The notes below the pieces were generated by a model that was not told the origin of the DNA, did not search any database, and saw only the letters and a program-made list of their open reading frames with translations. DNA of 50,652 bases, taken from positions 1-50,652 of the forward strand of contig JAFWJN010000018.1 of the NCBI GenBank assembly GCA_017514685.1, read 5' to 3'. This document shows, one piece after another, positions 1 to 50,652 of this stretch; the first letter of the stretch is position 1; each line of letters begins with the position of its first letter. The DNA comes from Clostridia bacterium (lineage in GTDB: Bacteria; Bacillota; Clostridia; Christensenellales; CAG-138). Position numbers and translations under genes: made by a program.

Positions 1-195
1 GATCGTATTATATCACATTCAGCCTGACCCGTCACGGAAAAGTTTTGATATAATGATGATTTTAATCAACAACCGTCCCTTCTCCGGAATTCATCTCACC
101 GCTTGAAGAAGCGGGAGTGTTCTTCCTGGAACGGTGATAAAAGAAGCCTGATTGCAATAATCGCATGAAAGATATGAGTTGTTGGGAAAACCTAA

Positions 196-228
196 AAACA
201 AAAAAACCACCCGATTTGAGTGGCTTTT
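196..228 (-). terminator. Rho-independent terminator after tRNA-Met
   Basis: Read on the minus strand, a short stem GCCAC / GTGGT (GCCAC-TCAAATCGG-GTGG) is followed by a run of seven T. It sits just downstream of the minus-strand tRNA. The remaining sequence from 1 to 195 shows no convincing gene; one short minus-strand reading frame there runs into the tRNA and is not coding. Confidence 0.75.
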
Positions 229-233
229 TGATA

Positions 234-310
234 TGGTAGCGGCGATCCGATTCGAACGGATGACAGGTCGGGTATGAACCGACTACTCTGGCCAACTGAG
301 TTACACCGCC
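234..310 (-). tRNA. tRNA-Met (anticodon CAU), CCA encoded
   Basis: The reverse complement folds into a full cloverleaf of 77 nt. The acceptor pair is GGCGGTG / CGCCGCT followed by A73 and an encoded CCA, the T arm is ATCCG-TTCGAAT-CGGAT, and the anticodon arm is GTCGG-TTCATAC-CCGAC, giving anticodon CAU. A paired G1-U72 and the absence of three consecutive G-C pairs at the base of the anticodon stem argue for elongator rather than initiator tRNA. A lysidine-modified tRNA-Ile(CAU) cannot be fully excluded, but the acceptor sequence fits Met. Confidence 0.93.
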
Positions 311-400
311 ATAGCAAAAGTAATTATAACGATGAATCCAAAAACTGTCAAGTTCTTTTTCGGAAAAAGGAAGAGAAAAAGTTTATTTTGCACAAGGGAT

Positions 401-432
401 AGAAAAGCTCCGGCAGAATCACCGCCGGAGCA
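401..432 (-). terminator. Rho-independent terminator of the LysR-cyclophilin unit
   Basis: GCTCCGGC (424-431 on the complement) pairs with GCCGGAGC (407-414), and the minus strand continues with TTTTCT. It lies 15 nt beyond the cyclophilin stop codon, so it ends that minus-strand transcript. Confidence 0.85.
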
Positions 433-446
433 AATCTTCGAATCAA

Positions 447-1091
447 TTATTCAGGCAGCTTTTCAGGCTCACCATAGTCCACACCGAATGTTTCGACTCT
501 TACGGATTTTATGACAACATCTACCAGAGGAACAGATTTTTCGCCCCAATAGTTGTACGTGACCGGAGTAGCGGCAATTGCATCCAGTGTTTCATATCCT
601 TCTACAAGTTTCCCGAATGCAGCATACTGGCCGTCAAGACCGGTATAGTCCGCATGCATGATAAAGAACTGGCTGCCTGCGGAATCCGGGGGCGTTGCGC
701 GTGCCATGGAGATCACTCCGCGCTCATGGGAGAGATCATTCTGGAACCCGTTAGCGGAGAATTCTCCCTTGATGGAGTAACCAGGTCCGCCGCTTCCGTT
801 GCCGTCGGGATCACCGCCCTGAATCATGAATCCGGCATAAATGCGGTGGAATACGGTTCCATCATAAAATTCGCTGTTGGCGAGGGAAATAAAGTTCTTG
901 ACGGTGTTCGGAGCAATATCAGGATAAAGCTCCAGCTTCATGACGCCGCCGTCGTTCATGGTAATCGTTGCAATGGGGTTTTGCTTCACGTTGTTTTCCT
1001 CCTGTTGTGATTGATCTTTCTTGGCAGCGCAGCCGAACATGCTGCTTAAACAGAGAAGCAAAGAAAGAATCACGGCTGTTGTTTTTTTCAT
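447..1091 (-). CDS. Cyclophilin-type peptidyl-prolyl cis-trans isomerase, lipoprotein
   Basis: Catalyses cis-trans isomerisation of X-Pro bonds, probably on exported proteins outside the membrane. The N-terminus (residues 1-21) is a lipoprotein signal with a lipobox ending LSSMFGC, so Cys21 should be lipidated. The mature part carries the cyclophilin fold: FHRIYAGFMIQGGDPDGNGSG with the active-site Arg (in FHR), and GSQFFIMHAD further on. At 214 residues it matches the single-domain secreted bacterial cyclophilins. The ATG has a GGAGG about 14 nt upstream. It follows the LysR gene by 23 bp on the same strand and a terminator follows it, so both are likely co-transcribed. The family call is firm; the protein clients are unknown. 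Confidence 0.93.
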   Translation of the reverse strand: MKKTTAVILSLLLCLSSMFGCAAKKDQSQQEENNVKQNPIATITMNDGGVMKLELYPDIAPNTVKNFISLANSEFYDGTVFHRIYAGFMIQGGDPDGNGSGGPGYSIKGEFSANGFQNDLSHERGVISMARATPPDSAGSQFFIMHADYTGLDGQYAAFGKLVEGYETLDAIAATPVTYNYWGEKSVPLVDVVIKSVRVETFGVDYGEPEKLPE

Positions 1092-1114
1092 GGTTGATAA
1101 ATTACCTCCGAGAG

Positions 1115-2065
1115 TTACTGCTTGTCCGAAAATATACCTTCCGGACTGATGGGAAAATGTGCAGATTTACCCATCTCAGCACATATATTAAGAAACTTAT
1201 TGATTGTTTCAGAACGATGCTGCCGTTTGTGAGCAATCATGGAGAAGGAGGCAGCATCAAATTCGCGCCCCTGGATTTCTTTATATTTAAGATCGGAAAA
1301 ACCATGCATCCGGATAGAGAGCAGAGGAACAAGGGCAACTCCTTTTCCGGCTTTCGCCCAAAGCAGGCAGGCATTGGTGTCGGGACCGACAAAACGGGGC
1401 ATAAACATGGAACCTTGTTCGCGGAACGCGGTTCTCATCAGGGGAAGGTTCTTGCCGGAAACGCAAAGAGGGAACTTGGCCAGTTCGGAAATCGTGACGG
1501 AAGGGCTATTGTTACCGATAAAGAAAACATCCTTCTGATAGCAGGCAACTAGATAATCGTGCAATGAGAAGATTACATCCAGATCTTCATATTGCGGAAG
1601 CTCGGCCACACGTACGAAAGAAGCATCGATCAGACCGCTTCCCATCATTTTGATCAGTTCATCAAGAGACGCTTCCCGCAGAACAATTTCAGTTTCAGGG
1701 TACTGCTCCGAATATTCATTAATCAGAGCCATCAGACCGCGACTGTCCAGAGAATCCAGAACACCGATTTTCAGTATGGTACGGGTGCCGTTTACATGAT
1801 TCGCAATTTCATTTTTTGCACTGTTTTCCGCCTCGACCATGATTTTGGATTTCTCATATAGGATACGGCCGGTTTCTGTCAGTTCAAGCCGGTGACTGCC
1901 ACTGCCCCGATGAAATAAACGGGTGTTGTACACCTGCTCCATTGCTTTAATCTGGTTGCTCAATGCAGGCTGGGCAACACCTAACTTGTTGGAAGCTGAA
2001 GTCAGGCTGCCTTCTTCAACAATGGCAATATAATTCACATAGTATTGGAAATTCAAGACAGACAC
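1115..2065 (-). CDS. LysR-family transcriptional regulator
   Basis: A 316-residue LysR-type regulator. Residues 1-60 form the winged helix-turn-helix (YYVNYIAIVEEGSLTSASNK, then AQPALSNQIKAMEQ), the classic LysR DNA-binding pattern. Residues from about 90 to 300 match the periplasmic-binding-protein-like effector domain (for example ILKIGVLDSLDSRGLM at its start). The downstream gene on the same strand is the cyclophilin lipoprotein, only 23 bp away. The opposite flank is the tcdA promoter region, 354 bp long, where a LysR protein could regulate itself. The effector and regulon cannot be read from sequence. Confidence 0.93.
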   Translation of the reverse strand: MSVLNFQYYVNYIAIVEEGSLTSASNKLGVAQPALSNQIKAMEQVYNTRLFHRGSGSHRLELTETGRILYEKSKIMVEAENSAKNEIANHVNGTRTILKIGVLDSLDSRGLMALINEYSEQYPETEIVLREASLDELIKMMGSGLIDASFVRVAELPQYEDLDVIFSLHDYLVACYQKDVFFIGNNSPSVTISELAKFPLCVSGKNLPLMRTAFREQGSMFMPRFVGPDTNACLLWAKAGKGVALVPLLSIRMHGFSDLKYKEIQGREFDAASFSMIAHKRQHRSETINKFLNICAEMGKSAHFPISPEGIFSDKQ

Positions 2066-2300
2066 CTCTTCATCATCTATCAGAATTATATATTACGATT
2101 TAATTATAAATAAATCTTATGGAAAAGGCAAGCGGTAAAACGAAAACTCCTTTAAAAAGCGGGAAAACGTGCAAAAAAGGGCTTTTTTCCATAACTTTTT
2201 TGCATAGAAACAATTGATCGGGGGTTATGACTTCTGGATATCATGTAGAAAAGGTGATTGCTTCGGAACATCTATATGCATAGAAACGAGAAGGGATTAA

Positions 2301-2329
2301 TTGCAAGAACCCCCCGTATATGATATACT
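2301..2329 (+). promoter_or_regulatory. Sigma-A promoter for tcdA
   Basis: TTGCAA (2301-2306), 17-bp spacer, TATACT (2324-2329). It lies 90 bp before the chosen tcdA start. The rest of the 2066-2419 gap is AT-rich with no open frame I would support. Confidence 0.7.
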
Positions 2330-2419
2330 GACCTTAAAAGAGCCGCTTATCGAAAGAATAGAATGGACAAATCGTTCTTCTGCAGGGACATTCGAATGGC
2401 GGCTGATCGGGGGAGAAAA

Positions 2420-3154
2420 ATGCTGAATCGGTTTTCCAGAGCAGAGCTGATTTTCGGCGCGGAGGCATTGAAAAAGCTTTCAAAATGCCGGGTCGCTGTA
2501 TTCGGAATCGGCGGAGTAGGCGGATATGTTGTAGAGGCGCTTGCCCGGGGAGGGGTCGGCAAACTGGTGCTGGTTGACAGCGATGAAGTCTGCCTGACAA
2601 ACCTGAACAGGCAGATCATTGCGACAGAAGCGACAATTGGAAAGAGTAAGGTGGAATGCGCAAAGGAACGCGTTCTTTCTATCAATCCTGCGTGCACTGT
2701 AGAGGTTTATCCGGTCTTTTTTCTGCCGGAAAATGCAAATGAATTTGACTTCACATCCTATGATTATGTGGTGGATGCGGTTGATACCGTAGCGGCAAAG
2801 ATCGCGCTGATCGAAGCTAGCAAAAAAGCCGGAACTCCGATCATTTGCGCTATGGGAGCCGGAAACAAGGTCGATCCGACTGCATTTACAGTAGCGGATA
2901 TTGAAAAAACATCTGTTGATCCGCTTGCACGGGTCATCAGGACAGAGTGCAGAAAACGTGGAATCAGAAATGTAAAGACCGTTTACTCAAAGGAATCCCC
3001 GATTAAGAATCATAAAGCGGAAGTATCGGAACAAACAATGAAGCGAAGTCTTCCGGGATCCACATCGTTTGTTCCGCCCGTAATGGGGTTGATTATGGCA
3101 GGGGAAGTGATCAAGGACTTGATCGGATACCGGCAGGATCTCATAGAAGAATAA
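2420..3154 (+). CDS. tcdA: tRNA threonylcarbamoyladenosine dehydratase (TcdA/CsdL, ThiF-E1 fold)
   Basis: ATP-dependent dehydration of t6A37 to cyclic ct6A in ANN-decoding tRNAs. The protein opens MLNRFSRAELIFGAEALKKL, the usual family start, then the Rossmann motif GIGGVGG (residues 29-35), Asp53 and the NLNRQI segment (61-66) that binds ATP. I chose the ATG at 2420 rather than in-frame ATGs at 2363 or 2397: a CGGGGGAG ribosome site lies 6 nt upstream, and the extra 19 residues do not belong to the family. Length is 244 residues, near the usual 250-270. A lipoprotein gene follows after 10 bp on the same strand. Partner CsdE/CsdA genes are not nearby. Confidence 0.92.
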   Translation: MLNRFSRAELIFGAEALKKLSKCRVAVFGIGGVGGYVVEALARGGVGKLVLVDSDEVCLTNLNRQIIATEATIGKSKVECAKERVLSINPACTVEVYPVFFLPENANEFDFTSYDYVVDAVDTVAAKIALIEASKKAGTPIICAMGAGNKVDPTAFTVADIEKTSVDPLARVIRTECRKRGIRNVKTVYSKESPIKNHKAEVSEQTMKRSLPGSTSFVPPVMGLIMAGEVIKDLIGYRQDLIEE

Positions 3155-3164
3155 AAACATCAGA

Positions 3165-4622
3165 ATGAACAGATATTCAAAAGACAATCGAAAACACCTT
3201 GCGGGAAAAGAACAAGACGGAACATGGGGACGCCTATCCGTTGCGATTTTGATATGCCTGATTGTTTCGGCATTGCTTTTTGCTTGCTCGGAACCTATGA
3301 CAAAAACGGATGAGCCGGCACTGATCAGTTTGAACAGTTATATCGAAGCGGATGAGGCGACCGGATATGACGGATATGGGATGATCGATGTGAAGATGAA
3401 CAGCGAAAAACTGCGCGCTGATCTTGAGAGAAATATCCGGACAGCAAAAGGAATAGACCGATTGACAGAAGCAGAAAAAATCACGGAGATCATTGGAAGG
3501 CAGTTCTACCTGTCAAACACAGAGAATCTGAAGAATGGCGATAAGGTGGATATTGTCTGGATGGACTGGGAAGAAGAAGCCGCGATGCTGGAGCAACATT
3601 ATGGAATTGATCTGGTCTATGAAAACTTTTCCATAGCGGTAAACGGGCTGAAAGCAACGGAAGCGGTGGATCCTTTTTCTATGCTAAGGGTTTCTTTTGA
3701 AGGATATGACGGATATGGAAAGATTCAGGCAGAGAGTTCCAACAATTACGGCTTTTCATATGTATTTTCAAAGCAGGATCATCTTACCAACGGCGATATC
3801 ATAGAAGCTGAAGTGCTACTCACGGTGGACGAGTCGGATGAAACCTATACGAAAAGGACTGGAGTCCGGGTGACCGGAAGAACAGCGAAGTATACGGTGG
3901 ACGGTCTTGCTCCACTTGCGGAGGTCGATCCGTTTGAGTATATTACGGTAGAGTATTCAGGCAGGGAACCGGATGGAATTGCATTGTTCTCCTATAATCC
4001 TCCGGAAGGGCTGTTTCCGGACCTGACTATGGTTACGGATCGGTTTTCAGGCTTGTCCAACGGCGATATCGTAACCTTGAAATTCTCAACTGTAAAAGAA
4101 GCGGAAGAGTATGAACCCGCAACAGGAATCCGACTGAAAAGGCTTACAGGAACATTTGTCATCAAGGGCTTGCCCGGTTATGTAACATCTCTTAATGGGA
4201 TTCCGAAGTCGGTTATGGAAAAGATCGATGCAAAGACTGCTGAATGGGTGCAAACCAATCTTCAGGAGGAACTTGCCGGAAACGCGGAATTAAGCGGAAT
4301 TGAAACAGCTGGCCACTTTTTGCTTGTTTCTTCCAATGGAGCAAAGGATAATTATTTCGGGGTTATCCATAAAGTTACATTAACAGACGGTAAAACCAAG
4401 TATACATATTATCCATTCACGTTTATGGTTGGCTTTGGAATGGAAAAAGACGGAGCTTATTCCATGGAATCGGAGATGATGCGCTCAAGATTTACTGTTG
4501 AAATTAAAACAAAAAAGGGAAAGTCTGTCCTATATGGCGCCAAGTCCGTAGAGGAAATCAGGGAAGGATTTTTGGAACCTGCTACGCAGAAGTTCTTCGA
4601 TCACTTCGAGACGGATTTTTAA
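3165..4622 (+). CDS. Lipoprotein with repeated GYDGYG-type domains, function unknown
   Basis: A 485-residue secreted lipoprotein: a hydrophobic stretch (about residues 26-40) ends in LLFACSE, a lipobox with Cys41, preceded by a rather long charged N-region. The mature part holds three related segments of about 90 residues. Each begins with a motif such as TGYDGYGMID, EGYDGYGKIQ or the degenerate SGREPDGIAL, and each ends with a NGD-plus-hydrophobic strand (LKNGDKVDI, LTNGDIIEA, LSNGDIVTL). This looks like a tandem beta-sandwich array. The C-terminal 130 residues differ and may form a separate domain. No enzyme motif was seen. The ribosome site is weak, so the start is less certain than the frame. 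It follows tcdA by 10 bp and ends in a terminator. Confidence 0.8.
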   Translation: MNRYSKDNRKHLAGKEQDGTWGRLSVAILICLIVSALLFACSEPMTKTDEPALISLNSYIEADEATGYDGYGMIDVKMNSEKLRADLERNIRTAKGIDRLTEAEKITEIIGRQFYLSNTENLKNGDKVDIVWMDWEEEAAMLEQHYGIDLVYENFSIAVNGLKATEAVDPFSMLRVSFEGYDGYGKIQAESSNNYGFSYVFSKQDHLTNGDIIEAEVLLTVDESDETYTKRTGVRVTGRTAKYTVDGLAPLAEVDPFEYITVEYSGREPDGIALFSYNPPEGLFPDLTMVTDRFSGLSNGDIVTLKFSTVKEAEEYEPATGIRLKRLTGTFVIKGLPGYVTSLNGIPKSVMEKIDAKTAEWVQTNLQEELAGNAELSGIETAGHFLLVSSNGAKDNYFGVIHKVTLTDGKTKYTYYPFTFMVGFGMEKDGAYSMESEMMRSRFTVEIKTKKGKSVLYGAKSVEEIREGFLEPATQKFFDHFETDF

Positions 4623-4643
4623 CATTAGCAATATGTTGCAAAG

Positions 4644-4690
4644 GAGATCTCATCCGGCACCTATGCAGGAGGAGATCTCTTTTCGTTTTG
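4644..4690 (+). terminator. Rho-independent terminator of tcdA-lipoprotein unit
   Basis: GAGATCTC-a-TCC (4644-4655) pairs with GGA-g-GAGATCTC (ending 4679), followed by TTTTCGTTTT. It lies between the lipoprotein stop and the htpG promoter. Confidence 0.75.
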
Positions 4691-4727
4691 AGATTGTGAC
4701 AACATTGGAAAATCATGTGCAGGTCTC

Positions 4728-4756
4728 TTGCAAACGGAACGGAAAAGAGCTACACT
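4728..4756 (+). promoter_or_regulatory. Sigma-A promoter for htpG
   Basis: TTGCAA (4728-4733), 17-bp spacer, TACACT (4751-4756). The predicted transcription start, near 4763, falls inside the CIRCE operator, the usual arrangement for HrcA repression. Confidence 0.8.
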
Positions 4757-4760
4757 GTGT

Positions 4761-4787
4761 TTAGCACTCAGGAAACGAGAGTGCCAA
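4761..4787 (+). promoter_or_regulatory. CIRCE operator (HrcA binding site) of htpG
   Basis: TTAGCACTC, nine bases, GAGTGCCAA. The family consensus is TTAGCACTC-N9-GAGTGCTAA, so 17 of 18 arm positions match. HrcA represses groE and dnaK operons through this element in many Firmicutes. Finding it here predicts that htpG belongs to the HrcA regulon. Confidence 0.93.
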
Positions 4788-4811
4788 ATGTTTATAACAG
4801 AAGGTACAGAT

Positions 4812-6680
4812 ATGGCTAAGAAACAGTTTAAGACCGAATCCAAAAGATTGTTGGATCTGATGATCAACTCCATTTACACGCATCGGGAGATTTTCTTAAG
4901 GGAATTGATCTCAAATGCATCCGATGCAATCGATAAGCGCTATTATGCTGCGATGCAGCAAGGCAATACCGGAGTGGACCGCAATGAGTATGAGATCCGC
5001 CTTGAGCCCAATGAAGCTCAGAGAACACTCACCATTACGGATAATGGCTGCGGAATGACAGCAAAAGAACTGGAGGAGAATCTCGGAACGATTGCAAAGA
5101 GCGGAACTCGCGCATTTGCTGAGAATCTGGAAAAAGCGGAAGATATCAGCGTAATCGGACAGTTTGGCGTCGGCTTTTATTCCGCTTTTATGGTAGCGGA
5201 TAAGGTTACCGTTTATTCACATAAGGAGGGAGAAGAGGCAGCAGTCTGGGAATCCTCCGGTGAGGACGGATATACGGTCAGTCCTTGCGATTATGAACCG
5301 GTCGGAACCAAGATTGTGCTGCATCTCAAAGATAACGGGGAAGAAGCTAATTATGACGAGTTCCTGCAGGAGTACAGATTGACTTCTCTGGTCAAAAAAT
5401 ACAGCGATTATATCCGCTATCCGATCAGAATGCAGGTAGGCCGTCAGGAGAAAAAAGAGGGAACGGAAGATGAGTATGAGACGGTTTATGAAGACAAGAC
5501 CCTCAACAGCATGGTCCCTCTTTGGAACAAAAACAAGAATGAGATCACAAAAGAGGAGTATGACCAGTTCTACCGGGATACGTTCTATGACTTTGACGAG
5601 CCCGTCAGCGTACTGCATATCCGTACAGAAGGAATGCTTTCCTATACGGCACTGCTCTTTATCCCGAAGAACCCTCCGTACGACTTCAATACCAAGGGAT
5701 TCAAACGCGGTTTGAAACTGTATGCGAACGGCGTTATGATCATGGAACAGTGCGAAGAACTGCTTCCGGAATACTTCGGGTTTATCAAGGGCTTGGTCGA
5801 TTCGCCTGATCTGTCTTTGAATATTTCACGTGAAATGCTGCAGCATGACCGGCAGCTTTCTGCAATCGCGAATAACCTGAAGAAGAAAATTCAACAGGAA
5901 CTGCTCCGGATGATCAAGGATGAAAGAGACAAGTACGGTGAATTCTTCCGCTCCTTCGGAAGAACGCTCAAATTCGGAGTCTATGATAATTACGGCGTGA
6001 ACGCAGAGTTCCTGAAAGATACTCTTCTGTTCCATTCCCGTTCACTGGAAAAGGAAATCACTCTGAAAGAATATGCGGACGCTATGCCGGAAGAGCAGAA
6101 GAGCATCTATTACGCCGCCGGAGATACTCTGCAGCATGTGCTGAAAATGCCGCAGACGGAACGCGTGGCGGAAAAAGGATACGATATTCTCTGCCTCACG
6201 GATGACGTGGATGAGTTCGCGCTGAGGATCATGCGGGAGTATGCAGACAAGCCGTTTGTTTCTGTCTCCGATCCGGGGCTGGATCTTTCTTCCGATGATG
6301 AGAAAAAGGCTATGGAAGAAAAGAAAACAGAAAATAAAGCCTTGCTGGAGAGAATCAAGAATGTATTGGGCGATAAGGTCGGTGAGGTTCGCTTGACTGA
6401 CCGCCTGAAATCATCTGTCGCTTGTCTGACCGGTGAGGAAGGTATGTCTGTTGAAATGTATAAAGTCCTCCGTGCGATGCCAAACGGGGATTCTGTTCCA
6501 ATGACATTCCATCTAGAACTGAATCCGGAACATCCGCTGTTCCAAAAACTATCCGAACTGGATGATGAAAAACTGAAAGAATATGCGGAGTTGATTTTTG
6601 CACAGGCAAAACTGATGGCAGGACTTCCGCTTGAAGATCCTGCAGCCTTCTCCGAAGCGGTCTGCAGACTGATGCAGTAA
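4812..6680 (+). CDS. htpG: Chaperone HtpG (Hsp90)
   Basis: Cytosolic ATP-dependent Hsp90 chaperone. The N-terminal GHKL ATPase domain shows NASDAIDK (residues 35-42), TDNGCGM (76-82), GTIAKSGT (92-99) and GQFGVGFYSAF (116-126), the full set of ATP-binding motifs. The middle and C-terminal dimerisation domains follow, for 622 residues, the normal length. I chose the ATG at 4812 (MAKKQFKTESKRLL) because an in-frame ATG at 4728 lies in the promoter -35 box. A modest GAAGGT ribosome site lies 6 nt upstream. A CIRCE operator covers the transcript start, so heat-shock control by HrcA is likely. It ends in a terminator shared with the convergent dehydrogenase. Confidence 0.97.
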   Translation: MAKKQFKTESKRLLDLMINSIYTHREIFLRELISNASDAIDKRYYAAMQQGNTGVDRNEYEIRLEPNEAQRTLTITDNGCGMTAKELEENLGTIAKSGTRAFAENLEKAEDISVIGQFGVGFYSAFMVADKVTVYSHKEGEEAAVWESSGEDGYTVSPCDYEPVGTKIVLHLKDNGEEANYDEFLQEYRLTSLVKKYSDYIRYPIRMQVGRQEKKEGTEDEYETVYEDKTLNSMVPLWNKNKNEITKEEYDQFYRDTFYDFDEPVSVLHIRTEGMLSYTALLFIPKNPPYDFNTKGFKRGLKLYANGVMIMEQCEELLPEYFGFIKGLVDSPDLSLNISREMLQHDRQLSAIANNLKKKIQQELLRMIKDERDKYGEFFRSFGRTLKFGVYDNYGVNAEFLKDTLLFHSRSLEKEITLKEYADAMPEEQKSIYYAAGDTLQHVLKMPQTERVAEKGYDILCLTDDVDEFALRIMREYADKPFVSVSDPGLDLSSDDEKKAMEEKKTENKALLERIKNVLGDKVGEVRLTDRLKSSVACLTGEEGMSVEMYKVLRAMPNGDSVPMTFHLELNPEHPLFQKLSELDDEKLKEYAELIFAQAKLMAGLPLEDPAAFSEAVCRLMQ

Positions 6681-6700
6681 CCAATTCAAAGATGCATATG

Positions 6701-6735
6701 AAAAGGATACCGGGATTTATAACCGGTATCCTTTT
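6701..6735. terminator. Bidirectional terminator between htpG and the 2-hydroxyacid dehydrogenase
   Basis: AAAAGGATACCGG pairs with CCGGTATCCTTTT around a 9-nt loop, with A and T runs on both sides, so it can end transcripts from either direction. Confidence 0.88.
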
Positions 6736-6768
6736 ATATCTCAACGAAATGAAAAGAATTCTCTCTTG

Positions 6769-7713
6769 TTAGATCAGGTTGATCGGAAATCCTTCCATCC
6801 AGCAGCGAAGATTTCCGAAAACAATTTCTGCACGGAGTTCCATGGATTCTTTGGTCGCAAAGGCAATGTGAGGCGTTAGGATTGTGTTGGGAGCAGAGAG
6901 GAGAGGTTCAGTAGCGGGAATAGGAGGCTCCTGATCAAACACATCGATAGCAGCTCCGGCTATGATACCGCGATTCAGCGCTTCCGTGAGATCCTTGGAA
7001 TTGACAACGGGACCGCGGGCCAGATTGATCAGATAGGATGAAGGCTTCATATGCTTCAGGGCATTTGAATCAATCATTCCCCTGGTGGAATCGTTCAGCG
7101 GACAGTGCAAAAGAACAATGTCGGACAAAGAGAGCAGTTTCTCCAGACTGACCTGCCAGATATATTCCGGCACATCCGGATGCAAGGTGCGGCTTGTTGC
7201 AAGGATTCGGCAACCGAAGGCATGAAACAGCGCTGCGGAACGGGAACCGATTTTTCCAAGCCCTACGATTCCAACGGTTTTTCCTTTCAGCTCAGAACCG
7301 ATCAAGCCTTCTTTCGTCATACCGGCTCTGCATCGCTGCTCGGTTTTCGGAACATTTCTCATCAGATCGATTGCAAGCCCGACTCCAAGTTCTGAAACAG
7401 CTTCTGTGGAATAACCGGAGGCATTGCTGATCTGGATTCCACGGGCTTTGGCAGCAGCCACAGGAATGTGATCGACACCCGTGAAAGCAACGTTGACATA
7501 ACGAAGATGCTCACAGGCATCCAGAACCCGAAGGGGCAACGGCATGTTGGCCAATATAATGACATCGGCATCTTTTGCCTGGGAGATCAGAATCGATTCA
7601 TCCGATGATTTCGCGTACTCTTTAAAAGTATGTCCTTGAGCTTCGAAAGGTTCTTTTAAGAGACGCAGCTTTTCTTCGCTGATTCCGAGCGGCTCCATAA
7701 TCACGATCTGCAT
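6769..7713 (-). CDS. D-isomer-specific 2-hydroxyacid dehydrogenase
   Basis: NAD(P)H-dependent oxidoreductase of 2-hydroxy / 2-keto acids, cytosolic, 314 residues. The Rossmann motif GLGKIG is at residues 151-156. The catalytic trio of the family is visible: Arg233 in LARGPVV, Glu262 in DQEPP and His282 in TPHIA. An extended N-terminus to 7857 is open but unlikely: the ATG at 7713 has GGAGGG about 7 nt upstream, and MQIVIMEPLG is a typical first strand. The exact substrate (glycerate, lactate, phosphoglycerate or another acid) cannot be told. It is a single-gene unit with its own promoter and shares a terminator with htpG. Confidence 0.9.
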   Translation of the reverse strand: MQIVIMEPLGISEEKLRLLKEPFEAQGHTFKEYAKSSDESILISQAKDADVIILANMPLPLRVLDACEHLRYVNVAFTGVDHIPVAAAKARGIQISNASGYSTEAVSELGVGLAIDLMRNVPKTEQRCRAGMTKEGLIGSELKGKTVGIVGLGKIGSRSAALFHAFGCRILATSRTLHPDVPEYIWQVSLEKLLSLSDIVLLHCPLNDSTRGMIDSNALKHMKPSSYLINLARGPVVNSKDLTEALNRGIIAGAAIDVFDQEPPIPATEPLLSAPNTILTPHIAFATKESMELRAEIVFGNLRCWMEGFPINLI

Positions 7714-7737
7714 AGCGACCCTCCATGCTTTTTTTCT

Positions 7738-7766
7738 ATTATATAACAATTCTTGAATGATTTCAC
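7738..7766 (-). promoter_or_regulatory. Promoter of the 2-hydroxyacid dehydrogenase gene
   Basis: On the minus strand GTGAAA (7761-7766), 17-bp spacer, TATAAT (7738-7743). It is just upstream of the chosen start at 7713 and inside the longer frame, which supports the shorter protein. Confidence 0.6.
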
Positions 7767-7955
7767 CTGTATAACGGAAAAAGTGCAGAGAGAACTCCTG
7801 TTTTCTACCGATCGAATCAGAAAAGAACAAAAGGATTCGAGACTGCGCTGCGGACACTGAAAAATCACAAAATATAAGTAAAATCAGCTATTATTCACAT
7901 TTTTTTCGAATATTGTTAACATAACATAGGTTCTTTTATGTAAAATTCATGTTAT

Positions 7956-7961
7956 TATAAT
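7956..7961 (+). promoter_or_regulatory. Candidate -10 box for the peptidoglycan-binding protein gene
   Basis: A perfect TATAAT lies 68 bp before the start at 8029; a TTCTTT 19 bp upstream is a poor -35. The 7767-8028 gap is otherwise AT-rich with no coding frame. Confidence 0.45.
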
Positions 7962-8028
7962 GAAGAGTAATTAGAATTGTGGACGGCTATACACTCTGCG
8001 CCGTTCAATGGATAACAAGGAGGAGCTC

Positions 8029-9000
8029 ATGGAAGATAAATGGAATCCGAACGAACCCGAGCTTGAATCGGAAGAGTTGTTAGATGCTGAAGATTCTCCT
8101 GAAGTCGAGGGGGATGTCCTGGATTATGTGGAAGAAGAGCCGGACAACTCCTATGAGGGAGAACTGCTGAGCGAAGAACCTGAGGAAGAGCCGGAACCGC
8201 CGAAGCCGAAGCCCAAGAAAAAATCGTTCAAGAAAAAACTCAGGAAAGCAATCCGGCGTTTCTTTAAATTGCCGCTTCTGACCCGTTGCATTATGCTGGG
8301 GCTGCTCGTTGCAGTCATCGCCGTTATCGTGATTCTGCTTGTCGTGATCCCGAAGAACTGCAAGGCCAGCGACAGACAGCAGCCTGCCGACATTGTGGCA
8401 ACCACGGAGCCTACCGATGAACCGGAAGCTACACCGGAGCAGATCCCGACGACGACTGCAACCACACCGACCAATCCGCCGCAGTCTCCGATCCCGAGAT
8501 TGTCTGACACGATCAAACCGAATACGTCCAATGATATTATTCCGTTTATCAGGACATTGCTTGTTGATCTCGGATACATGAAGATGCCGGAAACGAACGA
8601 TGTGCTCTATGACCAGGCGACGGTCAACGCAGTCAAGCGTTTCCAGTATCGGAACTTCCCGGATAACATCAAGGAGTGGGATGGTTATATCGGAGAAAAG
8701 ACCTATGAAAAGATGCTGGCAACAGATGCCATGGCATTCTATATGAAGAGCGGAGATACAGATAAGAAACTGTATGACGGGGAACTGGTTACAGAACTTC
8801 AGCAACAGCTGATTGCAACCGGTTATCTGAAATCGATAACCGGCAGCTATGACCAGGCTACGGTGGATGCGGTTCGCCGCTTCCAGAAGGCAAACAGCCT
8901 GAAATCGGATGGCGTTGCCGGACAGTCGACTTTAAAACTGCTTGCCCAGAAGGTTGCTGAAGCAGGACAGCCAACGTCAGAACCGACTCCTAATCCGTAA
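8029..9000 (+). CDS. Membrane-anchored protein with two peptidoglycan-binding (PG_binding_1) domains
   Basis: 323 residues. Residues 1-60 are strongly acidic, 61-80 are Lys/Arg rich, then a single membrane helix (about 84-108, LPLLTRCIMLGLLVAVIAVI). A Thr/Pro-rich linker leads to two PG_binding_1 repeats, each with the marks DQATV-AVKRFQ and DQATVDAVRRFQ followed by a G-x-G-x-x-T turn (YIGEKT, VAGQST). The topology fits a cytoplasmic acidic tail with an outer cell-wall-binding part. I chose the ATG at 8029 since AAGGAGG ends 5 nt before it; an ATG at 8008 would put that ribosome site inside the gene. There is no hydrolase domain. The cytoplasmic acidic tail is unusual and its role is unknown. 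Confidence 0.85.
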   Translation: MEDKWNPNEPELESEELLDAEDSPEVEGDVLDYVEEEPDNSYEGELLSEEPEEEPEPPKPKPKKKSFKKKLRKAIRRFFKLPLLTRCIMLGLLVAVIAVIVILLVVIPKNCKASDRQQPADIVATTEPTDEPEATPEQIPTTTATTPTNPPQSPIPRLSDTIKPNTSNDIIPFIRTLLVDLGYMKMPETNDVLYDQATVNAVKRFQYRNFPDNIKEWDGYIGEKTYEKMLATDAMAFYMKSGDTDKKLYDGELVTELQQQLIATGYLKSITGSYDQATVDAVRRFQKANSLKSDGVAGQSTLKLLAQKVAEAGQPTSEPTPNP

Positions 9001-9018
9001 TCATCCGAGAAGAGTCCA

Positions 9019-9049
9019 GAGACTGCTGAAAAGGCAGTCTCGTTTTTTT
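9019..9049 (+). terminator. Rho-independent terminator
   Basis: GAGACTGC (9019-9026) pairs with GCAGTCTC (9034-9041), followed by G and seven T. It ends the peptidoglycan-binding protein transcript. Confidence 0.92.
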
Positions 9050-9105
9050 AAATATAGAATTCACTGTTCAGAGATTCTATGGCGGAGGAAAGTGCTTTGC
9101 AACGC

Positions 9106-9134
9106 TTGAAAAAACAAAAAGAATGCGCTATACT
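9106..9134 (+). promoter_or_regulatory. Sigma-A promoter of the ireB-ruvX operon
   Basis: TTGAAA (9106-9111), 17-bp spacer, TATACT (9129-9134). It starts the operon 19 bp before the IreB start codon and rules out the longer frame from 9123. Confidence 0.85.
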
Positions 9135-9152
9135 GAATTCGGAGGGATTAAT

Positions 9153-9413
9153 ATGGAAAACAACAACTTGGATGCCACCAGAAAGTACAGAATCTCAAAA
9201 GATGTGCGTACCCCTGAGGATGTTCTGATGACCGTCTACCAGGCGATGCGTGAAAAAGGATATGATCCGGTCAATCAGATCGTCGGATATCTTCTTTCCG
9301 GCGACCCGACTTACATCACGAGTCATAACAATGCGCGTTATCTGGTCTTAAGAATGGAGAGAGACGACCTGCTGGATGAGCTGGTCCGTTTCTATGTCAA
9401 ACATCACGAATGA
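9153..9413 (+). CDS. ireB: IreB family regulatory phosphoprotein (UPF0297)
   Basis: Small cytosolic protein of 86 residues, the family's usual size. The core DVRTPEDVLMTVYQAMREKG followed by YDPVNQIVGYLLSGDPTYIT is diagnostic. In Enterococcus faecalis IreB is phosphorylated by the PASTA kinase IreK and tunes cephalosporin tolerance; the Thr pair in the N-terminal part could serve the same use here. Start 9153 has GGAGGG 6 nt upstream. The stop overlaps the ruvX start (ATGA). The order ireB-ruvX-DUF1292 is the conserved Firmicutes order. Confidence 0.95.
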   Translation: MENNNLDATRKYRISKDVRTPEDVLMTVYQAMREKGYDPVNQIVGYLLSGDPTYITSHNNARYLVLRMERDDLLDELVRFYVKHHE

Positions 9414-9829
9414 GAACACTTGCGCTTGATGTAGGCGACCGCCGGATCGGGATCGCGGTTTCTGACGCGCTCGGAATTACGGCGCAGGGACTTGAGACAT
9501 ATTACAGAACGGAAAGCAGCCGTAAAGACGCTGCGTATATTGTGACGCTTCTGGAACAGTATAAACCGTGCAGGCTTCTGATGGGGCTCCCGATGAATAT
9601 GAACGGAACCATCGGAGAGCAGGGTGAAAAGGTTCAAAAGTTTGCCGATGTAATCCGGAAGGAATGGGATGGCGAGATTGTGTTTTTCGACGAACGTCTG
9701 ACAACCATGACCGCAAGGCGTGTATTGGTGGATGCGGATCTTTCCAGAGGAAAACAGAAAAAAGTAATCGATAAGCTGGCGGCTGTTATTATTTTGCAGG
9801 GATATATGGACAGTCATCCGGGCCTATGA
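9410..9829 (+). CDS. ruvX: RuvX/YqgF family pre-16S rRNA nuclease / putative Holliday junction resolvase
   Basis: RNase H-fold nuclease of 139 residues. The protein starts MRTLALDVGDRRIGIAVSDA, with the conserved DVGDRRIG loop holding the first catalytic Asp, and later FFDERLTTMTA with the Glu motif. The family is proposed to trim the 16S rRNA 5' end and was earlier proposed as a Holliday junction resolvase. It is translationally coupled to ireB by a 4-bp ATGA overlap and to the next gene in the same way. Confidence 0.95.
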   Translation: MRTLALDVGDRRIGIAVSDALGITAQGLETYYRTESSRKDAAYIVTLLEQYKPCRLLMGLPMNMNGTIGEQGEKVQKFADVIRKEWDGEIVFFDERLTTMTARRVLVDADLSRGKQKKVIDKLAAVIILQGYMDSHPGL

Positions 9830-9840
9830 ACGGAGTAAGT

Positions 9841-10203
9841 ATGGAAGAAAATAATTCGATTGTAACCCTGATCGATGAAAAAGGAAAAGAATCCGATTTT
9901 GATCTGATCGCTACTTTTGACTATGAAGGAAAACGCTATGCAGCGCTGCTTCCGATGGAAAAAGTGGAAGGCGTTTCCGATGATGAAGTTCTGATCCTTG
10001 AGATCATACAGGAAAAAGGCGGGGAAGTGTACCGCCCGATTGAGAGCGACATCCTTTTAGACGAGGTCTTTAATGAGTTTTTAGAGATCCTGGATGATAT
10101 GGCGGATGGCGAAGACGAAGAAGACGAAGATGACAAGAAAGAAGATTATCAGTCTAAAACTGTAACAGAAATACACATTAAGCAAACCAAGATAATCAAA
10201 TAG
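9841..10203 (+). CDS. DUF1292 / UPF0473 family protein
   Basis: 120 residues, cytosolic, of the UPF0473 family that always follows ruvX in Firmicutes. It shows the family pattern of a short beta-rich body ([20 protein letters not shown], then YAALLPME) and an acidic tail rich in Asp/Glu ([14 protein letters not shown]). Two starts compete. The ATG at 9826 overlaps the ruvX stop as ATGA, but has no ribosome site. The ATG at 9841 ([10 protein letters not shown]) has CGGAG 5 nt upstream and fits the family start, so I prefer it. Function is unknown; membership of the IreK-linked operon suggests a regulatory or ribosome-related role. Confidence 0.88.
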
Positions 10204-10217
10204 GAGGAAACGAAACA

Positions 10218-10871
10218 ATGGAAAAATGGAAATGCACAGTATGCGGCTATGTTCATGAAGGCCCGTTGCCCGAAGATTTCAAATGCCCGAAATGCAAACA
10301 GCCCGCTTCGAAATTTGAAAAGATTGAAGAGCCAGCAAACCCCTATGTAGGAACCCAGACCGAGAAGAACCTTCAGACCGCGTTTGCCGGTGAATCACAG
10401 GCCAGGAACAAGTACACCTATTTTGCTTCCAAAGCAAAGAAGGAAGGATACGAACAGATTGCAGCGCTGTTCCTCAAGACGGCGGACAATGAAAAAGAAC
10501 ACGCAAAGCTCTGGTTCAAGGAACTTAACGGAATCGGAACAACAGCGGAGAACCTTGCAGCCGCAGCCGCAGGTGAGAATTTTGAGTGGACCGACATGTA
10601 TGACGGATTCGCAAAGACCGCTGATGAAGAAGGCTTCCATGAGCTGGCTGAAAAATTCCGCGGAGTCGCAGCGATTGAAAAGCATCATGAAGAGCGTTAT
10701 CGCGCGCTGCTTGCCAATGTGGAAATGAAGACTGTTTTCGAAAAGAGCGAAGTGAAGATCTGGGAATGCCGCAACTGCGGACATATCGTGGTCGGCACAA
10801 AGGCACCGGAAGTATGCCCGGTCTGCGCTCATCCTCAGAGCTACTTTGAGGTCAATACCGAAAACTATTGA
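10218..10871 (+). CDS. Rubrerythrin with rubredoxin-like centres at both ends
   Basis: Peroxide-reducing diiron protein of anaerobes, 217 residues. Residues 1-30 carry a rubredoxin-like knot (Cys6, Cys9, Cys23, Cys26). The central four-helix domain has the diiron ligand segments [23 protein letters not shown] and AIEKHHEER. The C-terminus has a second CxxC pair set (Cys184, Cys187, Cys200, Cys203), the classic rubrerythrin rubredoxin. Classic rubrerythrins have only the C-terminal centre and reverse ones only the N-terminal, so this one has both. The ribosome site AGGAGG overlaps the stop codon of the previous gene, 14 bp away, so it probably joins the ireB operon. Role: electron transfer to H2O2, from NADH through a partner encoded elsewhere. 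Confidence 0.93.
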
Positions 10872-10893
10872 TCATAAGGTTTCAGAATACTGC

Positions 10894-10925
10894 AAAGCAC
10901 TGCCCCGAACAGAGGCAGTGCTTTT
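10894..10925 (+). terminator. Rho-independent terminator of the ireB-rubrerythrin operon
   Basis: AAAGCACTGCC pairs with GGCAGTGCTTTT around a short loop, with T run. It lies 22 nt after the rubrerythrin stop. Confidence 0.9.
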
Positions 10926-10937
10926 CCAGTTCCATAT

Positions 10938-10969
10938 AGAAAAAACCGGCTTCCCTGGGGAAACCGGTT
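10938..10969 (-). terminator. Rho-independent terminator of the infC-rpmI-rplT operon
   Basis: On the minus strand AACCGG-t-TTCCC pairs with GGGAA-g-CCGGTT (one mismatch), followed by TTTTTTC. It lies 15 nt after the rplT stop codon. Confidence 0.88.
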
Positions 10970-10984
10970 CTTCTTGAATGACGT

Positions 10985-11344
10985 TTAGTCGTTGCGAGCG
11001 GCCTTCGCGATATCGCAGAGCTTTGCGAAAGCACCCGCGTCGGTGATAGCCAGATCGGCAAGGACTTTGCGGTTAATATCGACGTTTGCCAGTTTCAGAC
11101 CGTTGATCAGACGGCTGTAGGACATACCGTTGAGGCGGGCGCCTGCATTGATACGGGCAATCCACAGACGGCGATATTCGCGCTTTTTGTTCTTGCGTCC
11201 GACATAGGCATAAGCCATGGACTTCATGACCTGCTGGGATGCAGCACGATACTGCTTGCTCTTCGCTCCCCAATAACCTTTAGCGGCGCGGAGGACTTTG
11301 CGGCGTTTCTTAACAGCGTTTACAGCTCTTTTAATTCTTGCCAT
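10985..11344 (-). CDS. rplT: Large ribosomal subunit protein bL20
   Basis: 119-residue basic protein with the bL20 signature (MARIKRAVNAVKKRRKVLRA, then GYWGAKSKQYRAA and AYVGRKNKKREYRRLWIARI). It binds 23S rRNA early in 50S assembly and, in known cases, feeds back on its own operon mRNA. AGGAGG lies upstream of the ATG. It is the last gene of infC-rpmI-rplT. Confidence 0.98.
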   Translation of the reverse strand: MARIKRAVNAVKKRRKVLRAAKGYWGAKSKQYRAASQQVMKSMAYAYVGRKNKKREYRRLWIARINAGARLNGMSYSRLINGLKLANVDINRKVLADLAITDAGAFAKLCDIAKAARND

Positions 11345-11358
11345 TGTTCTATTCCTCC

Positions 11359-11556
11359 TTATTTATACGGGATCAGCTCGCGGATTTTCTTTGCTTCGCA
11401 GTCGGCAATGTAGCCGGTCTGACGGAGACCGCGGAGTCTCTTGGTGCTCTTCTTGGTGAGAATGTGGCTCTTGTAAGCCTTGGCGCGTTTGATTTTACCG
11501 GACTTGGTCAGGTTAAACCGTTTTGCAGCGCCGCGATGCGATTTGATCTTCGGCAT
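11359..11556 (-). CDS. rpmI: Large ribosomal subunit protein bL35
   Basis: 65 residues, [20 protein letters not shown], typical of bL35. The strong AGGAGG site precedes the ATG. It lies 14 bp before rplT and 24 bp after infC, in the universal order. Confidence 0.98.
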
Positions 11557-11580
11557 GGTTGATTCCTCCTAATATGTTCT

Positions 11581-12090
11581 TCAGTTCTTAGGTGCTAACA
11601 CCATAAACATGTTTCTGCCTTCTTGCTTGGGAGCGCGCTCCATGGTCGCAACGCCGTTCAGCATCTCATAGAATGCCGACATGACGTCTTCGCCCATTTC
11701 GCCTTTGGTGATCTGTCTGCCGCGGAAGCGGATCGTAACTTTCACCTTGTTTCCGCTCTGCAGGAACTTTTCACACTGCTTTGCTTTGACTTCCATATCG
11801 TGTACGTCAATCGTAGCGGAAAGACGGATCTCTTTGATCTCGATCGTCTTCTGATTTTTCTTCTGCTCCTTTTCCCGCTTCATCATGTCGTAGCGATATT
11901 TGCTGTAGTTCATGAGCTTGCAGGTAGGGGGCGTATTGAACGACACTTTTACAAGATCGAGTTCCCGTTCATCAGCCAGACGCTGCGCATCGCGAACGTC
12001 CATAATACCAAGCTGCTGTCCGTTCTCGTCGATTACGCGAACTTCCGGGTCACGGATCTCTTCATTGATCTGCATTTCTTGCGTAGCGAT
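11581..12090 (-). CDS. infC: Translation initiation factor IF-3, ATC start codon proposed
   Basis: IF-3 checks start-codon and initiator-tRNA pairing on the 30S subunit. Both domains are present: N-terminal INEEIRDPEVRVIDENGQQL and C-terminal KVKVTIRFRGRQITKGEMG, about 169 residues. The start needs care. The only in-frame ATG near the N-terminus is at 12075, but the ribosome site GGAGG (12100-12104) is 24 nt from it. An ATC at 12090 lies 9 nt after GGAGG, at normal spacing, giving Met-Ala-Thr-Gln-Glu-Met-Gln-Ile. Rare start codons (AUU, AUC, AUA) are known for infC and allow IF-3 to repress itself. I infer the same here. A leader with an attenuator precedes it. Confidence 0.95.
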   Translation of the reverse strand: MATQEMQINEEIRDPEVRVIDENGQQLGIMDVRDAQRLADERELDLVKVSFNTPPTCKLMNYSKYRYDMMKREKEQKKNQKTIEIKEIRLSATIDVHDMEVKAKQCEKFLQSGNKVKVTIRFRGRQITKGEMGEDVMSAFYEMLNGVATMERAPKQEGRNMFMVLAPKN

Positions 12091-12104
12091 GGAAACACAC
12101 CTCC

Positions 12105-12210
12105 AATAAAAATAGTGGACGCATAACGCACCCACTATGAATCATCTTCTGTATTCTGTGACGCGGCGCAATTGCCGGCAGGTGAGAAGCGGGTGCCTCT
12201 GCTTAAAACC
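12105..12210 (-). promoter_or_regulatory. infC operon leader with attenuator and anti-terminator
   Basis: The 120-nt leader holds a stem ATAGTGG / CCACTAT (12132-12138 with 12112-12118), followed by TTTTTATT, that looks like a terminator just ahead of the infC ribosome site. Upstream, GCACCC (12191-12196 on the complement) can pair with GGGTGC (12128-12133), which overlaps the first arm of that stem. The two pairings exclude each other, the layout of the L20-type leader of Firmicutes. Binding of bL20 or another signal would choose between them. Confidence 0.75.
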
Positions 12211-12216
12211 ATGAAT

Positions 12217-12245
12217 ATTATACGGGGGGATGAATGGTTTGTCAA
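12217..12245 (-). promoter_or_regulatory. Perfect sigma-A promoter of infC-rpmI-rplT
   Basis: On the minus strand TTGACA (12240-12245), 17-bp spacer, TATAAT (12217-12222); both boxes are full consensus. The start should be near 12210. Confidence 0.93.
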
Positions 12246-12406
12246 GCACGATTTTATAGAAAAATAAGGCTTTTTTTGGGTTTTTTCGTAAAAGTTGCGG
12301 AAAGGGAGAAAAGGATTTTTTCCGCAACCGACGGGGGAGCATTTGCAAACGAGTTGCAAAATATGCATGAATGATAGAGAAAAACAAACACAGCGGAGTG
12401 ATTATT

Positions 12407-12415
12407 TGCTATAAT
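12407..12415 (+). promoter_or_regulatory. Extended -10 promoter candidate upstream of gtrA
   Basis: TGcTATAAT at 12407-12415 is a good extended -10. It would give a leader of about 110 nt before the gtrA start at 12533. The 12246-12406 stretch shows nothing else I can support. Confidence 0.5.
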
Positions 12416-12497
12416 AATACAAAATTGGAAGGTGTGTTCAGATCGCTGCTTACCTGGGCCGTATTCCATTCCGCTTGGAATATAGACAGGATGTGCG

Positions 12498-12526
12498 TTG
12501 CGGATACGCAGGATTGATTATATAAT
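12498..12526 (+). promoter_or_regulatory. Second promoter candidate abutting gtrA, possibly giving a leaderless mRNA
   Basis: TTGCGG (12498-12503), 17-bp spacer, TATAAT (12521-12526). The predicted start lies at about 12533, the A of the gtrA ATG. Confidence 0.4.
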
Positions 12527-12532
12527 AATGCT

Positions 12533-12994
12533 ATGAAGAAAAACTTGTTGGAACTGATTCGATATGGTCTGGTCGGGGCGCTTGCGACTCTGGTCGACTG
12601 GGCTGTGTTGTATGTCGGAACGGAATATCTGTTTGCACCGCTGAATGAGAATGCAGTGTATCCGGCGCATGTGCTGAGCTTCCTTTCCGGACTGATTGTC
12701 AATTTTATTCTTTCGAACCTGTTTGTGTTCACGGCGGATTCCCAGAGAGGAAAGGGAAATAACTTCAAAGCCTTCTTTCTGTTTGCTGTTATCGGGGTGA
12801 TCGGCCTCGGGCTGACGGAACTCGGCGCATGGGCGACGGACAGGCTGTACGGATCGGCGACCGTCGTGATGACTATCGGAACGTTTGAGATAAAGGTTTA
12901 TCTGGTTGCAAAAGTAATCATGACGATCATCGTTCTTTTTTGGAATTATCTTGCAAGGAAGTTTTTGATCTATGACCGAAAGGATCATAAGTGA
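12533..12994 (+). CDS. GtrA family membrane protein
   Basis: 153 residues with four membrane helices and the GtrA marks: [20 protein letters not shown] in helix 1, [18 protein letters not shown] in helix 2, and a final helix ending [11 protein letters not shown]. GtrA-like proteins are thought to help move polyprenyl-linked sugars across the membrane for wall or surface glycans. No ribosome site precedes the ATG. It overlaps the next gene by 23 bp if that gene starts at 12972, or abuts it if it starts at 12996. The neighbours (an FAD oxidoreductase and a polytopic protein of glycosyltransferase type) support a surface-polysaccharide role. Confidence 0.88.
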
Positions 12995-14540
12995 TATGCC
13001 GAAAACCGCTGTTATCATAGGGGCAGGGCCTGCAGGACTGACCGCTGCATACAAAATGCTGAAAGAGACTGACTGTATTCCGCTGATTCTGGAAGCGGAT
13101 CATATGGCCGGAGGGATTTCACGTACCGTGAATCATAACGGAAACAGGATGGACCTTGGTGGCCACAGGTTTTTCACTAAAAATCATGAGGTCGAAGAAC
13201 TCTGGCAGGAACTGATGCCGCTTCAGGGTGCGCCTGCAATCGACGACAAAATTCTCGGAAGAGAAAAACCTCTGACAGAGTCGGGACCGGATCCGGAAAA
13301 CACAGACAGAGTCATGCTGATCCGTGACCGGGTCTCGCGCATCTATTTTAATCGCAGATTCTTTGATTATCCGATTTCTTTAAAATGGGATACGATCAAA
13401 AACATGGGAATCATCAATACGGTCCGGGCAGGATTCGGTTATGTTTTCTCGATGATTTTTAAGCGTGATGAAAAAACGCTTAAGGATTTTATGATCAACC
13501 GGTTCGGGACACCTCTCTACAGGATGTTTTTTGAGTCGTACAATGAAAAACTCTGGGGAAGGAATCCTTCTGAAATCGCACCGGACTGGGGAGCACAGAG
13601 AATCAAAGGTCTTTCTCTGTCCAAAGCAATCGGACAGATGGTGAAAAAAGCATTTGGGATAAAAGACAAGGGAGAGGTGGAGACTTCTCTGATTGAACAG
13701 TTTTCATATCCGAAATACGGACCTGGCCAGTTGTATGAGATCATGGCGGAGGAGATCGTCCGAATGGGCGGTTCCATAGAGTACGGAAAAGAGGTAGCGG
13801 AGATCGTGACGGAAAACGGAACGGTCCGTTCTGTCCGTACAACAGACGGTTCAGAGTATTTTGCGGATCTGTTTTTCTCGTCGATGCCGGTGAAGGATCT
13901 GATTGCGGGAATGGGGGAATCCGTTCCTGCTGAAATTCGGGAAATAGCCTCGGGACTTCCGTACAGAGACTTTATGACGGTCGGTCTGCTTGTTGACAAG
14001 TTGAAACTGAAGAATAAGACGGATAAAAAGACCTTAGGGAACATTGCCCCGGATTGCTGGATCTATGTTCAGGAACGGGATGTGAAGATGGGAAGAATTC
14101 AGATCTTCAACAACTGGTCTCCCTACCTCTTAAAGGATCCGGAACATACGGTGTGGATCGGACTGGAATATTTCTGCAGTGAAGGCGACAGCCTATGGTC
14201 CATGACAGACGAAGAGATGATCCGTCTTGCAGAAGAAGAACTGATTCGGATGGAAGTCATTGAACCAGACTCGGTCAGGGATGCAGTCAGACTTCGGATG
14301 AAAAAAGCATATCCCGCGTACTTTGATACTTATGATCGGTTTTCTTCAGTAAGAGAATATCTGAATTCGATTGAAAATCTGTACTGTATCGGAAGGAACG
14401 GGCAGCATCGCTATAACAATATGGATCATTCCATGCTGACAGCGATCGAGGCGGTCAGAGCCGTGAAAGGCGATGTGCCGAGGTCAGCGGTCTGGGAAGT
14501 GAATACGGAAGAAGAATATCACGAGGAAAAACACGCATGA
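12972..14540 (+). CDS. NAD(P)/FAD-dependent oxidoreductase, UDP-galactopyranose-mutase / amine-oxidase-like
   Basis: 522 residues. The FAD-binding Rossmann motif [16 protein letters not shown] is near the N-terminus, followed by [20 protein letters not shown], a pattern shared with UDP-galactopyranose mutase and amine-oxidase-like proteins. Mid-protein [14 protein letters not shown] also fits the mutase-like group, and a second FAD segment [18 protein letters not shown] closes it. The substrate is unknown; the gtrA neighbour suggests lipid-linked sugar metabolism. Two starts are possible, 12972 and 12996 (MPKTAVIIG); both have only moderate ribosome sites, and the second is closer to family starts. 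The stop overlaps the next gene by 4 bp (ATGA). Confidence 0.85.
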
Positions 14541-16081
14541 ACCAGTACTGGTATCAGATGGCAGCTGCCGCCTTTGTTCTGCTTCTTCTGTGGATGGCGG
14601 ACCTGTTTCTGTTTCAAAAGCATAAAGCACCGGAGAAAACAGGGTGGAGACTGGATCTGTTCCTGTTTCTTTATGCGTGGCTCACTTTGTTTTTACTGAA
14701 CAATCATGAATTTGTTGTTTACAACAATTACTCCTATCTGTCCGATGCCCTGCTGAAAGGAAGACTGGATACCCCGGATTTGCCTGGATATCTGGAATCC
14801 TTTTCCCTGGGAGGCAAGACCTACATGCATTTTGCTCCGGGAGTCGCGATTCTGCTTCTTCCGGCAGCTGCGATATTCGGAGCACAGTCAATCAATTACG
14901 CTTATGTCGGGATGACCCTCGGAGCGCTCAGCACCGTTCTTTTTTACCGGATCCTTCAGAACCTTTCCATAGGGAAAGATGCGAGAGAAAGATTCTGGTG
15001 CACGGTGCTGGTTCTGTTCGGGACGGTTCATTGTTTCTGCGCTTCGATTGCTCACTCCTGGTTTATAGGACATGCAGCGTCCTGGATGCTTCTTTTCCTT
15101 TCCCTTTTTCTTGTATCCGTTCCATACAGGAAGGCGGAAAATGAAAGCGCGGGGTTTTTCGCAGCCGGTGTGGCGTTCGGTCTCTGCGTGTGCTGCAGGC
15201 TTGGAAATTTGCTCGGAGCAGGCGTTTTCGTTGCTTATATCCTGCTGAAAAAGCGGGAAGGATGGCTTCGGTGCGGCCTTCTGTTTGCAGCCGGAGCAGC
15301 AGTATTCGGCGGTTTATATATGAGCATGAACTATGCGAGGTTCGGAACGGTCATGGACAGAAGCTATGATCTGACGCATCTGAAAGATCTATTCAAACCG
15401 CTGTACTATTACATGCAGGAGTCCATTTCAGAGAGCAGGGAACAGATGGCCTTCCTGGATGCCGCACAAAGAACAGACTGGGACACAGCATTTTCTTCAC
15501 TGGAAACAAAGCGCGCTTTTGTGGAATTTCTTCAGAGAAATGCAGCGGAATCCTGGAACTACTGCAGGGGAATTCCTGAGACGCCTGCAGCGAGTATGGA
15601 TGCTTTGGAACTTCAGAACGTGTTCTATGAGATCGTTCATACCAGTTTTCCAAAGGTCGGGGGAGCGCTTTCAATTTTAAATGCGAAAAACAATCTCTAT
15701 TCCATCTTCCTGCTGATGCCTGAGTTCAAGGCTGAATCTCCATTTGTCATCCCGACACTTGCGGGTGTTTCCCTGACATTCTGCACCCCTTTGATGTATG
15801 CGGCCTGTATTCCTCTCTATACAAGAAGAAAAGATCCTATGACATGGGTGCTGCTCGGGACAACCGTTCTGACAGCCATCCCGTTCGTAATGAACTACGG
15901 GAACGGGTTCGCGCAGTTCGGCATGCGATACGCGATGGATTTTCTGCCGTATATCATGCTGCTTGCCTGCATGGGACTGACCGAGGGACGCTGGCGCTCT
16001 TATAAGACCGCGCTTGTTCTGGTCTGCGTGCTGATCAATGTATGGGGACCGATCTACTGGAATTGCTTTTATCTGCGCTGA
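14537..16081 (+). CDS. Polytopic membrane protein, GT-C glycosyltransferase-like
   Basis: 514 residues with roughly ten membrane helices. The layout, an early loop holding [20 protein letters not shown], a large extracytoplasmic loop near residues 275-390 and then more helices, resembles GT-C mannosyl/arabinosyl transferases (family 39-like), which use polyprenyl-phosphate sugars. No diagnostic motif fixes the donor. It is coupled to the FAD protein by an ATGA overlap and stands in the gtrA operon, so it may add or process a sugar on the outer face. Confidence is high for a membrane protein, low for the enzyme class. Confidence 0.7.
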
Positions 16082-16133
16082 AGAATAGAATCAATAATTA
16101 GAAGAAATCAATCAAATGACGGGGGGAACATAT

Positions 16134-16991
16134 ATGCTTCAGATTGGAATCAGATTGCACGATGTGAACACAACACGCCCGGAACAGTATCAGACGCTGG
16201 AGGAACGGGCAAAAACCGCAAAGGAAGAAGGGTTTTCCTGCGTCCATCTGGCGCTTCAGAAAGTCATAAAAGGAGTAACGTTTGACGATGCGGCCATGAC
16301 CGAAGGTCTCGCAATGCGTATCAAAAGAGTGTTCGCGTCCAACAATCTGGATGTTGCCGTTCTCGGGTGCTATCTCAATCTGGCTCATCCGGATCCTGAA
16401 AAACTCGCCGAGATTCAGTCCCGCTATTATGCGAACATACGGGTTGCCGCCCTCTCCGGAGCGTGTATGGTCGGCACGGAAACCGGAGCGCCGAACGCGG
16501 CGTATAAATACGAGCCTGCTTGCCACGGAAGGGAAGCTCTGGATACGTTTATCCGGAATCTTGTTCCCGTTGTGGAATGCGCGGAGCAGTACGGCGTAAC
16601 TTTGGCGATCGAGCCGGTCTGGAATCATATTGTCTGGAATGCGGACCGGGCGAAGGAAGTTCTGGACGCAGTGAAGAGCCACAACCTCCGGATCATTTTC
16701 GATCCGGTAAATCTGCTGTCGGTGGAGAATGTCGATCAGAAAGAAACGGTCATCGGACACGCGATGGACATCCTGTGTGACCGGATCGCGATGGTTCATA
16801 TTAAGGATTATATCCGGGGAGACGGAAAACTGATCAGTGTGGCTGCAGGGACGGGCGAAATGAATTACAGAGAGATTCTTTCCTTCCTGAAAGCCAGAAA
16901 ACCTTATGTGATGGCGACACTGGAAGATACGAACGATCACAATGTTGCCGCGTCAAGACAGTTCATTCTGGATGAATATGATAAAGCGTAA
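16134..16991 (+). CDS. Sugar phosphate isomerase/epimerase family TIM barrel
   Basis: 285 residues of the xylose-isomerase-like / AP-endonuclease-2 barrel. Likely metal ligands are Glu160 (LAIEPVWNH), Asp190 (IIFDPVNLL) and His222 (MVHIKDYI). Start 16134 (MLQIGIRLHD) has GGGGGG 7 nt upstream; an ATG at 16116 lies before that ribosome site and is not used. Such enzymes isomerise or epimerise sugars and sugar acids; the substrate is unknown. It is 52 bp after the gtrA operon and just before the convergent pectin methylesterase, so it may belong to the pectin locus. Confidence 0.85.
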   Translation: MLQIGIRLHDVNTTRPEQYQTLEERAKTAKEEGFSCVHLALQKVIKGVTFDDAAMTEGLAMRIKRVFASNNLDVAVLGCYLNLAHPDPEKLAEIQSRYYANIRVAALSGACMVGTETGAPNAAYKYEPACHGREALDTFIRNLVPVVECAEQYGVTLAIEPVWNHIVWNADRAKEVLDAVKSHNLRIIFDPVNLLSVENVDQKETVIGHAMDILCDRIAMVHIKDYIRGDGKLISVAAGTGEMNYREILSFLKARKPYVMATLEDTNDHNVAASRQFILDEYDKA

Positions 16992-16996
16992 CAAGA

Positions 16997-17019
16997 ACGG
17001 AGCCGGAAAACGGCTCCGT
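16997..17019. terminator. Hairpin between the epimerase and the convergent pectin methylesterase
   Basis: ACGGAGCCG-gaaaa-CGGCTCCGT is a perfect 9-bp stem with a 5-nt loop. The T content after it is modest on both strands (ATTCTGTTTCT on plus), so it is a probable but weaker bidirectional terminator. Confidence 0.7.
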
Positions 17020-17028
17020 ATTCTGTTT

Positions 17029-17892
17029 CTAGAGTTTTCGCGCCCAGGTTACTCTGCCGTCTGGCATCGGGCTTTCATAGAATCGTGCGGTTTCATACCG
17101 GCTGGTGCTTCCCCATGGGTCGAAACCGAGCGGATGAATATGATTCCCGTATTGGCAGGAAGTAAAGACCGCTTTTCCGTAATCTCGCCAGGGACGGGCC
17201 AGAAAAACCGAATGAGCGGGAACATCGGAATCAGCTGTAAAACGGCATCCGGAAAAGACAAATCCGAAGCGGTCGTCTTCCGAATGCGACGGAGCTGCGA
17301 CATATCCTCTGGAGCCAATCTGGGCAACGGAACGCATCTCGCAATTGGAAAAAGAAGCATCTCCACATCCGAAAATGAAATCTACAGAGCCTTCGATCAA
17401 AGTGTTTTCAAAAAGGGATGACAAAGGATTCGGGGAACGGAGAAAGGGCGAAAGAAGGTCACGGTAACGGATGATCAGATCAGGCGGCAGCGGGCCCAGA
17501 AACAAGGTATCCTGCGTTGAAATGAGCTTGCAGTTACGCATGATAAAATCATTTCCGTACACCGAAAGAGCGATTTGCTGACCTTTCACTTCCGGAGAGC
17601 CGGCATCGTTTGAAATTGTCAGATTTGAAAACTGAACCCCGTCAGCCGCTACAGCTACGGTATAAGTGCGGAAAGTATTGAAAAGACGGTTGACCGAATC
17701 CAGATTTCTTGCGTAATCGCCATTGACAATGACGGTATGATCGGGTGAATCGCCGATGATTTTCAAGCCGGGTGTTCTGATGCAGATTTTCTGCCGGTAG
17801 ATTCCACGATGAAGGTGAATCGTAGTTCCGGCTGGCGCAAGATCAAAAACATCCTGAAGGTTTTCATTCGGACCGATGTGCCATTCACTCAT
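17029..17892 (-). CDS. Pectin methylesterase (carbohydrate esterase family 8), cytoplasmic
   Basis: Removes methyl groups from galacturonate residues of pectin. The 287 residues form a right-handed beta helix with the CE8 motifs: GIYRQK (about 30-35), GQQIAL with Gln106, STQDTLF with Asp128 (acid/base), GSVDFIFGCGD with Asp171 (nucleophile) and ARPW with Arg233. No signal peptide is present; MSEWHIGPNENLQDVF goes straight into the fold, so it should act on imported oligomers in the cytoplasm. A ribosome site (TAGGAGT) precedes the ATG. It stands apart, divergent from the ABC transporter operon. A stretch carrying the shared motif 17988-18010 lies in its upstream region. Confidence 0.95.
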   Translation of the reverse strand: MSEWHIGPNENLQDVFDLAPAGTTIHLHRGIYRQKICIRTPGLKIIGDSPDHTVIVNGDYARNLDSVNRLFNTFRTYTVAVAADGVQFSNLTISNDAGSPEVKGQQIALSVYGNDFIMRNCKLISTQDTLFLGPLPPDLIIRYRDLLSPFLRSPNPLSSLFENTLIEGSVDFIFGCGDASFSNCEMRSVAQIGSRGYVAAPSHSEDDRFGFVFSGCRFTADSDVPAHSVFLARPWRDYGKAVFTSCQYGNHIHPLGFDPWGSTSRYETARFYESPMPDGRVTWARKL

Positions 17893-17987
17893 ATTAAATA
17901 CTCCTAGATCTGAATATTGTTAGTATAACATCGAACAGACCGGATGGAAAGAAGAAAAAAGAAGACCTGAAAAGTATATATAATTAA

Positions 17988-18010
17988 AACAGAAATATCC
18001 GTTTTGTGCA
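17988..18010. promoter_or_regulatory. Copy 1 of a shared motif upstream of pectin genes (CAG-N5-TCCGTTTTGTGCA)
   Basis: The 17 bases at 17994-18010 match 30040-30056 at 16 positions (AATATCCGTTTTGTsCA), and a CAG precedes both at nearly the same spacing. On the minus strand the motif reads TGCACAAAACGG, which could also serve as a -35 for the pectin methylesterase. It lies between divergent pectin transcription units. Confidence 0.5.
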
Positions 18011-18094
18011 GGCAGCAGCTTTTTTTTGCAATGTACAATCTTGGTAATTGAATAATAAAATATAAGTAAAATAAGGGATAGTGGGTAAGAATAT

Positions 18095-18110
18095 TGACAG
18101 CACACTGTCA
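18095..18110. promoter_or_regulatory. Perfect inverted repeat TGACAG-CACA-CTGTCA upstream of the transporter operon
   Basis: A 6-4-6 perfect palindrome. The preceding T makes TTGACA at 18094-18099, a consensus -35, but the best -10 (TTATAG 18121) is 21 bp away. An operator for the operon from 18156 is a fair guess. Confidence 0.4.
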
Positions 18111-18155
18111 GGCTTGCTCATTATAGCGGATGAAGACCTGGAAAGAGGATGACGG

Positions 18156-18740
18156 ATGAGCAGGCAGAGAACGTTTGGAGAATATCGCGCAATCGATCTG
18201 ACACTTTTCTGCATCATTCTGATTTTTTTTGAAAGCATCCTCCATACGGCGGCAACAAAACTGTTTCCCGCGGAGCCGTATTCCGTTCTGCTGGTTGCCT
18301 CCATCACGGCAATCGTTATGATGCGATGGGGGTTGTACGCTGCGATCCATGCCGTAATCGGCGGAATCACGTACTGTGTGCTGTCTAACGAGACGTTTCA
18401 GCATTACCTGATTTACGGAATCGGGAATCTGTTCGCCCTTCTGGCGATGTTCTTGCTGAAAGCATGGGGAAAGGAAGAGGTTCGGAAGGATGGTATCAAA
18501 AGCGTTGCGTTTGCGCTTCTAGTACAGCTTTTGATGCAGTTCGGGCGGTGTATCGTGGCAACAGCACTTCGGTTTCCGCTTTCAACAGGGTTGGCGTTTT
18601 TCACAACGGATATCATCTCGGATCTGTTCACGGTAGTGATCATTTGGATCGCGAGAAGACTGGATGGGATTTTTGAGGATCAAAGACATTATCTGATTCG
18701 GATACAAAGCGAGACAGAGAAAGATAAGGGGACGTATTAA
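18156..18740 (+). CDS. Small integral membrane protein, ECF S-component-like, first gene of the ABC operon
   Basis: 194 residues with about six hydrophobic segments (around residues 11-30, 41-52, 57-73, 83-100, 115-135, 145-172). Size and helix number resemble substrate-specificity subunits of ECF transporters, but no known ligand motif is visible. The stop codon overlaps the start of the LplB-like permease by one base, so the two are co-translated. Its place as the first gene of the operon suggests a regulatory or accessory role in oligogalacturonide import. I do not recognise a named family. Confidence 0.6.
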   Translation: MSRQRTFGEYRAIDLTLFCIILIFFESILHTAATKLFPAEPYSVLLVASITAIVMMRWGLYAAIHAVIGGITYCVLSNETFQHYLIYGIGNLFALLAMFLLKAWGKEEVRKDGIKSVAFALLVQLLMQFGRCIVATALRFPLSTGLAFFTTDIISDLFTVVIIWIARRLDGIFEDQRHYLIRIQSETEKDKGTY

Positions 18741-19792
18741 TGGAAAGAAAAGCAGCAGATTTTCTCGTTTATGACGAGGCTACGAAAGCTTATCGAGAGA
18801 ACCCGGAACAAAAAGTCCGGGATGATGTCGAGAAGCATTATTGGCGCAACGTCGGTCTGACAATATTGAAGGACTGGCGCCTGTATATCATGCTGATCCC
18901 GATGTTGCTGGTATTCCTGTTCTGGCGTTACTTCCCGATGTATGAACTGCTTGGCAGCTTCAAAGTGTCGGACCAGGTAAAGCCGGTATCGGAACAGCTG
19001 TTCTCGGGATTTTCCTATTTCAAACGGTTGCTGGTCGGTGGAGACGGACTTTCCACCGAGTTCTGGCGTGCATTCAGGAACACATTCCTCCTGAGCTTCT
19101 ACGGATTGTGCTTCGGATTCCCGATGCCGATCATCCTTGCACTGTTCTTCAATGAGATCAAATCCAACCTCGTCAGAAGTACGTGCCAGGTTCTGACTTA
19201 TCTGCCGAAGTTCATGTCCACGGTTGTTATGACTTCTCTGGTCACGATGCTTGTCAAGCAGGGATCTCTGACAACCGGTATGGGTATTGTTTCTCAGGCG
19301 CTGGCATCAATCGGACTGATATCAAGAGATATCGCAAACGCGGGTCTTCTGAACAATCCAAACTTCTTCCGCGCGATCTATCAGATCAGCGGTATCTGGG
19401 AAGGTGCGGGCTATGACAGTATTGTTTATTTTGCCGCGATCATCGCAATCTCTCCCACCAGCTACGAAGCGGCGCAGATCGATGGTGCCGGAAAGATGGC
19501 GCAGATGCGTTATGTTGTCCTTCCGAGTATCCTGTCTACCATCGTCATCATGCTGATAACCAGAATCGGTTCCCTGCTGAATATCGGCTATGAAAAAGTC
19601 CTGCTTCTCTACAATCCGAACACCTATGTCACAGCAGACGTTGTTTCGACCTTTGCAAACCGTTACGGCCTGGAAGGTGCTGCAAAAGGAATTGCATCTG
19701 CTGCTGAAATGATGAACAACGTCATTGGAATGTTCCTTGTTATCAGCGCGAATACGATTGCGCGCAAGGCGTCCGATGTCTCGCTGTACTAA
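18740..19792 (+). CDS. LplB-type ABC transporter permease
   Basis: Inner-membrane permease of 350 residues for a type I carbohydrate importer. The EAA loop EAAQIDGAG (about 243-251) contacts the ATPase. Six helices follow a long cytosolic N-terminal extension of about 45 residues. The sequence ends NTIARKASDVSLY, typical of LplB/YteP homologues that pair with a YtcP-like permease. In Bacillus such a pair imports rhamnogalacturonan or galacturonan oligomers. Neighbours with pectin enzymes point to the same ligand. The start overlaps the previous stop. Confidence 0.93.
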   Translation: MERKAADFLVYDEATKAYRENPEQKVRDDVEKHYWRNVGLTILKDWRLYIMLIPMLLVFLFWRYFPMYELLGSFKVSDQVKPVSEQLFSGFSYFKRLLVGGDGLSTEFWRAFRNTFLLSFYGLCFGFPMPIILALFFNEIKSNLVRSTCQVLTYLPKFMSTVVMTSLVTMLVKQGSLTTGMGIVSQALASIGLISRDIANAGLLNNPNFFRAIYQISGIWEGAGYDSIVYFAAIIAISPTSYEAAQIDGAGKMAQMRYVVLPSILSTIVIMLITRIGSLLNIGYEKVLLLYNPNTYVTADVVSTFANRYGLEGAAKGIASAAEMMNNVIGMFLVISANTIARKASDVSLY

Positions 19793-19804
19793 GGAGGATC
19801 CCAT

Positions 19805-20695
19805 ATGAAACGTAAACTTGAGATTTCCGAACTGATCTTTAAAATCATCAGTTACACGCTTCTGCTGGTATTCTCGCTCTGCTGCCTGTATCCGTTCCTT
19901 TACGCGATCTCTGCGGCAATCAGCGGACGCGCGGCGGTAGAATACGGAAGAATCATCCTGTTCCCGAAAGACGTCCAGTTTGAGGCCTTCAAGCGGATGT
20001 TCAACGACAACATGTTCTGGAATGCTTATTCCAATACATTGTTCCTGACATTCTATGGAACGGTATGGTCGCTGTTCGTTGCGATTTTAGGCGGTTACGC
20101 GCTTTCCAAGAAGAGACTTCTTTTCCGGCGTTTCTTCAACTTCTTCCTCGTATTTACGATGTGGTTCTCCGCAGGTCTTGTACCGCAGTACCTGAATTAC
20201 CTGCAGACAAAAGCGGTATTCAACTCAGTTGGAATCATGGACGATAAGTGGCTGGTCGTTATTGCAATGGGTATGGCAGCCATGAACATCATTCTTTTGA
20301 GAAACGCTTTTGAAGGAGTTCCTTCCGAGATCGAAGAGGCGGCGATTGTAGACGGAGCTTCTGAGTTCCAGGTTCTGACAAAGGTCTATATCCCGATGAG
20401 CAAATCCACGATCGCAACGGTTGCATTGTTCTTCGCAATCTCCCGCTGGAACGGATACTTCTGGGCAAGACAGATGATGTCAAACGCGAACGAGCATCCT
20501 CTGCAGGTTTTCATTCGTTTGAAGCTGGAAGAATTCACGGACCCTGACCGTATGACAGGATGGAATGAAATCTATGCGTCTGACTCCGTCATTTACGCTC
20601 TGATCGTCTGCTCAATCGTACCGATTCTGATTATTTATCCGTTCATTCAGAAATATTTTGCCAAAGGCGTTAATGTCGGCGGCGTGAAAGAATAA
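19805..20695 (+). CDS. YtcP-type ABC transporter permease
   Basis: Second permease, 296 residues, of the ABC importer. The EAA loop EEAAIVDGAS (about 177-186) is clear, and the membrane-spanning pattern of MalG-like permeases is kept. The final residues KYFAKGVNVGGVKE are typical for YtcP-like proteins that pair with LplB. AGGAGG lies before the ATG, 12 bp after the first permease. It should form the channel with the LplB homologue, fed by the binding lipoprotein. Confidence 0.93.
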   Translation: MKRKLEISELIFKIISYTLLLVFSLCCLYPFLYAISAAISGRAAVEYGRIILFPKDVQFEAFKRMFNDNMFWNAYSNTLFLTFYGTVWSLFVAILGGYALSKKRLLFRRFFNFFLVFTMWFSAGLVPQYLNYLQTKAVFNSVGIMDDKWLVVIAMGMAAMNIILLRNAFEGVPSEIEEAAIVDGASEFQVLTKVYIPMSKSTIATVALFFAISRWNGYFWARQMMSNANEHPLQVFIRLKLEEFTDPDRMTGWNEIYASDSVIYALIVCSIVPILIIYPFIQKYFAKGVNVGGVKE

Positions 20696-20760
20696 GATGT
20701 TTACTGCCGGATGAATCCCGGCGGTTCACATAGAAAAGGCATTTTCACAAGGAGGAAATT

Positions 20761-22971
20761 ATGAAAAGCTTCAAAACATTGCTCGCAATGCTCCTCGCAG
20801 TTGTCATGATGTTGGCAGTTGTAGGCTGCACAAAGATCGATGTAACAGAGTACACTCAGCCTGCTGCAACAGCAAAACCGGCTGAAACAAAGACAGACAA
20901 TAAGACGGAAACAAAAACGGATACAACTCAGCCTGCTGCAACAGAGACGCAGCCTGAGGCACAGCCCGAACTGACCTATGCAGAGGGCACTGTACTCCGT
21001 ATGGCAACGGGTTACAACAACACCAAAACCGGCCTGTTCTTTGATGCGGAAACAGCGGGTGAAGGCATCACGCTGGCTGACGGAAAGAACTACAACGCTG
21101 GCGATCTGAAGCCGACCTGGGTCGAGCTGGAGAACATTCTCGGCGTTAAGTTTGAGAACCAGTATCAGGGCAACAGCGCAAACAAAGAGTTCGAATACTG
21201 GAAAGAGAGAATGAACGAAGTTGACATGGTGAGCGGAACCGCTTCTCAGCTGAGCGAGTACGGCGAGGCAGGCTCTGTTGTCAACATCGCAGAGTATCTC
21301 GATCTGATGCCGAACTTCAAGGCGTATCTTGAATCAAACCCGATCGTTCGTCTTTCCATCACCGGAAACACGAGCACCGGCGCAATCTACTTCTCTCCGT
21401 ATTTCGACGGTGTCAACGATATCGAGCGTATGCCTCTGATGCGTGTTGACTTTGTTGCAAGACTTCTGAATGGCGAAGGTGAATTCTCCGCAGAGGCTTC
21501 CAACAAGACAGCTGCTCCGGTCTACCAGCCCTATATGCCGACTTCCGGCAAGATTGATGTTGATGTGGTCAATCTGGATGGTACCGCTGTAGAAAAGATT
21601 GCAAAAGACTATGATGCTTATGGCAACATTGTTGCCAAGATGAATGAAGCAGGTTCGATTGACGGTGTTACCGCAGTCAACATGCTCCGTGAGTACATTG
21701 ACAAGACCTACAACGGATACTATGGAACAGAACGTGCAAACCTGTTCATCGGCCAGAATGCTGCATGGGATGCAGACGAACTGGTAGCACTGCTCCGCTG
21801 CGTCGTTGCCAACCCGCAGACTTTGAACGGAACTGATACGATCCAGGGTCTGTTCACCCGTGAAGACGACAACAACCAGCGCCGTGTTGATATGTTCCGC
21901 TTTGCCGGAACGCTGTTCGGTGTACGTGGCCTTGAGTCCCGTCAGGATTTCCTCTATGTAGGAAATGATGGAAATCTCCACGATGCACGTCAGGAAGCGG
22001 ATACTTTCAAAGCACTTGAGAACATGAACGCTTTGATTCAGGAAGGTCTGATCTCCAAAGCATTTGTCGATATGTCAACGGAAAAGACCGAGACCTATCT
22101 TGAGAACGATCTTGGATTCATGCACTATGACTACAACCAGACTCAGACCGTTTACAATGAAACGAAGCTGCAGGAAGGCGAAAAGTACATGGCAGTTATG
22201 GTTCCAGTCGCCCGTTGGTTTGACGGCACAGATCCGAATGGCGTCTACATGCGCTTTACGGAATCCTGGCGTTCGGTTAAGACGGATGGATGGGGCATCT
22301 CCAAGGCCGGCGTTGCAACAGATGAGAACAAACTGTATGCAGCTCTGAAGCTGATCGATTATGCTTACAGTGAGAAAGGCCAGATCCTCATGTCCTATGG
22401 TCCGGATTCCTTCATCAAGACCAAAGCAGACGGCAGCTACGAGACATTCGTATTCAACGGAAAAGAAATGCCTGTGATTTCGGATGCGACCTATGCTGAA
22501 CTCTGGGCAAAAGGCAAGGGCAACTACACCAACTATGCACGTTATTACCTCGGATCCACATTGTCCTTCGTCAAGAGCCAGGCATTTGAATATCAGTGCA
22601 CATCGGCAGCCGGTAAAGAGGGCGCAGGTCATATTTCCGTTGCAATCGCGCTCGGAACGATCCATCATCCGGAACTGGCTCTGACGGAGAACCGCTGGTA
22701 CACTTCGGTTCCGACGGTCCTTCCGAATACAACCGTTGAGAATGACCAGATCAAGACCTATACCGATCTCACAACGAAGTTCAGTGCTGCAAAGGGCGGC
22801 GAGAACATTCTTGTTGACCAGATCGTAAAAGGCTATGCAGTTGAAGGCATGGGCAGCGCAGAAGAGAGCGCAAACTACATTGCAAACACCATGGGCGGTG
22901 CGCAGTATCTGGCTCTGAAGCAGAGCGCATGGAATCGTATTCAGGCTTACTATGAAGCCATGAGCAAATAA
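20761..22971 (+). CDS. Extracellular solute-binding lipoprotein of the oligogalacturonide importer, unusually long
   Basis: Binding lipoprotein of the ABC importer, 736 residues. The signal peptide ends LAVVGC with lipidated Cys23, then a Thr/Pro/Lys-rich tether (about 25-75). The body is the substrate-binding fold of the LplA/YtcQ type, for example DVMLREY-like helices and aromatic residues near the C-terminus (NRWYTSVPTVLPN). Most LplA-type proteins are 450-570 residues, so this one has an extra 170 or so in the middle. AAGGAGG lies 7 nt before the ATG. The ligand is inferred, not seen. Confidence 0.9.
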   Translation: MKSFKTLLAMLLAVVMMLAVVGCTKIDVTEYTQPAATAKPAETKTDNKTETKTDTTQPAATETQPEAQPELTYAEGTVLRMATGYNNTKTGLFFDAETAGEGITLADGKNYNAGDLKPTWVELENILGVKFENQYQGNSANKEFEYWKERMNEVDMVSGTASQLSEYGEAGSVVNIAEYLDLMPNFKAYLESNPIVRLSITGNTSTGAIYFSPYFDGVNDIERMPLMRVDFVARLLNGEGEFSAEASNKTAAPVYQPYMPTSGKIDVDVVNLDGTAVEKIAKDYDAYGNIVAKMNEAGSIDGVTAVNMLREYIDKTYNGYYGTERANLFIGQNAAWDADELVALLRCVVANPQTLNGTDTIQGLFTREDDNNQRRVDMFRFAGTLFGVRGLESRQDFLYVGNDGNLHDARQEADTFKALENMNALIQEGLISKAFVDMSTEKTETYLENDLGFMHYDYNQTQTVYNETKLQEGEKYMAVMVPVARWFDGTDPNGVYMRFTESWRSVKTDGWGISKAGVATDENKLYAALKLIDYAYSEKGQILMSYGPDSFIKTKADGSYETFVFNGKEMPVISDATYAELWAKGKGNYTNYARYYLGSTLSFVKSQAFEYQCTSAAGKEGAGHISVAIALGTIHHPELALTENRWYTSVPTVLPNTTVENDQIKTYTDLTTKFSAAKGGENILVDQIVKGYAVEGMGSAEESANYIANTMGGAQYLALKQSAWNRIQAYYEAMSK

Positions 22972-23005
22972 TCAACCGTATCTATCTTAACTGTATTAAT
23001 TCAGA

Positions 23006-23037
23006 CCGGAGGGGATCGGATATCCCGATCCCCCCGG
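23006..23037 (+). other. Strong intergenic stem-loop after the binding-protein gene
   Basis: CCGG-a-GGGGATCGG (23006-23019) pairs with CCGATCCCC-CCGG (23025-23037) with a single bulged A and a 5-nt loop. No T run follows, so it is not a standard terminator. Such hairpins often protect the upstream binding-protein mRNA and lower expression of the genes after it. Confidence 0.65.
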
Positions 23038-23074
23038 AAACTCGGGACTACCGGGCATGACGGGGGAGTAGAAT

Positions 23075-23668
23075 ATGTATAAAAAGCAATTGAAACTGCA
23101 AAAACTGATTTGCATTGCTGCAATTATTGCATGCGCGATCATCTTTGTTTATGCATTGGGCATCATGACGGATTTATATGATGCTATGTATTCAACAATG
23201 ATGAATCCAAATGATTTATCGGAGACGGATGTACCCGGTTCCAGGATATATTATTACATGCAGGACTTTAATCAAGATTTATTGAAATACTCCATCGTGC
23301 TGATATTGCTTGGTTGCCTGCTGTTTATTACGCAGACCCATTCCCGCAGAAAATACTATATCGGCAATTATGTTGCAATCGGGTTGTATTCAGCTGCCAA
23401 CATTGCAATGGCAATCTGGGCGCACACCTGGATTGAGGCCTATAAATCTTTCTTCGTGACGCAGGTCGATTTCGAAGCTCTGCGGAAACACGCCGATATG
23501 TGGAAGACGGCATATGTCGATTCAACATTCTGGTTCGACATCCATTATGCGGTATTTGCCATATCGCTGATTATTACGGGCCTTTTGATCGCAAACATGA
23601 TTTGGAAGATTTGCCTGATGAAAGAAGAACAGAAGCTCATTGAAGCTGGAAAGGAAGTTGCGGCATGA
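23075..23668 (+). CDS. Small integral membrane protein of unknown function (4 helices)
   Basis: 197 residues; four predicted helices (about 9-29, 72-88, 95-115, 147-172), the loop between helices 1 and 2 being long and polar. GGGGGAG lies upstream of the ATG. It lies between the binding protein and the ATPase of the same importer, and its stop overlaps the next start by four bases. I do not recognise a family; the place in the operon suggests an accessory subunit or a modulator of the importer. Confidence 0.6.
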   Translation: MYKKQLKLQKLICIAAIIACAIIFVYALGIMTDLYDAMYSTMMNPNDLSETDVPGSRIYYYMQDFNQDLLKYSIVLILLGCLLFITQTHSRRKYYIGNYVAIGLYSAANIAMAIWAHTWIEAYKSFFVTQVDFEALRKHADMWKTAYVDSTFWFDIHYAVFAISLIITGLLIANMIWKICLMKEEQKLIEAGKEVAA

Positions 23669-24162
23669 GTATGAATGAAGACCAGGTAATCCGTCGGGAC
23701 AGGATGCGGTTTACGAAAAACACGCTGTCCTCCAGTCTGGCACTGCTTGCCATAATCGCGGATGTGTTCTATTTCGTCAGTATCTATAAATCGGATGTCG
23801 GTTCCTATTATTACAACATCATTATCGGAGCATCGATCCTCTATAACCTTCTGTTTATGCTCGTGGCATTCCTTTCCTCGGAAGGCGTAAAGGGCTATAA
23901 GATCGGTTATGCATACGCACTTCTGGTCATTGGCGCCCTGCAGATTGTCAGGATCTTTATTCTGCCGCTCAGCGCCCATACGGCAACAGTTACGATTAAT
24001 CAGCAGGAGACCATCGTCATGCAGACTCCGCAGTTTATCCGGGTTGTCATCTACTTGTGCATCTCGGCTGCCTGCTGCATTACTGCCGGTATCGTAGGAA
24101 TCATTAAGAGCCGTGCTCTGAGCGCACACATCGCCAGCATGGGCACAACCAAAGCGGCATAA
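23665..24162 (+). CDS. Small integral membrane protein of unknown function (4 helices)
   Basis: 165 residues with four helices (about 20-38, 49-70, 82-100, 120-145). It starts by an ATGA overlap with the previous membrane gene, so the two are translationally coupled and may form a complex. It ends 12 bp before the ATPase. No known domain was seen. Confidence 0.6.
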   Translation: MSMNEDQVIRRDRMRFTKNTLSSSLALLAIIADVFYFVSIYKSDVGSYYYNIIIGASILYNLLFMLVAFLSSEGVKGYKIGYAYALLVIGALQIVRIFILPLSAHTATVTINQQETIVMQTPQFIRVVIYLCISAACCITAGIVGIIKSRALSAHIASMGTTKAA

Positions 24163-24174
24163 GGGAGGTACGGT

Positions 24175-25257
24175 ATGGCAACGTTAAGCTTACAGCATAT
24201 TGATAAGATCTATGACAATAAGGTTCAGGCCGTATTTGATTTCAATCTGGATGTTAAGGACGGCGAGCTGATCGTTCTGGTAGGACCGTCCGGATGCGGA
24301 AAATCCACAACGCTGCGAATGATTGCGGGACTGGAGGATATTTCAGCAGGAAAACTGTTCCTGGACGGGAAAGACATCACACAGACACCTGCAAAAGACA
24401 GAGACATGGCCATGGTGTTCCAGAACTACGCGCTGTATGGTCATATGACGATTTATGAGAACATGGCATTTTCTCTGACCCTCAGAAAAGAGAATCCGAA
24501 TGTAATTCATAAAAAAGTTCTTGCGGCAGCAGAAATACTGGGACTGACGGAACAGCTCAATAAAAAGCCTGGACAGCTTTCCGGCGGTCAGAGACAGCGT
24601 GTTGCGATGGGCAGATCGATTGTCAGAAATCCGAAGGTCTTCCTGTTCGATGAACCGCTTTCCAACCTGGACGCCAAACTTCGCGGAGCGACAAGACGTG
24701 AAATTCTGCTTTTGCATAAGAGACTGAATGCTACAATGCTGTATGTAACGCATGATCAGACAGAAGCTCTGACACTTGCGGATCGGATCGTTTGTATGTC
24801 AATGGGCTATGTCCAGCAGGTAGGAACTCCGCTGGAGTTATATGATACGCCGGCGAACCTGTTTGTTGCGAGCTTCATCGGACTTCCGCCGATGAACTTC
24901 TTCAAGGTACATGTGCAGGGAAATGAACTGGTCGGAACAAATCTGAATGTGCCTATTACACCGGAAGAGCAGGCAATTCTGTCTGATTATTCGGGCAAGG
25001 AGATTGTTCTTGGCGTTCGTCCCGAAGATATTGTTGAGGGAGGAACCATTCCTGTCAAGGTGTTCTCAAATGAGAATCTGGGTATGAATACACTGGTTCA
25101 TGGTCACCTTGGAAATTCAAAAGAAGTCGAAGCAAAGATTACCTGCAAATTCCGCGGATGGAGCGATTATAAACCTGGCGATTTTGTCAACGTTTCATTC
25201 GTTAAGAAACATTTCTTTGATCCCGAAACAACGAATGCGATCAGAGGGGAGAAATGA
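24175..25257 (+). CDS. ABC transporter ATPase (MsmX/UgpC type)
   Basis: 360-residue ATPase for a carbohydrate importer. Walker A GPSGCGKST (37-45), Q-loop VFQNYAL, signature LSGGQ (135-139), Walker B VFLFDE (155-160) and the H-loop THDQTEAL. A C-terminal OB-fold regulatory domain (about 235-360) places it in the MalK/UgpC/MsmX group. GGGAGG lies before the ATG. Unlike Bacillus, where one MsmX serves many importers, this ATPase is encoded inside the importer operon. A second one lies at 31623. Confidence 0.95.
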   Translation: MATLSLQHIDKIYDNKVQAVFDFNLDVKDGELIVLVGPSGCGKSTTLRMIAGLEDISAGKLFLDGKDITQTPAKDRDMAMVFQNYALYGHMTIYENMAFSLTLRKENPNVIHKKVLAAAEILGLTEQLNKKPGQLSGGQRQRVAMGRSIVRNPKVFLFDEPLSNLDAKLRGATRREILLLHKRLNATMLYVTHDQTEALTLADRIVCMSMGYVQQVGTPLELYDTPANLFVASFIGLPPMNFFKVHVQGNELVGTNLNVPITPEEQAILSDYSGKEIVLGVRPEDIVEGGTIPVKVFSNENLGMNTLVHGHLGNSKEVEAKITCKFRGWSDYKPGDFVNVSFVKKHFFDPETTNAIRGEK

Positions 25258-25260
25258 GTT

Positions 25261-25821
25261 ATGAAAAAGTTTCTGGCCGCTATTAAAGAGTTTTTTCGCA
25301 AGATTATCGTTGCGCTGAAACGGCGTCCGCATATCATCCCGATGATCATGCTGGGCATTTCATTTCTGTATTATTCATTGAACCTGATGCATGTATCAGA
25401 TACAACAGCCAAAATTCAGGGTGCCGGAATGGGACTTTGCGGTTTTGTGACAATGCTGTTTTCACTGTTGTCTTTTGTATGCTTCCTGAACGCATTCCCT
25501 CATCGCAAAAAAGTGAACATCCCGATGCTTGTTCTGATGTTCCTCATGCTTGGAGCTATCATTTTCTGCGATGTATTCTATATGAATGCTGTCACAAGAG
25601 CTCTAACCAGACCGGATAATCCCATTGTGATCAACAAGAGCACGGTTTACATCGGTCTTGCCTATAATATGCTGAATGATCATATCATCATGCTAGGCGT
25701 ATCGATTGCGCTGGTTGCGCTGCTCCCGGTATACGGCAAGCTGCTGAAAAAGATCAAGACTTCGATCGAAGTGGAAGACAACGGAAAACTGGATACGATC
25801 GATATTTCGGGAGAGGATTGA
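25261..25821 (+). CDS. Small integral membrane protein of unknown function (4 helices)
   Basis: 186 residues with four helices (about 22-42, 58-78, 88-108, 140-160). It follows the ATPase by 3 bp, so expression is coupled. A basic N-terminus (KEFFRKIIVALKRRPH) suggests a cytosolic start. No named family is recognised; possible importer accessory protein. Confidence 0.6.
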   Translation: MKKFLAAIKEFFRKIIVALKRRPHIIPMIMLGISFLYYSLNLMHVSDTTAKIQGAGMGLCGFVTMLFSLLSFVCFLNAFPHRKKVNIPMLVLMFLMLGAIIFCDVFYMNAVTRALTRPDNPIVINKSTVYIGLAYNMLNDHIIMLGVSIALVALLPVYGKLLKKIKTSIEVEDNGKLDTIDISGED

Positions 25822-25846
25822 TTCCCCTCCCTTAAGTGATTAGGGA

Positions 25847-26515
25847 ATGGCTTTAAAGAGAAAGACAAAAACCAAACAGAACAATCCGGATGCCCGCGCA
25901 GCATCCGACTATTATAAGCTCCACACCAAAGCTGTAGATGATCTGGTGAATGCGGATATTTCCAATTCCCCGGTCGTTTCGGAAGAGGAGCTGGATAAAT
26001 ACCGCTCCAAACATAAACTGAAGCTTCCGATGTGGCTGAAAGCCATACTTCTGAAAGCGTGGTTTTACGGAGCGGTTTGTTTCTTCTTTATGTGGGGACT
26101 CGGCGGTTATGTCGCTGACCAGCTTGATCTGTTTGTGATCACGGCGATTGCGCTCGGAATGGTCACAGATCTGATGGTCAATACGATCTTCCGCCATTTT
26201 GCCGAAACAGAAGGAGCAAACGATCGCTGGATGATGATTCCGCAGAAAGGTCTTCCGAGTTTTTTCTGGAATATCCTGTATGCGTTTGTAGTTCTGTTTT
26301 TAGTCGCGACATTATACAACGTGATCAACATCGTGGTTTTGTCAATCACGGGGGAGAAAGATACCGTTGCACTGGGCGTAGAGCCTATCTTGTTCGGTCT
26401 GTTCTATATGGGAATCGACATGGGTCTGATTTCCATGAAGCACTTGCTCAAACGCATCATCTCCGAAGCGAAGGCAGGTACTGCAAAATCTGAAAGAAAG
26501 GGGAAGGATGCATGA
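25847..26515 (+). CDS. Small integral membrane protein of unknown function
   Basis: 222 residues. A basic, disordered N-terminus of about 55 residues is followed by about four hydrophobic segments (about 64-84, 90-112, 137-165, 178-198). The ribosome site is weak: AGGGA directly abuts the ATG, but no better start exists because TAG lies in frame two codons upstream. Its stop overlaps the GH28 start as ATGA. It is the fifth small membrane protein of this operon. Confidence 0.6.
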   Translation: MALKRKTKTKQNNPDARAASDYYKLHTKAVDDLVNADISNSPVVSEEELDKYRSKHKLKLPMWLKAILLKAWFYGAVCFFFMWGLGGYVADQLDLFVITAIALGMVTDLMVNTIFRHFAETEGANDRWMMIPQKGLPSFFWNILYAFVVLFLVATLYNVINIVVLSITGEKDTVALGVEPILFGLFYMGIDMGLISMKHLLKRIISEAKAGTAKSERKGKDA

Positions 26516-28083
26516 TTCGTCTGCTCTACTGTGGATCTTCATCAGCTTGTTTGGAATTGGTGAATGATCTTCCATACTATGCTTCCGGGACTTACAAAGT
26601 CTTTGCGAACGATACCTTCCTGTTTGAAAATAATACCAACGTTTTTTCCCTTTACGATTTGATCCCCGATCAGGAGTATCATGTTGAAGTAAAGGGCATC
26701 GAGGCAAGTTTTACGGAAAGCCTGCAGTTCACCACACAAAAAGAAACGTTCGCCTGCAGTGTTTTGCGCTTCGGCGCCAAGGGCGACGGAATCACGGATG
26801 ATACAGATTCGATTCAGATGGCCATCGATTTTCTTCCTGAGAATGGAAAACTCATCTTTGAGTCCGGTGTTTATATGACACGCCCTCTTTCACTGAAGAG
26901 CCATATCACTCTGGAATTGAAAAAAGGAGCGGTATTAAGGGGATGGGCAGACAGGAGCCGTTATCCTGTTATTCCGGGAGAAGTCGTTGATGACCAGACC
27001 GGTGAATCAAAGATTTACAGCGCATTCGAAGGCGTATCTCACGATTCCTATAAGTCACTGATCACGGCTGTTAATGCATCCGATATCTGTATCACAGGAG
27101 AAGGGATCATCGACGGAAATGCTCAGAACACCGACTTCTGGACGGCATGGCGTACATTCGAGCCATCCAGACCGAGACTGCTTTCATTTGTAAACTGCTC
27201 CGACATCATTCTTCACGGATTTACCGGGTGCAATTCACCTGCGTGGAATCTGCATCCGTTCCATTGCAGAAATGTTTCCATTCTGAATGTTTCGGTAAAA
27301 GCACCGAAGGACAGCCCCAATACGGATGCAATCGATCCGGAGGCATGCGCAGGTGTCAATATCATTGGGTGCAGGCTCAGTGTAGGAGATGACTGTATTG
27401 CAATCAAGTCGGGAAAGATCGAACTGGCCAGGAGATTCTCATGGCCGGCATCGGATCATACGGTCCGGAACTGCCTGATGGAAGACGGGCACGGAGCCGT
27501 AACGCTCGGAAGTGAATCCGCTATGGGCATTCGGAATCTGGATGTCCGGCAATGCTTCTTCAAAAAGACCGACAGAGGCCTTCGGATCAAAACCAGAAGG
27601 GGAAGAGGAAAAGACAGTAATATTACGGACGTCGTCTTTGATAACATCCGTATGGAATCTGTTCTGACACCAATTGTCATTAACATGTGGTACAACTGCT
27701 GCGATCCGGATCGGTACACAGAATATGTATGGTCCAGAGAACACCTGCCTGTGGATGACAGAACCCCGCATTTGGGAGATTTCAGGTTCACGAATATGGA
27801 TTGTGAAAATTCACAGGTTGCAGCCTGTTATATTGACGGTCTTCCGGAGATGCCGATTGATTCTGTAACCTTTGAAAATATCCGTGTTACCTTTGATCCG
27901 GAAGCGAAGGAAGGTGTCCCTGCAATGCAGAATTTTGCGAAGAAACGCTGCCGGCTTGGATTCTATCTGGATAATGTAAAGAAGATTCGTCTGAATCATG
28001 TTATGATTCAGAACGCAATCGGGGATCCTGTTGTTACGGACCATTGTGATGATCTCGAGGTCACGGATCTGACGGAGGAATAG
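26512..28083 (+). CDS. GH28 polygalacturonase-family glycoside hydrolase, cytoplasmic
   Basis: Hydrolyses galacturonan or rhamnogalacturonan linkages; 523 residues. Residues 1-80 form an Ig/FN3-like domain (DLIPDQEYHVEVKG). A beta helix follows, beginning with VLRFGAKGDGITDDT (85-98). All four GH28 motifs are present: NTD (270-272), DD (293-294 in VGDDCIAIKSG), GHG (326-328) and RIK (358-360). No signal peptide, so the substrate must be imported oligomers. The start overlaps the previous stop by four bases, and GAAGGA lies upstream. Endo- or exo-action cannot be told from sequence. Confidence 0.95.
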   Translation: MIRLLYCGSSSACLELVNDLPYYASGTYKVFANDTFLFENNTNVFSLYDLIPDQEYHVEVKGIEASFTESLQFTTQKETFACSVLRFGAKGDGITDDTDSIQMAIDFLPENGKLIFESGVYMTRPLSLKSHITLELKKGAVLRGWADRSRYPVIPGEVVDDQTGESKIYSAFEGVSHDSYKSLITAVNASDICITGEGIIDGNAQNTDFWTAWRTFEPSRPRLLSFVNCSDIILHGFTGCNSPAWNLHPFHCRNVSILNVSVKAPKDSPNTDAIDPEACAGVNIIGCRLSVGDDCIAIKSGKIELARRFSWPASDHTVRNCLMEDGHGAVTLGSESAMGIRNLDVRQCFFKKTDRGLRIKTRRGRGKDSNITDVVFDNIRMESVLTPIVINMWYNCCDPDRYTEYVWSREHLPVDDRTPHLGDFRFTNMDCENSQVAACYIDGLPEMPIDSVTFENIRVTFDPEAKEGVPAMQNFAKKRCRLGFYLDNVKKIRLNHVMIQNAIGDPVVTDHCDDLEVTDLTEE

Positions 28084-28084
28084 G

Positions 28085-29218
28085 ATGTACGAAAAGATTG
28101 ACAGATATATCCGGAAGCTGATTGCAGAATCATCCAGCAAGGCTACCGCCTGGAATATGGAAAGGGTTCGGGAAGGAAAACCGGCCGTCTGGAACTATAT
28201 TGACGGATGCATGCTGAACGCGCTCGTTACAATGAGCGAGATTACAGGCGATCCCGTGTACTATGAGTTTACCGAGCGATTTGTGAATGATTTTGTCAAT
28301 GAGGACGGATCGATCCGGACTTATCAGCAAGAGAAATATAATCTGGATGACATCAATGAAGGACGCGTTCTTTTTCCGGTTTATAAACAGACCGGGAAAG
28401 AGAAATTCAGGCTTGCAATTGAGTCATTAAAGAAACAGCTGGATTTGCAGCCAAGAACGAAGGAAGGCAATTTCTGGCATAAACTGATCTATCCGGATCA
28501 GGTCTGGCTGGATGGAATTTATATGGCTCAGCCTTTCCGCGCATTATATGCAACTCAGCTTGGGAATGGAGACGTTTCGGATATTGTCCGGCAGATCGAA
28601 CTTGTCAGAGAGCATATGTTCGATTGTGAGAAAAGGCTATATTATCACGGATACGACGCTTCCCGGACTGTTTTCTGGGCAGATCCGAAAACCGGCTGCT
28701 CCAGGAACTTCTGGCTTAGGGCAATCGGATGGTTTTCTACCGCGCTGGCGGACCTGATCGAGATCATTCCGGAATCGGAGGATAGAGCAAGACTGTGCGC
28801 TGTCTTTTCGGAGTTGATGGAAGGAATCAGACAGTATTCGGATCCGGATACAGGGATGTATTACCAGGTCGTAGACGCAGTCAACCGGGAGGGGAATTAT
28901 CTCGAAACGAGCGGAAGCTCTATGATTGCTTACGCAATGCTGAAAGGAGCCAGGCTTGGGGTGCTCGATCAAAGATTTGCGGAACTTGGCAAAAAAACGT
29001 TTGATGGAATCGTGCGAACACAGCTGACCGAGGAAGGGGATTCCATCGGACTGAACGGGATCTGTCTTGTCGCAGGGCTGGGACCTGCGAACAATACAAG
29101 ACGTGACGGAACGTTTGAATACTATATTTCCGAGCCTGTAGTAAAAAACGACGCGAAAGGCGTCGCGCCGTTTGTGATGTGCTATACGGAAATTATTCGG
29201 CTGAATCCTCCAGCATGA
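28085..29218 (+). CDS. GH105 unsaturated rhamnogalacturonyl/galacturonyl hydrolase
   Basis: Removes the unsaturated uronyl residue left by pectate lyases; 377 residues, normal for YteR-like proteins, without signal peptide. The known active-site pattern is kept at the same numbers as Bacillus YteR: Asp88 (NLDDINEG), His132 (FWHKL), Asp143 (WLDGIYMAQPF); a His at 188 follows. The start is one base after the GH28 stop, with GGAGG before it. The unsaturated product rearranges to 5-keto-4-deoxyuronate, the substrate of KduI in the next operon. Confidence 0.94.
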   Translation: MYEKIDRYIRKLIAESSSKATAWNMERVREGKPAVWNYIDGCMLNALVTMSEITGDPVYYEFTERFVNDFVNEDGSIRTYQQEKYNLDDINEGRVLFPVYKQTGKEKFRLAIESLKKQLDLQPRTKEGNFWHKLIYPDQVWLDGIYMAQPFRALYATQLGNGDVSDIVRQIELVREHMFDCEKRLYYHGYDASRTVFWADPKTGCSRNFWLRAIGWFSTALADLIEIIPESEDRARLCAVFSELMEGIRQYSDPDTGMYYQVVDAVNREGNYLETSGSSMIAYAMLKGARLGVLDQRFAELGKKTFDGIVRTQLTEEGDSIGLNGICLVAGLGPANNTRRDGTFEYYISEPVVKNDAKGVAPFVMCYTEIIRLNPPA

Positions 29219-29996
29219 TCTTCTGACTGTCGGAGTTATTGGGATATTCCTTTGGAGCCGAACGTTTCATGCTGAAATAGACACTGGGGGAAACACCGTA
29301 TTTTTTCTTGAACATTCTGGAGAAATACAAAGGTTCCCGGTATCCGCATTGATACGCGATTTCGGAAATGTTTCCGTCATTGTATTCGGAACAAAGCATG
29401 TTGGCAGCCGTCTGCAGACGCTTGTCACTCAGAAACTGGTGGGGAGTCATACCAAGTTCTTTTTGAAACAGTTTCCTGAGATAGTCATAACTGTAGGGAA
29501 GAGACCGGATAAAACTGTCCAGCATATAGTTCGGATCGGAAAAATTACGCAGAATGTCATTTTCGATTTCCTGAACGACTTTGCTGAAAGAAGATGTATT
29601 CTGGTAGGAGAGGATATAAGCAACAATCAGGCTTCCGTATGCGGACAGAATTGCCTGACGGTGATCAGCGTTTTCATAGTACTGGAAGAAAGCACCTGAA
29701 AAAGCGTTCAGAAGCGAATTATAGCTGTCATCGTGTACAAGGATCGGCTGCTTATACGTCAGGATGGTATCGTCAAGATTAATATGGATGTTGGTGAATC
29801 CTTTGATACTGGTGTTGGAATGGGGAGTATTCGGAGGGATTACAACAACATCTCCTGAAGTATAAGGAAGTTCCAGATCATCGAAGATCAGCTTCCCGCC
29901 TTCATTCGTGCAATAAATCAATTCCCAGGAATTGTGCTCATGATGAGGGACATTGAAAGTAATGGAATGCTTTCCGACATAAACGATTTCGTTCAT
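29193..29996 (-). CDS. AraC-family transcriptional regulator
   Basis: 267 residues. Residues 1-100 form a cupin sensor (FNVPHHEHNSWELIY, then VVIPPNTPHSN), followed by an AraC DNA-binding domain with two helix-turn-helix units (NISEIAYQCGYREPLYFSRM is the second). It is convergent with the GH105 gene and its last 26 bp overlap that gene's end, so the two transcripts are antisense there. It is divergent from the GH4 gene. The ligand is probably a galacturonate-derived sugar. A shared motif at 30035-30056 lies in its promoter region. Confidence 0.92.
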   Translation of the reverse strand: MNEIVYVGKHSITFNVPHHEHNSWELIYCTNEGGKLIFDDLELPYTSGDVVVIPPNTPHSNTSIKGFTNIHINLDDTILTYKQPILVHDDSYNSLLNAFSGAFFQYYENADHRQAILSAYGSLIVAYILSYQNTSSFSKVVQEIENDILRNFSDPNYMLDSFIRSLPYSYDYLRKLFQKELGMTPHQFLSDKRLQTAANMLCSEYNDGNISEIAYQCGYREPLYFSRMFKKKYGVSPSVYFSMKRSAPKEYPNNSDSQKIMLEDSAE

Positions 29997-30018
29997 AGAA
30001 TGTTACTCCTCTTATGAC

Positions 30019-30056
30019 CTTTCTTGGATTTTAACAGATAATATCCGTTTTGTCCA
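30019..30056 (-). promoter_or_regulatory. AraC gene promoter overlapping copy 2 of the shared motif
   Basis: On the minus strand TGGACA (about 30051-30056), 17-bp spacer, TAAAAT. On the plus strand CAG-N6-TCCGTTTTGTCCA (30035-30056) is copy 2 of the motif at 17988. The motif thus overlaps the promoter of the regulator that may bind it. Confidence 0.5.
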
Positions 30057-30083
30057 TAGAGCTGCTGAAAAACGGAAGGGGAC

Positions 30084-31481
30084 ATGATTTTGAAAAAGAT
30101 CAAACTGGCATATATCGGGGGAGGATCAAAAGCCTGGGCAAGGGTGTTTATGAATGACCTTGCGCTCACGGCGGACCTGACCGGAGAGATTGCACTGTAT
30201 GATATCGATAAGGATTCCGCGATACGGAATCAAAAAATCGGGCTGCGGATCAACGAACAGCCGGAAACGCTGTCGAAATGGAACTATGTTGTAGCGGATT
30301 CCGTAGAGGAAGCGCTGACAGGTGCGGATTTTGTTGCGATTTCGATTCTTCCGGGAACATTGACAGAGATGGCATCCGATGTTCACACTCCGGAAAAATA
30401 CGGGATATTCCAGGCAGTCGGTGATACGGTTGGACCCGGGGGTGTCTTGCGGGCGATGCGGACCGTCCCAATCTATGAGGGGTTTGCAAAGGCGATCCGG
30501 CAGTACTGTCCGGATGCGTGGGTCATCAATCTGACGAATCCGATGACGATCTGCTGCAAAACCCTGTATGAGGTGTTTCCAAAGATCAAGGCGTTCGGAT
30601 GCTGTCATGAAGTATTTCACGCGGAAGAGTTTCTCTGCTGCGTTCTGAAAGAGATTCTTGGAATCCAGCGCCCTTCCAGAAAAGAACTGGTGATTGATGC
30701 AAGTGGAATCAATCATTTTACCTGGATCACTGAGGCAAAATACGGCACAACGGATGTAATGGCGCTGCTTCCAGTATTCTGTGCCCGTTTCTATGAGTCC
30801 GGCTATTGCGAACGGGAAGGAGATCCGCAGGCTTTCCGCGGACCGGATCCGTTCCTTTATGGAAACAAGGTCAAAATGGACCTTTACAGAAGATTTGGCG
30901 CCCTTGGAGCGGCAGGTGACCGGCATCTGGTGGAATTTCTGAATAACAGCTGGTATCTGAAAGATCAGTCTGATCCGGAACGATGGCTGTATCATCTGAC
31001 GGAAGTGGAATACCGGATGGATGATCAAAAGAGGAAAATCGCAGAGTCTGAAGCGATAGCGGCCGGAAAGATGCCTGCAACACCGAAGAAGAGCGATGAG
31101 GAACTGATTGACCTGATGAAGGCGATTCTGGGATTAGGACCGGTTATTTCAAATGTCAATCTGCCAAACCGGGGACAGATGTCTCAGATACCGAATGGAG
31201 CGGTAGTCGAAACAAATTGTGTTTTTGATGCCGATTCGGTCCGCCCGATCAGCGCTAATCCGCTGCCCGGAGAAGTAGCGGCACTGGTTCGGCGGAATTC
31301 GGATAATTTCGATAATCTGTATTCCGCTATCCATGAAAGAGATCTTAGACGGGTTTTCGAAGTGTTTATGAACCAGCCACTGTGCAGCACATTGTCCGTT
31401 TCTGACGGCAAGCAATTGTTCCGGGAAATGTGCAGTTCCACCGAGAAATATCTGAAAGATTTCTACGGGCTCAGGATATAA
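30084..31481 (+). CDS. lplD: GH4 family alpha-galacturonidase (LplD-like)
   Basis: NAD- and metal-dependent glycosidase; removes alpha-galacturonate from oligogalacturonides. 465 residues. The Rossmann entry YIGGGSKAW is at residues 10-18, TNP at 151-153 and the metal site CCHEVFHAEEF at 173-183 (Cys174, His175), with a second ligand His211 (GINHFTWI). The CHEVFH pattern fits LplD-type galacturonidases rather than alpha-glucosidases. Start at ATG 30084 is close to GGAAGG (about 4 nt); a TTG two codons later is possible. It is divergent from the AraC gene and shares its control region. Confidence 0.93.
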   Translation: MILKKIKLAYIGGGSKAWARVFMNDLALTADLTGEIALYDIDKDSAIRNQKIGLRINEQPETLSKWNYVVADSVEEALTGADFVAISILPGTLTEMASDVHTPEKYGIFQAVGDTVGPGGVLRAMRTVPIYEGFAKAIRQYCPDAWVINLTNPMTICCKTLYEVFPKIKAFGCCHEVFHAEEFLCCVLKEILGIQRPSRKELVIDASGINHFTWITEAKYGTTDVMALLPVFCARFYESGYCEREGDPQAFRGPDPFLYGNKVKMDLYRRFGALGAAGDRHLVEFLNNSWYLKDQSDPERWLYHLTEVEYRMDDQKRKIAESEAIAAGKMPATPKKSDEELIDLMKAILGLGPVISNVNLPNRGQMSQIPNGAVVETNCVFDADSVRPISANPLPGEVAALVRRNSDNFDNLYSAIHERDLRRVFEVFMNQPLCSTLSVSDGKQLFREMCSSTEKYLKDFYGLRI

Positions 31482-31491
31482 GGCGCAAGGA

Positions 31492-31513
31492 CAGGGATTG
31501 TCCGTTTCGTCTA
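31492..31513. promoter_or_regulatory. Copy 3 of the shared motif upstream of the kdu operon
   Basis: CAG-N6-TCCGTTTCGTCTA matches the copies at 17988 and 30035 in the core TCCGTTTyGT. It sits 21 bp upstream of a candidate promoter. Confidence 0.4.
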
Positions 31514-31534
31514 TCTAACAAACGTTTTATGAGA

Positions 31535-31563
31535 TTCCAAGCAAAGCGCGTATTTTATATAAT
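31535..31563 (+). promoter_or_regulatory. Candidate promoter of the ATPase-kduI-eda-kdgK-kduD operon
   Basis: TTCCAA (31535-31540), 17-bp spacer, TATAAT (31558-31563). The -10 is perfect and the -35 is poor, which fits a promoter that needs an activator such as the AraC protein. Confidence 0.5.
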
Positions 31564-31622
31564 ATGTGTAAAGGCAAGGATCCGATCTTTCAAATAATGA
31601 AATCAGAAAAGGGAGTATTATC

Positions 31623-32699
31623 ATGGCACATTTGACGCTCAAAGACATCAACAAAATCTACCCGAACGGTTTTCATGCGGTGCATGATTTCAACCTGGAG
31701 ATTGAGAGGGGAGAATTCATCGTCTTCGTAGGACCGTCCGGCTGCGGGAAATCGACGACACTTCGAATGATCGCGGGTCTTGAAAACATCTCCAAAGGAG
31801 ATTTCCTGATTGAAGGAAAACGCGCGAACGAACTTGGCCCCAGAGAGCGCGGAGTGGCAATGGTATTCCAGAGCTATGCATTGTATCCCCAGATGTCGGT
31901 TTATGACAACCTTGCTTTCGGCCTGACCTTGCAGGGCGTGGATGAAGATGTGATTGATGAGAAAGTCCGTAAGACCGCGAAGATCCTCGGTCTGACAGAT
32001 TATCTCGACAGAATGCCGAGAGCTCTTTCCGGCGGTCAGCGTCAGCGTGTTGCTGTCGGACGGGCAATCATCCGCAAGGTCGAGATTTTCCTGATGGATG
32101 AACCGCTTTCCAACCTGGATGCCAAGCAGCGTGTTACAATGCGTTCCGAAATCACTCAGATCCATAGAGAGACCGGTGCGACCACGATCTATGTTACGCA
32201 CGATCAGACGGAAGCTATGACAATGGCGGACCGTATCGTTGTTATGAAAGACGGTTATGTTCAGCAGATCGGTACTCCCCGCGAACTGTACTTCGATCCG
32301 GTCAACGTGTTTGTTGCAGGCTTTATCGGCGAGCCCCCGATGAACTTCCTGAGGGGCATCGTTGAAAACGGCGCTCTGAAATTCGGAGAGGTTGAGTTTG
32401 ATCTGTCCAAGAAACTTCAGGAGCGTACAGCGGAATATGAAGGAAAAGAAATCATATTCGGATTCCGGCCTGAGGGGATCCAGCTTGGCGAAAAGGAAAA
32501 CGCATACACTGTTCCGTGCAGCGTGGAACTGACGGAAATGCTCGGAGACAATACCAACGTGTATGTTGATATTGCAGATAAAAAGGCAATTCTGAAAGTA
32601 GACCCGCATGACACCCCGGAAATTGATACGGAAATCACCTTTTCCATCCCATACACGGAAGTGTATCTCTTTGATGGGGAAACGGAAAAGAGAATTTGA
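31623..32699 (+). CDS. ABC transporter ATPase (MsmX/UgpC type), second copy
   Basis: 358 residues. Walker A GPSGCGKST (37-45), signature LSGGQ (135-139) and Walker B IFLMDE (155-160) sit at the same residue numbers as in the ATPase at 24175. The N-terminal 170 residues are very similar, the C-terminal regulatory domain less so. No permeases or binding protein are next to it; it heads the kdu operon. As with Bacillus MsmX, it may energise the oligogalacturonide importer or other importers. AAGGGAG lies before the ATG. Confidence 0.95.
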   Translation: MAHLTLKDINKIYPNGFHAVHDFNLEIERGEFIVFVGPSGCGKSTTLRMIAGLENISKGDFLIEGKRANELGPRERGVAMVFQSYALYPQMSVYDNLAFGLTLQGVDEDVIDEKVRKTAKILGLTDYLDRMPRALSGGQRQRVAVGRAIIRKVEIFLMDEPLSNLDAKQRVTMRSEITQIHRETGATTIYVTHDQTEAMTMADRIVVMKDGYVQQIGTPRELYFDPVNVFVAGFIGEPPMNFLRGIVENGALKFGEVEFDLSKKLQERTAEYEGKEIIFGFRPEGIQLGEKENAYTVPCSVELTEMLGDNTNVYVDIADKKAILKVDPHDTPEIDTEITFSIPYTEVYLFDGETEKRI

Positions 32700-32719
32700 A
32701 CTGACTAAAGGAGAAGAGT

Positions 32720-33562
32720 ATGGACGTTCGTTATTCGACAAACCCGAAAGATTTCAGCCGTTATACAACGGAAGAACTTCGGAAAGAGTTTCTGATCACG
32801 GATCTGTATGAAGCAGACACCGTAAAAGCAACATATTCCCATGTGGACCGGATGGTCGTAGTGGGCATCATGCCTGTTTCGGAGAAAGTTCCTCTCGAGA
32901 AGGGAATCGATGTATGGGCAAACTTCGGGACGGATTACTTCCTTGAGCGCAGGGAAGCAGGCGTATTCAATCTTGGCGGCAAAGGCAAGATCGAAGCAGA
33001 CGGAGAAACGTTCGAACTTGGATTTGAAGACTGTCTCTACATTACGAAAGGAACGAAAACCGTTGTTTTCTCCAGTGATGATCCGCAGAATCCTGCAAAG
33101 TTCTATCTGGTTTCAGCACCCGCTCACACAGCTTACAAGACAACATTCCTGTCCTTTGCAGATGCGAACAAGCGTCCGTGCGGATCGGTGGAGGAGTCCA
33201 ATAAGCGCGTGATCAATCAGTTCATTCATCCGAATGTGCTCCCGACCTGCCAGCTGTCCATGGGGCTTACACAGCTTGATCCCGGAAGCGTCTGGAATAC
33301 GATGCCCTGTCATACACATGAGCGCCGCATGGAAGTATATACATACTTCAACCTCCCGGAGAATAATATCGTCATGCATTTCATGGGGACTCCGAAAGAG
33401 ACGAGAAATGTCGTGATGCAGAACTTTGACGCCGTGATCTCGCCCTCCTGGTCGATCCACAGCGGCTGCGGAACATCGAACTACACATTTATCTGGGCAA
33501 TGGGCGGAGAGAACCAGGCGTTTGACGATATGGATAATCTCAAGCCGACCGATCTGAGATAA
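32720..33562 (+). CDS. kduI: 5-dehydro-4-deoxy-D-glucuronate isomerase
   Basis: Isomerises 5-keto-4-deoxyuronate to 2,5-diketo-3-deoxygluconate, step one after unsaturated uronate release. Cupin fold, 280 residues. The zinc ligands match E. coli KduI with an offset of two: His198, His200 and Glu205 in CHTHERRMEVYTYF, and His247 in SIHSGCGTSN. It is flanked by the other enzymes of the same branch. AAAGGAG lies before the ATG. Confidence 0.96.
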   Translation: MDVRYSTNPKDFSRYTTEELRKEFLITDLYEADTVKATYSHVDRMVVVGIMPVSEKVPLEKGIDVWANFGTDYFLERREAGVFNLGGKGKIEADGETFELGFEDCLYITKGTKTVVFSSDDPQNPAKFYLVSAPAHTAYKTTFLSFADANKRPCGSVEESNKRVINQFIHPNVLPTCQLSMGLTQLDPGSVWNTMPCHTHERRMEVYTYFNLPENNIVMHFMGTPKETRNVVMQNFDAVISPSWSIHSGCGTSNYTFIWAMGGENQAFDDMDNLKPTDLR

Positions 33563-33576
33563 GAAAGGAATCCGAT

Positions 33577-34212
33577 ATGGAAGTATTAGACAGAATGCGT
33601 GCATGCGGCGTTGTGCCGGTAGTTGTTCTTGAGAGCGCGGATGACGCGGTTGATACTGCAAAGGCAATGCTCAAGGGCGGAGTCGATGTCATGGAGATCA
33701 CATTCCGCACGGCAGCAGCGGCGGAGTCGATCAGCCGGGTAGCAAAGGAAGTTCCGGATATGCTGGTCGGTGCGGGAACCGTTGTTACGCTTGAGCAGTG
33801 CAAGAAAGCAGTCGAGTGCGGCGCAAAGTTCATTGTTTCCCCGGGCTATGATGAAGAAGTCGTATCCTGGTGCTGTGAGCATCAGATTCCGATTACGCCG
33901 GGCTGCGTTACCCCGACTGAGATCATGTATGCGTTAAAGCACAACATTAAGGTCATCAAGTTCTTCCCTGCGAATGTATATGGCGGTCTGGCCGCGCTGA
34001 AAGCCCTTGCAGGACCTTTTGGAGGGATCCGCTTTATACCGACTGGCGGCGTCGGACAGAGCAATCTGGACGAGTTCACGCGTTCGTCGGCAGTACATGC
34101 GGTCGGCGGAAGCTGGATCTGCCCCAAAGCGGATATCAGCGCACACAATTATGATAAAATCAGCGCACTCTGTGCAGCAGCACGTGAAACGATCGACAAT
34201 GCACGTCAATAA
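33577..34212 (+). CDS. eda: KDPG aldolase (2-dehydro-3-deoxy-6-phosphogluconate aldolase)
   Basis: Class I aldolase splitting KDPG to pyruvate and glyceraldehyde 3-phosphate. 211 residues of a TIM barrel. Glu40 and Arg44 lie in VMEITFRT, the phosphate loop in GAGTV (66-70), and the Schiff-base lysine is Lys128 in IKFFPA. It follows kduI by 14 bp and precedes kdgK by 9 bp, so the branch is co-expressed. Confidence 0.96.
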   Translation: MEVLDRMRACGVVPVVVLESADDAVDTAKAMLKGGVDVMEITFRTAAAAESISRVAKEVPDMLVGAGTVVTLEQCKKAVECGAKFIVSPGYDEEVVSWCCEHQIPITPGCVTPTEIMYALKHNIKVIKFFPANVYGGLAALKALAGPFGGIRFIPTGGVGQSNLDEFTRSSAVHAVGGSWICPKADISAHNYDKISALCAAARETIDNARQ

Positions 34213-34221
34213 GGAGGACAT

Positions 34222-35250
34222 ATGAAATTTCTGACTTTCGGAGAAATCATGCTGAGACTGAAGTCGCCGGGACAGGAGCGCTTTTTCCAGAGTCCGATGC
34301 TGGAAGCAACATTCGGCGGAGGAGAAGCAAACGTAGCTGTTTCATTGGCGAATTACGGGCAGGATGTTTCTTTCCTGACTGTTCTACCGAAAAATGCAAT
34401 TGCGGATGAGTGCGTAAAGGAACTGCGCAAATTCGGAGTTGATACAAGCCGGATCGTCCGAACGGATAATGGAAGGCTCGGTATTTACTATCTGGAGAGC
34501 GGAGCAAACCAGAGACCCTCCAAAGTGGTATATGACAGAGCATACTCAGCAATTGCGCTTGCAGGTCCCGGTTCCATTGACTGGGAAGCGGCGTTCAAAG
34601 ATGTCGACTGGTTCCATATTACCGGTATTACTCCGGCCATTTCCGAGCCGGCGATGGAACTTTCCCTGGAATCGGTAAAGGAAGCAAAGAAACGCGGAAT
34701 CACTGTTTCCTGCGACCTGAATTTCCGGAAGAATCTCTGGAAGTACGGAAAAAAAGCTTCCGAAGTAATGGGTGAAATGGCAAATTATATCGATGTTGCG
34801 ATTGCCAATGAAGAGGATGTCCAGAAGAGCCTTGGAATTACGACCGATGTCGTAGTTGAGTCCGGATCACTCGACAGAGCCAAGTACAAAGCTCTTGGCG
34901 ATAAAGTCCTTGCCAAATATCCGAACATGAAGATGATAGCAATCACTCTTCGTGAAAGCAGAAGCGCGGATAATAACGGTTGGGCGGCATGCCTGAATGA
35001 CAGAGAACAATTCTGTGAGTCCAGAAAATATGAGATCACGGATATCGTGGACAGAGTCGGAGGCGGCGACAGCTTCGCGGGCGGTCTGATCTACGGACTG
35101 AATCACTATGAGGATCATAAGCAGGCACTGGAGTTTGCCGTTGCTGCAAGCTGCCTGAAACACAGCATCATCGGAGACTTCAACCGTGTTGATGTCGATG
35201 AAGTGGAAAAGCTAATGGGCGGTGACGGAACCGGCCGTGTACAAAGATAA
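34222..35250 (+). CDS. kdgK: 2-dehydro-3-deoxygluconate kinase (PfkB family)
   Basis: Phosphorylates KDG to KDPG. 342 residues of the ribokinase/PfkB fold: GEIMLRL at the start, [10 protein letters not shown] (31-40), FRKNLW typical of KdgK and [12 protein letters not shown] (278-289) with the catalytic Asp283. AAGGAGG lies before the ATG. Placed between eda and kduD, so the function is well supported by context. Confidence 0.95.
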
Positions 35251-35267
35251 GCGAGGAGGAAGTACAT

Positions 35268-36071
35268 ATGGCATTTGATATGAAACAGTTTTCACTGGAA
35301 GGAAAAGTTGCTTGGATCACCGGAGCAAGCTACGGAATCGGATTTGCGATTGCAACGGCACTGGCTTCGGCAGGTGCGACGATCGTATTCAATGATCTGA
35401 CTCCGTCCCATCTGGAGAGCGGACTTGCTGCATACAAGGAACTGGGAATCGATGCCCATGGGTATCTCTGTGACGTAACCGACGAGGACGCGGTGCAGAA
35501 ACTCGTGAAGCAGATCGAAGAGGAAGTCGGAACCATCGACATTCTGGTAAACAACGCGGGCATCATCAAGAGAATTCCGATGGTGGAGATGAGTGCTGCG
35601 GATTTCCGCAAGGTAGTAGACGTCGACCTGAATGCACCTTTCATCTGCTCAAAGGCTGTTATTCCAGGAATGATCAAAAAAGGACATGGAAAGATCATTA
35701 ATATCTGCTCTATGATGAGCGAGCTGGGAAGAGAGACCGTTTCCGCATACGCAGCTGCAAAAGGCGGCCTGAAAATGCTGACCAGGAATATCTGCTCGGA
35801 ATACGGCGAATTCAATATCCAGTGCAACGGTATCGGACCGGGCTATATTGAGACACCGCAGACAGCACCGCTTAGAGAGCGCCAGCCTGACGGAAGCAGA
35901 CATCCGTTTGACCAGTTTATTATTGCAAAGACCCCTGCAGCACGCTGGGGAAGAACAGAGGACCTGATGGGACCGGCACTGTTCCTGGCGTCCGATGCAT
36001 CCAACTTCGTCAACGGACAGATTCTGTATGTTGACGGTGGTATCCTTGCCTATATCGGCAAACAGCCGTAA
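35268..36071 (+). CDS. kduD: 2-deoxy-D-gluconate 3-dehydrogenase KduD / gluconate 5-dehydrogenase-like SDR
   Basis: NAD(P)-dependent short-chain dehydrogenase, 267 residues. Nucleotide motif TGASYGIG, NNAG, and the catalytic Ser-Tyr-Lys in ICSMMS and YAAAKGG. In this operon it should reduce 2,5-diketo-3-deoxygluconate to KDG, the KduD step. By sequence alone it could be called a gluconate 5-dehydrogenase. AGGAGG lies before the ATG. The gene ends the operon at a strong terminator shared with the convergent GntR gene. Confidence 0.92.
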   Translation: MAFDMKQFSLEGKVAWITGASYGIGFAIATALASAGATIVFNDLTPSHLESGLAAYKELGIDAHGYLCDVTDEDAVQKLVKQIEEEVGTIDILVNNAGIIKRIPMVEMSAADFRKVVDVDLNAPFICSKAVIPGMIKKGHGKIINICSMMSELGRETVSAYAAAKGGLKMLTRNICSEYGEFNIQCNGIGPGYIETPQTAPLRERQPDGSRHPFDQFIIAKTPAARWGRTEDLMGPALFLASDASNFVNGQILYVDGGILAYIGKQP

Positions 36072-36101
36072 CCGAAAAGCAGACACAAGTCAAAAGAAAC
36101 A

Positions 36102-36130
36102 GGGCTCAATGTCAACTTGACATTGAGCCC
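36102..36130. terminator. Bidirectional terminator between kduD and the GntR gene
   Basis: GGGCTCAATGTCAA and TTGACATTGAGCCC are perfect inverse repeats separated by one base; the stem forms with a small loop. T-rich sequence follows on plus (TTACTTGTTT). Confidence 0.8.
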
Positions 36131-36151
36131 TTACTTGTTTGCTATAGCCGT

Positions 36152-36850
36152 TCAGATGGCGAAATAATCAGGATATTTGCTGATCAGTTCGGGAAGAGCG
36201 GCATAATATCCGGAGGTAAGATGCTGATGAAGGAACGAAGAAAGATCTTCACAGGCTTCGCGCATCATAACAAGATGGAAAATTCGCAGATGCTCTTCGT
36301 AGGAAGGCCATAAGTGCTCGGCACCAAGACGCACCTGAAGCCGGCGGACACGGTCCTGATGCGTAACCATGCGCATGACAGTTGCCCAGGTCCAGGGTTT
36401 GTTCACGGAAAAGTAGAGCTGCTTGTGAAACAGATTATCCAATTCCATGAACCGGTCCAGCTGACCTGCTTCGAGCGCGGCTTTCTGCTCTTCCAGGTTG
36501 TTGTGCAGATGGGTGATGGAAGCACCATCAGCGTTTTTAATCGCTTCTTTGAGAATCCCGGTTTCTATGTTGAAACGGACAAACATACCCTCTTCAACAG
36601 CGTCCAGATCAATTAGGGAAACAGAACTGGATTTCTGAGGATGAACATCGACGAGTTTGGCTTCTTTGAGTGACACGATTGCTTCACGGATCGGCGTCCG
36701 GCTGGTGCCGAACGCTTCCGAAAGCTCCGCGTCGACAAGCTGCATTCCGGGAGGGAATTCCAGCGTCATGATCGCCTCATACAGAACACGGTACGCATAT
36801 TCGCGACCGGTTTCTCCAGACGTTTTTTCAGGGAGTATTATATGATTCAT
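36152..36850 (-). CDS. GntR-family regulator (FadR/FCD subfamily)
   Basis: 232 residues. The N-terminal winged helix (GREYAYRVLYEAIMTLEFPP, then DAELSEAFGTSRTPIREAIV) is followed by an all-helical FCD effector domain. Regulators of this type (UxuR, ExuR, KdgR-like) control hexuronate genes. It is the last gene of uxaE-uxuB-gntR, 10 bp after uxuB, so it probably controls its own operon and the divergent uxaC operon. Candidate operators (TGATATA palindromes) lie in both promoters. Confidence 0.94.
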   Translation of the reverse strand: MNHIILPEKTSGETGREYAYRVLYEAIMTLEFPPGMQLVDAELSEAFGTSRTPIREAIVSLKEAKLVDVHPQKSSSVSLIDLDAVEEGMFVRFNIETGILKEAIKNADGASITHLHNNLEEQKAALEAGQLDRFMELDNLFHKQLYFSVNKPWTWATVMRMVTHQDRVRRLQVRLGAEHLWPSYEEHLRIFHLVMMREACEDLSSFLHQHLTSGYYAALPELISKYPDYFAI

Positions 36851-36860
36851 AGCGATTTAA

Positions 36861-38486
36861 TTAAAGAGATGCCTTCGCAAGATGCGACTGAAGACTCTTA
36901 CGGACGGCACCGGGGCCTGTGATCAGTTCTGCAAAATCAGCTTCGATCTGCTCGGCAAGGCCGACCTGATAGAGATCGCTGCCCATGATCCGTTCATCGG
37001 AAAGGACCGGAGCCAGGAGAGCATGCACATCGGGCTTATCTCCGAGCTTCACGGCAGTGAAGCGGGGTGCGAGGTCCGGCATCAGAGGATCGTCGCTCGG
37101 CGTGAATGCTTCGCCATTGTCATCCACAGCCATCAGGTAACGGCACCAGGATGCGATCACAAAGGAAATCAGCTTCAGATCCTGAACATTGAGCGTATCG
37201 GAAGCGGCATACTTTTTGATAGTATTGCCGAAACGGACCGTGATCTTCTGAGAAGTATCGGTAGCGATGCGCTGCGGGGTATCGCCGAGGAACGGGTTGG
37301 GGAAGCGCTTCTGAACCACTTCGTCAATGAACTTCTTCGGGTCGATGACGCCGGGATCGACGACAACCGGAAGACCTTCTTTGTATCCGACGATTTCAAC
37401 GAGTTTCTTGAGGTCGGGATCCTGCATTTCTGCGGAAATCTTGGTGAACCCAAGCAGGCAGCCGAGAACCGCGAGGCAAGTGTGGAGCGGATTCAGACAG
37501 GTGCAGACTTTCATGGTCTCAACCATATCGACAACTTCACGCGCGGTGAAGATAACGCCCGCTTTTTCAATTGCAGGGTGGCCGTTCGGGAAAGCATCCT
37601 CTATAACAAGGTACTGAGTCTCTTCAGCGTTGACAAAAGGCGCAACATAAGAGCCATGAGAGGTCTTCTTATAATCCATGTCTTCAATTCCGTCGGCTTC
37701 GATCATTTCACGAACGGCGGCATCGGGACGGGGAGTGATCTTATCGATCATGCTCCAGGGGAAGGAGACAGAGGCACGGTCGCGGACATATGCAACAAAA
37801 CCGGCTTTACTGAGACCTTTTTCTTCCCAGACATCGGCAAAGGCAAGCACTGCAGCTTCAAGACGGGAACCGTTGTGGGAACAGTTGTCCATCGATACCA
37901 TAGCAATCGGATAGGCGCCGGCTTCATAACGCTCGTGAAGCAGAGCAGCGATCTTTCCGATGTAGCTGGTCACCGCATAAGGACCATTTGCCATATCCGC
38001 CGCAACCGCGGGGAACAGGTTGCCTGCGCCGTCCTTGATGTTGTATCCCTTTTCGGTGATGGTCAGAGATGCCATCTTCAGAGAAGGATTGCGGAAAATC
38101 TTCTTGGTTTCTTCCCAGTCTTCGCTTCCGGGGTTCATACCGAGCGTGCGGATGACGCTGCCGATGATCGTTTTCTGAATTCGGCCATCTGCGCAGAGAG
38201 TCGCGGATACGCAAAGATTGTCAAACGGACGGTACGCAGCGTCGAGTGTTTCGGAATCAAAACCTTCACAGGCGACGATTCCGGTGTCTGCATAACCCTT
38301 GTTCAGGATGTCTTGGTCCAAAGCAGCGATGAATGCGCGGAAGATGTTGCCTGCTCCGAAATGTACCCATTCGGGACGGGCGATCGTGTTGGAAAGGACT
38401 GCATCCCGGTCAAATTTCGGGAGGGCATAGCCTTTTTGCTCAAGCAGTTCACGATTGGCAAGGATCGATTCATTACAAAGTTTCAT
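36861..38486 (-). CDS. uxuB: D-mannonate oxidoreductase (fructuronate reductase), mannitol dehydrogenase family
   Basis: NADH-dependent reduction of fructuronate to mannonate. 541 residues, longer than E. coli UxuB (486). The nucleotide-binding start VHFGAGNIFRAF (41-52), DNCSHNG (200-206), the catalytic Lys249 in SMIDKITPR, and CLNPLHTCLA fit the family. AAGGAGA lies before the ATG. Gene order uxaE-uxuB agrees with tagaturonate going to fructuronate and then mannonate. UxaB (tagaturonate reductase) is the near relative; UxaE next door makes the UxuB role more likely. Confidence 0.92.
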   Translation of the reverse strand: MKLCNESILANRELLEQKGYALPKFDRDAVLSNTIARPEWVHFGAGNIFRAFIAALDQDILNKGYADTGIVACEGFDSETLDAAYRPFDNLCVSATLCADGRIQKTIIGSVIRTLGMNPGSEDWEETKKIFRNPSLKMASLTITEKGYNIKDGAGNLFPAVAADMANGPYAVTSYIGKIAALLHERYEAGAYPIAMVSMDNCSHNGSRLEAAVLAFADVWEEKGLSKAGFVAYVRDRASVSFPWSMIDKITPRPDAAVREMIEADGIEDMDYKKTSHGSYVAPFVNAEETQYLVIEDAFPNGHPAIEKAGVIFTAREVVDMVETMKVCTCLNPLHTCLAVLGCLLGFTKISAEMQDPDLKKLVEIVGYKEGLPVVVDPGVIDPKKFIDEVVQKRFPNPFLGDTPQRIATDTSQKITVRFGNTIKKYAASDTLNVQDLKLISFVIASWCRYLMAVDDNGEAFTPSDDPLMPDLAPRFTAVKLGDKPDVHALLAPVLSDERIMGSDLYQVGLAEQIEADFAELITGPGAVRKSLQSHLAKASL

Positions 38487-38521
38487 AGGTATCTCCTTCT
38501 GAAAATATTTCTGATCAAAAT

Positions 38522-39973
38522 TTATACATCCAGTTCTGACGTCAGGATGCGGACATGTTTTCCGAGATGACGGACCAGTGCTGCATAGTAGGCTTCCTCA
38601 TGCTCCGCCATTGTGCGGAAGAACTCCTCACGGAACCAATCCTGCTCGAGCAGCATGCCGTATGCGATGTGAACGGTCTGACGGGCGGGAGCCTGAGTCA
38701 TATACTCCGGCAGATAAGCATCATTCTGGAGGTCAATGTTTGGAATTTCGCTGGCCTTTGTTGAAACATGATAATATCTCTCGGCTTCCGGACGGTGATC
38801 AATCGCAAACTTGTGGGCTTTGCGGTAAAGACCCGGATTGACTTCAGCAACAACACGCATTGCTTCCAGCCAGCTTGTACCTGCCGTCTTGACATGGATA
38901 TGACCTTTTGTTACACGTGCAACGGTGGAGAAGACTGCAAACTTGTCCGAACCGGAATGGAGAGACAGTTTGTATCCGAAGAAATCAGCGATTTCCTGAT
39001 GGACAACGAAGTCGCGGGCAAAATCATTCAGATTGCCTGCATACTCGATTCCCTTTTCAAATGCTCCGGAGAAATGCGGTGCGCATGAAATGGGGGTAAT
39101 CCCCTCAGAATGGAGTTCGTTGCCGATGACAAAGTGCTCGGTCGGGGTGGTAATGGTGAGAGTCTCATCGATGGACAACTCAAAGTCAACATCTACCGTA
39201 CGGATTTCGTCAATATAGCGATAGCAGTCGATCGCGTGAGCGATGGCGTCCCAGAAAACGACAACTACGCGGCGAAGTTCATCCGCTTCCATGTGACCGA
39301 CGATCGGGAGTTCTTTATTGAGATATGTTTCTTCATAATGCTTCCGCAGCACTTCAGGAAGCGCTGCGTACATCTCTGCGATTTTCTCGGCAGGATAGGT
39401 TGCAGCTTTCTGATCAATATGCTCGGAGCAGTCAAGGGTGACCATGGTGCATCCGGACTCAAGAGCATATTTGATTTCTTCTTTTGTCTTCAGATGATCA
39501 CCGTCAGCGCCAAAGCCCTTTTTGTATCCTTCCTGGAACACGTTGAAAGACGCTGCGGAGATTACATCGGTAAAGGTGCGGTGGGTCAGATTTAATTCAC
39601 GAATCGACTGCTGAGCGAAAACAGGATAGATATCGTGGTTTCCGATTGCACGGATATGTCCGGGAGTCGCAAGACCGAGACGATCGCCGAAGCCCATCGT
39701 GAACTGATGACCTTTGTGACTCTTCGGCTTAGTGTAGGGGAACAGCGTCTGCATTGCTTTTGCGTTCTCGTTGGTGAGCGGGCAAAGAAGCAGCCCGTTC
39801 TCTTCGGTACCGGTAAACAAGTCGGATTTTTCACCGGCGACAGCTATCAGTTTGGTCAGATCCTTGCGGACAAGAGCGGCAACCGTGTTCTGGGCTTCAT
39901 CCACGGAGCGTTCGTAAACAAAAAGGTCGGTTCTGGCCAGCAAAGCGCGAAAAGAATCAATTGTCATATCCAA
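38522..39973 (-). CDS. uxaE: Tagaturonate epimerase
   Basis: Epimerises D-tagaturonate at C3 to D-fructuronate. 483 residues. The block GFGDRLGLATPGH (94-106), then GFGADGDHLKT and TLDCSEHI, is characteristic of the UxaE family first characterised in Thermotoga. It replaces the UxaB-UxaA branch of enterobacteria, so galacturonate and glucuronate merge at fructuronate. AAGGAGA lies before the ATG. It is the first gene of the minus-strand operon. Confidence 0.94.
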   Translation of the reverse strand: MDMTIDSFRALLARTDLFVYERSVDEAQNTVAALVRKDLTKLIAVAGEKSDLFTGTEENGLLLCPLTNENAKAMQTLFPYTKPKSHKGHQFTMGFGDRLGLATPGHIRAIGNHDIYPVFAQQSIRELNLTHRTFTDVISAASFNVFQEGYKKGFGADGDHLKTKEEIKYALESGCTMVTLDCSEHIDQKAATYPAEKIAEMYAALPEVLRKHYEETYLNKELPIVGHMEADELRRVVVVFWDAIAHAIDCYRYIDEIRTVDVDFELSIDETLTITTPTEHFVIGNELHSEGITPISCAPHFSGAFEKGIEYAGNLNDFARDFVVHQEIADFFGYKLSLHSGSDKFAVFSTVARVTKGHIHVKTAGTSWLEAMRVVAEVNPGLYRKAHKFAIDHRPEAERYYHVSTKASEIPNIDLQNDAYLPEYMTQAPARQTVHIAYGMLLEQDWFREEFFRTMAEHEEAYYAALVRHLGKHVRILTSELDV

Positions 39974-40009
39974 ATCTCCTTTTGTAATGATTATGAAAAG
40001 TTACTCAAC

Positions 40010-40029
40010 TGATATATTACAGTATATCA
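40010..40029. promoter_or_regulatory. Candidate GntR operator in the uxaE promoter
   Basis: Inverted repeat TGATATA-TTACAG-TATATCA. It overlaps the -10 of the uxaE promoter (40021-40026), an ideal place for repression. Confidence 0.6.
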
Positions 40030-40048
40030 CGGTTTATCGAATTGTCAA
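40021..40048 (-). promoter_or_regulatory. uxaE operon promoter
   Basis: On the minus strand TTGACA (40043-40048), 16-bp spacer, TATACT (40021-40026). The -35 is perfect consensus. Confidence 0.85.
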
Positions 40049-40140
40049 ACTCTTTTATTTAAATAATTAGGAAAAAATGGTGATATTTTTATATATAATA
40101 AACAAAAATCCGTTTTTTTTCAGAAGTTTTCAATTTAGCC

Positions 40141-40169
40141 TTGCAAAACTGATATATCAGTGATATACT
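40141..40169 (+). promoter_or_regulatory. uxaC operon promoter
   Basis: TTGCAA (40141-40146), 17-bp spacer, TATACT (40164-40169). The palindrome at 40148-40161 fills the spacer. Between the two divergent promoters (40049-40140) the sequence is AT-rich; TCCGTTTTTT at 40109 weakly resembles the shared motif. Confidence 0.82.
40148..40161. promoter_or_regulatory. Candidate GntR operator in the uxaC promoter
   Basis: ACTGATATATCAGT, a perfect 14-bp palindrome in the promoter spacer. It shares AACTGATATAT with the operator near uxaE, so one regulator may bind both. Confidence 0.6.
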
Positions 40170-40241
40170 ACAGTCGTATGAAATGGGATAAGACCTGTTT
40201 CGAATCAAAATTTGAAGAAATAAAGGAGAATCACAGAGGAC

Positions 40242-41687
40242 ATGAAGCCGTTTATGGACAAGGATTTTCTGCTCGACACCGATACCGCGAAGGTTCTTTA
40301 TCACGAGCATGCTGCGAAGATGCCGATCATCGACTATCACTGCCACATCAATCCGATGGAGATCGCAAAAGACAAACAGTATGGCACGATTACCGAAATC
40401 TGGCTGGGTGGAAAAACTCAGGACGGCGGCTATTTCGGCGATCACTACAAGTGGAGACTGATGCGCTCGAATGGCGTTCAGGAAGATCTGATCACCGGCG
40501 ACGCCGATCCTGAAGAGAAATTCGTTGCCTGGGCGGGAACTCTGCCAAAGGCAATCGGCAACCCTCTGTATCACTGGACGCATCTGGAACTTCAGCGTTA
40601 TTTCGGCGTTACGGAACCGCTGAGCGAGAAGAACGCAAGAGAAGTATACCGTCACTGCAATGAGATCCTTCAGAAATCCGATATGTCGGTGCGCGGAATT
40701 ATCGAGAAAAGCAATGTAAAACTGATCTGCACGACCGATGATCCGATTGACTCTCTGGAAGCGCATGAGCTGATCAAAGCGGATCCGACCTGCAAGGTCG
40801 CAGTCCTTCCGGCATTCCGTCCGGACAAAGCGATGCGGATCGACAAGCCGGAATTTTCTGCCTATATGGATCAGCTTGAGAAAGTATCCGGAATCACGAT
40901 TGACAGCATGGAAGCGCTCCGCAAAGCCATGTATAGCCGGATTGAGTATTTTGAGGCGCATGGATGCCGGGTTTCCGATCACGGACTGGATCGTGTCCTT
41001 TGCGAAATTGCGACAGAAGAAGAGCTCGATGAAATTCTCCGTAAGGGAAGAGCAAAAGAGCCGGTCAGCGTAAAAGAATACGAAGCGTTCCATACAGCAT
41101 TGCTGCTTGCCTGCGCCAAGGCATACGCTGAGAAGCACTGGGTCATGCAGTTGCATTTCGGATGCATCCGCAATAATTCAAGCAAATATTACAAGCTGTT
41201 CGGTGCCGATACCGGATATGATGCGATGAACGACGGGACACAGGCTCAGAATCTGGCCGGTTTCCTGGATCTTCTGGAGAAGGAAGACGCGCTTCCGCGT
41301 ACGATCCTGTACTCCCTGAATCCGGCTGATAACGGAGTGATCGCAACGGTGATGGGCGCGTTCCAGACCAATGCGGAAGTCCCCGGAAAGATCCAGATCG
41401 GCAGTGCCTGGTGGTTCAATGATCATAAGTACGGCATGCAGCAGCAGATGACCGACCTGATGGACCTCGGAGTCATCGGCAATTTCGTCGGCATGCTGAC
41501 GGACAGCAGAAGTTATCTGTCCTATACACGTCATGAGTACTTCCGCCGCATTCTCTGCAGCATGTTCGGACATCTGGTCGAGAACGGCGAGTATCCGAAC
41601 GACATGGAGACTCTCGGCAAGATCGTGGAAGACATCAGCTACAACAACACACTGCGGTATTTCCGCTTCGATGAGATTATCAAATAA
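40242..41687 (+). CDS. uxaC: Glucuronate/galacturonate isomerase
   Basis: Isomerises D-galacturonate to D-tagaturonate and D-glucuronate to D-fructuronate. 481 residues of the amidohydrolase-like fold. The early metal motif IDYHCHINP (30-38, His33 and His35) and MQLHFGCIRNN later are typical of UxaC. GGAG lies upstream of the ATG. First gene of uxaC-pfkB-gnd-larA, divergent from uxaE. Confidence 0.95.
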   Translation: MKPFMDKDFLLDTDTAKVLYHEHAAKMPIIDYHCHINPMEIAKDKQYGTITEIWLGGKTQDGGYFGDHYKWRLMRSNGVQEDLITGDADPEEKFVAWAGTLPKAIGNPLYHWTHLELQRYFGVTEPLSEKNAREVYRHCNEILQKSDMSVRGIIEKSNVKLICTTDDPIDSLEAHELIKADPTCKVAVLPAFRPDKAMRIDKPEFSAYMDQLEKVSGITIDSMEALRKAMYSRIEYFEAHGCRVSDHGLDRVLCEIATEEELDEILRKGRAKEPVSVKEYEAFHTALLLACAKAYAEKHWVMQLHFGCIRNNSSKYYKLFGADTGYDAMNDGTQAQNLAGFLDLLEKEDALPRTILYSLNPADNGVIATVMGAFQTNAEVPGKIQIGSAWWFNDHKYGMQQQMTDLMDLGVIGNFVGMLTDSRSYLSYTRHEYFRRILCSMFGHLVENGEYPNDMETLGKIVEDISYNNTLRYFRFDEIIK

Positions 41688-41703
41688 ATTTTTGGAGGAT
41701 TAC

Positions 41704-42762
41704 ATGAAAAAGTATGCATTAGTCGTTCCGACCAGCATGGGCGTCCGCATTACGCCCGCAAACCGTCAGCCTGTCCACATCAGCCATGAGTTTTACATGC
41801 AGGCAACAAGCGCAGAGACCAACGTTGCTACCGTATCCGCTTCTCTCGGACTTCCGGTCAAAGTCCTGACCACATTCGTGGAAGGTTCTCCGATCGCGGC
41901 TTTCATCAAAGCGGATCTGAGAGCCCGCAACATGGAATATGAGGGAAAAGATGTTCCGCAGGGAGATCCCTGGGGCTACCGTCATCAGTTCAATATTGCG
42001 GATTCCGGCTTCGGACTTCGCGGACCGCGCGTCACAAACGACAGAGCGGGCGAAGTTGGACGTACTCTGAACGTGAAGGATTTTGATCTTGACCGTATTT
42101 TCGGCCAGGAGGGTGTGGAAATCCTGCATCTTTCCGGACTGATCGCAGCACTGTCTGCAGAAACCAGCGAATTCTGCCTGGAACTTGCCCGTGCAGCGAA
42201 GAAATACGGAACGAAAATCTCCTTTGACCTGAACTATCGCGCTTCTTTCTGGAAAGGCCGTGAAGAAGAACTCTCCAAAGCTTTCCGTGAGATCGCTTCC
42301 GTATCGGATATTCTGGTCGGTAATGAAGAAGACTTCCAGCTGTCCCTTGGAATCAAAGGACCGGAAGCGGGCGGAAAGGATCTGGCATCCAAGATCGACA
42401 GCTTCAAGGAAATGATTCTGGAAGTGAAAAAACAGTATCCCAACGTTCAGGTGTTTGCGACAACTCTCCGCCAGGTTCTGAATGCGAATGAACATCTCTG
42501 GGGCGCACTGCTCCTGAAAGATGGAGAATGGTTCGTAGCAGAACCGCGTCCGATTCAGGTGTACGACCGTATCGGCGGTGGCGATGGATTCGTAGGGGGA
42601 CTTCTGTACGGAATGCTGAAAGGCTGGAGCGGTGAGGATTGCCTCCATTTCGGATGGGCGACCGGCGCATTGGCAGCCACGATGGTAAACGATTATGCGC
42701 AGCCCTGTGATGAAGAGCAGGTATGGGCCGTATGGAGCGGCAATGCGCGTGTAAAACGCTGA
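41704..42762 (+). CDS. PfkB-family sugar/sugar-acid kinase, substrate uncertain
   Basis: 352 residues. Ribokinase fold with VGNEEDFQLSLG (about 205-216) and the catalytic loop GGGDGFVGG (291-299, Asp294), where a Gly replaces the usual Ser after Asp. The N-terminal part (TSMGVRITPANRQPVHISHE) and GFGLRGPRVTNDRAGEVGRT differ much from the KdgK at 34222. The usual annotation would be KDG kinase. As KdgK is present elsewhere in the locus and gnd follows here, gluconate phosphorylation is an alternative. I chose the ATG at 41704 (GGAGG 7 nt upstream); the longer frame from 41533 runs into uxaC. Confidence 0.88.
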   Translation: MKKYALVVPTSMGVRITPANRQPVHISHEFYMQATSAETNVATVSASLGLPVKVLTTFVEGSPIAAFIKADLRARNMEYEGKDVPQGDPWGYRHQFNIADSGFGLRGPRVTNDRAGEVGRTLNVKDFDLDRIFGQEGVEILHLSGLIAALSAETSEFCLELARAAKKYGTKISFDLNYRASFWKGREEELSKAFREIASVSDILVGNEEDFQLSLGIKGPEAGGKDLASKIDSFKEMILEVKKQYPNVQVFATTLRQVLNANEHLWGALLLKDGEWFVAEPRPIQVYDRIGGGDGFVGGLLYGMLKGWSGEDCLHFGWATGALAATMVNDYAQPCDEEQVWAVWSGNARVKR

Positions 42763-42817
42763 AAAAGAACAAATTTAATTACAATTCAAATATATTAATA
42801 TTTTAAGGAGAAGAAAA

Positions 42818-44269
42818 ATGGCAGCAGATATCGGATTGATCGGACTTGCAGTTATGGGTGAAAACCTGGTTATGAACATGGAATCCAAAGGCTTTACCGT
42901 TGCGGTATACAACCGTACCACATCCAAGGTTACAAGCTTTGTGGAAGGAAGAGCAAAGGGCAAGAACATTATCGGAACATACTCTCTGGAAGAACTGGCC
43001 GCGAACCTGAAAAAGCCGCGCAGAGTCATGATGATGGTCAAAGCAGGTAAGCCTGTTGACGATTTCATCGAGGCGCTTCTGAAAGTACTGGAACCGGGCG
43101 ACATCATCATCGATGGCGGAAACTCCCACTTCCCGGATACCATTCGCCGTACCCAGTATGTTGAGAGCAAAGGCCTTCTGTACATCGGCACCGGCGTTTC
43201 CGGCGGCGAAGAGGGCGCACTGAACGGACCGAGCCTGATGCCCGGCGGTTCTCCTGCGGCATGGCCGTATGTCAAGGAAATCTTCCAGTCCATCTGCGCA
43301 CATGTGGAAGACGGTTCTCCCTGCTGTGAATGGGTTGGCGAAAATGGCGCAGGCCATTTCGTAAAGATGGTTCATAACGGAATCGAATACGGCGATATGC
43401 AGCTGATCTGCGAAGCGTATCAGCTGATGCGTGACGGACTCGGCATGACCGCGGATGAAATGCACGAAGTATTCGCAGAATGGAACAAGACGGAACTTGA
43501 CAGCTACCTGATCGAGATCACCCGTGACATCCTTGCGTACAAGGATACCGACGGAGAACCGATCGTCGGCAAGATCCTGGATACCGCAGGACAGAAGGGC
43601 ACCGGCAAATGGACCGGTATCGCCGCACTGGATGAAGGCGTACCGCTGACACTGATCGGCGAAGCCGTATTTGCACGCTGCCTCTCCGCAATGAAAGACG
43701 AGCGTGTGGAAGCATCCAAAGTATTCCCGAAAGAGAATGTCAAGATCAGCGATGTCGATAAGAAAGCGTTCATCGAAGATATCCGCAAAGCGCTGTATGC
43801 CTCCAAGATCATCTCTTACGCACAGGGCTATACTCTGATGCGTGCCGCTGCAAAGAACTACGGATGGAACCTGAACTACGGCGGAATCGCGCTCATGTGG
43901 CGCGGCGGCTGCATCATCCGTTCCGTATTCCTCGGCAAGATCAAGGAAGCATACGACAAGAATCCTCAGCTTGAGAACCTTCTGCTCGATCCTTATTTCG
44001 GAAATACCATCAAGGGACTGGTTCCCGCATGGCGCAATGTCGTTTCCGAAGCGGTCCGTCACGGAATCCCGATGCCTGCTTTCGCATCCGCTCTTACGTA
44101 CTTTGACGGATATACGACAGAGAAGCTTCCGGCGAACCTGCTGCAGGCACAGCGCGACTATTTCGGCGCACATACCTATGAGCGCCTCGACAGCCCGCGC
44201 GGAGAATTCTTCCACACCAACTGGACAGGTCATGGCGGCGACACATCCGCATCGACCTATACGGCATAA
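42818..44269 (+). CDS. gnd: 6-phosphogluconate dehydrogenase (decarboxylating)
   Basis: Oxidises 6-phosphogluconate to ribulose 5-phosphate and CO2. 483 residues. GLAVMGENL (9-17) and YNRTTSK for NADP, GVSGGEEGALNGPSLMPGG (126-144), and the active-site set Lys183, His186, Asn187 and Glu190 in HFVKMVHNGIEYGD at the family numbering. AAGGAG lies before the ATG. An AT-rich 55-bp gap separates it from the kinase. Unusual neighbours for gnd: it lies in a uronate operon with a LarA homologue after 12 bp. Confidence 0.97.
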   Translation: MAADIGLIGLAVMGENLVMNMESKGFTVAVYNRTTSKVTSFVEGRAKGKNIIGTYSLEELAANLKKPRRVMMMVKAGKPVDDFIEALLKVLEPGDIIIDGGNSHFPDTIRRTQYVESKGLLYIGTGVSGGEEGALNGPSLMPGGSPAAWPYVKEIFQSICAHVEDGSPCCEWVGENGAGHFVKMVHNGIEYGDMQLICEAYQLMRDGLGMTADEMHEVFAEWNKTELDSYLIEITRDILAYKDTDGEPIVGKILDTAGQKGTGKWTGIAALDEGVPLTLIGEAVFARCLSAMKDERVEASKVFPKENVKISDVDKKAFIEDIRKALYASKIISYAQGYTLMRAAAKNYGWNLNYGGIALMWRGGCIIRSVFLGKIKEAYDKNPQLENLLLDPYFGNTIKGLVPAWRNVVSEAVRHGIPMPAFASALTYFDGYTTEKLPANLLQAQRDYFGAHTYERLDSPRGEFFHTNWTGHGGDTSASTYTA

Positions 44270-44281
44270 GAGGGAAGAGTA

Positions 44282-45559
44282 ATGGAACTGTTCTATCGTG
44301 CAAAAAACGATGAAGGCCTGAGCCGCGATGAAATCCGCGCGGCTCTTTGCCGTTCTTTAGAAGGAAGACAACCGAAGAAGGTTCTGCTTCTTCCGCCGGA
44401 TTATACACGGTATCATTCCAACGCGGGATTTATCGCTAACACCTATTATCATCTTCTGACGGACATGGGAGCATGGGTGGATGTCATGCCGGCTCTCGGA
44501 TCCCACAGGGCGGTAACAAAGGAAGAAGCAGCGGACATGTTCGGAGATATTCCTTTTGAACGTTTTCTGGAGCATAACTGGCGCACCGGCGTTGTACGTC
44601 TCGGTGAAGTCTCCGGTGAGTATCTGTCGGAGATCACTGACGGCCTCTGGAAAGATCCGGTCAGCGTGGAAGTGAACCGGAAGGTGATGGATGAGAGCTA
44701 TGACCTGATCCTTTCCATCGGACAGGTGGTTCCGCATGAAGTCATCGGAATGGCTAACCATGCGAAGAACCTGTTTGTAGGTGTCGGCGGAAGCGATATG
44801 ATCAACAAGTCCCATATGGTCGGTGCTGTCTACGGAATGGAACGGATGATGGGACGTGACTTTACTCCTGTCCGTAAGCTGTTCGACTATGCTCTGAAGG
44901 AATACCTTGGAAACAGACCGATCGTATTCGCCCTGACCGTGACGACGGCTCCGGGAGGAAAGATCCATACGCATGGACTGTTTATCGGTGATACCCGGAA
45001 AGTCCTGGAAGAAGCGGTCGCGCTTGCGCAGGAGAAGAACATTGACTTCGTGGATCATGGAATCAAGAAGTGCGTCGTCTATCTGGATCCGAAGGAATTC
45101 CAGTCTACCTGGCTTGGAAACAAAGCTGTATACCGGACGAGAATGGCTGTTGCAGACGATGGGGATCTGATCATCCTTGCTCCCGGCATTACACACTTCG
45201 GCGAAGATGCCCAGATCGATGTCCTTATCCGTAAATACGGATACTGCGGAAGACTGAAAGTATTGGAACTGTTCCGGGACAATGAAGATCTGAAGGAAAA
45301 CATGGGCGCTGCGGCGCATCTGATCCATGGTTCATCCGACGGCCGGTTCCGCATTACATACGCCGTTAAACCGCATATGCCCAGGGAAGAAATTGAAAAG
45401 GTTCATTTTCAATGGGCAGACTATGATGAGATGGTGAAACGGTATGATCCGGAAAAACTGCAGTACGGTTACAACACCCTTCCGGACGGGGAAGAGATCT
45501 TCTTCATCCCGAATCCCGCCCTGGGTCTTTGGATCAACCGTGAAAAGTTCTCTGAATAA
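44282..45559 (+). CDS. larA: LarA-family nickel-pincer hydroxyacid racemase/epimerase
   Basis: Member of the lactate racemase LarA superfamily, 425 residues. Residues needed for the nickel-pincer nucleotide and catalysis seem present: Asp40 and Arg43 (DYTR), His75 (GSHRAVTKEE), His152 (VVPHEVIG), Lys162 and His178. The spacing His152-Lys162-His178 (10 and 16) equals His174-Lys184-His200 of L. plantarum LarA as I recall it. Superfamily members include malate and lactate racemases and a D-gluconate 2-epimerase. Between gnd and uronate genes, gluconate/mannonate epimerisation is a good hypothesis. The cofactor genes larB, larC and larE are not in the window. Confidence 0.9.
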   Translation: MELFYRAKNDEGLSRDEIRAALCRSLEGRQPKKVLLLPPDYTRYHSNAGFIANTYYHLLTDMGAWVDVMPALGSHRAVTKEEAADMFGDIPFERFLEHNWRTGVVRLGEVSGEYLSEITDGLWKDPVSVEVNRKVMDESYDLILSIGQVVPHEVIGMANHAKNLFVGVGGSDMINKSHMVGAVYGMERMMGRDFTPVRKLFDYALKEYLGNRPIVFALTVTTAPGGKIHTHGLFIGDTRKVLEEAVALAQEKNIDFVDHGIKKCVVYLDPKEFQSTWLGNKAVYRTRMAVADDGDLIILAPGITHFGEDAQIDVLIRKYGYCGRLKVLELFRDNEDLKENMGAAAHLIHGSSDGRFRITYAVKPHMPREEIEKVHFQWADYDEMVKRYDPEKLQYGYNTLPDGEEIFFIPNPALGLWINREKFSE

Positions 45560-45585
45560 TCAGGCGAATCATAATGAATAGAGCA

Positions 45586-45620
45586 AAATGCACAGGAGAA
45601 AAACCCTGTGCATTTCTGCT
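45586..45620 (+). terminator. Terminator of the uxaC-pfkB-gnd-larA operon
   Basis: AAATGCACAGG pairs with CCTGTGCATTT around an 8-nt loop, then CTGCTTTAT. T content is moderate. Confidence 0.7.
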
Positions 45621-45630
45621 TTATAATATC

Positions 45631-45658
45631 AAAAAAGGAGAGCGCTCGCTCTCCTTTT
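45631..45658. terminator. Terminator after the PLP enzyme gene (bidirectional)
   Basis: GGAGAGC-gctc-GCTCTCC flanked by six A and four T; on the minus strand it is a strong Rho-independent terminator. Confidence 0.88.
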
Positions 45659-45671
45659 GAAACGGATCAGA

Positions 45672-47147
45672 TTACAGATTCTTCAGAAGGCCGGTTCCTT
45701 CGTTGAACTCGTTGATAAGTTCATCAATCTCGTCCATCTGGTTGTGAATGTCGGTCCAGTAGTGCGGATCATACCACTGTGCATTCAGCTCGCCGACCGT
45801 CTTGCCCTGCTGTTCCACCCAGGTGTAATACTTGAGGTTATGAACACGCTTACGGGTTTCATATGTCAGCTCTTCCATGCTGTCGGTGCGGACACCATGC
45901 AGATGTTCTGCGTAGTCTGCAGCGGCTTTGACAGCTGTGTATTCGCCATCCGCTTCTTCGAGCTCGCGGATACGGCTCTGATACATGACGGAGGAGTCGG
46001 TGCCGACAGTTGCGAGAATGTCGTTCTCGGTCAGCTCGTAGTACTTGGCCATCTTGATGCAGCAGAGCAAGTTTGCAATGCCGGAAATACCAAGCAGCGG
46101 GAGCTTCTCAATGAAGTCAGCGGGAACGCCGACCACGTCGCGGAGATACTTCTGACCTTCGGGATCGTTGAACAGTCTGAGCAGCTTCTGGCTGTCTTCA
46201 TCGTCGATGGCAATAACCATATCCGTGTTCTTGACATTGTGGATCCACGGTACGTGTTTGTCGCCGATGCCTTCGATTCTGTGCCCGCCGAAACCGTTGT
46301 TCAGCAGGGTCGGACACTGGAGCGCTTCGCCGACGGCGAGCTTGCTGCCCGGATACTGCTCTTTCAGATAATCGCCTGCGCTCATGGTGCCAGCCGAACC
46401 GGAGGTGAACGCAGCGCCGAAGAAATGACCGTTCTCGCCCTTGATTTTCTCAATGACTTCGCCGATGGCATGACCGGTTACCTGATAATGCCAGAGGGGG
46501 TTGCCCATTTCTTCAAACTGGTTGAAGATCATAACGTCGGGACGCTGTCTTAAACGGTGTGTTTCATCGAAAATCTCTTTTACGTTGGATTCGCAGCCGG
46601 GAGTAGCAATGATTTCACCTGCAACCGTCTTCAGCCATTCAAAACGCTCTGCACTCATCTCTTCCGGAAGGATTGCGATGGAATTGCAGGAAAGGAGCGC
46701 GCTGTTGTAAGCACCGCCGCGGCAGTAGTTGCCGGTTGAAGGCCATACAGCCTTATGGTAGGTCGGATCAAATTGTCCGGTGACCAGACGCGGTACGAGG
46801 CATCCGAAGGATGCGCCGACTTTGTGACATCCGGTCGGGAACCATTTGCCGACTAGGATGATAATACGGGCTTTTACACCGGAGAGTTCTTTCGGTACTT
46901 CAATGTAGTTGACCTCACCATATTTGCCGTCTCCGCCCTTTTCAACCGGATTGTTTTTCCAGGTAATGCGGAACAGGTTCAGAGGATTGACATCCCAGAG
47001 ACCGACAGCAGGAAGCTTGTTCTGAATTGCTTCCGGAATCATCTCAGGATGCTGCATCTGCTTGAAAGTCGGGATAATGATGTTTCTTTCTCTTGCGCGG
47101 TCAATTGCACGTTTGAGAACTTCTTTGTTCATCGTTAAATCTATCAT
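45672..47147 (-). CDS. PLP-dependent enzyme of the tryptophan-synthase-beta fold (PALP), function unknown
   Basis: 491 residues, cytosolic. PLP Lys109 is in GCHKVGASFG; STGN (137-140) and TSGSAGT (248-254) would bind the substrate carboxylate and the cofactor phosphate. Members of this fold act on serine, threonine, cysteine or related compounds by beta-replacement or elimination. The protein is longer than cysteine synthases (about 310) with an added C-terminal part of some 120 residues. Start 47147 has AAGGGAG upstream. Single-gene unit with own promoter and terminator. A clear substrate cannot be given. Confidence 0.85.
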   Translation of the reverse strand: MIDLTMNKEVLKRAIDRARERNIIIPTFKQMQHPEMIPEAIQNKLPAVGLWDVNPLNLFRITWKNNPVEKGGDGKYGEVNYIEVPKELSGVKARIIILVGKWFPTGCHKVGASFGCLVPRLVTGQFDPTYHKAVWPSTGNYCRGGAYNSALLSCNSIAILPEEMSAERFEWLKTVAGEIIATPGCESNVKEIFDETHRLRQRPDVMIFNQFEEMGNPLWHYQVTGHAIGEVIEKIKGENGHFFGAAFTSGSAGTMSAGDYLKEQYPGSKLAVGEALQCPTLLNNGFGGHRIEGIGDKHVPWIHNVKNTDMVIAIDDEDSQKLLRLFNDPEGQKYLRDVVGVPADFIEKLPLLGISGIANLLCCIKMAKYYELTENDILATVGTDSSVMYQSRIRELEEADGEYTAVKAAADYAEHLHGVRTDSMEELTYETRKRVHNLKYYTWVEQQGKTVGELNAQWYDPHYWTDIHNQMDEIDELINEFNEGTGLLKNL

Positions 47148-47203
47148 TTGATTCGCTCCCTTGCTTAGATTTTCGAAGTGTTGTTAAAACTTCATACAGA
47201 TAC

Positions 47204-47232
47204 ATTTTACAATATAACAGTCACTTTGTAAA
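47204..47232 (-). promoter_or_regulatory. Promoter of the PLP enzyme gene
   Basis: On the minus strand TTTACA (47227-47232), 17-bp spacer, TAAAAT (47204-47209). Confidence 0.65.
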
Positions 47233-47278
47233 CCTGTTCTAAAAAATATTTTGGAATAAAAAAAGATTTTGTTTTCGT

Positions 47279-47307
47279 TTGCTATATAAAGAATTCGATG
47301 ATACAAT
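47279..47307 (+). promoter_or_regulatory. Promoter of the TIM-barrel epimerase gene
   Basis: TTGCTA (47279-47284), 17-bp spacer, TACAAT (47302-47307), 55 bp before the start codon. Confidence 0.65.
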
Positions 47308-47361
47308 ACACTTGCGGGATTATGGAACCGCGGATCGTTCAGCAAGGGTAAAAGGACACCA

Positions 47362-48165
47362 ATGAGAATCGGAATTTCCACAGCAAGTTTTTTCAACCGG
47401 AAAATGATAGAGGATCTTCCTGCTCTGTATGAAGAGTGGGGAGTGAAGAATGCTGAATATTTTTTGAATTCTTTCAGCGAATATGAGCCTGATTTTATCG
47501 CGCTTCTTGCGGAGAGAACTCAGAAGCATGGTATCACTGTATGCAGCATTCATCCAATGAGCTCCATGTTCGAATCCCAGCTGTTTTCACTGCATCCCAG
47601 GCAGTCGGCAGACGCACGCGCAATCTATGAAAAAGTCCTTCAGGCAGGTAAAACGCTCGGTACGCACAGGTACTGCATGCATGGGGCGGCGCATCTGTCA
47701 GGTGCGGCGAAGAATCTGGAGATCTTTCGGATCGCACCGGTGTTCGATGAACTTTCCGAACTTGCCCTTTCCTACGGGATCAGACTGACGCTGGAAAATG
47801 TAAGCTGGGCATTCTTGCGTGAACCGGAATTTGCCGTGAGGCTTCTGAAAGAAATGAAAACAGACGGTCTTCATTTTACTCTGGATGTCAAGCAGGCAAT
47901 CCGCAGCGGTGTGGATCCGGTCGAATTCGTGGATGCAGTAGGCGATAGGATCGATGCGGTGCATTGCTGCGACTGCTGGATGAAAGACGGAAAAATGCGT
48001 TATCTGCTTCCTCCGTATGGTAGTTATGACTTCAAAGGCTTGATCGGAAAACTGAAAGCGAAAGGATTTGACGGAGATGTTCTCCTGGAAGTATACAGCG
48101 ATATGTATAATACGCTGGATGATCTGAAAACAGCATTTTACGACTTCGAAAAATCTCTTATATAA
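47362..48165 (+). CDS. Sugar phosphate isomerase/epimerase family TIM barrel
   Basis: 267 residues of the xylose-isomerase-like barrel. Metal ligand candidates are Glu145 (LTLENVSW), Asp175 (FTLDVKQ), His201 (AVHCCDCW) and Glu243 (LLEVYSD), the canonical four-residue set. AAGGA lies 5-6 nt before the ATG. The substrate is not identifiable. It is divergent from the PLP enzyme gene and followed by the RodA-like gene after 49 bp, so it may share a transcript with it. Confidence 0.86.
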   Translation: MRIGISTASFFNRKMIEDLPALYEEWGVKNAEYFLNSFSEYEPDFIALLAERTQKHGITVCSIHPMSSMFESQLFSLHPRQSADARAIYEKVLQAGKTLGTHRYCMHGAAHLSGAAKNLEIFRIAPVFDELSELALSYGIRLTLENVSWAFLREPEFAVRLLKEMKTDGLHFTLDVKQAIRSGVDPVEFVDAVGDRIDAVHCCDCWMKDGKMRYLLPPYGSYDFKGLIGKLKAKGFDGDVLLEVYSDMYNTLDDLKTAFYDFEKSLI

Positions 48166-48214
48166 AAGCAAAGATACCATTACAACTGAAAACGAAAAAG
48201 AATAACATTGTCAG

Positions 48215-49381
48215 ATGGCACGAAAAACGACACGAACCAAATCACCGTATCAGGTAGACGTACTGACCATAGTGTTGGTGACGGCTTTGGTTCTGTTCGG
48301 CCTTGTAACACTTGTCAATGTTTTTTGCGATCCGTTTGACGGAACCGAAAAAGAACTGTCGGATTACCTTGCAAAAGCGCATTTTGCGTTTCCATCACGT
48401 CAGGTCGGCAATATTGCAATCTCCCTGCTTATAGCAGTTCCTCTTGCCGTTTTTGATTATGATCTGTATAAGCCGTTTGCGAAAACTGCCTACTTCGTTT
48501 GTCTTATTCTGCTTCTGCTCCTGGTCATCGCAGGGGAGAACACCCGCGGCGCATTCGGGTGGTATACCATTGGAACGCGTGCTTTCCAGCCGAGTGAAGT
48601 GACTAAGGTTGCTTTGATCGTATTGCTTTCAAAAACAGCTGCGGAACGATATGACCGTTCCGGTTCACTGTATCGGTTCGGTGATGTTGCAGTTTGCATG
48701 CTCTATGTGCTGGTTCCATTTGTATTGGTTATACTGCAGAGAGACTTCGGAACGGCAATGGTCATCCTTGTTGTATCAATCGGGATTCTGTTCAGTGTAA
48801 GACTTCACTGGGGGTATCTGGTGGCAGGAGCAGGGACAATGGCAGCTGCCGCTGTCGTTGGATGGCAGTTCTTTTTCTCGGAAGTTCAGAAAAACCGAAT
48901 TCGCGTTTTCCTGGATCCCACGCTTGACCTGAAAGGTGAAGGGCTGAATGTTCTGCATTCGAAACAGGTCATTGGTTCCGGAGGAATTTGGGGAAAAGGT
49001 TATTTTGTAAAAGGGACTTTGATTCAGACCGGTTATGTTCCTGTCTGGCACAGTGATTTCATCTTTTCCGGAATCGGGGAAGGAATCGGCTTTGTCGGTT
49101 CAGTTATTTTAATTGCCGTATTCTTCTGGCTGTTCTTTCACTGGTTCCGTACAGCCTTGCGCGCGAGAGACACATTCGGACGGTGCATGGTAGTCGGATG
49201 TACCGTTATGCTGGCGTCCCATGTGTTTGAGAATATCGGAATGTGCATGGGCGCTATGCCCGTCACCGGAATTCCCTTGCCGTTTATCAGTTACGGTGGA
49301 TCCAACATGCTGGCTTCCTTGGCTTGCGTCGGAATCGTCATGAGCGTCTATGCACGCGCGACGGGGAGGAGAAAACTATGA
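48215..49381 (+). CDS. rodA: RodA/FtsW-type SEDS peptidoglycan polymerase
   Basis: Membrane glycosyltransferase that polymerises lipid II together with a class B penicillin-binding protein. 388 residues, about ten helices. SEDS marks: GTRAFQPSEVTKVALIVLLSK, QRDFGTAM, HSDFIFSGIGEG (with the essential Asp) and GIPLPFISYGGSNM. The wording WYTIGTRAFQPSE fits RodA better than FtsW. No good ribosome site precedes the ATG at 48215, so the exact start is less certain. The last bases overlap the acetyltransferase start by 4 bp (ATGA). Confidence 0.9.
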   Translation: MARKTTRTKSPYQVDVLTIVLVTALVLFGLVTLVNVFCDPFDGTEKELSDYLAKAHFAFPSRQVGNIAISLLIAVPLAVFDYDLYKPFAKTAYFVCLILLLLLVIAGENTRGAFGWYTIGTRAFQPSEVTKVALIVLLSKTAAERYDRSGSLYRFGDVAVCMLYVLVPFVLVILQRDFGTAMVILVVSIGILFSVRLHWGYLVAGAGTMAAAAVVGWQFFFSEVQKNRIRVFLDPTLDLKGEGLNVLHSKQVIGSGGIWGKGYFVKGTLIQTGYVPVWHSDFIFSGIGEGIGFVGSVILIAVFFWLFFHWFRTALRARDTFGRCMVVGCTVMLASHVFENIGMCMGAMPVTGIPLPFISYGGSNMLASLACVGIVMSVYARATGRRKL

Positions 49382-50214
49382 TCATACGGCAGATGCAGCC
49401 AAAGGACTGTTTTGCGGCAAGGCGGCTCTGGCAGGCTGTTTTTCATGACACCGAAGGCTTCGCTAATTTTTATTTTTCACATCGCTTCACACCTGTTCTA
49501 TCATTCGGTGCTTTTGATGACGGAGAACTTGTTTCGATGTCGCTGGGAAGACGGTTCCGGATGGCAAATCCATCCTATCATGCCGTTATGATCTCCGGCG
49601 TATCAACAATGCCGGAATACCGGCACAGAGGCCTGATGAGAGAAACTATGACCCGGCTTCTGGAGAATGCCAGGCTGCGGGGATATGACATCGCGGTTTT
49701 AACGCCTGCGATTCCGCATCTGTATGAACCGTTTGGATTTGCGCCATTAACGTATGCAGTCGAAGTAACCGAAACAGCTTCCGATCTGCCGGGAGACATT
49801 ATGGTCTGCATGGGCGCGGAAAACCTGTATCCGATTTACCAGAAAGCGGAAAAAGCACACAGATGTATGATGCATCGGACAAAGGAAGATGTTGAGCTCG
49901 CCTTAAATGAATATCGCCGGGATCATGGAATCACCCTGATTACCAAAGACCGAAACGGATATATCTGCTTTCTCCCACAAGTTGACGGGGTCGAAGTTAC
50001 GGAATGTCTTGCCGTCAACGCGGAGGACTATCAGAGACTCATGAAAGCCGCGGCATTTCATTCTGAAACTCAGTCGGCAACAGCATGGCTTCCCCAGGAC
50101 TGCGGTCTTCCTGGAACAACGGTACGTCCGTTATATGCAGTCTCGCTGAAAGAGCAGATTCGTTTGGAATCCCTCTCAAACGATCCGAAATCCTATTGTA
50201 TCGAAAAATACTGA
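49378..50214 (+). CDS. GNAT-family N-acetyltransferase (Eis-like)
   Basis: 278 residues. The acetyl-CoA loop YRHRGLM (81-87) follows SGVSTMPE, a pattern of Eis-type GNAT proteins; LYEPFGFAPL is the usual motif after it. The C-terminal part resembles the second fold of Eis-like enzymes. I chose the ATG at 49378 (MIIRQMQPKD; GGGGAGGAG upstream), which overlaps the rodA stop; the frame extended to 49243 lies inside rodA. The acetylated substrate is unknown. Confidence 0.87.
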   Translation: MIIRQMQPKDCFAARRLWQAVFHDTEGFANFYFSHRFTPVLSFGAFDDGELVSMSLGRRFRMANPSYHAVMISGVSTMPEYRHRGLMRETMTRLLENARLRGYDIAVLTPAIPHLYEPFGFAPLTYAVEVTETASDLPGDIMVCMGAENLYPIYQKAEKAHRCMMHRTKEDVELALNEYRRDHGITLITKDRNGYICFLPQVDGVEVTECLAVNAEDYQRLMKAAAFHSETQSATAWLPQDCGLPGTTVRPLYAVSLKEQIRLESLSNDPKSYCIEKY

Positions 50215-50311
50215 AACGATACGAGGAGCATTTTGGTTAAGTATTTCTTTCCGGATGATTTTGAGCGTTTGCAGGATTACCTTCCTTTTGCGAAATGCTG
50301 AAAAGTTAAGA

Positions 50312-50340
50312 TTGACAACGGACCGCCGTTTTGTTATAAT
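50312..50340 (+). promoter_or_regulatory. Perfect consensus promoter of the serine tRNA pair
   Basis: TTGACA (50312-50317), 17-bp spacer, TATAAT (50335-50340); both boxes are exact consensus, typical of stable RNA genes. It starts transcription about 7 bp before the first tRNA. Confidence 0.92.
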
Positions 50341-50353
50341 GCAATTTGCGCAA

Positions 50354-50441
50354 GGAGATGTGTCCGAGTGGCTTAAGGAGGCGGTCTTGAAAACCGTTGA
50401 TGTGAGAGCATCCGTGGGTTCAAATCCTACCATCTCCGCCA
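50354..50441 (+). tRNA. tRNA-Ser (anticodon UGA), CCA encoded
   Basis: 88 nt, acceptor GGAGATG / CATCTCC with G73 and encoded CCA. Anticodon arm GCGGT-CTTGAAA-ACCGT gives UGA, decoding UCA/UCN. The long variable arm (TGATGTGAGAGCATC) is typical of class II serine tRNA. Confidence 0.96.
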
Positions 50442-50461
50442 TTTATTTGATAATTACATAT

Positions 50462-50554
50462 GCGGAAGTACCCAAGTGGCTATAAGGGGCTCCCCTGCTA
50501 AGGGAGTAGACTGTGTTGAACGGTGCGTGGGTTCAAATCCCACCTTCCGCGCCA
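50462..50554 (+). tRNA. tRNA-Ser (anticodon GCU), CCA encoded
   Basis: 93 nt, acceptor GCGGAAG / CTTCCGC with G73 and encoded CCA. Anticodon arm TCCC-CTGCTAA-GGGA gives GCU, decoding AGC/AGU. A long variable arm is present. It is 20 bp after the first serine tRNA and probably co-transcribed. Confidence 0.96.
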
Positions 50555-50558
50555 TCAT

Positions 50559-50593
50559 AAGTGTTCTTGACGGATTCGTTGAGAACACTTTTT
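50559..50593 (+). terminator. Terminator of the serine tRNA pair
   Basis: AAGTGTTCT (50559-50567) pairs with AGAACACTT (50582-50590), followed by T's. The window then ends in AT-rich sequence and a GGAGG-like ribosome site (about 50647-50651) for a gene beyond the edge. Confidence 0.85.
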
Positions 50594-50652
50594 GCATATG
50601 GCAACAAGCGACATAATATGATAAAATATCATCAATCATTCAGTATGGAGGC

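Follow-up and report, generated by a model that had tools for sequence, protein, structure and literature searches.

Background

The canonical isomerase pathway of uronate breakdown runs UxaC-UxaE/UxuB-UxuA-KdgK-Eda. For Thermotoga maritima another route was proposed by Rodionova in 2012, in which galacturonate is converted to mannonate, mannonate to gluconate by GntE and gluconate to 6-phosphogluconate by GntK, with Gnd leading into the pentose phosphate pathway (PMC6978723, PMC3750489, PMC7583248). The UxaR-regulated locus described in that work (gnd, uxaE, uxaD, gntE, gntK) is a galacturonate locus (PMC3750489), and the mannonate-gluconate epimerisation by GntE2 was demonstrated in 2020 (PMC7583248). 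In Lactobacillus suebicus a hybrid isomerase/phosphoketolase route likewise leads from galacturonate through mannonate to 6-phosphogluconate and bypasses UxuA; here a variant with the kinase acting first, redox-neutral to ribulose 5-phosphate, was shown, and the genes of both steps were not identified (PMC6978723).

In this work, we compare with these systems a locus from a Clostridia bacterium, located in a stretch of 50,652 nucleotides (contig JAFWJN010000018.1), the whole of which is called the window below. Its gene set probably degrades a pectin sugar acid via mannonate and gluconate and not by the textbook route. The first-pass annotation of this DNA knew of no such described pathway; that statement does not stand beside the sources cited above, and the pathway idea, proposed in 2012 for T. 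maritima, is not new. What is new is the variant with a LarA protein of group 18 (LarA18) and a PfkB-family kinase whose predicted pocket is unlike that of KDG kinase, together with its spread. Taken overall, the mechanism outlined in the earlier interpretation is largely plausible and was too simple on nickel.

Genomes, searches and alignments

The survey covered 291 genomes sampled evenly from the class, the window's own genome included, and a wider contig collection, in which at least 586 of 591 pattern-matched stretches encode LarA18 relatives. A further 80 loci were the best 80 of these at least 586 confirmed relatives and therefore lean to close relatives; their records are titled Clostridia, other Bacillota, Acholeplasmataceae, Spirochaetes, Verrucomicrobia, Kiritimatiellae and Victivallales. 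Matches were accepted at E ≤ 1e-10 for LarC, at E ≤ 1e-20 for LarE and from 175 bits for LarB. The LarA18 alignment was built from the window protein and 39 of 44 fetched class loci, five having been dropped for extensions or truncation, and 14 of those 40 LarA18 rows were used in the tree. From 52 loci with PfkB, 42 were aligned together with the window protein and compared with seven KdgK sequences.

Results and discussion

Gene content and proposed route

The gene content read by the first-pass annotation (UxaC, UxaE, UxuB, PfkB, Gnd, LarA) was confirmed with regard to both coordinates and protein families. Seven genes form two divergent operons, uxaE-uxuB-gntR on the minus strand and uxaC-pfkB-gnd-larA on the plus strand, and every one of the six enzyme genes (36861-45559) scores above its own Pfam cut-off. 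The minus-strand operon encodes UxaE, tagaturonate epimerase (38522..39973; PF16257, 555 bits), a UxuB-like fructuronate reductase of the mannitol dehydrogenase family (36861..38486; PF01232/PF08125 above cut-off), which is the predicted D-mannonate producer, and, as its last gene product, a GntR/FCD-family regulator (36152..36850; PF00392 and PF07729 above cut-off). The plus-strand operon consists of the genes for UxaC, uronate isomerase (40242..41687; PF02614, 673 bits; NF002794, 623 bits, cut-off 387), a PfkB-family kinase predicted to be a gluconate or mannonate 6-kinase (about 41704..42762, the start being chosen from the ribosome-binding site; PF00294, 85 bits), Gnd, NADP-dependent decarboxylating 6-phosphogluconate dehydrogenase (42818..44269; TIGR00873, 773.8 bits, cut-off 426.7), and the LarA homologue of group 18 (44282..45559), which is predicted to interconvert D-mannonate and D-gluconate, or their 6-phosphates, by epimerisation at C2. 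For the UxuB-like protein, which meets its Pfam family, all NCBIfam models remained far under their cut-offs, the fructuronate reductase model NF011611 giving 129 bits (cut-off 603); judging from gene context, it is predicted to be a functional UxuB equivalent.

With these enzymes UxaC would deliver tagaturonate or fructuronate, UxaE would epimerise tagaturonate to fructuronate and UxuB would reduce the latter to D-mannonate. LarA18 would epimerise D-mannonate at C2 to D-gluconate, the PfkB kinase would produce 6-phosphogluconate, and Gnd would yield ribulose 5-phosphate, CO2 and NADPH, which would repay the reductant spent by UxuB. Such a route would take the place of mannonate dehydratase and would be redox-neutral down to ribulose 5-phosphate (PMC6978723). 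The logic of mannonate to gluconate to 6-phosphogluconate, put forward in the first-pass annotation, is supported. What was observed directly is the gene content, the protein families, a neighbourhood kept in other genomes, the palindromes at the promoter-like sites, the joint occurrence of LarA18 with UxaE and the frequently missing UxuA match; the substrates of the reductase, LarA and the kinase as well as the epimerase-then-kinase order are inferred. On balance we favour, with some reserve, the view that the locus is a complete unit for breaking down D-galacturonate (and D-glucuronate), working in this order.

The upper steps are the same as in the canonical pathway, from which the window differs by having no UxuA match and by KdgK and Eda genes located in a separate unsaturated-uronate operon (30084-36071); the KdgK-like gene (34222-35250) is distinct from pfkB. 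In common with T. maritima, the window has UxaE, predicted mannonate formation, a predicted LarA-family C2 epimerase (the NPN-dependent GntE2 in T. maritima), a kinase, Gnd and a GntR-family regulator; T. maritima, used as a search control, also has uxuA (PMC3750489), whereas the window genome gave no match. The two epimerases differ in group, 20 in T. maritima and 18 here, and both LarC and LarE of the control were above cut-off, in contrast to LarC only in the window genome. The gluconate kinase of T. maritima, which we take to be of the FGGY family, is replaced here by PfkB. Unlike the window proposal, the L. suebicus route has the kinase before the epimerase and ends with phosphoketolase (PMC6978723).

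The LarA homologue belongs to group 18

With NF052594 (NPN_18_hexonate, 'putative hexonate epimerase') the LarA homologue scores 623.6 bits against a cut-off of 500, under which the LarA homologues of T. maritima fall, and it is therefore counted as a member of group 18. In the literature covered, the group has a hypothesised substrate class only, and no assay of a group-18 enzyme was found. The NPN-binding/catalytic residues D40, R43, H75, H152, K162 and H178 correspond to D72, R75, H108, H174, K184 and H200 of LarA, and this D-R-H-H-K-H set is invariant in 123/123 LarA18 loci. An EV/S loop and a Trp are common to LarA groups 18-20 (PMC7583248), and are matched by H152-E153-V154 and W277 of the window protein; Trp in the W277 column is also found in some other LarA rows of the tree alignment.

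Both tree and fold point to Thermotoga GntE as the probable nearest relative. LarA18 and T. maritima GntE2 were joined with support of 100/100, the GntE branch being long and flagged by the tree program. A lactate or malate racemase was rejected, as these are split off by a 100/100 branch and their models gave 19 of 460 bits (NF033504) and 47 of 500 bits (NF052593). The supposed placing of the protein on the hexonate-epimerase branch is supported, and its gene company points to mannonate/gluconate, by which group 18 gains a sharp prediction, that of a mannonate/gluconate epimerase.

Spread of the gene set and the missing UxuA

LarA18 was above cut-off in 43/291 class genomes. Together with the 80 contig loci this makes 123, and within 8 kb of LarA18 we counted Gnd at 90 of them, SDR at 58, PfkB at 52, UxaC at 27, UxaE at 18, UxuB at 11 and FGGY kinase at five, the truncated L075 being left out and broken or split genes (such as PfkB of L038, in two frames) scored as present. 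The SDR bears the NCBIfam name 'D-mannonate oxidoreductase', the single member scanned giving 442 bits (cut-off 281), and occurs at 0/11 UxuB loci, so the two reductases are never together; a mannonate-forming reductase lies within 8 kb at 69/123 loci. PfkB and FGGY kinase share a locus once (L153), and 28/43 class loci have neither within 8 kb, some contigs ending sooner. In four Spirochaete loci (L151, L159, L160, L161) the genes stand in a single row, uxaE-uxuB-pfkB-gnd-larA-uxaC. Because LarA18 has these same neighbours in many further genomes, the grouping is far beyond chance. The survey of gene order suggested by the first-pass annotation thereby shows a set kept in several phyla, and a pectin-acid route into the pentose phosphate pathway would occur widely, in Clostridia, Spirochaetes and other bacteria.

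UxuA, noted earlier as missing from the window, gave no PF03786 match in the whole assembly either (2.37 Mb, 61 contigs). It is likely absent from this genome, less than certainly so because the assembly is 82.58% complete. Among class genomes LarA18 is present in 21/24 with UxaE versus 22/267 without it, G002 and G128 (LarA18 fragments or a near-cut-off match) being placed in neither LarA class. Where UxaE is present with no UxuA match, 16/17 genomes have LarA18, G109 being the exception. LarA18 and UxuA are not exclusive, since UxuA is also matched in 10/43 LarA18 genomes, by a fragment in one and weakly in another. The expected anticorrelation with uxuA is found as an avoidance which, taken alone, is weak (Fisher p 0.028, with genomes treated as independent of kinship).

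The hexonate epimerised by LarA18 might also be a different one, either altronate or a compound arising from other uronates, with mannonate processed by an undetected dehydratase. The model name goes no further than 'putative hexonate epimerase', for group 19 an isomer of mannonate may be the preferred substrate (PMC7583248) and the window's own genome is incomplete; we nevertheless hold this to be improbable, as the neighbours of LarA18 are a reductase predicted to form mannonate, a kinase and Gnd, frequently accompanied by UxaC or UxaE, and UxuA went unmatched in 16 of the 21 genomes that carry both UxaE and LarA18.

The PfkB kinase and the order of steps

In Pfam the kinase matched PF00294 only, and it belongs to neither the FGGY nor the P-loop GntK fold family. 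Among NCBIfam models it matches an aldolase/sugar-kinase fusion and a KDG/KDGal kinase best, and KDG kinase 2afb is among the close solved structures (E 4.6e-30). These similarities would suit a second KDG kinase, with Gnd serving general pentose-phosphate metabolism only and the operon being a loose uronate cluster. We regard this as very unlikely: all KDG-kinase models of NCBIfam are below cut-off (also for the KdgK-like protein of the window), a KdgK-like gene is already present, and Gnd and PfkB recur jointly beside LarA18. Further, the 43 PfkB proteins (window included) differ from the seven KdgK at 39 positions, conserved in ≥90% and ≥80%, respectively. The KdgK motif GGxE is TSAE in the PfkB clade, and in 42/43 proteins Asn takes the place of the first tyrosine in the KdgK motif IYYLE and of the tyrosine in VVYDRA. 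Both tyrosines presumably contact KDG, as in the Thermus enzyme. On these apparent pocket differences an ordinary KDG kinase was set aside, and the simplest reading of the sequences is a gluconate or mannonate 6-kinase standing in for FGGY gluconokinase, which would give the clade a candidate substrate.

If the kinase acted first, PfkB would phosphorylate D-mannonate and LarA18 would convert 6-phosphomannonate to 6-phosphogluconate. Extracts of L. suebicus had mannonate kinase and 6-phosphomannonate 2-epimerase activities and formed no gluconate from mannonate without ATP (PMC6978723), and the PfkB clade is devoid of the KdgK pocket residues, which is consistent with this order as well. GntE1 and GntE2, the nearest characterised LarA relatives, use unphosphorylated mannonate, however (PMC7583248), and an FGGY gluconokinase-like gene is found in five LarA18 loci, four of which lack PfkB and one of which has it; the one FGGY protein scanned gave 245 bits with the gluconokinase model (cut-off 649). 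The kinase-first order seems to us rather doubtful, and the preferred order is that of epimerase followed by kinase.

Nickel cofactor genes

The first-pass annotation had called the bypass possibly nickel-dependent and proposed a search for larB, larC and larE. The window's own genome has LarC (C26:6245-7480, 463 bits), and matches of LarE (30 of 150 bits) and LarB (48 of 175 bits) were weak and below cut-off in this 82.6% complete assembly. A LarE above cut-off was found in 107/291 class genomes and 6/43 LarA18 genomes, a LarC match in 121/291 and 10/43, and LarB, searched in the 43 only, in eight. All three were undetected in 33/43 LarA18 genomes. As LarC is present in 105/107 LarE genomes, the two track each other and the searches therefore work. 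Incompleteness as the sole cause was rejected, 17 of the 33 genomes being ≥95% complete and two consisting of a single contig (G042, G193); divergent homologues under the search thresholds are possible. Genomes behind 44 of the best 80 contig loci were divided into 23 without and 21 with LarC, the former including Peloplasma aerotolerans (G311) and all five Spirochaete genomes searched (G315, G320, G324-G326). The effect extends beyond group 18, as, of the 48 class genomes whose LarA matches are all from outside this group, 23 have no LarC match.

The D-R-H-H-K-H set is nonetheless retained in 33/33 genomes without LarB, LarC and LarE and in 23/23 without LarC. The kept NPN lysine, nickel ligand and phosphate-binding arginine argue against simple cofactor loss and for NPN or something similar. 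Of the earlier claim, the cofactor-binding residues and LarC in the own genome speak for nickel dependence and the sub-threshold LarB and LarE against it; absence of the three genes, named beforehand as a refutation, is thus only partly seen. Residues kept without cofactor genes therefore suggest salvage, a new synthesis route or a similar cofactor, and raise the question how a nickel-pincer enzyme is run without known synthesis genes.

Tentatively, NPN may be traded or salvaged, many anaerobes with LarA proteins obtaining it or a metal-free precursor from neighbours in a B12-like manner, and an ECF transporter perhaps importing a nickel-free ligand for metallation by LarC; we give this less than even credence, and no report of NPN salvage was found in the open literature covered. 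In the own genome LarC, present without LarB and LarE matches above cut-off, overlaps the gene for an ECF transporter S-component (substrate-binding). The genes after LarC encode a metal-sensing repressor, a methyltransferase and a Nik/Opp-like transporter. An S-component homologue adjoins LarC in G215 and lies near a broken LarC in G227. Altogether, ECF homologues are near LarC in 3/12 LarE-less LarC loci (one LarC broken, one on the opposite strand) and 0/8 LarE-bearing loci with LarC located, of nine fetched. None was seen in the 44 class LarA18 loci, and no sulfur transferase was among eight LarC-near proteins scanned with Pfam (seven from other LarE-less genomes, one own). The ECF-LarC link is thin.

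Intergenic region and regulation

The 268-bp gap between the operons contains two sigma-70-like sites, back to back, each overlapping a palindrome with the half-site TGATATA. The uxaE site (TTGACA-16-TATACT, 40048-40021, minus strand) has its -10 element overlapped by TGATATATTACAGTATATCA (40010..40029). This palindrome, with up to three mismatches, has three matches in the window, two of them being both strands of the same site (chance mean 0.08). In the uxaC site (TTGCAA-17-TATACT, 40141-40169, plus strand) the spacer holds the perfect palindrome ACTGATATATCAGT (40148..40161), the sole mismatch-free match in the window. The region has six promoter-like matches (shuffle mean 8.5) and ten terminator-like hairpins (shuffle mean 10.1), neither being above shuffles; it is therefore the position and the palindromes that carry the case. 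No common 16-base stretch with ≥14 matches was found between this gap and the sequence upstream of the GH4/kdu operon. The two divergent operons are probably one regulon, and the GntR/FCD protein is the likely regulator of both. By consensus scan, terminator-like hairpins follow gntR (36101..36131, both strands, 14-pair stem) and larA (45586..45615, plus strand, 11-pair stem).

Nickel-pincer cofactor genes and LarA homologues

Among the evenly drawn genomes of the class, no LarC match was found in 23 of the 48 having only LarA matches outside LarA18, the group of the predicted mannonate/gluconate epimerase, so that LarA without the known genes of nickel-pincer cofactor synthesis extends beyond group 18. 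LarC is accompanied by LarB, but LarE is not over the cut-off, in G006 (locus L083), G033 (L085) and G014 (L086), the LarB counterpart of the last being an AIRC-family gene adjoining LarC; this combination suggests a different sulfur donor or loss of LarE. LarE is also not over the cut-off in G208, where LarC lies between genes of the DUF362 and carboxymuconolactone decarboxylase families (L087, 1486-4346). DUF362 is used as LarA outgroup in PMC11770544.

In the genome of the window, the start of the lone LarC overlaps a gene for an ECF transporter S-component (L081, contig C26, 5695-14065), and downstream are encoded a repressor of the CsoR/RcnR type, a methyltransferase and an ABC transporter resembling Nik/Opp. 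We regard this gene group as a candidate uptake-and-metallation operon. At L092 (G227, about 6970-9333) an intact ECF S-component homologue lies near a LarC carrying in-frame stops.

Gene content of LarA18 loci and of the window

Loci devoid of the PfkB kinase gene (L045-L048, L073, L167, L174 and L180) possess a PPi-phosphofructokinase-like gene near gnd and LarA18, which perhaps serves the pentose phosphate pathway; in the five class loci among them a HAD-family gene is also present. The window additionally contains a separate unsaturated-uronate operon (30084-36071) of GH4 glycosidase, ABC ATPase, KduI, Eda, KdgK and KduD-like genes, and encodes a protein of 491 aa with similarity to PLP-dependent enzymes of the PALP type (45672-47147; Pfam 32.7 bits, below the cut-off of 35 bits).
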